DNA of 64,000 nt. Source: Eunapius fragilis (taxonomy: Eukaryota; Porifera; Demospongiae; Spongillida; Spongillidae). A program made the position numbers and the translations under genes. A model generated the notes under the pieces. It was not told the DNA's origin. It made no database searches and saw only the letters and a program-made list of their open reading frames with translations. Every line of letters starts with the position of its first letter. Position 1 is the stretch's first letter. The stretch is taken from NCBI GenBank assembly GCA_963681505.1, contig OY811981.1, positions 5,190,437 to 5,254,436 of the forward strand. Reading direction: 5' to 3'. This document shows positions 1-64,000 of this stretch, piece after piece.

Positions 1-308
1 ATGTACTCAGGTACATGTGGATTATATGTCGTGGGAGTTCTCAGTCCTCAAACAACTATATCATACCTGACCACCCGAAGGTATGTATGTATCGTGGAAT
101 TGAGGTACTGCTATTGAAAACTTATAGGGATGCGTTTTTTATTTACTTTTTAGCGCTAGTACAAAAGTATGTACCCTGTTTTATCGTAGCTAAGAATACA
201 ACTAAGTACGTGCAGAACTTACCACAAAACATGTCACGCTTTGCGCATCAATTGGAGTTTCGATTGTTTGGAGTACAATTTATAGCACGGGTGGCGAGCG
301 AGGCAGAA

Positions 309-584
309 ACCGAGTTTAGAACTTTGCGAGAAGTTAGAAGTTATTAAGGAAGTGAAGGCAGGTAAACCAATAGATGATATATCGGTGCTTGTGTACAGTT
401 TGGAATAAGTAAGAGTCAGGCTTACCAACTCTATAAAGATAAGGATGCCTTGCAAGTATCAGCACGAAGTGACAGTGTGCCTGTCCACTCAAAGTTCAGA
501 AAGAACAAAGCCAGGACACTAGAAATCAATCCCGCTGTGTTTGACTGGTTTTGTTCTGTGCGATCGTTTAGAGGTGCTGGTTAA
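309..584 (+). pseudogene. pogo/Tc5-type transposase N-terminal fragment (CENP-B-like HTH), broken
   Basis: Conceptual translation with one frame change gives a helix-turn-helix of the CENP-B/Tigger/pogo type. The first block (about 326-405) reads EKLEVIKEVKAGKPIDDIS and ends in a stop. The second block (about 401-581, another frame) begins FGISKSQAYQLYKDKDAL and continues through a basic RKNKART stretch to VFDWFCSVRSFRGAG before a stop. The order HTH, basic linker and F-x-W-F second helical module matches the DNA-binding half of pogo/Tc5 transposases. No DDE domain follows, so this is a truncated relic. The family call comes from motif memory, not from a search. Confidence 0.55.
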
Positions 585-2019
585 TCCCTACCTCTTGCAA
601 TGGCTTCATTTGGAAGATGAGGTTATGATTCCAACCAGCGAGGAGGAATCATAACTACATGGTTCATGTATGTCCATGCATAGTCATTTACGTAGAGCAA
701 ATATATACACTTGAAGTCGCTACCTGTCCCTATATGCCTCTTGTACAGTGCATCTGTTGTAATGCCTTCAAAAAAATATTACATAAATTTTGGCAGGTAT
801 GCATATGCATTGCCATGTGGAAAGTGTTGAACTCGAATGCATAGTTATTATGCTAAAGTTATGGACATGGAACAATTGATTTATTATGAAAGGTTCTGGT
901 TTCACTCTTCACGTGCATTTTTTGTGGAGGAACCTGTCCTTGACATGGTAAGATATTCCCTATAAATCTAAATTTTGTGCACATGGCAAAATGCTTATTA
1001 TTTTCAGTTGCCAACATTCTGGATGGTTGAAAAAAGACAAGTCTGCATTAACACAAATGATAGACTATGTACAATGGGTATGTTAATTCTGGTGAGGTAC
1101 ACAGAGGGACCAATTTATGAAATGTACGTCTACATAGTGTATAGCTGGGGTACTGGTAAATTCCTAAATGCTATAAAAAGTGTCAACTGGCCAAACCTGA
1201 TCATACATACATCACAGACATTTGTCTGCAATGTCCATCTCACCTCATGGTACCAGAGACCAGAAAGCAATTGATCTGTGATTGTTCTGTGTGGACATGT
1301 GGCTAGGTTGTCATAAGTAATGCATTCGTAATGGGACACGCACTTGCATGCATGTAAAGGTAAACAATTTAATGCTATAATGATGCTATTGAAAGTTTAC
1401 AGATGTTCTTTGATACAGTCACACATGCATGCATAGACATCAGATTATAAAATTGTACCGGCACTCAATGAACTGGGATTGTACTCAGGTTAGCCAATTT
1501 TTGTTTAGTTTTAAAATAAACCGTGAACATATACATGTACATCATTGCACCAACATGGACACGGACAAGTCTGCATGAATAATGTCACAGGTAGGCCCCT
1601 GTTTGAAGTTATTTGAATAATATTGTCTTACCAACAGACTTGAATTGGTGAGTGTGAAAGGAGAACTCATAATGCATATTACATCCACAAGCATGCATGC
1701 ACGCAGTGGGCATTGCGCGGGGCAGGTATATGTAATACATACGCTAGGGAGGTCTGCAAACGCGCGGAACCTATGGCTGGCATGAGGACAATATGGAAAT
1801 AGTCGACAACAGATTGTTTACTTTGCCAGGCACAACGAAGCGGCGCGCTCAAGTGAATTACATTTCAGGTAAGGGCGCCTTCAGCGGTGAATCGCATTAG
1901 AGGGCAACGTGGTTGGTTTGTTAAGACCACGGACTGTTTATTTAAAGAGCAATGAATGTGCCTCATTTTCCGTATCTTTGAGGTGCGATTTTTCCGTATC
2001 TTCGAGTCCCTACTGTAGC
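585..2019. other. Non-coding stretch, no gene recognised
   Basis: AT-rich sequence with short random ORFs in all frames and several ATGCATGC-type runs. No domain, splice-supported exon or repeat boundary could be supported here. Confidence 0.5.
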
Positions 2020-2768
2020 ACTGTTGTAAGAGCTCTAGGAAATCAAGTTTGGCTGCACCAGTGGCCAATGGATTGGTGCTTTGTATCAAACTTGGACTAC
2101 GACATAATGCAATTCAGTCACAGCACTACACACCCATTGCCTGTTGGCTCATTGTATTTTTAATTACATGCACACATAAACAAAAGCAAACATACACATA
2201 CATGCATGCATGCACATGTACACTCACATGCATACACAGGTGCTTTGAACAGATGGGAAAAAGGAGGACATTTTATGAAAGAGGAAGACATATATTTATT
2301 TCGCTTGTGGATATTTTGTCTGGGGCTATGATACCAGTATGAGAATGGCATGTGACTTAGAATTGGATGTCTACCAGGAACAGTAGAAATTTTTGAGACT
2401 GGTTCCTTAACTCTGTACAGGGATAGAACAACAGGCTAAGGCTTTGTGGTCTGTCTAGTGTCCTGCATGTGAATGTAAGCGATGTGCCTTTACCATGAAT
2501 GCGTGCATACCTGTGTGATTCTACTCGTTTAGGTGTGTTTAGCTTGTATAGATGTTGTGACCATCTATTAATGTAATGAGCCTAAGTTGCAGACACAGGC
2601 AACACATACATGTGCATCTAATAGGAGCAATGAAGGGACACACTGCATACTGCTTACCCCAAGAACTGTGATATTGTTGCATGGGAGTGTTATTTTGTGT
2701 GTGACTTGTAGTGAGAGACTATGCAGTCAATGTACACATCATACAGACAATTGTGTGTACAAGATTTC
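2020..2768 (+). repeat. Dispersed repeat family R, copy 1 (left block)
   Basis: This block is repeated at about 16600-17457 in the same orientation. Both share a segment starting GTAAGAGCTCTAGGAA, then a CA/TGCATG-rich run, a segment GAACAGATGGGAAAAAGGAGG, and TTTGTGGTCTGTCTAGTGTC. Partial copies lie at 15061-15373, at 8240-8420, and inverted at about 7985-8100. The family surrounds the DUF7869-type pseudogene at 15.4-16.4 kb, so it may be the non-coding part of that element. Confidence 0.75.
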
Positions 2769-3800
2769 CAATGTGTTGAAGGCATAAATTTTGGGGGTCT
2801 GAGTATTGTCAACAGCACCATTGTGGCCATGTAATACTGCAATAGTGTATGTTATGCCATCAGTGGTGTAAACTGATTGGTCATCGCTTTACTGCTCACA
2901 GGTAACAGTCTCCATAATACCGGATTTTAAACTGGCATGGGTGTAAACTACTAGGGTAACGTACCATTCCAAATCGTCTTCATGTATACATTGCCAAACG
3001 CTGCGCCGGTCTAGTTTAAGTAGGATGACGTGTAGCGATTATCTCAGTCACAAATACACGAGCAACAGCACGTGTGGCCTGTGTCCGAGAAAAAAGAAAA
3101 AACGAATCACCCTCGTAGAAATGAACAAAACATGCAAGCTCAACTACAATACGTGATTGCAAAAGGGTTTGAGCTTATGCACTTTATCTTAGCCTTTGGA
3201 TCGCGTAGGCTCGATCAATTCGATGTTTTCATGTCGCCACGCGCCACCGTAAACTCCCAACTCAACTGATGGAGACGCAGACCGGTGTAACCTAGTGATG
3301 CTCACGTGACAAGCAACTTGCAAAATGTCAGGTCCATCTCCGGATGGCCCAGGCTATCCATTCGAGGGAGGGTGGGGCACTTGATGGGCAGTGTCTCGCA
3401 GTCACGGGGTTAAAATAGCAATGACGGCACAATGGCGGAGCAATCGGAAGAGAAATGAACGACAACTTTCAAACGCCGCGGTTTTGTAACCGCTCATCAC
3501 ATCTCAAACGAAAAGACGCAAAAAATAGCGGGTGCTGTGTTGTAAATGTGCTGCAAATTTGAACGCGAAAAGGCATTCCTTCATCGAGATCCATTGAAAT
3601 CTAACTGTTCTGGTTGTTTAATCATGAGGACCCCTCAGGGAGTAAATAAAAAACATTCGACAACAAAATGCAGTAGTAAAATAGCCCGGTAATATATGTA
3701 GTAAGTTTGAAGGACAAAGCTTTAAAGGTCGCAACGATACTGCAAAATGAATTGAAGAAATGTTAAAAAATCACATAAGCCCGTTTTCTCTTGCGCTGCC
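2769..3800 (+). repeat. Left arm of a ~1 kb inverted repeat (family R)
   Basis: Read 5'-3', this arm is matched in reverse complement by 4921-5942. For example, AAATGAATTGAAGAAATG near 3746 pairs with CATTTCTTCAATTCATTT near 4963. A third copy in direct orientation occupies about 17441-18490. The arms differ by small indels and substitutions, so the pairing is old or has been independently decayed. Confidence 0.8.
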
Positions 3801-3911
3801 CCATATATAGGGAATTCTCTTATCCAAAGCCACAGGGCAAGTTTATTCATATTTCACGTACAGCAATCACTAGCTGCTGGAACTGTGCGGAAAAACTGGT
3901 TGGCGATCGAT

Positions 3912-4025
3912 ATGGAGACTGATGTTATTCGTTTCTTCTTTAATGGCAAAGGGGTAAAAGTCGAAGGAGGCTATAAGGAATATTCCCTAGAAGATTTTGA
4001 TGAGAAGTTCTTTGCTAGAGACTAG
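3912..4025 (+). CDS. Short hypothetical ORF, possibly a first exon
   Basis: A 37-codon ORF starting METDVIRFFFNGKG and ending EKFFARD lies in the loop of the large inverted repeat. Its composition looks protein-like (charged, aromatic, no repeats), unlike the surrounding microsatellites. A GTACGT donor-like site sits at its stop codon, so it could be an exon start captured by the repeat. No family is recognised and no further exon was found. Confidence 0.2.
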   Translation: METDVIRFFFNGKGVKVEGGYKEYSLEDFDEKFFARD

Positions 4026-4235
4026 TACGTCCATTACAATCAACATGGGAAGGATGTGCAATCAACTTCCCGATGCGTATGAAGTGCTGCATAAGCTGGA
4101 CGCGATGTAAACAGTATACATCAGACTCAGTTCCGAATTTAAGGAAGAAACTGTTCTTCGAACGCGTGTATATGTTTATAGTAAAGAAACAAGTATAGAC
4201 ATGTATGTGTGCAGGTAACTAGTTAACTAAAACAT

Positions 4236-4754
4236 ATATAGTCCCTCCTTTCCATATGCACACAGACCTTGGTGATATGCACACATGCACACAAGCACAC
4301 ACACACAAGGACAAGCACACATACAAGCACAAGCACACACATACACAGCCTTGGTGATAAAAAAACTAATTGGTATTGTGGTTAATTATGGCATATGTAG
4401 GAGGAGCTAATCCTTTTGTGTGTATGTGCATGTGTGTGTGTGTGGCCATTTTGTGTGTGTGTGTGTGTAGACCTATCACCAAGTGTGCATATGGAAAGGA
4501 GGGTTAATCTTGTGTGTATGTGCTTATCACAGGCACGCATACATTTACACAGTGCTTGTGTGTATATCACCAAGATCAGTGTGCAAATGGAAAGAAGGGG
4601 TTAATTTGCTAAATAGTTGTCCAGAAGTTATAGAAGTCTCACACACACACAAGCACACAAGCACGCACATATACACATTCTTGGTGATAAAAAATAAGTG
4701 ATATTGTGGTTAATTATGGCATGTGCAAATGTAGGAGGGGCTAATCCTTTGTGT

Positions 4755-4804
<50 letters not shown>

Positions 4805-4850
4805 CTATCACTAAGATCTGTGTTCATATGGAAAGGAGGGTTAATCCTTG
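4236..4850. repeat. Microsatellite block with alternating 30 bp motif
   Basis: (CA)n and (TG)n tracts, including an almost pure (TG)n run at about 4751-4800, separate at least four copies of a motif resembling CCTTTCCATATGCACACAG followed by ATCTTGGTGAT. The motif occurs in both orientations (near 4248, 4485, 4575 and 4815). The same motif caps the third repeat copy near 18510, so it may mark element ends. Confidence 0.65.
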
Positions 4851-4920
4851 TGAGGTGTGTATGTGCTTATCACAAACACACATACATTTACACACATGAG
4901 ACTTCTATAGCTTTTAGTCC

Positions 4921-5942
4921 GGCACAGTGCAAGAGAAAACTGGGCTTATGTGATTTTTTAACATTTCTTCAATTCATTTTGCAGTATCGTTGCGACCTTT
5001 AAAGCTCTGTCCTTCAAACTTACTACATATATTACCTTTTACTACTACATTTAATTGGTGTCGAATGTTTTTTTACTTACTCACTGGGGGTCCTCATGAT
5101 TACACAACCAGAACAGTTAGATTTCAATGGATCTTGATGAAAGAATGCCTTTTCGCGTTCAGATTTGCAGCACATTTACAACACTGCAGTGACTGCACCC
5201 GCTATTTTTTCCGCCTTTTCGTTTGAGATGTGATGAGCGATTACAAAACCGCGGCGTTTGAAAGTTGTCGTTCATTTCTCTTCCGGTTGCTCCGCCATTG
5301 TGCCGTTTAACCCCGTGACTGCGAGACACTGCCCATCAAGTGCCCCACCCTTCCTCAAATCGATAACCCAGGCCATCCGGAGGTGGAGCTGACATTTTGC
5401 AAGTTGCTTGTCACGTGAGCATCACTAGGGCGGTCTGCAGTTGAGTTGGGAGTTTACGGTGACATGAAAACGTCGAATTGATCGAGCCTACGTGATCCAA
5501 AGGCTAAGATAACGTGCGCAAGCTCAAACCCTTTTGCAATCGCGTATTGTAGTTGAGCTTGTATGTTTGTTCATTTCTACGAGGTGATTCGTTTTTTTTT
5601 TTTCTCGGACACAGGCCACACGTGCTGTCGCTTGTATATTTGTGACTGAGATATAATCGCTACACGTCATCCTACTTAAACTCGACCGGCGCAGCGTTTG
5701 TGTTTACTGCAAGGTATACATGAAGACGATTTGGAATGCATGGTACGTTACCCTAGTAGTTTACACCATGCCAGTTTAAAATCCGGTATTATGGAGACTG
5801 TTGCCAGCTGTGAGCAGCAAAGCGATGACTAATCAGTTTACACCACTGATGGCATAACATACACTATGCCAGCGCTATATGGCCACAATGGTGCTGTTGA
5901 CAATACTCGGACCCCCAAAATTTATGCCTTCAACACATTGGA
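4921..5942 (-). repeat. Right arm of the ~1 kb inverted repeat (family R)
   Basis: Reverse complement of 2769-3800, from the CAAGAGAAAAC junction to the CTTCAACACATTGG end. With a 1.1 kb loop it forms a potential giant hairpin. The far end is interrupted by the foldback element at 5941-6231. Confidence 0.8.
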
Positions 5943-6231
5943 AACAAATGATAAAAACATTCTCTATGCGAGAAGGTTGGTGGTATATAGGAATCAAAGG
6001 CGGTTGTGGTGTAAAAAGCAAGGGAGCAAGGCTTGTGATTGAAAAGGAAAAATGAAATATAGCTATATTAGCAGCATGTCATCATGTTTAACTGTGTGTG
6101 CTAATATAGGTCTATTTCCTTTTTCCTTTTCAATCACAAGCCTTGTTCCCTTGCTTTTTACACCACAACCACCTTTGATTCCTATATACCACCAACCTTC
6201 TCGCATAGAGAATGTTTTTATCACTTGTTTC
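5941..6231. mobile_element. Foldback/MITE-like element, 291 bp
   Basis: The sequence is a near-perfect palindrome. Its left end GAAACAAATGATAAAAACATT pairs with the right end AATGTTTTTATCACTTGTTTC, and pairing continues inward for about 115 bp per arm. A second short stem (CTATATTAGCA / TGCTAATATAG) lies at the centre. It sits exactly where the family R arm stops matching, as expected for an insertion. No coding capacity. Confidence 0.7.
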
Positions 6232-6445
6232 CTACATTTTTTTGGTGGATTTAGTATTGTATTTAGTTCTTGAAACTTATATACCCATGTAGCAAGAATG
6301 TCAAATGACAGTTTTATTTTAGAATCTCATGGCCATGCAATTTTTTGAGGTGTGGGTGTACCATTAAAACACACAGTATTACTATTTAAACAATATGTAC
6401 AAGTATCTAATAAAACCCAGGAGCGTGTCATGCATCTTCTGGCAG

Positions 6446-6565
6446 GATATACTGATGTAGAGCAGGTGAGCTAATCCTGCAGCTGGACGTGGAACGACTC
6501 CTGGACCTGAACGTGGAGCTGGACCTGGATGTGGAGCAGGTGGAGCAACTCCTGGACCTGGACCT
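6446..6565. repeat. Short minisatellite based on CTGGACCTGGA
   Basis: Imperfect 6-12 bp units (GGACCTGGAACG, GGAGCTGGACCTG) produce a Pro/Gly-rich ORF on the minus strand that is a repeat artefact. Confidence 0.6.
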
Positions 6566-7984
6566 GGAACAGGCAATTTAAACAACAGGTAGTTAAAAGA
6601 TAAAATTCAAATCCTCCACTGGCAAGTGAAGCCGTATAATATTACATGTACCCACTGATCTCACACTATTATCAGATAAACCATGCCACAATACATGCAT
6701 TGTCAGCAACTTTGACACTACTAGTATTATCAGATATAAACTATACACCACAATACACATTATTACGAAATTGTTGTTGTCAGCGAACAGTGTGCACACA
6801 TTTCAAACAGCACTAAAAGTGGAGAGAGACGCAATATCTACTGTTGCATAAAATATTCCTTCCATTTTAGCGATACACTATACATGCTATAATTTATGTC
6901 CAAATCCAACATTCATGGTGTAACGCACCTTCGGGTGGTCGCTTTGTTGGTCGCGCTTTACATCTTGTGTATTGCACTCGTTTGGCATATCTGTAGGTGT
7001 ATGAGTGGCTAGTTGTTGCCGGGTTTTTTTTCTGTAAGGGCGGTGGTGTGGGGGAGACACATTCTAATTGGAGCCTCTTGCTTCACAAATATCTGCTGTA
7101 GACTGTATACCGTAGTATCTGATCGCGTATGTAGTTCCACTGACAGAATTCGAAAGTTATGCTATATAAGAAGCTATAGCATAGAAATCAATTTGGTCAA
7201 AACAATTATTGCGATAGTGTCGGGTACTTATGTGTATGGTAGTTTTTGGCTTTCATTTCAAGCTGCGCAACGAATGATAGAGTTGAGGGTAACGCACAGG
7301 CATCATGCAGAAAATGATACCTTGAATATTCGTCAGGAGGCTTACTATAACGTTATCGCATATCTGCTCCATTCCATTTCTCAACGGTTTGGCAATATGG
7401 TTGTACATTTATACATGGAGCCGTAGGGACCCTGAAATCATCAAAAAGGCCTCAGATGCTTTAGATTCAGTGCGTATACCTCTTCCACAGCGTGCAGGAA
7501 TATTAAGAATTTGAATCACGCCCACAACACGTGGCTATTATTAAATTATTGCATTTAAAAATAGCTAGCTGATGTAATTGGGTATTTTTAACCGAATACC
7601 AAATGAGGTATAGTTAATTGCCCGAACAGTTAGGCATCTAACAGACACCCGAAGATAACCTGTGGACGCATCCTGAAGCGATTGGTACACTTGGCGTGCT
7701 TTACAAACGTTCCTGTCGTGAGTTATACTATCCCGAAGGAAGAAGAAGAATAAGAAGAAGCCAACGGAGGAGAAACTTTAGGTGGGACCGTGTACGGATG
7801 ATGGGGACAAGTATTTTTGTTCTCTAAAAGTACACTGTCTTGTGACGCAGATACAATGCAGAACTGTTGTCCTTTTTGATATCGCTCGATTGCCACTAAG
7901 AGCGAAGTGACCCGATTCTTAAATGTCCCGCTAGACGTGAGTGACGTTTTTATTGACATTCATGATACTGTTGGATTCCTATAT
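6566..7984. other. Non-coding stretch, no gene recognised
   Basis: The longest ORF (7013-7426, 137 codons, plus strand) has no recognisable motif and no splice context. A short GAA-rich run occurs near 7737-7765. A perfect 9 bp-stem hairpin GGAACCTAC-tagc-GTAGGTTCC lies at about 7984. Confidence 0.45.
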
Positions 7985-8420
7985 GGAACCTACTAGCGTA
8001 GGTTCCGATTTTGTACACACAGTTGTCTGTATGATGTGTACATTGACTACGTAGTCCCTCACTACAAGTCACACACAAAATAACTGTGGGCAGGGGGGGG
8101 GATACCTCCTTCAGTACAGTTGCTGACCTCAAACACACAATGCACTATGAATTTATTATGTACAAAGGCAAACATAGAATGCTGTATGCCCCAAAGTCAC
8201 ATCTACCCCATCCCCATATCAACCACTGACAAACACATGAGTACAAGCTTGACCTGTACAAGTAGCACTGTAGTAGTTTGGCAGCACCAGTGGCTGTTGG
8301 ATTGGTGTTTTGTATCAAACCACAATTGTATGGACTACTATATAATGCAGTTTCAGACAGAGCACTACACCTATTGGCTCAATGTATACTATCAGCTATG
8401 CAACAACATTGTGCACTGAA
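7985..8420. repeat. Fragments of dispersed repeat family R
   Basis: About 8005-8090 is the reverse complement of about 17355-17425 (the TAGTGAGGGACTACGTAGTC region). About 8240-8420 is a direct, diverged copy of 2026-2160 and 16603-16740, sharing GCACCAGTGG and GTTTTGTATCAAAC. Confidence 0.65.
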
Positions 8421-8529
8421 ATTGTTCCCCTGGACAAAATCTGCTAGTAGAATCTGCACATAACCGGCTTACAAATCATGTCCCCCAAGGACACAATACA
8501 CTAGCACATTCTGTCCCCCTCCAGCAGAA

Positions 8530-9075
8530 AATATCCCCTCCACACACATACACACTTGCACACACAAATACACACGCATACACTCATGCACACACACATA
8601 CACATATGCACACCACACATACAGGTACACTCACATCCATACATGTACACATCTCACCACACTACACAATGAAAACACACCAGAGCTTATAAAGCCTCCT
8701 AGCCCCTCATGATGAGCCAAAAGTGGGTTTTATAAGGTCAAAACTTGACAAGCATTATGTCCCTCCCACCTCTCCAAGCATGTCTTCCAATGCATTGTAC
8801 TTTTATGTCTATGCACACACACATACACACAGATACTCTCACACATGCACACACAAAAACACACACATGCATGCACACACACATATACCGGTATATTCAT
8901 ACACACACACACACACACATGCATATACACAAACCCTAGCTACAAACAAGAGACGTAACAAACAAGGCTGAGTAGAGCCCCACAATGACATAAAAATTGT
9001 TCAGCAATGCTTAAAGTACCTCAATACACACATGCACACACACATGCACACACACAAATAACCATACATGCACAC
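8530..9075. repeat. CA-rich microsatellite region with a duplicated unit
   Basis: Interrupted (CA)n and (CACATA)n tracts dominate. A unit containing CTAGCTACAAACAAGAG and AACAAACAAGGCTGAG at about 8935-9030 recurs beyond the Ngaro-like element at about 14815-14900. The retrotransposon therefore appears to have landed within, or next to, a local duplication. Confidence 0.7.
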
Positions 9076-9078
9076 ACT

Positions 9079-9237
9079 TAATGTGTTGTCGGAACTGAGT
9101 AGTAGTAGTAGTAGTGCTGTTGCCAGGCTTCTGATCTGGAGGAATCTAGGGAGGAGAGGGATGGGGGTGGGAAGTGGCCAGCCCCGCTCCTTATGCCAGC
9201 ATGGGGGGATGGGACGTGAAGTCCCCCCTTTTCCCCC
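9079..9237 (-). repeat. Ngaro-like split direct repeat B2
   Basis: Matches 9409-9562 closely, both starting TTAATGTGTTGTCGGAACTG. B2 has two more AGT units and an altered end after CCCCCCTTTTCCCC. It is the outer end of the element. Confidence 0.8.
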
Positions 9238-9285
9238 CCTCCTCTAGAAGTCACAGACTATGATAGTCTGGAGAAAGAAAGAAAG

Positions 9286-9406
9286 AAAAGAAAGAAAAGA
9301 ATCACCAGCCAAGTGTGTCCTCGCACGCCACGCGGTATCCTACCTATCGGTCTGCGCATGCGTTAGGAACCTCCCACATTAACCTAGGTTAACTCGTTAA
9401 CCTTCA
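9286..9406 (-). repeat. Ngaro-like split direct repeat A2
   Basis: Matches 14559-14678, from GAAAGAAAAGAATCACCAGC to TTAACTCGTTAACCTTCAT, with a handful of substitutions. It abuts B1 within 2-3 bp, as expected for the internal B1-A2 junction. Confidence 0.85.
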
Positions 9407-9408
9407 TT

Positions 9409-9562
9409 TAATGTGTTGTCGGAACTGAGTAGTAGTAGTAGTGCTGTTGCCAGGCTTCTGATCTGGAGGAATCTAGGGAGGAGAGGGATGAGGGTGGGAA
9501 GTGGCCAGCCCCGCCCCTTATGCCAGCTTGGGGGGATGGGACGTGAAGTCCCCCCTTTTCCC
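9409..9562 (-). repeat. Ngaro-like split direct repeat B1
   Basis: Near-identical to 9079-9237 and located just downstream (minus strand) of the recombinase ORF. Confidence 0.8.
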
Positions 9563-9711
9563 CAAGGAGGGGTATGTGCCAAGACCCCTCCCCCCCAAGC
9601 TGTAATTAGGTAATCGCTGTAGTGCTCCCTGCCTGCCCTGACCCAGATCCAGAATATGGGATCCCGTGCAGTATCGCATGGGCTATGATATGCAACACAC
9701 ATCTACAATTG

Positions 9712-10691
9712 CTACAAATCAGCCTGGGGGGCAACTAGTTTTGCCGCTACTGAACGTAACTGGGATGGCGGGGTTCGGATGTAGACCGTGTATGCTGCGC
9801 TCTCCCACCTCCCCAGTGTCTTGATCAGAGTCTTGCAGACCGCATGCTGCTGCCGTTGTCGCTGCCCCGATCCTGAAGCTGTGACCGGAGTAGTGAGAGG
9901 GGTCAACCCCCGCCCTCTCCAATGCCCTTCTGACTTCTGCCACCAAGCGGTCCCGAGTTAAACGGTGACCATCTTCAAATAGAAAGAAAGGTCCTGGCTG
10001 TGGTCCCCGCTGGACCATGTAGGCTAACACTGCGGCTACCGGGCAGAGCTGGCTCTTCGTCCCTCCAATGTGAACAGTCACTCCCTTACGGAAAGGATCC
10101 ATCTTGGACGCCTTTATTGCCACCGTGATGTAGGTCGGGTTAACCAGGCTATCGGCTCGTACATCTCCGTAACTGAGGTGGACAGACGGGTCATAAGCAC
10201 CATCAGAAGGCACTATATGATCGCAGGAAGCCGAAGAAGCATATGCAGGAGGCAGCCCAGAGCATAGATGCATCCCACCTCTCTGGTACCCTCGACCATA
10301 CGTCCCGCATCTTCCTCAGGATAGGGGGAGTTATGGGTAGGCGCGGGCGAGGTTTCACCACTGCCAGCTTGCGGAATCCTTTTAAGACATACTCGAGGTG
10401 TGGCATGCCTCCAATGCTGGGATCTTTTCCCCCCAAGGAAATCTGTGCAAATCGGACGCCTGACAAATACATTTTGGCTGTGGAGCAGGCTAAGCCCTCT
10501 CTATAGAGAGATGCGACAAATAGTGACAGTGAGCGTTCGGATACTGGGAATGGCGCTGTATTCAAAGTTGCACACATCCTGATATAGCGGTCACTTCCTG
10601 ACCTGTAAGTGTTTTTGGTCGAGTCAGCTAAACCCGTCGAAAACAATTGCTGAATAATTGCGCCCAATTGACTGACGTCCAGTCCGGTCAC
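9712..10691 (-). pseudogene. Tyrosine recombinase of the Ngaro-like element
   Basis: The N-terminal SAM-like core-binding region is readable at 10691-10290 (TGLADSTKNTYRSGSDRYI onward). The catalytic domain follows in a second frame (10273-9880) with the box HSFRIGAAT, giving the conserved H-x-x-R. A third frame (9860-9790) carries LGRWESAAYTVYIRTP, which contains the nucleophilic tyrosine. At least two frameshifts (near 10280 and 9870) break the ORF. The first catalytic arginine region (FFGFLR) sits right at the first frameshift. In the family this enzyme integrates the circular cDNA. The gene start overlaps the RNase H ORF end by 4 bp on the minus strand. Confidence 0.85.
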
Positions 10692-11164
10692 ACGGTCACC
10701 AAGACGCTCTCCAGCTGTGGAGGGATGCTGTATCGCCGTACTGCGGGAACCTGTGAATGGAAATATGCAAAATCATTGCGAGACAAAGCGTCGGCTAATT
10801 TGTTGTCCTTTCCCGGGATGTGTGAGATGGTTAACATTATACCAAACTTTGCCTTAATGAAAAACAAGCACCGGATCAAGTGCATCGTCCATGTCTCCTT
10901 CGAGCTGCCCACGTTCAAGCTGATGGCCGCCACCTCATTGTCGCAATAGACATGGATCTCCTTATTGATCCACTCCTCTCCCCAAACTGCGCAGGCTAGC
11001 ACTATTGGTAGTGCCTCTTTCGGTGTGATGTGCGTCTCTACCCATTCTGGTGGCCATGAGTACCGCAGCCAACCATCCGGCCACCATGCCGCACAACCCA
11101 GGTTCCCAGATGCATCAGTGTGCACCACAACATCGGCTAGTTGAGGGTCCCCAAAAGGGATCAT
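10688..11164 (-). pseudogene. RNase H domain of the Ngaro-like element
   Basis: An open 158-codon stretch contains VVVHTDASGNLGCAAWW (first catalytic Asp), KEALPIVLACAVWG (Glu region), VYCDNEVAA (second Asp) and HIPGKDNKLADALSR (last Asp). These are the expected RNase H motifs in order, as in DIRS-group pol. It is separated from RT by the MITE at 11183-11441. The open frame here contrasts with the broken neighbours but does not restore function. Confidence 0.85.
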
Positions 11165-11182
11165 AGAAACGCCATTCCAAAC

Positions 11183-11441
11183 CAGAGGCGGATCCAGGGG
11201 GGGGGGGGGGGGGGGGGGGTTGGGGGGGTTGCAACCCCCCTTTCAAACCCGTTATGAATAATTATCATTAGTAACAATTAAGAATTATTGCGAAGTAAAG
11301 ATGGCTGAAATTCGTGTAGTGTTGTGCGCATGACATAATAAAAAAGCGTTGGCGGCTGGGGCTCCGCCCCAAACCCCCTCCCCCGCTTCATGAATATTAA
11401 TTAGCAACCCCCCCTTTTCTGAAATCCTGGATCCGCCCCTG
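11183..11441. mobile_element. hAT-like MITE inserted in the Ngaro-like element
   Basis: Terminal inverted repeats CAGAGGCGGATCCAGG and CCTGGATCCGCCCCTG are flanked by a perfect 5 bp direct repeat CAAAC (11178-11182 and 11442-11446). Excising the 259 bp and one CAAAC copy leaves the retrotransposon reading frame continuous across the site, which confirms the boundaries. The interior is G/C-homopolymer rich with no ORF. The same TIR class and TSD length occur at 45659-45972. Confidence 0.85.
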
Positions 11442-11446
11442 CAAAC

Positions 11447-12659
11447 ATCCAGGAACGTGTGCCACCACATTAGGTCACACCTGAAGGCCTCGCTGAGCCG
11501 AATGAGCCGCCGATTACTGTGGACACCCCGCAGAAGGTCCAGCATCCTCCGAAGGAACGATCTCCCTGGGCAGACCACTTTGCAAGCATTTTCGAGCTTG
11601 CCCACCACGGATTTTAAGTCGCGCGCCACGGCTACTTTTTTTATATAGCCACGATGATACGATTGCTTTAAGCTCAGTCAGCTTCTCTTCTGGCAGGCGA
11701 AGAGTTAGCTGTTGTGAATCTATCACGACTCCCAGAAAAGTAATCTTGGCCGACGGCCCGGCCGTTTTGTGCTCAGCAATCGGAACCCCCAGTCTCAGAA
11801 ACACCGATCTTAAGATGAGGAGATAGTCGCTACATTCTGATGAGTCTGGCGCTCCGAAAACAATGAAGTCATCAAGGTAATGTAAGGCCTCTTGCACCCC
11901 CTCATTTCTGCAAACCCACTCGAGAGCGTCTGCCACCGCGTTGAAGATCTTGGGGGCTGACCTCATTCTGAACTACAATACTGTATCCATAAAATCCGCT
12001 CCCTCGAACTGCATTCCCAGGAGCCATCGGTCCTCCGGGTGGACCGGCACCAGTCGGTATGCCGCTTTGATATCTATTTTTGCCATCAGAGTTCCTCGGC
12101 CAAGCCGGACGACTGACTCAGTTGCCTGGTCTACCGTCGCGTACTTGAGGGAGCACAGCTCTTTGTCAATACCACAATTGACAGAGGCTCCCTCTGGTGA
12201 GGAAAGGTCCAAAATTAGCCTCCACTTGCCTGTTGCTCCCTTCAGAATCACTTCAAACCGGCTGATCTGCATCGTCTGTGACCACGGTGGACCCAACAGT
12301 CCCACCACTCTTCCCTCTGAGCACTCTACTGCCAGGTACTCCCGGATGACTTGGGCATGCTCCCGAGCCGAATGCATATTTCTGGTAGCGCTCTGGCATT
12401 GATGATGGGCATAGTCGAACCCCACTCGGAACCCTTCTCTTAGTCCCATTACTATATAGTCCCTGTATTGCTGGTCTGGGTGGGATTTCAGCGCCTCCTC
12501 CCACTCTGACCACTCTAGCGATGTCGTGATGCGACTCCATTGGGGTGGTGGTATGCGCCATGCATCCCAAGTGGCCCTACAACGTTCGAGTGCCAGCAGG
12601 TCCCCTGTGTACCGATAGACGCCTGCACCAAAATGATGACATATGTGAACGGCATGCAA
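11447..12659 (-). pseudogene. Reverse transcriptase of the Ngaro-like element
   Basis: The frame runs from about 12659 through LILDLSSPEGASVN and AKIDIKAAYRLVPVHPED (first catalytic Asp of RT). An in-frame TAG at about 11973-11975 interrupts it. The same frame then resumes with RSAPKIFNAVADALEWV and HYLDDFIVFG (the Y-x-D-D box, near 11880). A frameshift at about 11645, in an A-run, moves the thumb region (RDLKSVVGKLENACKV) to another frame up to the MITE insertion. Upstream, KSHPDQQYRDYIVMGLREGF is the conserved DIRS-group pre-RT region. Confidence 0.85.
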
Positions 12660-12736
12660 AAATATTTAATCAGCTGAACAGTTAATAACACCACCATGTA
12701 TGCCACCTGACAAAGCTAGCCCTTATGTCCCAATGC

Positions 12737-13644
12737 TCAAGGCCTAGGGCGCTTAATGCCTGCTGTTTGAGGCCGGCTGCACTGCTTCAGTGGGTGGTCA
12801 CCACCACAGCCCAGACATACGTGTCGGTAGCGGCAGCTTTGGTAGGAGCAACACAACTCATTCCATCGGCGGCATATCCCTGGTAAGGGCTGCTGGCGAT
12901 CTCGCCAGAAGTGTGAGGTCTCGTTGAGCACGCTGCGAACACGGCTTCCAGCGTCCTCTCTAGGTCGGACTTTACTGAATAAGAGCAATCCCGAGCGGTG
13001 TGGTCAATTGACGCGCAGGTGCTACAGTGCGGGATGCCCTGTGCCCTCCCAGTGAAGCACACAGCGTACAGGGATGGGTTTATTCGGGACCATATCCTGT
13101 TGCCCGTGCTGGCTGCCTGCCTTCTGAAGGCCAAGTCGTATCCAGTCCAGGATGGGTCGTACTCCCGGCTTGCCCGAATGATTCCTGTCATGTACGCTAG
13201 CAACTCCGGTACCGATTCTGGGAATCTTCGCGACATCACGCTTGTGTATGCTGCAAAACATTGCACCCATGGGATCAGCTCGGTCACCGGGCGCCTGCGA
13301 TGATTCCCCGCTACTAGCCCAGTGTTGGGTTCGTCTGATTTCTGTGACCAGCTTTCTGCCACCATCTCGCTCATTTCCACGAACTCCCATCTCCAAATTT
13401 TCTCTGCCAGTTTTCTAGGTACTGGAGCCATTCCCTCGCCCACTGAGATTCCTGGCTCGTTATGCTGATCTGGCATGCTGTGTGTCCCCGCCGACTGCAT
13501 CGTGCTAGGGGCTAACTGGGCCTGCTCTGTATCGTCTTGCCCATTTACAATGGGAATATCGGCCTGAGCAAGTGTGGAGCCCGATGGCATCGACCCGAGC
13601 TCTTCCCCTAAAACGAGATGGTGATCGAGCAGTAAAGTGGCCAC
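12737..13644 (-). pseudogene. Gag-like protein of the Ngaro-like element
   Basis: The ORF starts near 13644 and carries a first CCHC-like knuckle (CSTCASIDHTARDC, C-x2-C-x4-H-x4-C) near 13020. A frameshift at about 12930-12980 transfers coding to the frame ending at 12737, which contains GICRRWNELCCSYQSCRYRH and VCLGCGGDHPLKQC. That C-R-R-x-N ... C-R-Y-x-H-x-C ... C-G-G-x-H-P block is characteristic of DIRS/Ngaro Gag proteins. It probably binds genomic RNA. The true N-terminus may lie upstream of the tandem array (see 14311-14547). Confidence 0.75.
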
Positions 13645-13839
13645 TCACATACACTGCATGCTTCTCGACCCGCCCCATTATCGCGTATAGGACCGCCTTA
13701 GCCAAGGTCGACTATATATCGCTAAGTTGCGCCATGCTCTTTGAGTTTGCGAACGATATTAATGCGGCCGGGCGTGCTCTGTTGGGCCTAGCGATAACTG
13801 CCGGGATATTGGCCAACTGAGTTCCCCTCAGCGTTAAAC

Positions 13840-14320
13840 TGGATGATACCCGCCGGGGTATTGATTGAGCGGGTCTACTGGCCGGAGTAGCGTACCGCTT
13901 AGTGATATCCGCCGGGGTATTGATCGAGTGCGTTCTACTCGCCGGAGTAGCGTTCGGCTTAGCGATACCCGCCGGGGTATTTGGTCGAGTGCGTTCTACT
14001 CGCCGGAGTAGCGTTCGGCTTAGCGATACCCGCCCAGGTATTCGGTCGCGTGGGCTCTACTCGCCGGAGTAGCGGTCGGCTTAGCGATACTCGCCCGGGT
14101 ATTTGGTCGCGTGGGCTCTACTCGCCGGAGTAGCGCTCGGCCTAACAATACCCGCCGGGGTGTCGATTGAGTGGGCTCTACTCGCCGGAGTAGCGCTCGG
14201 CCTAACAATACCCGCCGGGGTGTTGATTGAGTGGGCTCTACTCGCCGGAGTAGCGTTCGGCTCAGCGATACCCACCGGGGTATGGGTTCTACTCGCCGGA
14301 CTGAGTAGCTTTAGTGCTTC
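13840..14320. repeat. Tandem array of ~60 bp units within the Ngaro-like element
   Basis: About eight units of roughly 60 bp share ACTCGCCGGAGTAGCG, then GGCTTAGCGATACCCGCCGGG and a GGTATTGATCGAGTG-like segment. The unit length is near a multiple of three, so minus-strand ORFs run through it (PSATPASRAHSI repeats). It lies between the A1 repeat and the recognisable gag. Confidence 0.8.
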
Positions 14321-14547
14321 GCAAGGGTAGTGGATACTAGTGTATAGAATGCTATCCCACAACAAATAAGGAACCTAATGAGCCGAGGCCCGTCATCCCC
14401 GGTGGGGAGATCAAAAACTAAAGGGGAAGGGGCTATACTCCTACCGGACGATAACTGAAGTCTGCTCGTCGTCCTCGCCCTTTCCTCTTCCAACGCCTTC
14501 TCCACCATGGTTTTGACCATTCTCTGCAATACCTCCTCCTCAGCCAT
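14311..14547 (-). CDS. Possible Gag N-terminal segment of the Ngaro-like element
   Basis: Starting at an ATG 12 bp inside the A1 repeat end, the ORF reads MAEEEVLQRMVKTMVEKALE, a charged amphipathic helix likely to form a coiled coil. It then continues into low-complexity sequence and the tandem array. Its location just after A1 fits a first ORF. It may be joined to the downstream gag in an intact copy; here the array and frame changes intervene. Confidence 0.35.
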   Translation of the reverse strand: MAEEEVLQRMVKTMVEKALEEERARTTSRLQLSSGRSIAPSPLVFDLPTGDDGPRLIRFLICCGIAFYTLVSTTLAKH

Positions 14548-14558
14548 TTCACAACACG

Positions 14559-14678
14559 AAGAAAGAAAAGAATCACCAGCCAAGCGTGTCCTCGCACGCC
14601 ACGCGGTATCCTTCCTATCGGACTGCGCATGCGTTGGGAACCTCCCACATTAACCTAGGTTAACTCGTTAACCTTCAT
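14559..14678 (-). repeat. Ngaro-like split direct repeat A1 (outer end)
   Basis: Matches A2 at 9286-9406 with few differences and ends at the same AACCTTCAT. It marks the left terminus of the element on its coding strand. Confidence 0.85.
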
Positions 14679-14684
14679 ATACAC

Positions 14685-14973
14685 ACATGCGCACGAGTGC
14701 ATGCATGAACACACATACACACTTGCACACACATACACACATACACACTTGCACACACACACATGCAGACGTGCATGCACACTCTCAAACACCACAGGTT
14801 CTTTGACTGAACCTCTAGCTACAGACAAGAGGCCTAACAAACAAGGCTGAGGAGCCTCCACAATGGCATAAATAAAAGTACCTCAATACACACACGCACA
14901 CACACCAACATGCACATACACACATATGAACATCACATGCACACATAAACACATGCACACATAACACACATAT

Positions 14974-15014
<41 letters not shown>

Positions 15015-15015
15015 A
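14685..15015. repeat. CA microsatellite tract
   Basis: Interrupted (CA)n with CACATA variants, including a clean (CA)n run at about 14975-15010. The block CTAGCTACAGACAAGAGG at about 14815 is the partner of the copy near 8935. Confidence 0.8.
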
Positions 15016-15060
15016 TGCTTTAAGTACCTAATACACCTAAAAGCTCATTATTTGACTTGG

Positions 15061-15373
15061 AACAGATGGGAGGAAGGAGGACATTTTATGAAAGAGGGGG
15101 ACATATATTCTGCTTGTGGATATTTTTTCTGGGGATGGGATCTGCTGTGACACCAGTATGAGCATGGCATGTGACTTAGAATTGGATACAGTAGAAGTTT
15201 TTGAGATTGGTTCCTTAACTCTTTACATGGATCATCCCTGTAAAGAGTTAAGGAATCAGTCTCAAAAACTTCTACTGCCATGGTAAAGGCACATCGCTTA
15301 CATTCACAGGACACTAGACAGACCACAAAGCCTTAGCCTGTTGTTCTAGTCAGGCTAAGGCTTTGTGGTCTGT
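15061..15373. repeat. Family R fragment with two internal hairpins
   Basis: Begins GAACAGATGGGAGGAAGGAGG, as at 2250 and 16858. It then contains an inverted pair CTTAACTCTTTACA / TGTAAAGAGTTAAG and a perfect inverted pair CAGACCACAAAGCCTTAGCC / GGCTAAGGCTTTGTGGTCTG. The second half is therefore an inverted copy of the family placed directly before the DUF7869-type ORF. Confidence 0.7.
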
Positions 15374-16420
15374 GTCACTACCTCACAGTTCCCAGCAAAG
15401 AGGGACCTTCTATTTTAGAACGCCACGCAAGGTTCAAATATTTGGTGTTTGTTGCAAACCCATTGGACGCCAGGTGTTGTTTCTAATAGATGAATCTGAA
15501 CAAGCACCCAAAGGAGCCAATACAGTTGTTAGCTTGCTGCATGCCTTTTTTAACCTACATGGCATGCAAGAGAAAACTGTAACTCTACAAGCAGACAACT
15601 GTGTGTGGCAAAACAAGAATTCTGTCATCATGTGGTATTTACTATGGAGAGTCATAACAGGGTTACATGAACATATTGAACTTTACTACATGTTACCTGG
15701 ACATACAAAGTTCAGCTCAGATGCATATTTAAACAGCACTATCGACGACAGCATGCTGCAGATGACATGTCAGACCTTGCAAACTGTGTAAAGCAATGTT
15801 CCAGCAAGGTAACATGTGTTCCACAGCAATGCTCTGACTGGAAACACTATGACTGGGAAAAATATCTTTCCAAATCGTTCATGCCAATCAAAGGTATTCA
15901 AAACAAATATTGCTTTATAATTAGTAGGGACCAGCCAGGTATCTTGAAAGTGAGTGAATTCCCACATTCTCGTAGAAAAGAGGTAGCGGCACTCAAACCT
16001 GGGGACACTATGCAAAACATAATACATGCTTTTGAAAATGGGCAGGAGCCATTAACTATCCTTCCCATTGGCCTATCGTCTGAACGGGAGAGACACCTTT
16101 ACACTAAGATCAGGCAGTATGTGCATGACCCAACAAAGTGTGACAATGCCTGTCCACCACCTAATGCTACAGTCAACAGCAGTCACTGTACTACTAGTGG
16201 GGATACATCAGTAATCACTGATGGTGATAGTACATTTGCAGCTGGACCCTCCAAGATGACAACTAATACCACAGAATTAATACATGACCAAAAGCCTAAA
16301 AGAAGGAAAGTATCAGAAATTGATACTTAGTTCAGCTGTTCTTTTTGCAGCAAAAAATATGCAAGCAAAAGTGCTCTTAGTGCCCACAGTAAGAATAAGC
16401 ATTTTGGGACTCAACCATAA
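15366..16420 (+). pseudogene. DUF7869-type transposase-like gene with C-terminal C2H2 finger, broken
   Basis: The frame from 15366 gives FRTPRKVQIFGVCCKPIGRQ, VLFLIDESEQAPKGANT (first acidic pair), LQADNCVWQNKNSVIMWYL (conserved D-N-C-x-x-Q-N-K-N) and PGHTKFSSD (conserved H-T-K-F-x-x-D). This series is typical of the DUF7869 family, abundant in invertebrates, fungi and plants and thought to have an RNase H-like transposase fold. A one-base frameshift at about 15725-15735 moves coding to the frame ending at a TAG at 16328-16330. Read through that single TAG, the same frame encodes CSFCSKKYASKSALSAHSKN followed by KH, a canonical C2H2 zinc finger, and stops at 16420. The N-terminal DNA-binding half is missing. 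Family assignment is from memory of motif order. Confidence 0.65.
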
Positions 16421-16559
16421 TTCATTGTGTAATACTCATCCAGTGCAGCTAATCAGTATTTAATATGCATATGATTGTATGGAAGTTAGATTAAAATAAA
16501 AGTAAACATTTTCATAGACATGCATCATTACAAGAAACAAAGATGTGGTTATGGAGGAT

Positions 16560-17457
16560 ATTTAACCCATCCAAGATAGTACAAGCTTGGCCTGCACAAG
16601 TAGCACTGTTGTAAGAGCTCTAGGAAGTCAAGTTTGGCTGCACCAGTGGCCAATGGATTGGTGCTTTGTATCAAACTTGGACTACTACATAATGCAATTT
16701 TGGTCACAGCACTACACACCATTCCCTGTTGGCTCATTGTATTTTTAATTACATGCACACATAAACAAAAGCAAAAATATACACACATGCACATACGCAT
16801 GCACACATGCATGCATGCACATGTACACTCACATGCATACACAGGTTCTTTGACTGAACAGATGGGAAAAAGGAGGACATTTTATGAAAGAGAAGGGCAT
16901 GTATTTATTTCGCTTGTGGATATTTTGTCTGGGGATGGGATCTGCTATAATACCAGTATGAGCATGGCATGTGACTTAGAATTAGATGTCTCCCAGCAAC
17001 AGTAGAAGTTTTTGAGACTGGTTCCTTAACTCTTTACAGGGATAGAACAACAGGCTAAGGCTTTGTGGTCTGTCTAGTGTCCTGCATGTGAATGTAAGCG
17101 ATGTGCCTTTACCATGAATGCGTGCATACCTGTGTGATTCTACTCGTTTAGGTGTGCTTAGCTTGTAAGATGTTGTGACCATCTATTAATGTAATGAGCC
17201 ACAGTTGCAGACAGGCAACACATACAAGTGCATCTAATAGGAGCAAGCATACCTGAGTGGTATGAAGTCTGAATGCAAGCAAGCCATATGAAGGGACACA
17301 TTGCATACTGCGTACTCCAAGAACTGTGATATTTTTGTATGGGGAGTGTGTGCGCACAGTTATTTTGTGTGTGACTTGTAGTGAGGGACTACGTAGTCAA
17401 TGTACACATCATAAAGACAATTGTGTGTACAAGATTTCCAATGTGTTGAAGGCATAA
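16560..17457 (+). repeat. Dispersed repeat family R, copy 2 (left block)
   Basis: Direct copy of 2020-2768 with small indels, including the CA/TGCATG segment, GAACAGATGGGAAAAAGGAGG and the TAGTGAGGGACTACGTAGTC region. It follows the DUF7869-type pseudogene by about 140 bp. Confidence 0.8.
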
Positions 17458-18490
17458 ATTTTGGGGGTCTGAGTATTGTCAACAGCACCATTGTGGCCAT
17501 ATAATACTGGCATAGTGTATGTTATGCCATCAGTGGCAGTGGTGTAAACTGATTGGTCATCGCTTTGCTGCTCACAGGCAACAGTCTCCATAATACCGGA
17601 TTTTAAACTGGCATGGGTGTAAACTACTAAGGTAACGTACCATTCCAAATCGTCTTCATGTATACCTTGCAGTAAACACAAACGCTGCGCCGGTCGAGTT
17701 TAAGCATAGATTATTTAGACAATCTAGGTTTAAGTAGATCCATGACGAGTAGCGATTACATTTCAGTCACAAATACACGAGCGACAGCAAGTGTGGCCTG
17801 TGTCCGAGGGGAAAAAAAAAAAAAAACGAATCACCCTCGTAGAAATGAACAAACATGCAAGCCGGCTCAACTACATGCACAACACGTGATTGCAAAAGGG
17901 TTTGAGCTTACGCACGTCATCTTAGCCTTTGGATCACGTAGGCTCGATCAATTCGACGTTTTCATGTCGCCACGCGCCACCGTAAACTCCCAACTCGTTT
18001 ACGCAACTGCAGACCGGTGTAACCTAGTGATGCTCACGTGACAAGCAATGCTCTCCGGATGGCCTGGGGGCACTTGATTCAAGGGCAGTGTCTAGCAGTT
18101 ACGGGGTTAAAATAGCAATGACGGCACAATGGCGGAGCAATCGGAAGAGAAATGAACGACAACTTTCAAACGCCGCGGTTTTGTAACCAACCGCTCTTTA
18201 CATCTCAAACGAAAAGGTGGAAAAAATAGCGGGTGCAGTGTTGTAAATGTGCTGCAAATTTGAACGCGAAAAGGCATCGAGATCCATTGAAATCTAACTG
18301 TTCTTGTTGTTTAATCATGAGGAACCCCAGGGAGTAAATAAAACATTCGACAACAAAATGTAGTAGTAAAATGGTCCGGTAATGTATGTAGTAAGTTTGA
18401 AGGACAGAGCTTTAGAGGTCGCAACGATACTGCAAAATGAATTGAAGAAATGTTAAAAATCACATAAGCCCAGTTTTCTCTTGCACTGCC
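17458..18490 (+). repeat. Family R, third copy of the 1 kb arm
   Basis: Direct copy of 2769-3800 and inverted relative to 4921-5942. Differences include an extra TTTAAGCATAGATTATTTAG insertion near 17699 and a 10-20 bp deletion near 18060. It ends in the CCTTTCCATATGCACACAG motif and (CA)n near 18505-18600. Confidence 0.8.
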
Positions 18491-18558
18491 CCATTTAGCA
18501 AATTAATCCCTCCTTTCCATATGCACACAGATCTTGGTGATATACACACATACACACA

Positions 18559-18594
<36 letters not shown>

Positions 18595-19071
18595 AGGACA
18601 AGGACAAGCACACATACAAGCACAAGCACACACATGCCATATACAGAAATGCCCCATACATTGGAGGCCATACACAAAAAAATTCCAAACTGAATTCTTT
18701 AACTTTTTAAGATATAGCAGATTTCTTTTAATTTCCACTATAAAAATTTCAGTTTCAGATTGCAATGCACTATGAAGTTAAAATCAAGATATGTTCTCTA
18801 ATTACTACATAGTTGACGTAATTTTTGGGGGATCGATTAACAAACTATTATACGAATTAAACAATGTTTATGGGCAATTATAAAACTCTCGCAATAATAT
18901 AATATAAATAACCTCGATCAGACTGGGCAGGTGCGTCTTGATGACCGGCTGACTTTCGATGTTAGTGTGATTGAAATATATACTAACCCTGGTAGGCAAG
19001 CGCGAAGTTAGACATTACTTTATTATCTCAAATTGACCACGACGCGAATATACCTGCACACTACGGCAGGG
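18491..19071. other. CA microsatellite and AT-rich non-coding DNA
   Basis: (CA)n at about 18545-18590, then AT-rich sequence without recognisable genes. Confidence 0.5.
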
Positions 19072-19853
19072 CCGGCATATCCAGGGTTTCAGCGAGGGGG
19101 GGAGGGGGCTTCAGGTCAGGCCAGGTACGATATATTCTCGTCCCCAGACCTACACTTCACGTGTTAGAGTCTGGGATTTCAAGTCGCTAGCGCTTGTACC
19201 ATCTGGAATGTAAACAAACAACTATCGCTTGACCACATCCGATAATTATCAAGTTTATTAAAGCTATAGCGACGGTATGGACCCCGTATCAGTCAAAGGC
19301 GACACGCAAATCACAATTGAAGACCTTGTCTTTCCACGAAGGTGGTCGTAAACGTACGGTAACAGAACATAGCATAGAGTTTTACCGTATCCTGTTGGCA
19401 AAATAACAAAACAATCACGGCCATTTATAAAGCTACATATAGCCTCCTGCTTGTCCTTCAATGTCTCCACTTTCAGTTATGTCATCGCGAAACGCATAGC
19501 TTGTTCGACCGTATCCATACTTACACGTAGTGGGTCGAGCAATGTTTATGTTCATACGTCATAATTAAAAGTGCGCACGAATTCCAGCGTATGGTACACT
19601 TCCGCCCCATACGAAACACCAGACCTATATGAGCGTGTTTATACATTATGCGATAAACACTGCGTCATTAAGTGTGGGGAGGGGTAGGGGTGCTGTCCGC
19701 TTCAGACCCAATACGAAAAGTGGGGTTCCTTTGTTTGGTATAGTCACCGTATAGGGCCTACTCTATTTAAATACGTTTTTACCCGTTATACGATTTTGGC
19801 CGAGGGGCGTGAATGCACCCGGAGCATCTTCTCTAGATCTGGATACGCCACTA
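19072..19853. mobile_element. Probable hAT-like element remnant carrying a helicase fragment
   Basis: The left edge CAGGGCCGGCATATCCAGG and right edge CTGGATACGCCACT resemble diverged inverted repeats of the CAGNGGCG class. The right part contains GCTTCAGACCCAATACGAAAA, similar to units inside the elements at 25889 and 45659. No clean target duplication could be identified, so the boundaries are provisional. Confidence 0.35.
19320..19521 (-). pseudogene. RecQ-like DEAD/DEAH helicase N-terminal fragment
   Basis: Starting at an ATG at 19521, the frame gives MDTVEQAMRFAMT, an in-frame TAA, then LKDKQEAICSFINGRDCFVI followed by LPTGYGKTLCYVLLPYV (Q-motif region and Walker A, motif I) and VICVSPLT (motif Ia). 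This order is that of RecQ-family superfamily 2 helicases, whose copies are often scattered in invertebrate genomes. The reading stops making sense directly after SPLT, so only about 65 residues of the first RecA domain remain. The in-frame stop and truncation make it a pseudogene fragment. Confidence 0.7.
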
Positions 19854-19900
19854 CACATGCAAGATAGCTTTTAATAGGCTATACTTGCAGTTGTCTGATA

Positions 19901-20022
19901 TTTAGTTGTTACGTAATAATTGTAATGTGTCGCGTGATTCATTATTCCTTTGAACGTGAAGTGAGGGTGGATTGTCGCGTACGGAATCTACAGTGATCCT
20001 GCGATTGTAAAGATCTTGCACA
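19901..20022 (+). repeat. 5' LTR of the BEL/Pao element
   Basis: 122 bp, identical by eye to 25697-25818. It contains TGTTACGTAATAATTGTAA near its start and ends AAGATCTTGCACA. If the canonical TG...CA rule is applied the LTR is 116 bp (19907-20022), but the six preceding bases are also shared by both copies. It is unusually short for BEL LTRs. Confidence 0.9.
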
Positions 20023-20040
20023 TGGTCCTATCGAGCCTGG
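20023..20040 (+). promoter_or_regulatory. Candidate tRNA primer-binding site
   Basis: TGGTCCTATCGAGCCTGG directly follows the 5' LTR, where a PBS complementary to a tRNA 3' end is expected to start with TGG. The priming tRNA was not assigned. Confidence 0.5.
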
Positions 20041-20052
20041 GATTATACCAGT

Positions 20053-23000
20053 ATGTCTGAGCAAGAAATCGTGAAAAAGAAGCGGATACGCGCCGGTCAT
20101 CGGGGTTCCGTTAAACGTATTACATCGCAGGCACAGGAAATGCTGGAGGGCGAAATAAATGTAGCGAAGCTTACCCAATATTTGACGTCACTCAAAGACA
20201 AGCTCGGAATCATTTCGACGCTTGATAGCGAAATTCTGATCGCGACCGAAGAACAAGATGACATCGCCAACGAAATTGAGCAAGCTGACATAACAAGAGA
20301 GTTGATCGAGACAACGATGATGGAGATTCAAGGAGCGCTTTCGGATTTGACCTCCTCACGAGGACGTGCAGCGCAAAACATTCCAGCGAATGGACAAACC
20401 GATGCGCAACCACGGGAAACGACCACGTCATCCTCCACAGAAGTACCATCTTCAGGTAATCAGAGTCAACAACAACAGCGAACAGCGGAAACTACTCGAG
20501 ATTCAAGTGACACTACGCCTGGCAACGCGGAACCTGCAGTTAATGTCAACCCAGGATCTACCTCTAGTAAAGTAAGACTTCCAAAACTGGAACTAAGGAG
20601 ATTTGATGGTGAACTAACAGAATGGACGGCATTTTGGGATTCGTATGAATCGGCTATCCATAACAGCACAGATTTATCTGCGATTGACAAGTTCACTTAC
20701 CTTCGGTCTCTGTTAGAGGGTCCTGCAGCAACTGCAATAGCTGGCTTGACACTTTCATCCCCAAACTACGCTGAGGCAATAACTATCCTGAAGAAACGTT
20801 TTGGCAACAAGCAGGCGATAGTAAGCAGACACATGGACACGCTTATGAACTTGGAGGCAGTGGCTTCACAGAACAACTACAAGGGACTCAGACAGCTGTA
20901 CAACCTTATGGAGTCTCACGTACGAGGCTTGCATGCTCTTGGGATTCCATCGTCATCCTTTGGTACATTGTTGGCATCTGTCTTCATGAACAAGCTCCCA
21001 CCAGAACTTAGACTCACCGTCAGCAGAGAAGTTGTTGAGGATAAGTGGGAACTAGACGCAGTGATGAAGATAGTTGAGAAGGAAATCGATGCCAGGGAGA
21101 GAGCAGCTGCGAGTTTGTGTATGGGTAGTAAAAGACAGAGCAGAGAGCAACCTACGGTAGCTGCACTCCTGACGCCTTCGACTGAGGGTTGCTGCTATTG
21201 TGGGCAGTCACATGTCCCAAATTCTTGTGGGATAGTGAGTAACCCGGAGGCACGAAAAAAGGCACTCTTGAAAGGTGGACGATGCTTTGTGTGTCTGAAG
21301 AAGCATCACATGGCGAAGAAGTGCAGATCTCCTCTTCGATGTTCTACCTGCAATGGAAGACACCATTCCAGCATCTGCTCCGGAACGACTCAAGGCTCAA
21401 GTCCATCAGGTGCACTACCCTCCAGACAGACATCATCAACACAAGCACTGTCCTCACCACAATCGACAACACTGTCCATGTACATTGACATGAAGAATCC
21501 TGTCCTCTTGCAGACCGCTACTGCAACTGTGTACTCCGCTGATAGACCCTATGCTACCACTGTCATCAGACTGATCCTCGATAGCGGCAGCCAGAAGTCA
21601 TACATCACAAATAAGCTTAGAGACTCTCTTAGGTTACCAAGGAAGCAGTCGCAAGTAGTGTCAATCAAGACGTTCGGGTCTCAAGTTGAGAGGATGGAGA
21701 CGTGTGATATTGTGGAGCTCAAATTCAAGGCAAAGATGGGGACGGACTTCGAGCTTTTCTTGTTTACTGTTCCCATGATTTGTGAGCCTCTATCTGGACA
21801 GCCAATAAATTGGGCAGTTGAGCGGTTTCCATACCTACAGGGACTTGATCTAGCTGATTCATGTGACTCAAGCGATGCACTAGAGTTGAGTATCTTGATT
21901 GGAGTGGACCAGTATTGGAAGGTCGCCACAGGAGGAATTCTGCGTGGCAACACCGGGCCTACAGCAATGGAGACGAAGTTAGGATGGGTTCTCTCTGGGC
22001 CTGTTCCTGGACTTAACCGTGATCCATCAATGGCATGTCTGACTTGCTCACATGTTTTGAAGGTTGATACATCCATCAACTCGGTACCACATCGACTCGC
22101 TGACTTGGAAAAGAAGCTGCAAGCATTCTGGGATTTAGGCACTCTTGGGATAGTAGATGGTGAAAACTCTGTTTATGATAAGTTTGTTGAGAGCGTCTCA
22201 TTTCAAGATGGTCGGTACTGCGTGAGTCTCCCTTGGAAGACACCACGTCCCATGCTCCCTGACAACTTTGAACTGAGCCAGAGGAGACTCTTCAACTTAC
22301 TTAAGCGACTTCGTCAGACGCCACATGTCTTGACCCAGTATGATGCTGTTATTCGAGAACAGATCAAGAGTGGCATAGTGGAAATCGTCGAAAACCCACA
22401 CGAGGGACCGATTGGAGCAACACACTACATTCCCCATCATGCAGTCATTAGGGAGGACAAAAAGACAACCAAGATGCGAATTGTATACGATGCTTCCGCC
22501 AAGAGCACTGGACCATCCCTTAATTGTTGCTTGTATGCTGGTCCAACCTTTGGCCAAAACATACTGGACATACTGATTCGGTTTCGTGTTTTTCGGATTG
22601 CAGTGACTGCGGATATTGAAAAGGCGTTTCTGATGGTATCTGTTGCAAGGGAGGACCGCGATGCACTGAGATTCCTCTGGGTTGACGACGTCACAGCACC
22701 ACTACCCAGACTTGTCACACTGCGATTTGCTCGTGTTGTATTTGGCGTATCCTCAAGTCCCTTTCTGTTGAACGCCACGATCAGACGTCATGTGGAGGGC
22801 TATCGACTCAGCGATCCGTTGTTTGTGGAAAGGTTCATTCGTTCAATCTATGTCGATGACCTTACTTGTGGATCAGACAGTGAAGAAGGAGCTATTGAAC
22901 TGTACACTAAGTCCAGGCAGTGTATGGCTGAAGCGGGATTCAACCTAAGGAAGTTCATCTCCAATTCGTCAGCTGTTCAAGCTCACATTTCTTCTCAAAC

Positions 23001-25644
23001 ATCATCCACAACAGAGATTGGTGATGGCCTACTCACACATGACGATGAATCCTACACGAAGACCACCCTAGGGGAGCATGAACAGTCGGACAACTCTGGG
23101 ACTGCGAAGGTGTTGGGGGTGAAGTGGAGACCAAGAGATGATGTCCTCATCTTTGATATCAGCAACCTTCACAGTATCGCTACCGTTACAGAACCCACCA
23201 AACGGAACATTATTGGGCTCTGTGCAAGGTTCTACGACCCTCTGGGATTTGTTTCGCCTGTAACAGTGCGATTTAAGATACTATTCCAGGAAATTTGCGC
23301 TGCCAAGCTGGACTGGGATGCTCACTTAGATGGTGAATTACTGAAGAAGTGGAATGGATTGCTGTTGGGTCTTCGACAGTCACAACCACTCTATGTTCCA
23401 CGTTGCTACTTCCATGGTCTTGACAAGCCTACTTCTTGCAACCTCGTTGGGTTTTGTGACGCTTCAAAAAGGGCATATGCAGCAGTTGTTTACCTGAAAA
23501 TGAGACTTGCAGATAAATGTGTCGTACGATTCGTAGTTTCAAGAACAAGGGTCGCCCCTCTGAACACGCAATCGATACCAAGGCTTGAACTGTTGGCTGC
23601 TCTTCTTCTTTCTCGACTATTATTCAGTGTAGCCAGTGCCCTAGGACCAGAGTTAGTACTTGGTGAACCAGTGTGTTATACTGACTCAAAAATTGCACTG
23701 TTCTGGATCAGGGGATATGAGAAAGAATGGAGACAGTTTGTTCAAAATCGTGTCAATGAAATTCGATCCTTGATTCCTACCAAGTATTGGCACCATTGTT
23801 CTGGCGAAACGAATCCGGCTGATCTTCCTTCAAGAGGAGTCGATCTTTCTGAGCTGACCGAGAGCACATTGTGGTTCACGATACCCCATCACATTTATGA
23901 ACCTGAGCAATTGAACTGTGATTCTGCTTCAGAAGTTGTCCCAGAGGAGTGCTTGGCAGAACTGAAGACTGAGGCTCGCCCTCAAGGCATCCATAACTTA
24001 TTGACCCATGCTTCTGCTCGTCTGAACGATGCCATAAAGTGTGAAGATTTTAGTACGCTCAAACACCTTCTCAAGGTGACGGCTCTCGTAATGAAGTTCG
24101 TTGCGCTTCTAAGGTCAAGAGCAAAGGGTGAAGAGATGACAGCAATGATTAGCACAGTAGATATTGCTAATGCAGAGTTGAGCTGGATCAAGTTGTCACA
24201 AACCTTTGTGCATGACGAGAAGTTTAATGCACACTATCAACAACTTGCTGTATTTTGTGACAAAGATGGTGTTTGGAGATGCAAGGGGAGATTGCATCAT
24301 GCTGACCTACCCGAATCAAGCAAGCATCCTATTCTTCTGGATAAGTCGAACTACTTCACCACGCTGATTGTGAGAGACTGCCACGCTAGAGTTATGCACA
24401 GTGGAGTTAAGGCAACCCTCACTGAACTGCGGTCAAGGTTCTGGATAGTGAAGGGGAGACAATTTGTGCGGAGACTGGTACATGAGTGTAAGGTTTGCAA
24501 ACGGTTTAACTCCAAACCTATTGTTGGACCACCTCCTCCTCCTTTGCCTGACTTCAGAACACAAGTGTCACCGCCATTCAGTTTCACCGGTGTCGATTAC
24601 ATTGGGCCTCTGTTTTTGAGGAATGGTGATAAGATATGGATCTGTCTTTTCACTTGTTGCGTTGTTCGAGCTGTCCATTTGGAGTTAGTTCCAGACTTAA
24701 CAGCAGAAGCGTTCATCCGATGCTTGAGGCGATTTACTGCTAGGCGCGGCATTCCCTGCAAGATTGTCTCAGACAACAGCAAGACATTTAGATCTGCCAG
24801 TAAGATGGTGACCTCGCTCCTAGGCATGCCAGAGACACAACAGCATTTCAAGAACCTTCACATGCAATGGATGTTCATTCTGGAAAAGGCACCGTGGTGG
24901 GGAGGGTTCTATGAGAGGATGGTTCAGCTTGTTAAGAGATGCCTGTTGAAGGTCGTTGGGCAAGCCAGATTGTCACATGATGAATTGTTCACAGTTCTGG
25001 TGGAGGTCGAAGCCACTCTCAACTCTCGCCCCATTTCTTATGTGTCATCAGAGGATGTGGATGAACCGCTCACCCCATCCCACTTGCTTGTTGGTCGCCG
25101 TCTGCTCAATTTACCTGATTCGGTGAACAGTGAGACAGACCCAGACTTCGGAACTAGTCCTGACCGAACTGGCCTGACGCAACGGATGATCTATCTAAAC
25201 AGAATTTTGCACCACTTCTGGGAAAGATGGAAGGCTGAGTATCTCACCGGATTGAGAGAGAGTCACCGTAACTTACAAGCAAGGCCTACCAACGATGCTA
25301 TCGCCGTGGGAGATGTAGTACTGATTCATGAGCCTAACAAACCAAGGTCCTTGTGGCGAATGGGTCGAGTTGAGGAGCTGCTACATGGTTCAGATGGAAA
25401 CGTAAGGGGGGCATCCCTACGCGTGCAATCAGGTGATAGACGTCCAATACTGTTGAGGCGACCTGTTCAGCACATCTATCCACTCGAGACTGATGTTGTA
25501 CCTTCAGGATTGCAAGAACCAGCCACTGACCAAGGAGAGCGTTTGGTTGATCCTATCATTGAGGAGGATAAGGATTCTCATCGTCCTAGAAGAGCAGCAG
25601 CCCAGGCCGCCAGATTTAGGATACAGGAATTACTGAATGATTGA
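20053..25644 (+). CDS. BEL/Pao Gag-Pol polyprotein, 1863 aa
   Basis: Single ORF, starting at the first ATG after the 5' LTR. Domains in order: a helical N-terminus; a DUF1759-type Gag core at about 174-330 (LPKLELRRFDGELTEWTAFW); zinc knuckles at 411-424 (CFVCLKKHHMAKKC) and 430-442; an aspartic protease (DUF1758) with LILDSGSQ at 507-514; a reverse transcriptase at about 790-940 with SIYVDDLTCGS (YVDD at 933-936); a Pao/A17-type linker; RNase H at about 1130-1265 (FCDASKRAYAA, CYTDSKIALFW, NPADLPSRG); an integrase H2C2 finger (H1444, H1449, C1479, C1482); an integrase core with D1515 (GVDYIG), D1574 (SDNS) and E1621 (GFYERMV); and a DUF5641-type tail near 1710-1830. All catalytic positions look present, and 1863 residues is a normal BEL length. 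Gag and Pol share one frame. It is probably autonomous. Confidence 0.95.
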   Translation: MSEQEIVKKKRIRAGHRGSVKRITSQAQEMLEGEINVAKLTQYLTSLKDKLGIISTLDSEILIATEEQDDIANEIEQADITRELIETTMMEIQGALSDLTSSRGRAAQNIPANGQTDAQPRETTTSSSTEVPSSGNQSQQQQRTAETTRDSSDTTPGNAEPAVNVNPGSTSSKVRLPKLELRRFDGELTEWTAFWDSYESAIHNSTDLSAIDKFTYLRSLLEGPAATAIAGLTLSSPNYAEAITILKKRFGNKQAIVSRHMDTLMNLEAVASQNNYKGLRQLYNLMESHVRGLHALGIPSSSFGTLLASVFMNKLPPELRLTVSREVVEDKWELDAVMKIVEKEIDARERAAASLCMGSKRQSREQPTVAALLTPSTEGCCYCGQSHVPNSCGIVSNPEARKKALLKGGRCFVCLKKHHMAKKCRSPLRCSTCNGRHHSSICSGTTQGSSPSGALPSRQTSSTQALSSPQSTTLSMYIDMKNPVLLQTATATVYSADRPYATTVIRLILDSGSQKSYITNKLRDSLRLPRKQSQVVSIKTFGSQVERMETCDIVELKFKAKMGTDFELFLFTVPMICEPLSGQPINWAVERFPYLQGLDLADSCDSSDALELSILIGVDQYWKVATGGILRGNTGPTAMETKLGWVLSGPVPGLNRDPSMACLTCSHVLKVDTSINSVPHRLADLEKKLQAFWDLGTLGIVDGENSVYDKFVESVSFQDGRYCVSLPWKTPRPMLPDNFELSQRRLFNLLKRLRQTPHVLTQYDAVIREQIKSGIVEIVENPHEGPIGATHYIPHHAVIREDKKTTKMRIVYDASAKSTGPSLNCCLYAGPTFGQNILDILIRFRVFRIAVTADIEKAFLMVSVAREDRDALRFLWVDDVTAPLPRLVTLRFARVVFGVSSSPFLLNATIRRHVEGYRLSDPLFVERFIRSIYVDDLTCGSDSEEGAIELYTKSRQCMAEAGFNLRKFISNSSAVQAHISSQTSSTTEIGDGLLTHDDESYTKTTLGEHEQSDNSGTAKVLGVKWRPRDDVLIFDISNLHSIATVTEPTKRNIIGLCARFYDPLGFVSPVTVRFKILFQEICAAKLDWDAHLDGELLKKWNGLLLGLRQSQPLYVPRCYFHGLDKPTSCNLVGFCDASKRAYAAVVYLKMRLADKCVVRFVVSRTRVAPLNTQSIPRLELLAALLLSRLLFSVASALGPELVLGEPVCYTDSKIALFWIRGYEKEWRQFVQNRVNEIRSLIPTKYWHHCSGETNPADLPSRGVDLSELTESTLWFTIPHHIYEPEQLNCDSASEVVPEECLAELKTEARPQGIHNLLTHASARLNDAIKCEDFSTLKHLLKVTALVMKFVALLRSRAKGEEMTAMISTVDIANAELSWIKLSQTFVHDEKFNAHYQQLAVFCDKDGVWRCKGRLHHADLPESSKHPILLDKSNYFTTLIVRDCHARVMHSGVKATLTELRSRFWIVKGRQFVRRLVHECKVCKRFNSKPIVGPPPPPLPDFRTQVSPPFSFTGVDYIGPLFLRNGDKIWICLFTCCVVRAVHLELVPDLTAEAFIRCLRRFTARRGIPCKIVSDNSKTFRSASKMVTSLLGMPETQQHFKNLHMQWMFILEKAPWWGGFYERMVQLVKRCLLKVVGQARLSHDELFTVLVEVEATLNSRPISYVSSEDVDEPLTPSHLLVGRRLLNLPDSVNSETDPDFGTSPDRTGLTQRMIYLNRILHHFWERWKAEYLTGLRESHRNLQARPTNDAIAVGDVVLIHEPNKPRSLWRMGRVEELLHGSDGNVRGASLRVQSGDRRPILLRRPVQHIYPLETDVVPSGLQEPATDQGERLVDPIIEEDKDSHRPRRAAAQAARFRIQELLND

Positions 25645-25686
25645 ACCCTTTGTTAACCATGTCCCTTGTTGACCAGCTATGCCAGT

Positions 25687-25696
25687 CAAGGGGGAG
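25687..25696 (+). other. Polypurine tract of the BEL/Pao element
   Basis: CAAGGGGGAG immediately before the 3' LTR, the expected plus-strand primer position. Confidence 0.7.
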
Positions 25697-25818
25697 TTTA
25701 GTTGTTACGTAATAATTGTAATGTGTCGCGTGATTCATTATTCCTTTGAACGTGAAGTGAGGGTGGATTGTCGCGTACGGAATCTACAGTGATCCTGCGA
25801 TTGTAAAGATCTTGCACA
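25697..25818 (+). repeat. 3' LTR of the BEL/Pao element
   Basis: Identical by eye to the 5' LTR over 122 bp. The similarity ends at TTGCACA. Confidence 0.9.
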
Positions 25819-25888
25819 GCAGTAAATGTGGTTGGTTAAGAATATGGTCTGTACTTACACGACAGGTTAATTTACAAAATTAATGGTG

Positions 25889-26109
25889 CAGTGGCGTATT
25901 CAGACGGCCGATCCAGAGAGGGTGCTCCCGGTGCTCAACCTCGGCCAAAATTGTAACCGTTAATTATTAACGATAATGTATTTGACAAAGGGCCCCCACT
26001 TTTTGTATCGGACCTGAAGCGAACAGCACCATGCACCCACACACCCCACAATTTTCGTACCGGGCCTGACGTGAAGCACCCTCTCGCTGACATCCTAGAT
26101 ACGCCACTG
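25889..26109. mobile_element. hAT-like MITE with CAGTGGCGTA termini
   Basis: Left CAGTGGCGTATTCAG and right CTAGATACGCCACTG form an inverted terminal repeat around 221 bp without coding capacity. Flanks show ATGGT on both sides, offset by one base on the left (ATGGTG / ATGGTA), compatible with a 5 bp duplication. The interior contains TCGGACCTGAAGCG and CCGGGCCTGACGTGAAGC, related to the repeated units inside the element at 45659. Confidence 0.6.
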
Positions 26110-27156
26110 ATGGTAGGCTATGCTATGTCTCCACAAACAACTATGTGCATGCACGTAACATTTGCTCTTCGAATACAAAGTCCTTGCCTGAAATCGACTC
26201 TTCCATGGTGTAACTTCGTTTATCAACTGTATACAGTGCACCCCTCCACATCAGTAATAGGGATAGATTTAGATACCAATCATTTTAAACTTCATTTCAC
26301 TTCCAACCAACTGATACACAAAAGAGGAAAAGATTGCCATCTTCGTGAAATGCATTTCATTTAATCTATTTAAAAGAGATCAGTGAATCAAACAGTTGAT
26401 GGTGCACCAAGACAATGTACAATTCAAATTCGTAGCTTGGTGGATGTTACGGTGGAAGAGGTAAGACCCAAACCAACATCTAAGTCACAAATAATAACCA
26501 ACTAACTCTGTACAATCATACAGCAGATGATACATCACCACATCTACATATACTGCTGCTGCTACAAATTTCATAGATGCATGAACTAAACAAGGCTAAC
26601 CTCACCAATTCTGTGTACAATTTATATCCGAAACGCCCTGCGTGCGGGAGAGAGAGAGAGAGTGTGTGTGTGTGTGTTTGTGTGTGTGTTTGTGTGTGTT
26701 TGTGTGTGTGTGTGAAGAGGGGAGGAGGATGAACAGAGCATCAAACACACATTTATGCCATCCATCCTATACAGCAATAGGTTAAAAGAGGCTGGCAGAC
26801 CTACGTTTAATTATTCATGCAGCATTCATCTAAAAAGACAGGGTGTGTTTCACATAGATTACGGTTAACCATATATACTAATATCGAGTAAGAATTATAT
26901 CTACATGTAGGCCTGCATGTAAATCGCTCTTCACTGTCACGGAAATATGTATACATGGACGGTAAAATTAGCCCGAAAATTTCTGTATCAGGGCATGCCT
27001 ATAAAATGATGAATAGAAACTTAAACCTATTAGATATGGATTGAATTAGACTGAATTTAGACACAATGACATTCAAGCCTATTGTTCTCCGCCCCGACCC
27101 CCACCTCCCAACTTCCTCACCCTACTCCCAATTCAAACTATAAAGTTATCCACGCT
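26110..27156. other. Non-coding DNA with a GA/GT microsatellite
   Basis: No gene is recognised. A (GA)n run followed by interrupted (GT)n occupies about 26647-26715. Confidence 0.5.
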
Positions 27157-29088
<1,932 letters not shown>

Positions 29089-29934
29089 CAGAGGCTTAAC
29101 CTCACCTTAGTTTGATGCAATGCTAGAGCCTTGCTCTCCTGGTCAAGGTTGTGGACATGGGTTGAAGGTAGCCTTCACAGTGTGAATTGGTGTTTAGGGT
29201 GTTTATGGCATGTTTGTTGTCAGTGATTGTAAAGGTTCATTATATTACTTGTACAACATGATTTATAAACTGCAGAATAAACTTGATGGAAGATAGAAAA
29301 GATATCAAATTTTATATTCAAAACAACAAATCAAACTTTAAAATACTTAATGACCACTACAACATTAATTAACCTTGAGTTTAATAACTCACCATAATCT
29401 AATACCAAATCAAATGATGTCTTATTTTATTTAATGATGAACTAACTAGTGATGGTTATTAAATTAGCTATCCCGAATAACTTTGAAGTTAATAATGATC
29501 TTAACTCTCTATTGTACTTATAGTATTGAAATCAGTGCTGTTCCACAGCATATTCAGATCTTTCTTTACTTATGAAGAGTTATTATCTAACCATAATCTT
29601 GAATAACTTTGATAATAGAAGCTTTGAATATTCAGATTTATGAGAGTTTTGATACAATTACCGAACCGCATATAATTGGATTGTTAGTATGTGGCTAACT
29701 ATCTTTATCGAGCAGCTAATTATACTCAATCCTGAGTTTATGGTGATTTTAAAGCGTTGCATTCTTTCGGGGACACCCTAACAGGGGCGCACGTACGAAG
29801 GGGGCGTAAGAGAGACGGGGGGGGGGGGGGTTAATGATTTACACAACTATCAATGCAGATTGCCTAATTTCCTGCTATGAATAATAATATTATTAAAGAG
29901 ACTTTAACCCCCCCCCCCCCCCCCCGCTTTTACA
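29089..29934. other. AT-rich non-coding DNA with G and C homopolymers
   Basis: No gene seen. A G-run at about 29817-29831 and a C-run at about 29910-29926 flank a short AT-rich segment, resembling a MITE with CAGGGGCGCACG at 29783. Boundaries were not resolved. Confidence 0.4.
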
Positions 29935-30241
29935 TGCATTCCTACCAAACTAAGGTTATCGTCGATATTATTGTGAAGGACTCATCGCACGTCCCGACGC
30001 GTAATATACCCTCCGAGACAGGGATACGGCAACTAGCTTTAATGCAACACTGCGCAAGGATACCCCAATACACAACTCTATGCACTTATATAAGCCAACA
30101 CAATAATGCGGCACAGACAAAAGCGCCCCCATTGCGTTCAGCGCAGGGCGCCTTGGGCCCGCGCACCAAACAACAAGTACAATTGAGCCGAGGGGGAAAC
30201 CCCCATTACCACATAAACAATTAACAGTTCAGTCCGCCACA
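29935..30241 (-). repeat. LTR of the Ty3/gypsy remnant
   Basis: On the minus strand, a purine-rich GAGGAGAAAGAA is followed by TGTGGCGGACTG, the probable LTR start. The LTR contains a TATA-like TTATATAAG at about 30082-30090 and ATTAAAG. Its end near 29935 (TGCA) is a guess from the TG..CA rule. The partner LTR is absent from the window. Confidence 0.5.
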
Positions 30242-30261
30242 TTCTTTCTCCTCGACAGAAG

Positions 30262-31775
30262 TCATTCTGTCGAAAGTCGAGAAAGGCAGTCGGCGTTGCC
30301 GTTGTCCTTTCCAGGCCGATGGCGGACCTTGAACTTGAATGGTTGCAGTGCAATGCTCCACCTTGAGAGCTTTGCATTGTTCTCTCGAAGTCGGTCCAAC
30401 CATTCTAGCGCTCGATGGTCTGTCTGGATTATGAAGGGTCTTCCCAGAGATAGACTCTAAAGGCCTGTGTCGCCAATTAGATGGCTAGACATTCTTTCTC
30501 TATGGTAGCGTATTTCTGCTCTCTGGCGAGTAATTTAGGCACTGGGTGGTCAGCACCTTCTTCGTCCAGTTGACTCAGCACAGCACCTACACCCACATCA
30601 GAAGCATCCGTTTGCAGAAGGAACTCATTTGTAAAGTCAGGACTTTGCAGAACCAGTTCAACACATTGAAGGTTCTTCAGCTTCTGAAATGAGCCCTCGC
30701 ATTTCTCTGTCCACACCACCTGATTTGGTGCAACATTCTTGGTGAGGTCTGTCAGAGGTGCTGCAATGCTGGTCTGGGATAAATTTCCTGTAGTAGCCAG
30801 TCATGGCCAGGAAACGCCGTACTTGTTTTTTCGTTGTAGGAGTAGGAAAAGACTCTACACCTTGCACCTTACTCCTCTCGGGTTGTACTAGTCCACTGCC
30901 AACAGCATAACCCAAATACACACATCTTGACATCCCCAACTGGCACTTCTGGGCTTTGCCGTGAGTCCTGCTGACTGTAAGCGTTGGAATACTGACTGTA
31001 TCTGTGTCAGGTGTTCCTCCCAAGTGGTACTGTGTATCACCAAGTCATCTATGTAAGCAGCTGCATAGTCCTCCAGACCTTGCAGGACCTTGTCCATAAG
31101 CCACTGGAACGTTGCTGGGGCACCCTGAAGACAAAAGGCATCACTCGAAACTGAAAGAGGCCAAAGGGAGTGGTGAAGGCTGTGAGGTGTCTGGATAACC
31201 TTGCCATTGGTACCTGCCAGTACCCATGGGTGAGGTCTAGGGTAGTGATGAACTTTGCCTTTCCCAACCGGTCAATCAGGTCGTCGATCCGTGGCATGGG
31301 ATATGCATCAGCCATCGACTCAGCTTTTAGTCGACGATAGTCAACGCACAATCTAAGTGTACCATCCTTCTTGTCCACCACTACTATAGGAGAAGCCCAC
31401 TTACTTGATGAAAGTTCTATGACCCCAGCATCAAGCATCTCCTTTATCTCCTTTTCTACTAGGTCTCGATATGCATGAGGTAACCGGTATGGTGGTAGTC
31501 TGACTGGACTTGCCCCCTGTGGTAGTCTGCTCCACCTCTGTTGTACGTCCTGGGATACTGTTCATCACATCCGGGAATTTCCCTAACAATCTGGTCAGCT
31601 GGGACTTCTGGACTTCTGATAGCTGTTTCTCCACTGTTGGATCACCTTTCTCACTACCTCTCCAATCAGGAATATCATCCTCACTATCCTCTGCACTCTC
31701 CACATCAGCCCAGTAATTACCATATATTGGAGTATTCCATTTTTTCAGCAAATTGATGTGAAAAGTCCTCTCCCG
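30262..31775 (-). pseudogene. Ty3/gypsy reverse transcriptase and RNase H, frameshifted
   Basis: Read on the minus strand: an integrase-tail-like start (FHINLLKKW near 31755); a linker ending IPGRTTEVEQ; RT with VVVDKKDGTLRLCVDYRRLK, FITTLDLTHGYWQVPM and, in a second frame, AAAYIDDLVIHS (Y-I-D-D box near 31055); FPTPTTKKQVRRFLAMTGYY; RNase H with EFLLQTDASDVGVGAVLSQ; and finally VRHRPGKDNGNADCLSR, ending at a stop at 30262. Frameshifts occur near 31500, 31130, 31010 and 30720 at least. The sequence upstream on the coding strand is split off by the CACTA-like insertion at 31776. Confidence 0.85.
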
Positions 31776-32562
31776 CACTGTGCAAAAAACCTAGTATACG
31801 CTAGCGTATATTTTTGCGTATATTTCGCGTATACCATCAATATACCAAGGGTAGTGTATATTTCGAATATCCACCTGGTATATTTCAAGAATCCCTAGGT
31901 GACAATTATTCATTGTGCGTATTCTCGAAATATCACGTATACGCACACCGCAATGAATTATGCAACGCATTCAAATCTAAATAACTTACATTGAATAATT
32001 TGAACCGCAGTATGCCTGCTATGTGAATTCGAACGTAGAGCATTATGGACGTTTACCACTTGAACTATAAGCGTCGGTACGTATGTAAGATATTAATGAT
32101 GCATGGCATGGCTTAACAGGTGGGTAAGATAAGTGAGGAGGACAGGAATGGGGGTGTGTATGCCAGGGTTATGTGTTATCGCATGCGTCACTGTTGACCA
32201 GTGGGTACTTTAGGCAACACTAGCTAAGTTAACGAATGCGTAATTGTATGCTGTATACCAGTGGGTCAATGTGTCTACAGGATGGTAGGAAGCATGGGAG
32301 GCCATGTTTGACCGGGAGCAATCTTTGTAACCAGGTAGCCCAGCAGGGTGGTGAATTGGCCGCCCATGCAACCATATAATTGCAGCTCATCATTTATATC
32401 AGCCATTGTTTTAAAGTGTGTGAGGGAGCAGGAGAATGGTCAAGATTCCCAGTGAGAAGGACCTAGAGTTGCAGAGGTTAGCTGATATGGTTCCTGACAA
32501 ATAGGCCAACAGTATGATCACCACTGAAATAGCAGTGAAATAGCAGTGACACCTTGTGGTCT

Positions 32563-32835
32563 TGGCACTTGCACTGTGTAAAAAGGGTTGTTATACTCGC
32601 CTGTATAACATTGTTATACAAGTAGTTATACAGCATTTGTTATACACATTGCATATAATTGTGTATAACTGTGTATAATGGTAGTATGTACTAATTAAAA
32701 AACCGCAGTGTAAAAAGGGTTGTTATACTCGCCTGTATATCCGCCTGTATATCATTGTTATACAAGTAACTGTTATACACATTATGTGTATAACTGTATA
32801 CATGTGATGCTAATTTTATACCGCATCATAGCGAG
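32563..32835. repeat. Internal tandem duplication with TIR-like starts and TTATAC motifs
   Basis: Two ~135 bp units begin CACTGTGTAAAAAGGGTTG and CGCAGTGTAAAAAGGGTTG and continue with TTATACTCGCCTGTATA and many TTATAC/GTATAA motifs. The start resembles the element terminus CACTGTGCAAAAA, so this may be a fossil end of a related element. It is conserved in copy B at about 52260-52505. Confidence 0.7.
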
Positions 32836-33319
32836 GGCGTAATTCGTTGTTAATTGAGCTATTGGCCATTAATAATGGGCCATTAAATTTAAATTTAAAA
32901 AGAAAGATGGCTATACGTGTTCCGAAGTGTCAAATAAAGAAATCGCGGAAGGAAAGCGTATATCTGGTTGGTCGGAGTTCTGGCTAAAATGTATGTATAC
33001 ACATACTAGCTTAGTTTATGAATTACGCACATTTGAATTTGATTCGTCTACCGGTACTTGTATACAGTTTCAGTGATGATATGTGTGAAGCCAAAAAGCC
33101 CCAAGTTGTGTAGACGTCGCGTTGGATGGAGTGACCACTGAAAGGTAAGCCAATGTAGTTTTGTAATATTTCTGGGTTGTACCATGTATATAAATAATTT
33201 ATGGTTGTCATACATACTATTATAATCAATTTTTAAAAGTCACCTTTTGAAATGGGCTGATTGTAACTGTGGCAACCAGCTCAGTATACACGCCCAGGGT
33301 CAGGCTACATGCTGCATAT

Positions 33320-33480
33320 GTGTGTGATTGTGTGTGTGTTGTGTGTGTGTGTGTGTGTATACATGTGTATGTAATAGTAACATGTATGATATGTGTGTGC
33401 ATTTGGTACATGTGTGTGCGTGTGTGTTTGTTGTGTGCATGTATGCGCATACATGTGTATGTGAGCATGTATATGTGTAC
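33320..33480. repeat. TG/TATG microsatellite in CACTA-like copy A
   Basis: (TG)n followed by TGTATG and CATGTG variants; slightly longer than the equivalent tract in copy B (about 53005-53160). Confidence 0.8.
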
Positions 33481-33670
33481 ACGTTCAACGTGTGTATATT
33501 CACTGATTCAATGTTCCTGTTACATTGGTCATGATGTAATCTGTGCATCAAGCATGCAGGATCGGTGCTCTGGGTACATTGCATGTATATGTGTGTTCTG
33601 AGTTATTGGTGAGACAAGCGTATGCCGTTTGACAGTCTGATGCACATGAACAATGGCCTCCTTGATAATA

Positions 33671-34680
33671 ATGTGCTCACCTCATGCTGTCATGTGCTCA
33701 CCTCATGCTGTCATCATGTGCTCTCCTCATGCTGTCATCATGTGCTCACCTCATGCTGTCATGTGCTCACCTCATGCTGTCGTCATGTGCTCACCTCATG
33801 CTGTCATGTGCTCACCTCATGCTGACATCATGTGCTCACCTCATGCTGTCATCATGTGCTAACCTCATGCTGTCATGTGCTCACCTCATACTGTCATTAT
33901 GTGCTAACCTCATGCTGTCATGTGCTCACCTCATACTGTCATTATGTGCTAACCTCATGCTGTCATGTGCTCACCTCATACTGTCATCATGTGCTCACCT
34001 CATGCTGTCATGATCTCACCGCATACTGTCATCATGTGCTAACCTCATGCTGTCATGTGCTCACCTCGTACTGTCATCATGTGCTCACCTCATGCTGTCA
34101 TCATGTGCTATCCTCATGCTGTCATCATGTGCTAACCTCATGCTGCCATCATGTGCTCACCTCATGCTGACATGTGCTACCCTCATGTTGTCATCATGTG
34201 CTAACCTCATGCTGTCATGTGCTCACCTCATACTGTCATCATGTGCTAACCTCATGCTGTCATCATGTGCTAACCTCATGCTGTCATCATGTGCTCACCT
34301 CATGCTGTCATGTGCTCACCTCATGCTGTCATCATGTGCTAACCTCATGCTGTCATCATGTGCTCACCTCATGTTGTTATCATGTGCTCACCTCATGCTG
34401 ACATGTGCTACCCTCATGTTGTCATCATGTGCTAACCTCATGCTGTCATGTGCTCACCTCATACTGTCATCATGTGCTAACCTCATGCTGTCATCATGTG
34501 CTAACCTCATGCTGTCATCATGTGCTCACCTCATGCTGTCATGTGCTCACCTCATGCTGTCGTCATGTGCTCACCTCATGTTGTTATCATGTGCTAACCT
34601 CATGCTGTCATGTGCTCACCTCATACTGTCATGTGCTCACCTCATACTGTCATGTGTTCACCTCATACTGTCATCAGGTG
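33671..34680. repeat. Minisatellite of 21/24 bp units in copy A
   Basis: About 45 units of GTGCTCACCTCATGCTGTCAT, with or without an extra CAT, and with variants CTAACC for CTCACC and ATACTG for ATGCTG. Because unit lengths are multiples of three, long ORFs rich in S-C-A-H-L-M-L run through it; these are artefacts. Higher-order patterns of variants are shared with copy B. Confidence 0.95.
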
Positions 34681-37137
34681 CCTGATGAAGATGGTTTGGT
34701 ATTTAATGCTAGCATTCCTACTTACCCTAATCACCTAATAATGTCTACTAAACCACATCACATGATCTTAACACTCACCTTGCATGCACACACATGCGCA
34801 CACACATACACACATACACACATACACACACATACACATACTTGAAGAAGTTGCCAAGGGGTAATACACTCACACAGTTGGTGGGATGGCTGCTTTACCA
34901 CACCCCATGATGAGGCTACCATGATGCATGTAGCCACAGTCTTGATAACTGGGGCACTCCTGCCAAAGGGGAGGGTTGATGGACTAACTGTGGGCTGTTA
35001 GCACTGAAGTTTGATTGCTTTGGTGTCACTCTGAAGTTTTATAGTTCACTGTGTGATGTTTAGTCAGTGCCAAATAGACCCAGGCAGCAATATGTTTTGG
35101 TGCCTAGCTGTGTAGGGCTTTCATTGTTCTGTGAACATTCTTACATGTAGTGGTTGTATTGAAGGACCTTTTGGGAGGATATTGGCATGTGTGCAGCTAC
35201 ATACATAGGGTACGCATGTGTGTGTATCTGTCTGCATGTCACTAGGAGAAGAAAGCACAATTCTGTCAAGATGTGTGTATGCATGTGTCTGCATTTTATA
35301 CCAGTATGTGCATGTGCATCCACATATGTTTACAATTGTCTGTACGTGCTTATATCTGTGTGAGTAGGTGAAGATGCTTAGAATGTGGTTTGAAAGAGGC
35401 GAATGTGATTTTGGAGCATTCAGAATGAAAATGTTTAGCTAGAGGCTTGGCGCTTGGAGGTGGCACCAGTATTACTGCCATTTAGTAGCTGAGTGCACTA
35501 AGAATCTATCCTTCTCAATAGTCTTCATCCAAATTGTATGTATGGTATGTTTGCATGGTGTGATATCTTTAAATGATATATTTTCACTCTGATAGGATCA
35601 AGCCTTACATCAATTGAATGAATCAAATAAAGTGGCAGTCCCTGGTGTGCATCTAATAGAGTCATGTTCGTAGGTGTGCATCAAATAGAATCATGTTAGT
35701 GGCCAGACCAGGTATTGTAATACAGTCTTGTGTACATCAAATAAGTCATTTCTAAGTTGCTTTTGAAACCCCACTCTGAGCAGAACAAATACAGTGTGTA
35801 CGAGGCTTCTTGTCAAATGAATGTAACGCGCATGCGTAGACTCTTCAAAGCCGCATGCATATATGGCGTCATCGTCGGGAAATCTACTGCAACTATAACC
35901 GTACGTTCCTATCATCCAGAAGAAATATCTTAGGTGGGTCTTCAAGTAAATTGAGGGACTAGTGGCTAATTCCCAAGTCTCTCCTCTAACAGGTCCCCGA
36001 GAAACGATGAAGTCATGTCGTCACAGCAGAACCTACATGTACATGTATATCGATACTAGTACGATGATGACGAAGAAGACCGCGCCAAACCCTAGGTCCT
36101 AGGCAGCATGGCGATGCTGTTTGCACGGTCCGTTACACTACTGCAGGAGGTTGCGAAACTACAGATCCAAAACTGTCTCAAAGCGATGCTGTAAGACCAA
36201 CTCGAGGGAAAAGGACATCACTTTCTGTACAGGTACAGTAACGTTATATCGGCTTTTTTTTTTCCTACTGAGAAGAATCCAGCTGGAAGTCTCGAAGCGT
36301 AAGCAGTGATCATCATCACCTTTTTTTTCTCGATCAAATTTAGAGACGTCATAAAAACTAGCAAAGGCAGAGCGGGTAAGAGATTGCGTTTTCATTCACA
36401 CTTGCTGTTTATCAGTGTCTGTTGTCAGAATTGACAAATTATACGAAGAGCGGAGATAGAGAAGTAGCGGATTGCTTTGGAGTATAAGGTAATGGCTTCG
36501 TTTGTTTTAACCCTGTATATTCCCTGCAGCTAGACAAGGAAACTTCAGATTCAGCTGAGCTTGTCAAGCAATCCCGCCGTCAGTGTAGGCCTCTGTTTGC
36601 ATTTGTATCGTATGGATGCTCTATTTTGCTGTAGCTATATGGACTATGGTGACAGTACAGGGAAGCAGTTTGAAGCCTACGCTCAACTACTGCCGCGCGT
36701 TTCGTTAGAAGAGGTTGCAATGGATTTCTGAGCAACTCGTGGCAACGGCGGGTTGGAGGGCCACTACTGGAGTATCTCCTTCCTGGATGGCTGGAGAGCT
36801 TGAACGTTGTCTATTGATTGTATTGCTTTATTTAATATTGATAATAATTTTAATACTAATCAAGCCAGTATACAACGAACATAATCGGGTGGCGTACCCA
36901 ATACAGTATACGGTCAACGTAGGTACAGTGTAGTATCCGGAGACATTAATTAGAGAATCCTCCATAGCGCACGTGATACATTTGAGGATACTCGAAATAT
37001 ACGCAGTGCGAAATTGGTTCTATACGCAAAATATACCAGTGGGATATTTCGCGTATACGCACGCGTATATTCGTGCGTATACTCGAAATATACGCAAAAT
37101 ATACAATAGCGTATATCCTATTTTTTGCACAGTGCCG

Positions 37138-37181
37138 CTTCCTTGTATCATGCATGTCCACCACATAGTTGACGCTGCTGG
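37138..37181 (-). pseudogene. Ty3/gypsy integrase C-terminal tail, 44 bp island
   Basis: Between the two CACTA-like elements the minus strand encodes VNYVVDMHDTRK. In gypsy elements this segment directly precedes the F-H-x-N-L-L-K-K-W tail found on the other side of copy A. It shows that one gypsy copy was split here. Everything upstream (protease, integrase core) is missing. Confidence 0.7.
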
Positions 37182-38111
37182 TTCTGTGCAAAACACTATG
37201 CTACGAATTGGATATACGATAGTGTATATTTTGCGGATATGTGAAAAATACACATGATATACACATGTGTGTACGCAAGGTATACCCATTGGTATATTTT
37301 GCGGATAGAACCAGAATCTCATGTCGTATATTTTGCGTATTCTCAAATTATCACGTGCGCTGATGATGGGTTCTTAATTTGCGCCTTCCGCACACCAATT
37401 GTGTACTTCTACCGCATACTTTGCTCCGTTACATCAGTTGGATACGTCTTCCGAATTTGTTCATTGTATACTAGCTTGTATCCATTTGTGTATGTATGAT
37501 CATATTAATATAGCTTTATATAATTTCAATCAATAAATAAAAACCGCAATAGCCAAAACATATACAATGCGTTTTTAAAACGTCCAAGTCTCTCGAACCA
37601 TCCAGGCATGAACAGTTGGAGAAGTGGAAGAGTGGAGTAGCGGTCCTTCACATCGCTGTTGTAGGGGTGGTGCTTCAAGTTGCTTCGAGCATCCAGAGCG
37701 TCAATCGATTCACTTAGCCTATCAGAGGGCTATGACGTCGATGGACCACCGCTGTCCTCTTCGAAGGCTTAACCGCCACCTTGCCTTTCTTCTTCTGTCA
37801 GCATACGACACCTTTTAGCAAAACCTACAGTAGGAAAAGAGCATCACGCGACATAGATAGGACTTACGCTGTTGAGTTGAATAGCCTTCAATTACTCTTA
37901 GTTCGCTTGTACCTAGTAAAAATATGGCTGAAGATAGCATTATGAAGACTCTACCTTTATGTGGCGGCAATAGCGTGAAGGTCTTCATCGAACTCTGCTA
38001 TACAAAGTCGTGATTGCGTAAGAAAAAAGCGCAAAAATCTCTTACCCTTCATCACGCCGAACTGAAGTGCTGATGATCTTCCTAAACCTTTCTGACTTCT
38101 ACAATTCTGAC

Positions 38112-38418
38112 CTATATTTCAATGGGGGCTTCCGCTATCTGCTTGCGATGCAATCCAGCTTCATCGATGTGTCTTAGTATATCAGCGACGACTTGCGGAT
38201 GCAGCTATTCCATGGCCGGTGAACTTACCTGGAATCCAAGTTCACGAACACTGCGCTGTCCTGGCAATTTGCAACGCGAGGCATCGTCAAAAAGTCTTGG
38301 CATAGTCAAAATCATAACAAAATTTACGAACTATGATGTACTTTTGGACTAACCTGACTTCCGTCATCCAGTTCTTTCTGGTGTGGCTGCCTGATATCCC
38401 TACAACCTCGATCGCCAT
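38112..38418 (-). pseudogene. Captured gene fragment inside the CACTA-like relative
   Basis: An ATG in a good context (AAAATGG) starts MAIEVVGISGSHTRKNWMTE at 38418. A GTTAGT donor after 38354 and a CCAAG acceptor before 38295 keep the frame (phase 2) and continue RLFDDASRCKLPGQRSVREL. An in-frame TAG at about 38206 interrupts it, then LHPQVVADILRHIDEAGLHR is read up to a stop at 38112. The second part looks like a winged-helix segment. Further minus-strand blocks with donor/acceptor sites (e.g. IEGYSTQQ near 37890) suggest more exons. A distant resemblance to the winged-helix part of the largest TFIIIC subunit is possible but weak. Not part of a known CACTA transposase. Confidence 0.35.
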
Positions 38419-39177
38419 TTTACTAATATGCTCCGCGTGGTAATACTTGGCGCCAAATTAATACTTGCAATTAATTTAATAAGTTAATAAACGTAGTCTA
38501 CATTATGACATATGTCTTTTCAAACTTCACCAGGTATATCACGTACGTTTCAGCTGGGGCATGTGATAAGCACTAATATTCACAGTAATCCACCTGGAAC
38601 CTCTTCTGAGGAAACGCGTACCTAAACATTCTGGGTTTGCTTAGCTATTGTGTACAAGAAGCAGTATGATTAGCATGCATCGTGTTATTTGTGTTTTGAA
38701 TGGTAAGACGCTCGGTAGCCTGTCGACACTGTGAAGTGTATTCCAGTGTCACGTAACGTCATTGAGCAGCTCAGCTTTCCTATGGTACAAGGTGGGGGCG
38801 TGGCATAATAACAAATACTTCTCTCGCCGTCTACATGTATATTAGTTCCGTCAGATCACTCCTCAAAATGCTTTCCATGCACCGTCCAATGTTTGTGAGC
38901 CAACGCAAGTACATGTATGTTGTATGCACCTGTACTAAGCTTGTACATGATCGACCCGCTAATAGTATAGGTAATAATAACTGAACAAACATTAATGTGC
39001 ATGCATTGCATATTATTACTATTTTCATGAATCCTACAACTACATCATATAGGATGCAAACCTTGAGGTGTTGCTGTAACTTTGCCGGCATTAATTCCAA
39101 ATTCGTTACATGCAAAATTGAAAAGAATTGAATGCACGCGTGTTCTTGATCTTATATGATTCAATCCGATGTGCCAT

Positions 39178-39640
39178 GCGAGAGAGCTGTGATAATCGTC
39201 ACCCAAGTAGAAAGTCATTCAGAACTGTTGCCCCTCATGTTTATGCATGCATATCACATGGTATAGGCATTGAAACATGCTTGGTTGGGATGTTAATCAG
39301 GCATTCAGGTCTTACTCCTGGGCACCCGAGCCCCCTTTACTTGTGAGAGAGCTGTGATTATCGTCACCCATGTAGAAAGCCATTCAGAACTGTTGCCCCT
39401 ATGTTTATACATACCTATTACATGATATAGCCATTGAAACATGATTGGTTGGGATGTTCATGTCTTATTAACCTGAGCCCCTACTTTTGAGAGAGCTATG
39501 ATATATATGACTCAAGTAGGAAGTCATATAAAACTGTTGCCCCTGTGTTTCTTCATACTTACCACATACAATAGGCACTGCAACATGTTTGGTACAGCCC
39601 TTATTCCTGGGAACCAGAGCCCCCTTCCTTTTCTTTGTTA
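39178..39640. repeat. Tandem repeat, three ~150 bp units
   Basis: Units start GAGAGCTGTGAT(A/T)ATCGTCACC and include AGAACTGTTGCCCCT, ATTGAAACATGNTTGGTTGGG and GAGCCCCCTT. They are progressively diverged, the third being the most different. Confidence 0.8.
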
Positions 39641-40080
39641 GCTGGCACCAGAACATGCATGAACTATGATCCTATCTGTACGTGCACTGGAGAGCAAAGT
39701 TCACTCGTGCCGTCATGATGTATATGTTCGTTCAAATAGCACTTCATACCCACTTGGGAGAATCACTCGTGTTAAAACTGGTCATCAAATCACCCCAGGC
39801 AAGTTCCAAATCAATGAGTCATGATCCTCATCATTTAAAAGCAACATGTTACATGTACAAAGAAAAGCATCAGTAAATGTCCTTTAACTCTTTAAGGCCC
39901 TAAGTAGAGCTTGCTGCTGAGGACAACAGTTTGGCCGCCTGCAGAAATAAGATCCGGAATGCATGTGCGAGAGTAAGTGTACATGGGTGAATGGACACGT
40001 ACATGTACATGTATAGACACACCTCTTCATAACGCACACATGGACCATATATCTCATCATTAAGTACACTCAATCACTAA

Positions 40081-40560
40081 TACCTGATGAGGCCACGCCC
40101 GTAAAGGTCACACACCTCCCTGGAGGCCAGTATGTGTGTTACATCTGCTGATTTTAAACGTCTCAGGACATGTAACACCACAGCTACTCTAAAGAATGCA
40201 CAAGTCAAAACGTCACTACACGCATTAAATATTAGCATTTATCGGTTTACCTGATGAGGCCACGCCCATGAAGGTAACATGCCTCCCAAGAGGCCAGTAT
40301 GTGTGTTACACCTGCTCAGTTTGAAGCTCTCAGGACATGTAACACCACAGCTACTCTAAAGAATGCACAAGTCAAAACGTCACTACACGCATTAAATATT
40401 AGCATTTATCGGTTTACCTGATGAGGCCACGCCCATGAAGGTGACAAACCTCCCAAGAGGCCAATATGTGTGTTACACCTGCTCAGTTTGAAGCTCACAG
40501 GACATGTAACATTTGCTGCTTTGAAGCTAGCTATTCCAAAGAATGCCCATGTCCACAGTC
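40081..40560. repeat. Tandem repeat, about 2.8 units of ~168 bp
   Basis: Units start ACCTGATGAGGCCACGCCC and include GGCCAGTATGTGTGTTACA, AGGACATGTAACACCACAG and TTAGCATTTATCGGTTT. Units 1 and 2 are very similar in their second halves; the third is truncated. Confidence 0.85.
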
Positions 40561-41262
40561 ATGAAAGTCATACACTTTTTCAAATGTGTTATAGCTGTAA
40601 TGGTAATGAAAACAAATGTAATAAATGGAGCACCATTACTTTCATACGCTCTATAGGTTAACTGTGCTTCAACCGTACCGCTGATCACAGCAAAGTTGGC
40701 CTTCAAGTTGGCCTTCCATCTTTGCCATGATGAAAAACAGTATCGCTGATACGGTATCGACGTCCATAGAGATGAAAGGCAGTGATCACCACCTGCGATA
40801 ACGTCAGGAGTGTTCGCCACCCCCCTGTTTATTCTACAGAGAACGTTACTTGCGAGAAACTATGTATGGTACTAAGGGTTGTTTTAAACTCATATAAATC
40901 AAGCAGACTAGACGTACCGAATTTTAGAGAAGGAGGTGCTCAAAACGGGTTGCTCTGCAGCTATGTGAGATCAGAGATCATATTCGATGCTCTTGGATTC
41001 GAAATAATATTTTCAAAGGTATTAAATATAATAAGCTTCGAAAATGTTTATCCAAATTAACATTTAGAATTTACGGTATTAGCGTATACTTTAAGAGTCA
41101 GGTGCGTATACCACGATGGTTAGTGAATACAATTGACACCTGCGGATTCTTGGAATATACGTATGCGTATTTTTGAAATATAAGCACACACGGTATATTA
41201 ATGGTATACCAGAAATATACGCATAAATATACACCACTGTATACTACTTTCGTTGCACAGTG

Positions 41263-41560
41263 AATGTGCCCCTGCTTACCACAATTGTAACAGGTCACCT
41301 GGGACTGGTGGTCACTGTGTCTGTACCCTTGTCTGAAATGACGCTTCTCTTTTGGTGACCTCTTGTCACCTTCCCCTTTGTCAGCCTGCTCCTGAGTGGG
41401 TTTCTCACTGGATGCTGGAAAACTCTGGTCCTCAACAAGCCCGTTCTCCTTGGCAGTCTGCTTCCTGGCCTCAGAGTAGTCATCCCACCAGTTGTCCTGC
41501 CTCCAGAACTGTCTTTGGCTTATGCTCTTTTACCCACACTCTGACAGAGGGACCCAGGGT
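41263..41560 (-). pseudogene. Ty3/gypsy Gag C-terminus with split CCHC knuckle
   Basis: The minus strand encodes VWVKEHKPKTVLEAGQLV (SCAN-like Gag end), then after a one-base shift near 41485 DYSEARKQTAKENGL, and further down SQVTCYNCGKQGHI. The zinc knuckle is cut after its histidine by the end of the CACTA-like element at 41262. The N-terminal part is replaced at 41560 by a plus-strand non-LTR fragment. It fits the gag of the gypsy remnant whose RT lies at 30-31.8 kb, although common origin is inferred. Confidence 0.7.
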
Positions 41561-41767
41561 ATAGAGGTGGAAACATACAGAGCATGGGGGAAGGAGGCTT
41601 TGGAAGCGTTTTCCATGTTAGCCTCTCGCCTAGTCTCTTCTTCATCCTGGCCCAAGTCCAGGGTATTATCTGAGCTGTATGGCCGGCTCAATCTTCATTT
41701 AGTTAGGGCAAATGTGAGGGTTATTATGTGCAGATTTTCATGCCCTCATCAGGAATACATTTGAGTT
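41556..41767 (+). pseudogene. Non-LTR retrotransposon C-terminal fragment
   Basis: Open frame with VETYRAWGKEALEAFSMLAS, SKSRVLSELYGRLNLHLVRANVR-type sequence split here as VLSELYGRLNLHLVRANVRV, ending at a stop at 41767. It is the same C-terminal family as the pseudogene at 27579-29088 (compare AVETYGCWGEE). The 5' truncation point coincides with the end of the gag similarity, as expected for a truncated LINE insertion into gag. Confidence 0.7.
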
Positions 41768-42580
41768 TGTATGTTGTTTTGTGATTTGTGTTTAATATCG
41801 TGTATTTATCTAAAAAAAGTATTCCAACGTATCCATTGTAACGTAAATTATGTGTACTTGTACATGTACATAATGTTTCTGATAATTCTGCAATATTAAA
41901 TTCAAATCAGTACTTGGTAGAAATGAAATGATCAGTTTCCCCATGATGCTCGTAAGTAGATAAAAAGGGTGCCCAAAAATGATTGGCGCTCAGATTTGTA
42001 AAGATGTCATTTACGAGTAATGAAGAGGCGTGGTTATCAGTCACGTGACAGTGCTATCGCGTGTGATATATGGTGATACTGAGGCTGCGTGCGGGCGATC
42101 GGCAGCTTGATCAATAGCTAGATAGTCCGAGAAATCCAACGCGAGTTCTAGAGGTGAGCCCAATTAGTATTAATATTTTTTTGAAGCGTGTGTCCTACGC
42201 GGCAGTGGCGTAGCTATGGTAGGGCCTAGGCCCTACCAACCGACCATAATAATCTCATCCTGCAGTAATGAACAATATCATTATATACTCAATATAGCGC
42301 GCGGGCTCGACACATGACGTTCAAATTTCAGTACAGCATCGTGATATTAGTATAATGTGGCAGTATGGTACGTCAGCGGACTCTTTCAGTGCGCATGTGG
42401 GCTTTCCGATTTCCAGTACACTATTGTTCCGAGTGGTAGGCCTGTCGAAAAAATGCCACACAAAAATTCTCAAAAATTCCGACCGTAAATGCAAAAAATG
42501 CTCTGTAAAATTCCACCAAAAAATGCCGGTTATCTTTTTAACCGTCACGATAGTTTAATGCACCTATCAATGGTAACTGC

Positions 42581-42615
<35 letters not shown>

Positions 42616-42996
42616 ATCCGGGACATCACGGCTGTTTGAGGCTGGACATTTAGTTTGATAATTAGAGCATTACGGTATATGGTGTAGAAATCATGGCGGT
42701 TAGCCTCATTATCGACACCATTTGTACAACGATGTGCCTTGCAAGATTCTTACATCTGGTGTTATTATAAACATATGCAGTAGTACCAGCAATCATCTGG
42801 CTTCAAGACACACACCTGAAACGATAAATTACGCTTTCCAATTAATACACGCGCCACGTTTTCATAGGCATATGACGTACGGCAAGATCGAATAGGTATG
42901 AAAGATGCGCGAATTGCATGTAGCTGCCAATTTTCCCACATATAACTTTGACATACAGGCAATGTGAAAGCTTCAAGCAGTTAGTTTATGTCGTCC
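41768..42996. other. Non-coding DNA with poly-C tract and hAT-like end
   Basis: A CAGTGGCGTAGCTATGG terminus lies at 42203, without a resolved partner. AGGCCTGTCGAAAAAAT near 42439 is shared in inverse orientation with about 58878-58892. A ~31 bp poly-C tract occupies about 42584-42615. No gene recognised. Confidence 0.45.
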
Positions 42997-43044
42997 ACTA
43001 AGCGCGGCCGGCTGTTTTCGGCCTGAACGGGCTGCCTGTTTTCT

Positions 43045-43257
43045 ATGAATAATCATGACACGTACAATGAAGTACCATTGCCAACACGTTCAGCTGCATT
43101 GCAGAGTGCGAAAAACGCTTTTAAGAGAGCAAGCAAAAAGAACACCATATACGAGTGTATTCAGGCCTTGCATGGTGTGGCATCTCACTCTGAGGATGCA
43201 GCCATGTATCCCCAAAGCCCAGCTAATAGTGTAGCTTCTGCAAGCAATGACTTTTAA
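43045..43257 (+). CDS. Hypothetical 70-aa ORF next to the left TIR
   Basis: Begins MNNHDTYNEVPLPTRSAALQ and ends SVASASNDF. It has a protein-like, mixed composition with a basic segment (KNAFKRASKKN) that could contact DNA. Not recognised. Its position just inside a terminal repeat suggests a transposon-encoded first exon. Confidence 0.3.
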   Translation: MNNHDTYNEVPLPTRSAALQSAKNAFKRASKKNTIYECIQALHGVASHSEDAAMYPQSPANSVASASNDF

Positions 43258-44054
43258 TGCTAGTATATCAAATGGTTGTCTTATTTACTTCATTAATAGC
43301 CAAAACATAAGAGTAAGATGTTAATAATCATTGACCAATAATGCTTATACACGCCGGGTCAGTTTTGTAACACTTCATGTCCACAACTGAAGCATGCCAG
43401 TGGAAAGGAGTGGTTCACCAGGCCAGCTAATTAATTAAGAGTGTGCTATTAAGCCTTAAAAGTACATTAGCACTATTTCACACCCCAATATTTAATGGTC
43501 TTGTCAATCTGCACAATGCACTCACATACATCGTGCAGGTGACAAACTTCCATGTCAATTCTATAGTATTTTTTGTGCCCTCTCTTTGCTTATGTTTTTA
43601 AAGAGAAGTAGGCTAAGCTTCTGGAGCTGTATCAATTTGCAGTTGTATAATACATCCCTATTGTTATGACACAGCACCATTACCCTGGACACCTATAGCT
43701 TGGTATTAAACATTGTAGCAGAGTGAATGTTCCAGGGACATCAAGGGTGCATCAGTTACAGATATTCTGATCTGTATATGGCATCTGAGACCCTAGATGT
43801 TTTGCAATATCAACAATGGCACAAACCTAGTCAAAGAATAGCTTGACTCTTCCTTCCATGCATGTCTGTGAGGGAATATCCACAAGCCTTAGCAACCACA
43901 TCATTCAGCATGACAGCACTGTAATGAAGGTCTCCAGTGTGAACCTTGTGCATAACTTAGGGGAGTACTAACTATCTGAGAATTAAAATCCATTAAGTGA
44001 TCAGTGATTAAAATAGGAAGCATCATTGGTGGAGTCAGGGATTACAGTGAGTGC

Positions 44055-44162
44055 AGAACAAGAATCACAGCTGGCCTAGCAATCACAGCTGGCCTAGCAA
44101 TTGCAGCTGGCATAGCAATCACAGCTGGCCTATCAATCACAGCTAGCTGGCCTAGCAATCAC
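44055..44162. repeat. 18 bp minisatellite CACAGCTGGCCTAGCAAT
   Basis: About six imperfect units, plus one CTAG insertion. Confidence 0.8.
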
Positions 44163-44920
44163 TTGGCATTTGCTGCACAACACCCAAAAAAAATCAACTA
44201 CAAAAAATCTAAAAAAACTTTGCTCTTACGTATACATACATGCATGTAAATGGTATGTAAGGCTTCTATTACAAACTATATCTCCAGGGAGAGGTCAGAG
44301 GCAAGAAACCTCAAAGGGGCTGGGTTGAGATAGCTCTCCATTTTTACTGCCATTGTTCTGACAGAAAGAAGATACAAGAAGACCCTATATATGTTCCACA
44401 TTGATGGAAAAGCTGCTGGGTGCATGGATAGCTTAAATAAGATGATATTTATAAATCAACTCGCTATACATAGCTTACAGGCTCACCAAGCATGACAACT
44501 AAATCCCCAGTGATGAAGTATGGTATGGATCAAGCTTGGACCTCTGCAAGGGTGGAGAGGCACAATAATGTGTACTATATATTGCAGGTGTAAAGGTTTC
44601 TACTAGCTTGATCACTATCAGGCACTATGTACTCCAAAGCATTGGAATATCAAAACACCATGCATTTTCATCACTAAAGTTGTCAACGACCTACCAGGTT
44701 TCACACCTGACACCTTGAAACATCAATAAAGTTTATGCACTCACTGTGAACGTTAATTATCGAATAATACATCTGATTCAACATGCAGCATTGAATCTTA
44801 CTGCCTTAACAACATCAGCTGAGCATTGTATGCCAGTATAAATGCTGCATGACTTTATAACCTTTAGCTCTTAATGCAATTGACCTAGTTAACATCATCT
44901 TCATCACATGTACAAGGTTT

Positions 44921-45178
44921 GTGGAAAAGTGGCAGGATTCAGTCAGTCTCCTTCCGGCTTGCAGAACAATGAGTCAAATCCATGTATGCATACCATGCAT
45001 CATTGCACAGAATAACATATGCCGACGTATAAGAGATGCAAGTACTTGCAGAACTACAATGCAGCGTGTGATGGAGCACCTTATCAACATCGTGTCAAAA
45101 GATGTGGCAGCAATACCACAATCAACGAAGATTGAACTTTCAGGACTATACATATCGTTATGCTTGACACGGCATTAA
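44921..45178 (+). CDS. Hypothetical 85-aa ORF next to the right TIR
   Basis: Starts MEKWQDSVSLLPACRTMSQI and ends ISLCLTRH. It contains a CIPCII pair and a helical TMQRVMEHLINIVSKDV stretch. Not recognised. It could be a last exon of the element bounded by 42997-45244. Confidence 0.25.
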   Translation: MEKWQDSVSLLPACRTMSQIHVCIPCIIAQNNICRRIRDASTCRTTMQRVMEHLINIVSKDVAAIPQSTKIELSGLYISLCLTRH

Positions 45179-45557
45179 AACTCTTGTACTATCAGCGATA
45201 TTTGACGATCTGTAGCGCCATCATTTCAGCCGGCCGCACTTAGTCTATACGATATCTAGGTAGTCTTAACCCTCCGCTACCTAATCACGCTTAGCTTTTT
45301 CCTAGGAAAATTGGCAGCGGTCCACTGTTCAGCAGCCCCAATGAGAGGAGGGGGGGGGGGGGGGGGGGGGGCAAAATCCCCGGGCCCGGGCCTCAATGGG
45401 GCCCGGGCCTTTAGAGCCACGCCCTTTATTAGTCACTAGGCACGCCCCCACAGGCCTGGTCGATAATGAATGGCTTAGTTGCTAATTAGTTTCGGGGCCC
45501 AGATCGTTGTAACCAATCAGCGTCTTGGTTTACACTTTCTGTTTAACGAGCGGCAAG

Positions 45558-45658
45558 AATGAGCTACCATCACAAATCAGGCGCCCAGAAAAGAAGGGAA
45601 AAGGCAATGCGTGCTGAAGGGGTCAAAGGGCAGAATATGCTAAAACAACATGGGTTTG
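45558..45658 (+). pseudogene. hAT-type transposase N-terminus fragment
   Basis: The ORF begins MSYHHKSGAQKRREKAMRAE at an ATG and runs into the nested element after NMLKQHGF. The basic K-S-G-A-Q-K-R motif is the usual start of ZMYM/TTF-finger-type hAT transposases. Only about 33 codons remain; after the nested element the sequence leads to a stop. Confidence 0.55.
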
Positions 45659-45972
45659 CAGGGGCGGATACAGGATTTTCCAAAAGGGGGAGTTGAGACC
45701 CGCGATCGCTTCAGGTCCGATACGAAAAGCGTAGGGGGGGGGGGGGGGGGGGGGATGCTGTCCACTTTAGGCCCGACACGAAAAGCGGGGAGGGGGGGGT
45801 GAGAGGGGTGCTGCCCGCTTCAGGCCCGACACGAAAAGCGGGGGGGGGGGGGCTATCCGGCGCTTCAGGCCCGATACAAAAAGCGGGGAGGGGGGCTGTT
45901 TAGCAGAAGAGGGGGCGGTACCTTATATGAAAGGGGGGGTTGCAACCCCCAACCCCCCCCGATCCGCCTCTG
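45659..45972. mobile_element. Nested hAT-like MITE, G-rich, 5 bp target duplication
   Basis: Left CAGGGGCGGATACAGG and right GATCCGCCTCTG inverted termini are flanked by GTTTG at 45654-45658 and 45973-45977. The interior holds four tandem units of GCTTCAGGCCCGACACGAAA separated by G homopolymers. Same TIR class as 11183-11441. Confidence 0.85.
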
Positions 45973-46175
45973 GTTTGATGAGATAGCTTTAAAGATTTAA
46001 TGAGATTGATGAGATTCATTAGGCTAGGGGCCCGAGAAAAAATTTGCCCCGGGCCCGGGCTGGCTCTTGGCGGCCCTGCTGTTCAGTTCTTTGTGGAGGA
46101 TATCCATTTGAGGTACTCGGCTTGCGAGCGCTACAGAGTTGTGGCACAACGATGGATAGATAAATGGTATGTCTA

Positions 46176-46378
46176 TGTTACGGCCCAATTTAAAACCTGA
46201 CCCGTTTTAAAACGGGTCGCCCGTTTTAAAGCCGGTCGACCGGTTTTAAAGCCGGTCAACCGGTTCTAAAATGGGTCGACCGATTTTAAAACCAATATGC
46301 AAAACTGACCCGTTTTAAAGCGGGTTGACCCGGCCGTTTTAAAGCGGGTTGACCGGTTTTGAAACCGGGTACCGGTAA
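46176..46378. repeat. Left terminal/subterminal region of the Ginger-type element
   Basis: After TGTTACGGCCCAATTTAAAA come about nine partly palindromic units of the type ACCCGTTTTAAAACGGGTCG or CCGGTTTTAAAGCCGGTC. The region reads like a chain of GGTCGACC- and TTTTAAA-centred dyads and is a likely transposase-binding array. Confidence 0.85.
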
Positions 46379-46534
46379 CTGGATCAGTTAACAGTGTATA
46401 GACTGAGAAAATTTAATGAAATAAATAGCATGCAGCAAATTAAAATAACGACGAGCGCACACAAAAAACAGATCTAAAAAGGCAAGTTCCTTGAGTACAT
46501 TAAACTAAGTTTGGTTCGTGAGAATTGCGGGCCG

Positions 46535-47232
46535 TTATTTATCCTTGCATGAATCACACATCCATGGTGTTGAAGGCGTGTTCCAAACATTTTCTGGTAC
46601 AGTTATACACCCTTGATGGAACCATTCCTTGCAAACGTCACATTCCACCATGTTACCATCCTCTTTGCTCTGACATGTGCAGATGATTTCAAGTAGCTGT
46701 GTCTCCTTTACCATCTTCTTCCTTTTTAACATCTCACGATTAAAAGGTTCCATTTCATTTTGCATCAAGCAATTCAACACTGACATGCTTTCTCATGTCA
46801 GTGTTAGAGAAGGTGATGTGTGGTGGGTTATCTCCGGAACAGAGAGCTGCACAAAATGCTAATGCATAAAGACCACAGTCATTCGCATTATTCTGCTTGT
46901 CGACATTGATGAAATGCAGGGTTACATTTGGTTCATGGGTCATAAGCAGTGCACATATCTGCTTTTGTGTGGTACTAGGTAGAGTGCAACACATACTGTC
47001 ATATATGTTGACTGTAGAGTAGGGACAACCGATAGTAGATATGGTAAGCCAATGGTTTCCACCAGAATTCAACACTTGCACAAACTCTTCTCCACCTACT
47101 ATACAGCCCTGGAGTGCTGCGGCGAGTAGTGTATTCTGGAGACCTGGCGTACCATACTTGCTCTTTAGGAGGGTTTGCACAGCATTGATGATGTTGTCAT
47201 TCAACCAGGATTGGTTGTTTTCAAGAATAGAT
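46535..47232 (-). other. Last exon: Ulp1-like protease and PHD finger with frameshift
   Basis: The acceptor TTTTTTGTTCAG precedes 47232. The Ulp1 catalytic set is visible: His in GGNHWLTIS, Asp in NIYDSM, Gln/Cys in KQNNANDCG. Near 46785 the frame that encodes NTDMRKHVSV leads to a stop at 46755, whereas the +1 frame continues NCLMQNEMEPFNREM into a C4HC3 PHD finger ending at 46535. In relatives these modules are usually one polypeptide. Confidence 0.8.
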
Positions 47233-50200
47233 CTGAACAAAAAAGGATGATATAAATGTTTTATATAATCACCCATGCACATATTTTTACAATGTTACCT
47301 GTCTGCTTCATACAATTGAAATTCACCAAATGTCATCCAGAGCTTTGGCTTCCTTGAGGTGCATTTGCGCTTAGTCTTCCTGCCCTCCTCCAACTCAGAC
47401 TCCACAGGATGTTCAGCAGCGTCTTCTGCAGATTCATCATGTTTCTCAAATTCTTCTCTTGCTTTGAAAACCCATTCACATAGAGTATCCACATCTGCAT
47501 AATGAAGAAAGAGGCATTCATCTCCAAAGAATTGCACAACGGTGGCGGGAATAGGCCTCATGTGCATATTCCAGTACTGCAGCAATGGACCACACTGCAA
47601 GTAGCAGCCTTGGGAAAGTAATGGCATGGATGAAACAAAAGCATCAAACTGTGTATGTATGTCTTCATTAACTATGACAAATCCCAAGGCTTGCACAAGC
47701 GATGGCTTTTTGTCAAAACTCCCAGAATGAAGCCAAAGTGATACGTGAGTGTTCACATACAGTCCATACTCCGTTGAGTCATGAATGTATTTGGAAAGCT
47801 GCAGTGAAGGTTGGGTTGTGTTATTAACTACAACACATGCAAAAAATTACAGCTCACGATGCTTACATGTACATCTAAGTCTTCATCCTCTCTGCAACTG
47901 TGGTTATACATTGTACTTCCTGATCTCCATAAATCCAATCTCTGTGATGAGAGCAGTTCATCTTCAGTTCCTTACTACCTAAAAAGTCATTTATATCATC
48001 TCATACAAATGAGATACTGCATGTAATGCACAATTTTTGCATTCAGACTTACCTTGAATATGGGTGCAAAATTTGATCCAAGGGTCAAAATCTACATCAC
48101 AAGTGGCAGTGTGAACATCTTCAATAATCTTGCGAGTTACACTGCTGAAAAAATTTTGGTACATGGTACAGTTTGATCAATTTCAATTTAAACAAAAAAA
48201 ACGTACGTTGGACAGTTTGAACATGGTGCCGACTTGTGGCAATAGGTGCTACAGCTTATATTTTTCCTTACACACCGACACTTGCGATTTAGACAGCCTG
48301 TCGTGCACTTGCAAGCATTGGTCACAAAATGATTCCAAGGTGCTTGTTTCCTAACTGCTTCTCTTAATGAGATAAAAGGCTGATTTTGCCAATTCTCTAC
48401 TTCGCACATTCCAGATCCATTGTATTTCTCGAGTTCTCCAGCAGTGTAGCAGACATTCAAAACTCCATTTTGGCATCTGAAGTTGAACACATGGGATGAT
48501 GATTTCACAAAGTAACTCGCAAAAGTAACACAATTGAAAACAATATACCTCAATCTGTAAAGGCTCTGGTCTCCTCCGACAATTTCAACAACAACACAAG
48601 GCAAACGAGATAGGTCAGAACTGGCTCGATCAATACGAGGAATTCTGACTGACACACTTTCACCAATCACAAATGACAATGTGCTGTGTTGTTTGTTGTA
48701 TCTTTCTGCCATCTTCTTAGCAGAAGAAAGGTACTTTCTGTCAGCTTTGATTCTGATCTATATAAGAATGAAAACAAACATCAGGCTAAATCTGATCAAA
48801 ATCAAAAAACAGTCAATAATTTTTAACCTCTTTATGCTTAAGCAAAGTGGAAAGTGCATTTTCTCGTATGCTATTCCTGTGATCCCCATTTGACTTGACT
48901 TCATCTTTATCAGATTCGTCATTCTCTTCAAGTAGCTCTCTTTCAATTGTTTCACTTTCTGCCGCACTAACATCAGCATGCTGGGTGTCCTTGGCTCCAT
49001 TGACTACATTCTCTGTCACAGACACTTGATGTGAAGAGCTTTTTGAGCACTGGGCATCCTCTGCACCTATCTTTGCATCCTCTTCTGTTGGAAATGCTTG
49101 CTGATGCACTGGGCTCATGACTGTAGCTTGCTTCGCTTCTGGTGAAAAACCAACATCAATCCCTTCATCGGCCAAGTCTTCCTCTAACACAATTGCACTT
49201 TGCTGTGTTGGGAAGATGACACTTCGGGCTTTTTGACCAAACACAAGTTCATATGGAGATGCTCCTGTAGTATCATGCACTTGGGTATTCATAGCATCTA
49301 AGGAAAAAACAACTATTTACTATATGAATTCTAATATACAAAACCAACTTACAAACTATACGTGGTAGCCAATCACTCCAAGGTGGTGTCTTCATACCAC
49401 TCGCACTGATTTCGGCTGCCATCTTTTTGTGCAGGGTTTGATGTGCTCTTTCAACTAATCCTTGGCTTTGAGGATGTCTAGGGCGACCACTAACCAACTG
49501 AATATTAGAGTTCCAAAGCTTTAGCAAGTCAACGATTACCCCATTCACAAATTCTCGACCGATGTCAGAATGTAAAATGCGAGGTACTCCAAAATAAGGG
49601 AATACATGTGTATTGAGATTATCTGCAACATTTGCAGCACTCTTAGTTTCCAAAGCATATGCAAAATTGAACTTAGACCAATGGTCCACACAGTGGAGTA
49701 TCCACTTTTTATTTCGTTGAGGAAGGTGCCTCTTATCAATCAGATCAATCTAGAAAAGAAATTTAAGAACTTTAGTGTACTAATGAAAGGCTCCGGCTAT
49801 TTGTTGCACAGGGTGCTGCTAAACACTGTGATCTAACTACATTGTAGCACTCCAAAATAGAAAAAAAGCCTATAACTACTGTGACAGTCACACAACTAAA
49901 GGACTACTATGTGATTGACATGAAACTGGTCAATTTCTTTTATCATGTGTGTGAATCTGTCATGCATATATGTTCTTTTGATACAAAAATAAATGCATTG
50001 CTCTAGAAGCCAGCTGTAAAGCCTAAACTTGTGCTCCATATATAGAGTAAATGCAATTAAAATAATCACCAAACATTAAAATTAGGCATGAATAATAATT
50101 GTTAACACAGTCCAAGGGTAAAAAGCAGGTCAGGTATTACAAAGTATTGTAACATAAATCTAGGACAAACAATTTGCTTACTTGCAATCTGCAGAAAAAC

Positions 50201-50889
50201 CCATTTGCAATGATTGGCTTCAGAGGAGGAGTCGATAGCTGTGGTTTCCGAAGCTGACAAGATGGGCACAGAGATACAAATTTTTCAACCACGCTTCTTG
50301 GAATCCCATGATACAAACTCTGCAACTGAGCACAAGAATACATATTCAGTAACAGACACATGGGCGACATGACACCATACCTTTTCAAACGTCTTCTTGT
50401 ACCCACCATGTAACACATCCTTTTCATGGACATCACGAATGATTTCATAGAATTCTTCAACATGCGCTACTCTTCTGTACTTATCAAGAGCGGTATTGTC
50501 CTCCACCAAGCCCTATATAAATGACGCATTTATCTCAGTTTCCTACGCTGCAAAAACACTACAACTTTACATTTTGTGCGATGAATGGCAACAACACGCA
50601 TCAATAGTCGTCTACAATTTAGTGAGAAGTACCTGCTCTTTCACTGGAACAACAAGAACATCGCGAGCTCCTAGACTAGGGATGTTCAGAATCTGGAATC
50701 CCTTCTTCTTAACAAAGAAGCGCAAGTTCTTGTCAACAGACGATGGGTCTTTTATGGCGGTTTTAATTTTGTCTCCTAAGTCTTTGTAAACTACACCGCT
50801 AGTTCCTCTATCATTGGAGGAAAACTTCTCGGCCAGAAAGGCTCCAAACTCCTTCTCTCGATCGTACATATCCATTTCATAGCCAAATG
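46535..50889 (-). CDS. Ginger transposase: HHCC zinc domain, integrase, Cys-rich, Ulp1-like protease, PHD finger (11 exons)
   Basis: Exon model (minus): 50889-50633, 50512-50381, 50325-50182, 49749-49353, 49297-48828, 48757-48549, 48476-48207, 48144-48053, 47970-47867, 47798-47299, 47232-46535; start codon ATG at 50875 (MDMYDREKEFGAFLAEK). All introns are GT..AG and all phases agree. Domains: HHCC (VLHGGYKK to CPSCQLRK), DDE integrase core (IDLIDKRH, HSDIGREF, GLVERAHQTL), acidic linker, post-integrase SH3-like part (VIGESVSVRIPR), Cys-rich block, then Ulp1/C48 (SWLNDNIINA, GGNHWLTIS, IYDSM, QNNANDCGLYAL: His, Asp and Cys present), then PHD (ICTCQSKEDGNMVECDVC, WFHQGC, WMCDSC). The Ulp1 frame stops at 46755, while PHD lies in another frame starting near 46786, so a one-base lesion separates them. 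Predicted length is about 1012 aa without PHD. Confidence 0.85.
48207..48476 (-). other. Cys-rich exon of the Ginger gene
   Basis: Begins after a CTTCAG acceptor with CQNGVLNVCYTAGELEKY and ends with CKCTTGCLNRKCRCVRKN and CSTYCHKSAPCSNCP, a CRC/tesmin-like cysteine cluster often found after the integrase in KRBA2/Ginger-type proteins. It probably binds zinc. The 72 bp intron before it and the GTACGT donor after it keep phase. Confidence 0.7.
49353..49749 (-). other. Integrase-core exon of the Ginger gene
   Basis: Carries first Asp (IDLIDKR), second Asp (LHSDIGREFVNG) and Glu (QGLVERAHQTL) of the DDE triad, with the RPRHPQSQG motif shared with gypsy integrases. The exon is bounded by TTTTCTAG and GTAAGT. 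Confidence 0.85.
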
Positions 50890-50963
50890 CTAAAAAAATG
50901 CAACTGAACTGAGATTTTGACACGTAGAAATTGTAAACCACGTGTTCTTATAAAAATTAATTA

Positions 50964-51067
50964 GCCCGTTTTAAAGCCGGTCGACCGGCTTGGAAATGGG
51001 TTAACCCGCTTTAAATTGGGTCGACCTGTTTTAAAACGGGTCAAAAGTTTTAAATCGGGCCGTAACA
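50964..51067. repeat. Right terminal/subterminal region of the Ginger-type element
   Basis: Inverted counterpart of the left end, with about five units such as GCCCGTTTTAAAGCCGGTCG and CCTGTTTTAAAACGGGTC, shorter than the left array. The outermost 19-20 bp match the left end with one mismatch. Confidence 0.85.
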
Positions 51068-51071
51068 TCTA

Positions 51072-51447
51072 TACTAAAATGGCTGTTACATGTCGGTGCA
51101 ACAAGTACAGTCCTTATATAGCTCGAAAATACAAACTGAAGTGCTTGGTTAGGTCATGATGCATGATGTCATCGTTTCAATATTTCGGGGCGTAGGTCTT
51201 ATTGTCCAACATTGAATGGGCCGCAAACAGCCGTGACATATGGGGGATTTGACATTTATTAAATCAAATGCCCCACTGTTGGGGACTAATAACTGGTCAA
51301 ATGACCCCTCCTCGACCCAGTCCCGTTATATGTTTGATACCTTTTATAACCTACGGTTTCGTTCCTGCTATTCAAAACGAACGCGCGTTAGCTTTTGTAG
51401 GTATACAGCTCATATTATGCCGCTATAAGAGTTGTAGTTATAATTGT
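51072..51447. other. Short unassigned spacer
   Basis: Beyond the exon-like stretch ending near 51150 no feature is recognised; the spacer ends with the TGT duplication of copy B. Confidence 0.5.
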
Positions 51448-53350
51448 CACTGTGCAAAAAACCTAGTATACGCTAGCGTATATTTTTGCGTATATTTCGC
51501 GTATACCATCAATATACCAAGGGTAGTGTATATTTCGAATATCCACCTGGTATATTTCAAGAATCCCTAGGTGACAATTATTCATTGTGTGTATTCTCGA
51601 AATATCACGTATACGCACACCGCAATGAATTATGCAACGCATTCAAATCTAAATAACTTACATGTATAACTTTGATATGAATAATTTGAACCGCAGTATG
51701 CCTGCTATGTGAATTCGAACGTAGAGCATTATGGACGTTTACCACTTGAACTATAAGCGTCGGTACGTATGTAAGATATTAATGATGCATGGCATGGCTT
51801 AACAGGTGGGTAAGATAAGTGAGGAGGACAGGAATGGGGGTGTGTATGCCAGGGTTATGTGTTATCGCATGCGTCACTGTTGACCAGTGGGTACTTTAGG
51901 CAACACTAGCTAAGTTAACGAATGCGTAATTGTATGCTGTATACCAGTGGGTCAATGTGTCTACAGGATGGTAGGAAGCATGGGAGGCCATGTTTGACCG
52001 GGAGCAATCTTTGTAACCAGGTAGCCCAGCAGGGTGGTGAATTGGCCGCCCATGCAACCATATAATTGCAGCTCATCATTTATATCAGCCATTGTTTTAA
52101 AGTGTGTGAGGGAGCAGGAGAATGGTCAAGAGTCCCAGTGAGAAGGACCTAGAGTTGCAGAGGTTAGCTGATATGGTTCCTGACAAATAGGCCAACAGTA
52201 TGATCACCACTGAAATAGCAGTGAAATAGCAGTGACACCTTGTGGTCTTGGCACTTGCACTGTGTAAAAAGGGTTGTTATACTCGCCTGTATAACATTGT
52301 TATACAAGTAGTTATACAGCATTTGTTATACACATTGCATATAATTGTGTATAACTGTGTATAATGGTAGTATGTACTAATTAAAAAACCGCAGTGTAAA
52401 AAGGGTTGTTATACTCGCCTGTATATCCGCCTGTATATCATTGTTATACAAGTAACTGTTATACACATTGTGTATAACTGTATACATGTGATGCTAATTT
52501 TATACCGCATCATAGCGAGGGCGTAATTCGTTGTTAATTGAGCTATTGGCCATTAATAATGGGCCATTAAATTTAAAATTAAAAAGAAAGATGGCTATAC
52601 GTGTTCCGAAGTGTCAAATAAAGAAATCGCGGAAGGAAAGCGTATATCTGGTTGGTCGGAGTTCTGGCTAAAATGTATGTATACACATACTAGCTTAGTT
52701 TATGAATTATGCACATTTGAATTTGATTCGTCTACCGGTACTTGTATACAGTTTCAGTGATGATATGTGTGAAGCCAAAAAGCCCCAAGTTGTGTAGACG
52801 TCGCGTTGGATGGAGTGACCACTGAAAGGTAAGCCAATGTAGTTTTGTAATATTTCTGGGTTGTACTATGTATATAAATAATTTATGGTTGTCATACATA
52901 CTATTATAATCAATTTTTAAAAGTCACCTTTTGAAATGGGCTGATTGTAACTGTGGCAACCAGCTCAGTATACACGCCCAGGGTCAAGCTACATGCTGCA
53001 TATGTGTGTGATTGTGTGTGTGTTGTGTGTGTGTGTGTATACATGTGTATGTAATAGTAACATGTATGATATGTGTGTGCATTTGGTACATGTGTGTGCG
53101 TGTGTGTTTGTTGTGTGCATGTATGTGCATACATGTGTATGTGAGCATGTATATGTGTACACGTTCAACGTGTGTATATTCACTGATTCAATGTTCCTGT
53201 TACATTGGTCATGATGTAATCTGTGCATCAAGCATGCAGGATCGGTGCTCTGGGTACATTGCATGTATATGTGTGTTCTGAGTTATTGGTGAGACAAGCG
53301 TATGCCGTTTGACAGTCTGATGCACATGAACAATGGCCTCCTTGATAATA

Positions 53351-54486
53351 ATGTGCTCACCTCATGCTGTCATGTGCTCACCTCATGCTGTCATCATGTG
53401 CTAACCTCATGCTGTCTCATGTGCTCACCTCGTGCTGTCATCAATCCTCATGCTGTCATCATGTGCTAACCTCATGCTGTCATGTGCTAATCTCATGCTG
53501 TCATCATGTGCTCACCTCATGCTGACATCATGTGCTCTCCTCATGCTGTCATCATGTGCTCACCTCATGCTGTCATGTGCTCACCTCATGCTGTCATGTG
53601 CTCACCTCATGCTGTCGTCATGTGCTCACCTCATGCTGTCATGTGCTCACCTCATGCTGAAATCATGTGCTCACCTCATGCTGTCATCATGTGCTAACCT
53701 CATGCTGTCATGTGCTCACCTCATACTGTCATTATGTGCTAACCTCATGCTGTCATGTGCTCACCTCATACTGTCATTATGTGCTAACCTCATGCTGTCA
53801 TGTGCTCACCTCATACTGTCATCATGTGCTCACCTCATGCTGTCATGATCTCACCGCATACTGTCATCATGTGCTAACCTCATGCTGTCATGTGCTCACC
53901 TCGTACTGTCATCATGTGCTCACCTCATGCTGTCATCATGTGCTATCCTCATGCTGTCATCATGTGCTAACCTCATGCTGCCATCATGTGCTCACCTCAT
54001 GCTGACATGTGCTACCCTCATGTTGTCATCATGTGCTAACCTCATGCTGTCATGTGCTCACCTCATACTGTCATCATGTGCTAACCTCATGCTGCCATCA
54101 TGTGCTAACCTCATGCTGTCATCATGTGCTCACCTCATGCTGTCATGTGCTCACCTCATGCTGTCATCATGTGCTCACCTCATGTTGTTATCATGTGCTC
54201 ACCTCATGCTGACATGTGCTACCCTCATGTTGTCATCATGTGCTAACCTCATGCTGTCATGTGCTCACCTCATACTGTCATCATGTGCTAACCTCATGCT
54301 GTCATCATGTGCTAACCTCATGCTGTCATCATGTGCTCACCTCATGCTGTCATGTGCTCACCTCATGCTGTCGTCATGTGCTCACCTCATGTTGTTATCA
54401 TGTGCTAACCTCATGCTGTCATGTGCTCACCTCATACTGTCATGTGCTCACCTCATACTGTCATGTGTTCACCTCATACTGTCATC
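53351..54486. repeat. Minisatellite of 21/24 bp units in copy B
   Basis: Same unit as in copy A (GTGCTCACCTCATGCTGTCAT). The array is about 125 bp longer, with the first ~250 bp rearranged and the remainder nearly co-linear, showing array turnover at one edge since the copies separated. Confidence 0.95.
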
Positions 54487-55436
54487 AGGTGCCTGATGAA
54501 GATGGTTTGGTATTTAATGCTAGCATTCCTACTAACCCTAATCACCTAATAATGTCTACTAAACCACATCACATGATCTTAACACTCACCTTGCATGCAC
54601 ACACATGCGCACACACATACACACATACACACATACACACACATACACATTCTTGAAGAAGTTGCCAAGGGGTAATACACTCACACAGTTGGTGGGATGG
54701 CTGCTTTGCCACACCCCATGATGAGGCTACCATGATGCATGTAGCCACAGTCTTGATAACTGGGGCACTCCTGCCAAAGGGGAGGGTTGGTGGACTAACT
54801 GTGGGCTGTTAGCACTGAAGTTTGATTGCTTTGGTGTCACTCTGAAGTTTTTATAGTTCACTGTGTGATGTTTAGTCAGTGCCAAATAGACCAGGCAGCA
54901 ATATGTTTTGGTGCCTAGCTGTGTAGGGCTTTCATTGTTCTGTGAACATTCTTACATGTAGTGGTTGTATTGAAGGACCTTTTGGGAGGATATTGGCATG
55001 TGTGCAGCTACATACATAGGGTACGCATGTGTGTATCTGTGTCTGCATGTCACTAGGAGAAGAAAGCACAATTCTGTCAAGATGTGTGTATGCATGTGTC
55101 TGCATTGTATACCAGTATGTGCATGTGCATCCACATATGTTTACAATTGTCTGTACGTGCTTATATCTGTGTGAGTAGGTGAAGATGCTTAGAATGTGGT
55201 TTGAAAGAGGTGAATGTGATTTTGGAGCATTCAGAATGAAAATGTTTAGCTAGAGGCTTGGCGCTTGGAGGTGGCACCAGTATTACTGCCATTTAGTAGC
55301 TGAGTGCACTAAGAATCTATCCTTCTCAATAGTCTTCATCCAAATTGTATGTATGTTATGTTTGCATGGTGTGATATCTTTAAATGATATATTTTCACCC
55401 TGATAGGATCAAGCCTTACATCAATTGAATGAAACT

Positions 55437-56305
55437 GAAAGATCTGATGTGAACTTACATTTGTTGTATTGTTACATCTTTACATGTACATGTTGTGTAC
55501 TATTCTATCTCCACTTGTGAGACTAGCTGGGTGTAACCGAACGTTTCCATACATGTACATGTCATGTTAATGTACATACATAGAAGTCTTACAAAGGGGT
55601 GTGGCCATATATTACTATATAGCAATGACACAGTACACTTCTTCTATGCATCATGCTTCTAATAGGGTCATGTGATCAAATGGAATCAGGATAGCGGCCA
55701 GACCTGGTGTGCATCAGATTGAATCTTTTTTATGAAATCAGGGTATCCTGATTCTATTTGATGCACATTGGTCTGGTCGCTACCATGTTTCTATTTGATG
55801 CTCACTAGGATCTGGTTGATACCACAATCCTATCAGCTGCACACCAGAGAATGGCCAATAGCTTTATTTGATGCACACCAGGTCTGGCCGCTAATATGAT
55901 TCTGTCTGATGCACACTGCTACCATGACCCTCACATTAGGAATTGCCACGTACTAGCATATCAAGTAATGCGAGCAGCAGTCCCTGGTGTGCATCATATC
56001 GAATCATGTTAGCAGCCAGACCTGGTGTGTATCAAATGGAATCATATTAACTCGTCTGCATCAAGTAAAGACACGCTAGTGGCCAGTCGCTGTTGTACAT
56101 CTGGTAGGTTTGTGATATCGATCAGACCCTGGTGTGCATCAAATAGAATCATGTTAGCAAACTGACCCAGTTTGCATCAAATTGAATCATTAAATTCTAG
56201 TAGTGGCCAATCCCTGGTGTGCATCTAATAGAATCTTGGTAGCGACCAGACCTGGTGGGCTTCAAATAGAATCAGGATAGCGGCCAGACTTGGGTTTGCT
56301 TATTT
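55437..56305. repeat. Copy B-specific segment with degenerate GGCCAGACCTGGTGTGCATC units
   Basis: About ten degenerate units combine GGCCAGACCTGGTGTGCATC with AAATAGAATCATGTTAG, some inverted. Copy A keeps only the last two units, so A looks like a deletion derivative or B an expansion. Confidence 0.75.
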
Positions 56306-57810
56306 GCATCAAATAAAGTGGCAGTCCCTGGTGTGCATCTAATAGAGTCATGTTCGTAGGTGTGCATCAAATAGAATCATGTTAGTGGCCAGACCAGGTA
56401 TTGTAATACAGTCTTGTGTACATCAAATAAGTCATTTCTAAGTTGCTTTTGAAACCCCACTCTGAGCAGAACAAATACAGTGTGTACGAGGCTTCTTGTC
56501 AAATGAATGTAACGCGCATGCGTAGACTCTTCAAAGCCGCATGCATATATGGCGTCATCGTCGGGAAATCTACTGCAACTATAACCGTACGTTCCTATCA
56601 TCCAGAAGAAATATCTTAGGTGGGTCTTCAAGTAAATTGAGGGACTAGTGGATAATTCCCAAGTCTCTCCTCTAACAGGTCCCCGAGAAACGATGAAGTC
56701 ATGTCGTCACAGCAGAACCTACATGTACATGTATATCGATACTAGTACGATGATGACGAAGAATACCGCGCCAAACCCTAGGTCCTAGGCAGCATGGCGA
56801 TGCTGTTTGCACGGTCCGTTACACTACTGCAGGAGGTTGCGAAACTACAGATCTAAAACTGTCTCAAAGCGATGCTGTACGACCAACTCGAGGGAAAAGG
56901 ACATCACTTTCTGTACAGGTACAGTAACGTTATATCGGCTTTTTTTTTCCTACTGAGGAGAATCCAGCTGAAGTCTCGAAGCGTAAGCAGTGATCATCAC
57001 CTTTTTTTTCTCGATCAAATTTAGAGACGTCATAAAAACTAGCAAAGGCAGAGCGGGTAAGAGATTGCGTTTTCATTCACACTTGCTGTTTATCAGTGTC
57101 TGTTGTCAGAATTGACAAATTATACGAAGAGCGGAGATAGAGAAGTAGCGGATTGCTTTGGAGTATAAGGTAATGGCTTCGTTTGTTTTAACCCTGTATA
57201 TTCCCTGCAGCTAGACAAGGAAACTTCAGATTCAGCTGAGCTTGTCAAGCAATCCCGCCGTCAGTGTAGGCCTCTGTTTGCATTTGTATCGTATGGATGC
57301 TCTATTTTGCTGTAGCTATATGGACTATGGTGACAGTACAGGGAAGCAGTTTGAAGCCTACGCTCAACTACTGCCGCGCGTTTCGTTAGAAGAGGTTGCA
57401 ATGGATTTCTGAGCAACTCGTGGCAACGGCGGGTTGGAGGGCCACTACTGGAGTATCTCCTTCCTGGATGGCTGGAGAGCTTGAACGTTGTCTATTGATT
57501 GTATTGCTTTATTAAATATTGATAATAATTTTAATACTAATCAAGCCAGTATACAACGAACATAATCGGGTGGCGTACCCAGTACAGTATACGGTCAACG
57601 TAGGTACAGTGTAGTATCCGGAGACATTAATTAGAGAATCCTCCATAAGCGCACGTGATACATTTGAGGATACACGCAGTGCGAAATTGGTTCTATACGC
57701 AAAATATACCAGTGGGATATTTCGCGTATACGCACGCGTATATTCGTGCGTATACTCGAAATATACGCAGAATATACAATAGCGTATATCCTATTCTTTG
57801 CACAGTGTGT

Positions 57811-58076
57811 ACTAGTAGTTTGGTAAAGCGCATGTTCTTGTATCCGGTGAGGTACAGGCTAGGTATGATGTTGCGTACCTACCGTGAACGTGCCAAGGTC
57901 GTCACAAGTTTTGAGCTGCAAAACACGCCGATAGGGGGAGGTCAAAAGCTGTTATACGATTAAAATTCACTTTCCGCGGTCGAGGTCAAATCCCCGTGTA
58001 CAGTCAAATGCGCACCGCAATCATCTGATTAGCCGGTCAACTGGATTGCAAAAGACGACAACAAAGCAGCCACGTT
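57811..58076. other. Unassigned spacer
   Basis: No feature recognised. Confidence 0.4.
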
Positions 58077-58639
58077 GGCATAAGTACAGTTTAGGTTCCG
58101 TAACAGAAATTCATTACAGTACTACTATTTCGTGGCCAAAGAGTTAGTTTAGACATTCTGAACCCTACGACGGCGAACAAATGCTATTTTACCATGAGGT
58201 GTACCTCTAACACAAACAGTAATGAACACGTACAGTAATGAGCGTTTCATTTTTCGCCGGTACTGGTCCACACCCCTCTTGTAAATTCTCGTTCTAGCTG
58301 GGCCTAGTTTAGGTTCAGTGTAAGGGGGATAAGTACATTGGCTTCAGGTTTAGGTTAGAAAGTGGGGGGAAGCCAATGTACTTATCACCCTTACACTGAA
58401 CCTAAACTAGGCCCAGCTAGAACGAGAATTTACAAGAGGGGTGTGGACCAGTACCGGCGAAAAATGAAATGCTCATTACTGTAAGTGTTCATTACTGTTT
58501 GTGTTATAGAGATAAACCTCATGGTAAAATAGCATTTGTTCGCCGTCGTAGGGTTCAGAATGTCTAAACTAACTCTTTGGCCATGAAATCTTAGTACTGT
58601 AATGAATTTCTATTACGGAACCTAAACTGTACTTATGCC
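58077..58639. mobile_element. Foldback element, 563 bp near-perfect palindrome
   Basis: The left end GGCATAAGTACAGTTTAGG pairs with the right end CCTAAACTGTACTTATGCC. The arms stay complementary for about 270 bp each with few mismatches, around a ~25 nt loop (about 58345-58369). It has no coding capacity and resembles a foldback/MITE or a recent inverted duplication. No clear target duplication was found. Confidence 0.85.
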
Positions 58640-59755
58640 TAGTTAGCGATGCCTGCTGCTACAGTGACCTTGGGTCTGGCCGTCTTCGATTATCTTTTTC
58701 TGGCCAATTAGGACGATGGGACCTCGTTGATCGCCATATTAGTGAAAAACCGTATATTTCTGCATACCGTTAGTTTTTGTGGTTTACTGACCCGTTGTCG
58801 GTAGTATGCGATGTGTATATAATTGGAAAATGCTGGCATTTTGTGAAATTAGAAACTGCCGAAATTCCGGTGGAATTTTTTCGACAGGCCTACCGAGTGG
58901 GTCATAAAGGGTATAATTGGATCAATGCTAAACATACCGGAATAATGGCGTCATTAAACTCATTATCTTAGTGCATTGTTTGGAGCCACTTTTTGCACAA
59001 CCAGAATGAAACGCAGCAACATGGAGAGTCTAGACATGTAGAAAGGACCTTTCTTTACACATCCGTACCTAATTCAGATGCAGAAAGTTTTTCATACTCA
59101 GCGGGGAGGTGTTTCTATTGTACGCATATGCAATTGGTGCGGGAGACTACTATTAGTCTGATTCAAAGTGTTCCCGTCTGGAAGTTTTTCGAGACATGCC
59201 ATACCATCCGACATTACGTGCTGACATTGTTCTATATATCAAGATACATCTCAAAGTGGCTCTGTTATAATCTTGCTAGTTTTTCAAGCGCAAAAAGTAC
59301 GAATATTCGACTTTTTTTGCATGGTAGACTGGAATACGACACACCGCTGTCTTGAGAGAAATGCTTTCCTTAATAGTGTGGATGCACTTTATTGCATTCA
59401 AAGTACTATACGATTGTTCAAAGCTCACAGTTGACTGTACTTTATACTCTCCGACCTTACTTAGTGACACGCCCCCTACACATGCAACATACATGTTGAT
59501 ACAATGGCACCCCCATTAAGTAAAACTACATAAGTTTGTCCATTAATTCCTTACTACACACACACATACACATGCACACACACACACATGCACGCACACA
59601 CACATACACACAGATCACAGCTATATGCATGCACAGGAATACAGAGAAAATAACACAATTATTTATAATATTTGTTGTATGCATCATCCTTAAGCAGTGT
59701 TTTTAGAGCCACTGAGAGCTAGCTGGTTGTGCATGCAGCTAGCTGCATGGTTGTG
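58640..59755. other. Non-coding DNA; short repeat shared with 42.4 kb
   Basis: The segment around 58870-58895 (GGTGGAATTTTTTCGACAGG) is the inverse of sequence near 42430-42520. A CA microsatellite occurs at about 59557-59613. The ORF at 58993-59355 has no recognisable motif. Confidence 0.4.
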
Positions 59756-59761
59756 TGCATC

Positions 59762-60345
59762 TGGTTGAGGAGCCAGAGCTAGTTGTGGGCCCGTGCTGAC
59801 CTGAGCTGGTTGTGGTGCCAGGGCTGACCAGAGCTGGTTGTGGGTCCAGAGTATGGAGCCAGAGCTGGTTGTGGTACCAGAGCTGGTTGTGGAGCCAGAG
59901 CTGGTTGTGGAGCCAGGGCTGATTGTGGAGCCAGAGCTGGTTGTGGGGCCAGTGGTTGTGGGGTAGGGCTGGTTGTGGGGCCAAAGCTAGTTGTGAGGCA
60001 GGCTGGTTGTGGTGACAGAGTTGGTTGTGGAGCCAGGGCTGGTTGTGGAGCAAGGGCTGGTTGTGAGGCCAGAGCTGGTTGTGGGTCCGGCATGGAGCCA
60101 GAGCTGGTTGTGGGGCCAGGGCTGGTTTTGGAGCCAGAACTGGTTGTAGAGCCAGGGCTGGTTGTGGAACAAGGGCTGACTGTGGGGCCAGGGCTGGTTG
60201 TGGTGCCAGAGCTGGTTGTAGGTCCGGCATGGAGCCAGGGCTGGTTGTGGAGCCAGGGCTGGTTGTGGAACCAGGGCTGACTGTGGGGCCAGGGCTGGTT
60301 GTGGGGCCAGGGCTGGTTGTGGAACCAGGGCTGACTGTGGCACGG
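59762..60345. repeat. 18 bp-unit minisatellite GAGCCAGAGCTGGTTGTG
   Basis: About 32 imperfect units, with variants GGGGCCAGGGCTG and GAACCAGGGCTGACTGTG. Because the period is 18 bp, long repetitive ORFs arise on both strands (P-Q-P-A-L-A on minus, G-C-G-A-R-A on plus). They have no independent coding support. Confidence 0.95.
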
Positions 60346-63080
60346 GGCGAATTGATTACATTTCCGTTATGGTTTGGGTAATGTAAACCACAATTAAATA
60401 CCATAATTCGGTACCTTTCCTGAGGATAGAAATTACGGTATTTATGATATTTCCATTCCATCATTAGCCGGAATTACTGGTAAGGAAATATGTATTTACG
60501 TACGGAAAGATGATCTTTAATATACCATGAAGGAAGGGTTAAAGCTACCAAATTATACTATTCATGCTACTAAATTAGATTGACCACATAGTTTGAAAAA
60601 TATATATAATTCTGACTCAAAAACAACAAAAACACACAATGACTAGAACGTTCGCTTGTGGAAGTATTCAAGAGGAGCGCCATACTTGAGGGAAGCTAAA
60701 AGGAAGAAATCGAAATGAATTTCACATCAAGATTACTTGACCCTTACCGAAAGTGTACACAGTTCTGTATAGCTCATCCAGATAATAACCTGTACTGTAG
60801 CGAAATGTCATTTCAAACGCATGCAGTACCAAATACACGTACCTTTCTTCTCAAACCTAGCACAATCCAAGTACGAAGACAACAGAATCGCAAGACACAC
60901 CACCTTAGAGTCGATATAAGAACACCAATTTGTCTTTGACCTGTCTGATTTAAGCAACGCGTGCACGCACACACGCACACACACACTCACACACACACAC
61001 AAGCGCACATAAACACACACACACGCACACACCACTTACTTCGATGAACCCTACACAAGTGGACTCCAACATAGCCCTCGGTATCTTTATTCTTTAAAAC
61101 TAAGCAACGTTTGGCCAAGAAGAAGCGCATGGAAAAAATTGAGCACCATTACATGACCATAATGACCACTAACCTTCCGTGATCTCTCTGCTTAGTACCT
61201 ACAAGAAGACGAGACATTTTTACCAGCTGCTTTTTAGAATTCCACCTACTTTTTTTAACCGCTTAGAATCATGTGACCGACCATGATTAACGATTGATTA
61301 TAGTTCATTTCCATATACCAACTTACAATTTAACGTGTGTGTGTGTAACTGTGTGTGTGCATGGGTGTGTGTGTGTGTGCGTGCGTGTGTGTTTGTGTGT
61401 GTGAGTGTGTGTGTGTGAGTGTGTGTGTTTGTGTGTGTGTGTGTGAAGGATTGGGGGCAAATCCCCAACTATTCCACCTAGCCCGTCAAACCTGCATACG
61501 ACTAATGTAATAATTTATTACTGTGCTGAACATTCTGTATGAACCCTTTGCACTGCACGCGCGCATACATGATCCAAAGAACGTGAGACACCAATGTCAC
61601 TTTGTCTTGGATTGCAGTACCGGAGAGGATTAAGCCGGGCAAATCGATGTTTCAAATTTTTATTGTGCCACACCCATCAATTCATATATGCATATAGTTC
61701 AACAGAAATCGACTCAGTGAGTACATTTCACTGTTCATGTCATGGATTTAAGAAGCGTTAATTTGGCCGTGCAAGAATATTGTCCGGTTTGGAATTAGAC
61801 ATCCATAAACAGTAATTGATGCATTCCATGACAACAGCACTGCTTTCTTGTCTACAGCTGAGTAGTAATAAGCTTAAGCTTAACTTCAACACGGCGAAGT
61901 GAATCTGTTTTCCACTGTATTCTGATACAATACCTCATGATACGATCATACTTAGATACTTTTTACACTTGTACTCCGACCAGTTATAGGCTAGTGAGTA
62001 GTGACCTCGCCAAATATCAATTCATAATAAAATAAGTTGAGCTCTCAGCCCAAAGAATGCAATGCATGCAAGTGTCGTCATTTCCACTCTGCTCTAATCT
62101 TGTGCAACAGATATATATAATTATATATATGTACAGCAAATGACTCACTGGATAATATACCTTTCAACAATGGTGTTATTGTGCCCTGCCCACCATTTGC
62201 ATAGATCGATTTATGCACTGCACCCAGGGGTGCATTCCTTGTTTTAAAGATGAATATAGCATTAGTAGTCTGTTATTGGATAATTACAAATATAGGACAG
62301 CAGTGTCAAGCAAAATCGCCCTTCTTGGGAAGATTTTTTCATTTCCGTGAACGCCAAAGGTCCTTACGTATGCTTAATTGGACTATGGATTATAAAGTTA
62401 TTGCATTGGGTACTGAATTTACATTTAGCCATACATTTCAATGCAAGCGTTACTTTTTTTTGCTTGTCCTGGAAAGTATCATAAGGGTGATTTTGCTGGG
62501 AACTGTTTCCATAGTAGCAGATCAGTTGAGTTGTGTGAGATCCATGCAATGCAAGGATTGATAATAACAACCCCGGTCCAGGTTGACTGTAGTAATGTCA
62601 CTGTTTGATCATGGGTTACATCCATTTACTTTAATTTTTTAATATGGCAGTTCACCACATAACCCGTCATATGTGCATGGCATAGTATTTGTTGTAAAAG
62701 GTCTGCGTATACGTAGGTACACATGCATGCAAGTTGAGCATGGTAAGGGGTAATATGGAGGGAGCACGGGTAGGCCAGGAGTGGGGTGGGTGTGTGGCAC
62801 ATTCAGGTTTTGCTTATTATATCTAGATGGTAAGGTGATGGTAGCATTGCATTCTATTCTCCGAGCTTCCATTTTGCCAGAAAAATGAAAAGAATTTTTA
62901 GCCACAGACTCATTCCGGATCTGGATAGAAACCTTTACTAATGAATGTGATTATATGCTTTCAGAATATTTCCATTTATGGCTCGTTGACCTGTAATTGC
63001 AGCTGGTAAGGTCTGGAGTACATGTATGAATATTCTTATGGAGTGAAGGTGTGTGTGGCAGTGTGAGTGATTGAGGCAGT
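60346..63080. other. Non-coding DNA with CA and GT microsatellites
   Basis: (CA)n at about 60960-61032 and interrupted (GT)n at about 61333-61445. Palindromic AT-rich segments lie near 60380-60500. No gene recognised; the ORF at 62250-62561 lacks motifs. Confidence 0.5.
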
Positions 63081-63210
63081 CATGCATGCAGATTCTTTAA
63101 ATATAAGTTTGGAACAGGAATATACAAAGTATTCAAATTTATGTATATAAATGTAAAAAAATTGCAGCTGATTGAGGGTGCCCCATCTGAGATATCTTCA
63201 AAGCCAAACT

Positions 63211-64000
63211 TCAAGCTCCTGAGTCTGCATAAAATATTAATATTTTTTATCATACAAATCAAATAATAGTGCTCACCTCCAAAAAGAAATGCCCATAATG
63301 ACAGTGTAAATAAAATCATCACTATACCAGCGGCAGATCCACACCTTCCACCAATATATGTGCACATGCAACTGACTGCCATGATTTGAGACATGTACAC
63401 GTGTTGTGTGTGTGTGCGTGTCTGTGCATGTGTAACCCAAATCATCCATACCTGATGTGCGGTCCTCAGAGGCCGCCAAGGGTGTCTCGTTAGCCATGTA
63501 ACTGACTGCCATGATTTGAGACATGTGCACATGTTGTGTGTGTTTGTGTGTGTGTGTGTGTGCGTGTGTGTGTATGTGTGTGTATGTGTGAGTGTGTGCA
63601 TGTGTCTGTGTGTGTAACCCGAATCATCCATACCTGATGTGCGGTCCTCAGAGGCCACCAAGGGTGTCTCACTAGCCAGGAGTACATCAAACTTCAACTG
63701 GACTGGGAAGGGGGACATACAGTATGGGACACGAAAAAGGTTACGTTCCGTATTGTTAGCACGCCATATGTACGCTTGTATAGTTTCGAACTACGCTGGT
63801 ATACACGGAGTTAACACGATCGAGCGCAGGTACGGTATCAATTATCGTGTATGAATACGTTTACGTCTGTACTATCGTGCGCATCGTATCTACGCTTACG
63901 TAGCTTCTGGAATCAAGCGCAAGAGGAAATAAACCATCACAACGTTGTTAGATTGGTTTCCGTTCGATTTGGAGACACTTACTTTCTTTTTCTGAAGACT
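63211..64000 (-). CDS. Host gene 3' part: single-pass membrane protein, five exons, partial
   Basis: Minus-strand exons with GT..AG sites, all in phase 1: 64000-63983 (partial, ends SSEKE), 63702-63634 (QLKFDVLLASETPLVASEDR), 63505-63452 (SYMANETPLAASEDRTS), 63375-63277 (VSCMCTYIGGRC then a hydrophobic segment GIVMILFTLSLWAFLF), and 63224-63211 (short tail, stop). The C-x-C-x-Y-x-G-G-x-C stretch resembles the end of an EGF-like module, followed directly by a transmembrane helix and a very short cytoplasmic tail. The third exon is a partial duplicate of the second and fourth. Product and family unknown; most of the protein lies outside the window. Confidence 0.5.
63371..63665. repeat. Tandem duplication (~130-180 bp) with TG microsatellite
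   Basis: ACTGACTGCCATGATTTGAG followed by ACATGTNCAC, TG repeats, AATCATCCATACCTGATGTG and GTCCTCAGAGGCC occurs twice (63371-63488 and 63501-63668). It creates the duplicated exon described for the host gene. The TG tract in the second unit is longer. Confidence 0.85.

Follow-up and report, generated by a model that had tools for sequence, protein, structure and literature searches.

The closest described systems are the Ginger1 and Ginger2 transposons, which the literature, in its accessible parts, splits by target and motif, a protease tail being reported for Ginger1. According to the available portion of PMC2836005, Ginger1 elements have TGTNR termini, terminal inverted repeats (TIRs) of about 40-270 bp, a 4-bp target duplication (CCGG or CCGT/ACGG) and 0-4 introns, and they encode H2C2 and DDE regions, a GPY/F module and, ahead of the zinc finger, a YPYY motif. 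At the C-terminus there is an OTU or Ulp1 domain, sometimes with a PHD finger (Ginger1-9_HM has both Ulp1 and PHD); in that portion of the source, such additional protease domains are reported solely for Ginger1. Ginger2 is described there as having TGTNR ends, TIRs of 50-180 bp, an RTATAY target with 4-bp duplication, and H2C2 plus DDE without GPY/F. Published identities reach a maximum of 40% for Ginger1-Gypsy and are 24% for Ginger1-Ginger2. A Ginger2-like transposase that inserts into (AT/TA)n is also reported, in the available part of PMC10871703, for sesarmid nimaviruses.

The window analyzed here is a 64,000-nucleotide stretch of a Eunapius fragilis contig. The best explanation for the element it contains, and one in which we have considerable confidence, is that it is a partly decayed member of a large group of cut-and-paste transposons of the Ginger superfamily, for which a mechanism is proposed below.

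Ends, copies and target sites

The whole transposon occupies positions 46176..51067 (4892 bp, gene on the minus strand), as judged from its termini, flanking duplication, other copies and empty sites. Both termini are TGTTACGG, and the outermost 22 bp of the two ends are 95% complementary. The TIR is about 103 bp long and imperfect (82% identity, left versus right); the left repeat lies at 46176..46275 (about 100 bp, plus strand) and the right repeat at 50965..51067 (minus strand). These features bear out the clean termini claimed in the preliminary description. Its exact 4-bp TCTA duplication is likewise there, direct and exact on both flanks (46172..46175 and 51068..51071, neither with a strand), and is present as a single copy at empty sites.

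Both ends carry near-palindromes centered on TTTAAA. Seven are found at the left end (46189..46370), with a spacing of mostly 17-40 bp; this is 7 per 200 bp against a shuffle mean of 0.98, and none of 1000 shuffles reached 7. The four units at the right end (50970..51060, no strand) amount to 4 per 200 bp against a shuffle mean of 0.74, a number reached by 4 of 1000 shuffles.

Other copies with the same ends, and empty sites, had been proposed as checks, and both exist in quantity. Genome-wide there are 135 terminus matches compared with 8 for a reversed control pattern; on viral contigs 37 stretches matched a pattern, none of which encoded a relative. The genome has at least 150 related integrase stretches, and internal-deletion derivatives occur among the copies of the window element's group. 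Exact 4-bp duplications flank 32 of 40 paired copies (the other 8 are without one) as against 454 of 1560 swapped flanks (binomial P ~4e-11). These 40 rows correspond to 39 events, since two of them (L046 and L047) appear to be the arms of a single insertion that was duplicated. The consensus target from the 32 exact duplications is the palindrome RTR[TATA]YAY, with TATA itself in 19 cases. Related elements L079 and L080 have exact TATA duplications and L081 has a TAAA duplication; none was found at the ends of L082. Finally, the uninterrupted insertion site is seen in 17 host-repeat copies, the flanks overlapping by exactly 4 bp in 16 of them and by 3 bp in the other, where the alignment stops one base early.

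The gene, its broken frame and its age

An 11-exon gene with agreeing phases had been described, and our model matches it: all ten introns are GT-AG and all phases are consistent. Every exon is on the minus strand. Exon 1 (50633..50875) encodes an N-terminal region with 68% amino acid identity to the sister family (L061). Exons 2 (50381..50512) and 3 (50182..50319) match the His and Cys sides, respectively, of the H2C2 profile (24.3 bits, slightly under the Pfam cut-off of 25.5); inspection of exons 1-2 by eye revealed no clear P-Y-x-Y (YPYY-like) motif. The DDE integrase core is in exon 4 (49353..49749; Pfam rve, 35.3 bits, cut-off 32.6), where the motif at the second catalytic Asp reads SDIGREF. 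Exon 6 (48549..48757) encodes an SH3-like module at the GPY/F position. The gene model further places the end of the integrase core and an acidic linker in exon 5 (48828..49297), a Cys cluster in exon 7 (48207..48476), and exons 8 (48053..48144), 9 (47910..47978) and 10 (47299..47827), the last of these upstream of the protease.

The protease itself is in exon 11 (46755..47232). A Ulp1-like domain with His, Asp and Cys had been claimed, and it is confirmed by Pfam Peptidase_C48 (22.9 bits, cut-off 20.7) and by the translation and alignment, in which the active-site His, Asp, Gln and Cys are all present; matches to SENP5 and SENP1 are weak (best E 0.03). As to the PHD finger, the domain stands (46535..46792, minus strand; Pfam PHD 41.3 bits, cut-off 24), its best solved-structure match being PHF2 (E 5.6e-6), but its union with the gene does not: splicing yields a frame that ends at 46755, and in the window copy the finger lies in a different frame from Ulp1. 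The Trp adjoining the PHD His, which we take to be tied to histone reading, is present in the window copy and L100, with Leu, Gly or Arg at this place in L061, L079 and L081. Given this variation, histone reading may differ among lineages. An AlphaFold model of the C-terminal half was poor (mean pLDDT 49.7, pTM 0.36), and because of this low pLDDT it supports no fold claim.

Ulp1 and PHD share one frame in 17 of the 22 other copies that span the junction; two show the window's relation and three a third relation. The corresponding numbers in the subset that has most of the Ulp1 exon (n = 12) are 8, 2 and 2. The window copy is also aberrant next to the second catalytic Asp, having Ile (SDI) where all 32 other readable places have Asn or Gln (SDN or SDQ). 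The frame break and this Ile are at odds with the terms 'near-intact' and 'almost undamaged' used beforehand. They also speak against recent activity of this copy, as does the fact that its nearest full-length paired copy is only 93.5% identical. Recent activity fits the sister family instead, since three of its copies are 98.9-99.3% identical to each other; near-identical in-frame copies are among its members. The window copy is thus a partly decayed member of the group that ends after Ulp1, and younger relatives exist. The premature end and the altered catalytic neighbor predict that it is probably incapable of driving its own transposition, although an undetected intron or frameshift might, in principle, get round the break.

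Comparison of the window gene with L061 gave dN values of 0.11-0.45 per exon with saturated dS, which points to purifying selection acting on all the modules compared, though least strongly on exon 10 and PHD. Could this, then, be a host gene produced by domestication and not a transposon? The eleven exons and the selection would suit such a gene, and host genes derived from Ginger are known (PMC2836005 and PMC12863088, in the parts available), but a host gene would not be expected to have TIRs, a target duplication, many copies and internal-deletion derivatives, or a broken frame. The empty sites weigh strongly against this possibility, which we regard as extremely improbable.

The CXC-like cluster and a proposed mechanism

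A Cys-rich cluster had been noted, and one is indeed present in exon 7 (48212..48313, minus strand). Its eight Cys, one His and one Asn are invariant across six lineages, and L081 and L082 repeat the order integrase-CXC-Ulp1-PHD within a single frame of 740 aa. On sequence grounds we consider it an extra, CXC-like module. Like the CXC superfamily (MSL2, tesmin/TSO1, pre-SET) it has CXC spacing, and its signature Asn lies two residues past the last Cys; unlike that superfamily it has a His adjoining Cys-7 that replaces Cys-8. The published nine-ligand pattern with terminal Asn accordingly fits none of the six lineages as it stands and all six if the His is allowed to substitute. Pfam TCR scores on the cluster are 10.4-11.4 bits (cut-off 23.5), and neither the cluster by itself nor a profile of it matched anything in the PDB.

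An element that has TTTAAA arrays at its two ends and encodes a protein with a CXC-like cluster invites an analogy with LIN54, whose CXC consensus is TTYRAA (PMC4974476, available part): the cluster might recognize the TTTAAA cores of the arrays. We think this improbable, because L081 and L082 keep the cluster yet have ends without TTTAAA, and because the CXC pattern is missed in every lineage unless the His substitution is accepted. Moreover, the tyrosine that LIN54 uses, before the fourth Cys, is replaced in all six lineages by another residue (K in two, Q in one, R in three).

For the element as a cut-and-paste transposon, we propose that the integrase-type transposase would bind the inverted repeats carrying the TTTAAA-centered near-palindromes, cut beside the TGT..ACA ends, and join the cut ends, with a stagger of 4 bp, to the palindromic RTR[TATA]YAY target, so that the 4-bp duplications would come out TATA-like. 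DNA is probably held with the help of the SH3-like and CXC-like modules, and the Ulp1-like protease probably strips SUMO or ubiquitin-like tags from proteins at the transposition complex. In copies where its frame is joined, the PHD finger may bind and read histone tails. The idea in the preliminary description that the element may manipulate host SUMO and chromatin agrees with the conservation of these domains. The abundance of related integrase stretches and the near-identical in-frame sister family make this genome a good one in which to study the SUMO-protease and histone-reader modules of transposases. The window copy on its own is of modest interest.

Relation to Gypsy integrases, Ginger1 and Ginger2

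The preliminary description had named an absence of other copies sharing the termini, or an integrase grouping with Ty3/gypsy elements that have LTRs here, as what would tell against it. Neither was observed: copies abound, our tree sets window-type integrases apart from those of Gypsy type (seven, all from this genome), and the ends are inverted. (The seven rows were picked by H2C2 score and long frames, not by reverse transcriptase; the tree label 'tir' means proximity to the window integrase, inverted ends having been checked for the window element, the sister family, L079/L080 and L081/L082.) Over 139-156 residues of the DDE core, identity to this genome's Gypsy-type integrases is 30-34.5%. 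Unlike Ty3/Gypsy elements, however, the window element has inverted and not direct terminal repeats, on which ground we reject the Gypsy reading; the gene segments scanned also gave no RVT match.

Membership of the Ginger superfamily, as first described, is upheld by the integrase, Ulp1, Cys cluster, PHD, shared-end copies and empty sites. The filing as Ginger1 is not: the target is TATA-like and not CCGG/CCGT, and the position aligned with GPY/F reads LPC. This is so in all five families examined, whereas all seven Gypsy-type integrases have GPY or GPF. Both comparisons that follow are with published descriptions.

An ordinary Ginger1 element with an unusual target is possible but rather doubtful. 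The window element shares with Ginger1 the TGTNR ends (TGTTA), a TIR within 40-270 bp, the 4-bp duplication, H2C2 (slightly under cut-off), DDE and introns. It shares with Ginger1-9_HM in particular the Ulp1-PHD tail (PHD being out of frame in the window copy), and C-terminal proteases are known only from Ginger1 in the available part of PMC2836005. Its identity to Gypsy-type integrases lies between the 40% and 24% quoted there, and hhalign detects a faint, degenerate GPY/F homology between the exon 6 module and the Gypsy C-terminal module (P 0.0014, probability 17.5%). The RTR[TATA]YAY target, LPC and ten introns in place of 0-4 set it apart; no clear YPYY motif was seen by eye, and we found no mention of a CXC-like cluster for Ginger1 in that part of the source.

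A Ginger2/TDD element bearing Ulp1, PHD and CXC-like modules is a serious possibility, held tentatively. The RTATAY target, 4-bp duplication, TGTNR ends, TIR within 50-180 bp, and H2C2 plus DDE without GPY/F all fit, and the nimaviral Ginger2-like transposase likewise enters (AT/TA)n. Against this, the available part of PMC2836005 yielded no report of Ulp1, PHD or CXC-like modules for Ginger2, and the 30-34.5% Gypsy-like identity exceeds the 24% between Ginger1 and Ginger2.

Target and motif thus resemble Ginger2, and the Ulp1-PHD tail is known from Ginger1. It seems to us unlikely that the group is a third Ginger branch bridging the two, in which the TATA target is that of Ginger2, the Ulp1-PHD tail is of Ginger1 type, the GPY/F module is degenerate (LPC), and the CXC cluster, with its His substitution, would bind the palindromic terminal arrays. 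Among the papers listed by a literature search outside Repbase and subscription journals, none was found to describe a Ginger element that targets TATA and carries Ulp1, PHD and CXC. Because it mixes Ginger2-like target and motif with a Ginger1-like tail, such a group can serve to test whether it is target choice or accessory domains that follow descent, and bears on the origin of Gypsy integrases.

The sesarmid nimavirus integrase (PMC10871703, available part) makes a last comparison. It too is an integrase-type transposase that inserts into (AT/TA)n stretches, but it serves a large viral genome, whereas the element described here is a transposon of small size.

Ends, gene and surroundings of the element

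The Ginger-type transposon in the window is 4892 bp long (46176-51067), ends in TGTTACGG, and has an exact TCTA target-site duplication on both flanks. The outermost 22 bp of its two ends are 95% complementary, and the inverted repeat as a whole extends for about 103 bp at 82% identity. The minus-strand gene has 11 exons, GT-AG borders in 10/10 introns and consistent intron phases. Pfam recognized rve (35.3 bits), Peptidase_C48 (22.9) and PHD (41.3), each over its cut-off, and H2C2 slightly under (24.3 bits; cut-off 25.5). The termini, duplication, phase-consistent gene and integrase, protease and PHD modules of the preliminary description are thus borne out.

The left end carries seven TTTAAA units in its first 200 bp, a number reached in 0/1000 shuffles, and the right end carries four (reached in 4/1000); among 1171 stretches of 200 bp taken from outside the element, none had more than two. 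These units are near-palindromes, frequently about 20 bp apart, and are likely to be transposase-binding arrays. None were found at the ends of L081 and L082, two genomic copies of another lineage.

Elsewhere in the window, an uninterrupted 1877-residue frame on the plus strand (20011-25644) encodes a BEL/Pao-type retrotransposon polyprotein with Peptidase_A17, DUF1759, DUF5641, H2C2 and a sub-threshold RVT_1; an RVT_1 fragment (41.9 bits) lies on the minus strand at 31049-31561. A segment is duplicated at 31776-35189 and 51448-55000 (92.6% identity), each copy containing a tandem array of 24-bp units, and the second begins about 380 bp beyond the element's right end. There is also a long stretch of about 208 TC dinucleotides (27162-27578) and a tandem array of 61-bp units (13845-14283; 7.3 copies, 88%).

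Family copies, empty sites and target

The element belongs to a mobile family. Other copies with the same ends had been proposed as a check, and a whole-genome search (218,937,333 bases, 24 contigs) with a 21-base terminal pattern, allowing up to three mismatches, matched 66 times in forward and 69 times in reverse orientation; the reversed pattern matched 4 times in each. Termini from the first 100 of these 135 matches plus a second listing were paired into 40 copies, including that in the window. An exact 4-bp duplication was present in 32/40, versus 454/1560 when flanks were swapped between copies (binomial P ~4e-11). The majority of the short copies are internal-deletion derivatives that retain both gene ends. 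Two 1094-bp copies 66 kb apart on C3 (L046, L047) are 99.8% identical with reverse-complementary flanks, and are probably one insertion duplicated in an inverted segmental duplication.

Both flanks of the window element match one and the same interspersed repeat (46079-46175, 51068-51236), which has dozens of genomic copies, the right part being about 96-97% identical. Empty target sites, likewise sought, were found: excluding the window's own rows and one right-flank row short of the junction, 39 left and 39 right flank matches included 17 contiguous pairs. In 16 of these the flank overlap is exactly 4 bases; in the other, where the left alignment ends one base short, it is 3.

The target consensus (32 exact-duplication copies, both strands counted) is RTR[TATA]YAY, with TATA itself in 19/32. 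A lineage whose integrase is 64% identical (L079/L080) has an exact TATA duplication in both copies examined; in a third lineage, L081 has TAAA and L082 no duplication. L048 (G000:C3:11838141-11843569), a 5.2 kb copy, has a terminal 20 bp identical to that of the window family but is far more distant in its integrase (35% identity across part of the core) and its Ulp1 (50%), so that these ends seem to be common to diverged genes.

State and age of the window copy

The window copy had been described as almost undamaged and recently active, and neither claim is supported. A stop at 46755 ends its Ulp1 frame, and PHD (46535-46792) is read in a different one. In 17 of the 22 other copies that span this junction (nine with only the last Ulp1 codons, one with only the Ulp1 end part) the two share one frame; two (L053, L064) have the window's relation and three (L045, L056, L071) a third. 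For the 12 copies that retain the greater part of the Ulp1 exon, the counts are eight, two and two. In the window copy, the second catalytic Asp is followed by Ile, versus Asn (31) or Gln (1) at 32 other readable places (the motif is not readable in L056 and L073, which were omitted). The window copy therefore has a broken PHD junction and a change beside a catalytic residue. L053 and L064 carry the same break, which suggests that transposing copies passed it on, probably because the transposase was provided in trans or because the PHD is dispensable.

As to age, L056, the nearest of the paired full-length copies, aligns with the window copy at 93.5% identity, compared with 98.9-99.3% among members of a sister family (L051, L054, L061). 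L061 reads open and stop-free from Ulp1 through PHD, and young in-frame relatives therefore exist.

Protein modules and relation to Ginger1, Ginger2 and Gypsy

Between the window copy and L061, dN is 0.11-0.45 per exon and dS at least 1.5 or saturated, which makes the dN/dS ratios (≤0.30, with exon 10 and PHD the weakest) rough. L081 and L082 have integrase, SH3-like, CXC-like, Ulp1 and PHD modules in identical order in one 740-residue frame. Eight Cys, one His and one Asn of the Cys cluster are invariant across six lineages. None of the six fits the published CXC pattern (PMC3447885), and all six fit if the His beside Cys-7 replaces Cys-8; the best Pfam match is TCR (10.4-11.4 bits, sub-threshold), and searches against PDB with the cluster gave no match. 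The best-matching solved structures were PHF2 for PHD (E 5.6e-6) and, weakly, SENP5 and SENP1 for Ulp1 (E 0.03-0.08). A whole-genome Peptidase_C48 scan gave 55 matches, at least eight of them, by eye, no more than about 2.5 kb from an integrase match.

Could the integrase be that of a Gypsy-type element? A tree built from 43 rows, 31 of them different, set seven Gypsy-type rows apart from 36 that resemble the window integrase, with full support. Since rows were picked by similarity, no more follows than that the window integrase falls outside the group of these particular Gypsy-type elements. The GPY/F position reads LPC in 5/5 families examined and GPY or GPF in 7/7 Gypsy-type integrases, and profile comparison of the SH3-like module with the Gypsy-type one gave a weak match (P 0.0014, probability 17.5%).

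The element is thus a TATA-targeting member of the Ginger superfamily with an Ulp1-PHD tail and a CXC-like cluster. The proposed Ginger superfamily is borne out, but the assignment to Ginger1 is not supported, target and GPY/F position being at odds with it. Placed by features alone against the published descriptions (PMC2836005), the family is mixed: its target is unlike the CCGG/CCGT of Ginger1 and matches the RTATAY of Ginger2, with whose GPY/F state its LPC is also in line, whereas its Ulp1 and PHD are like the tail reported for Ginger1.
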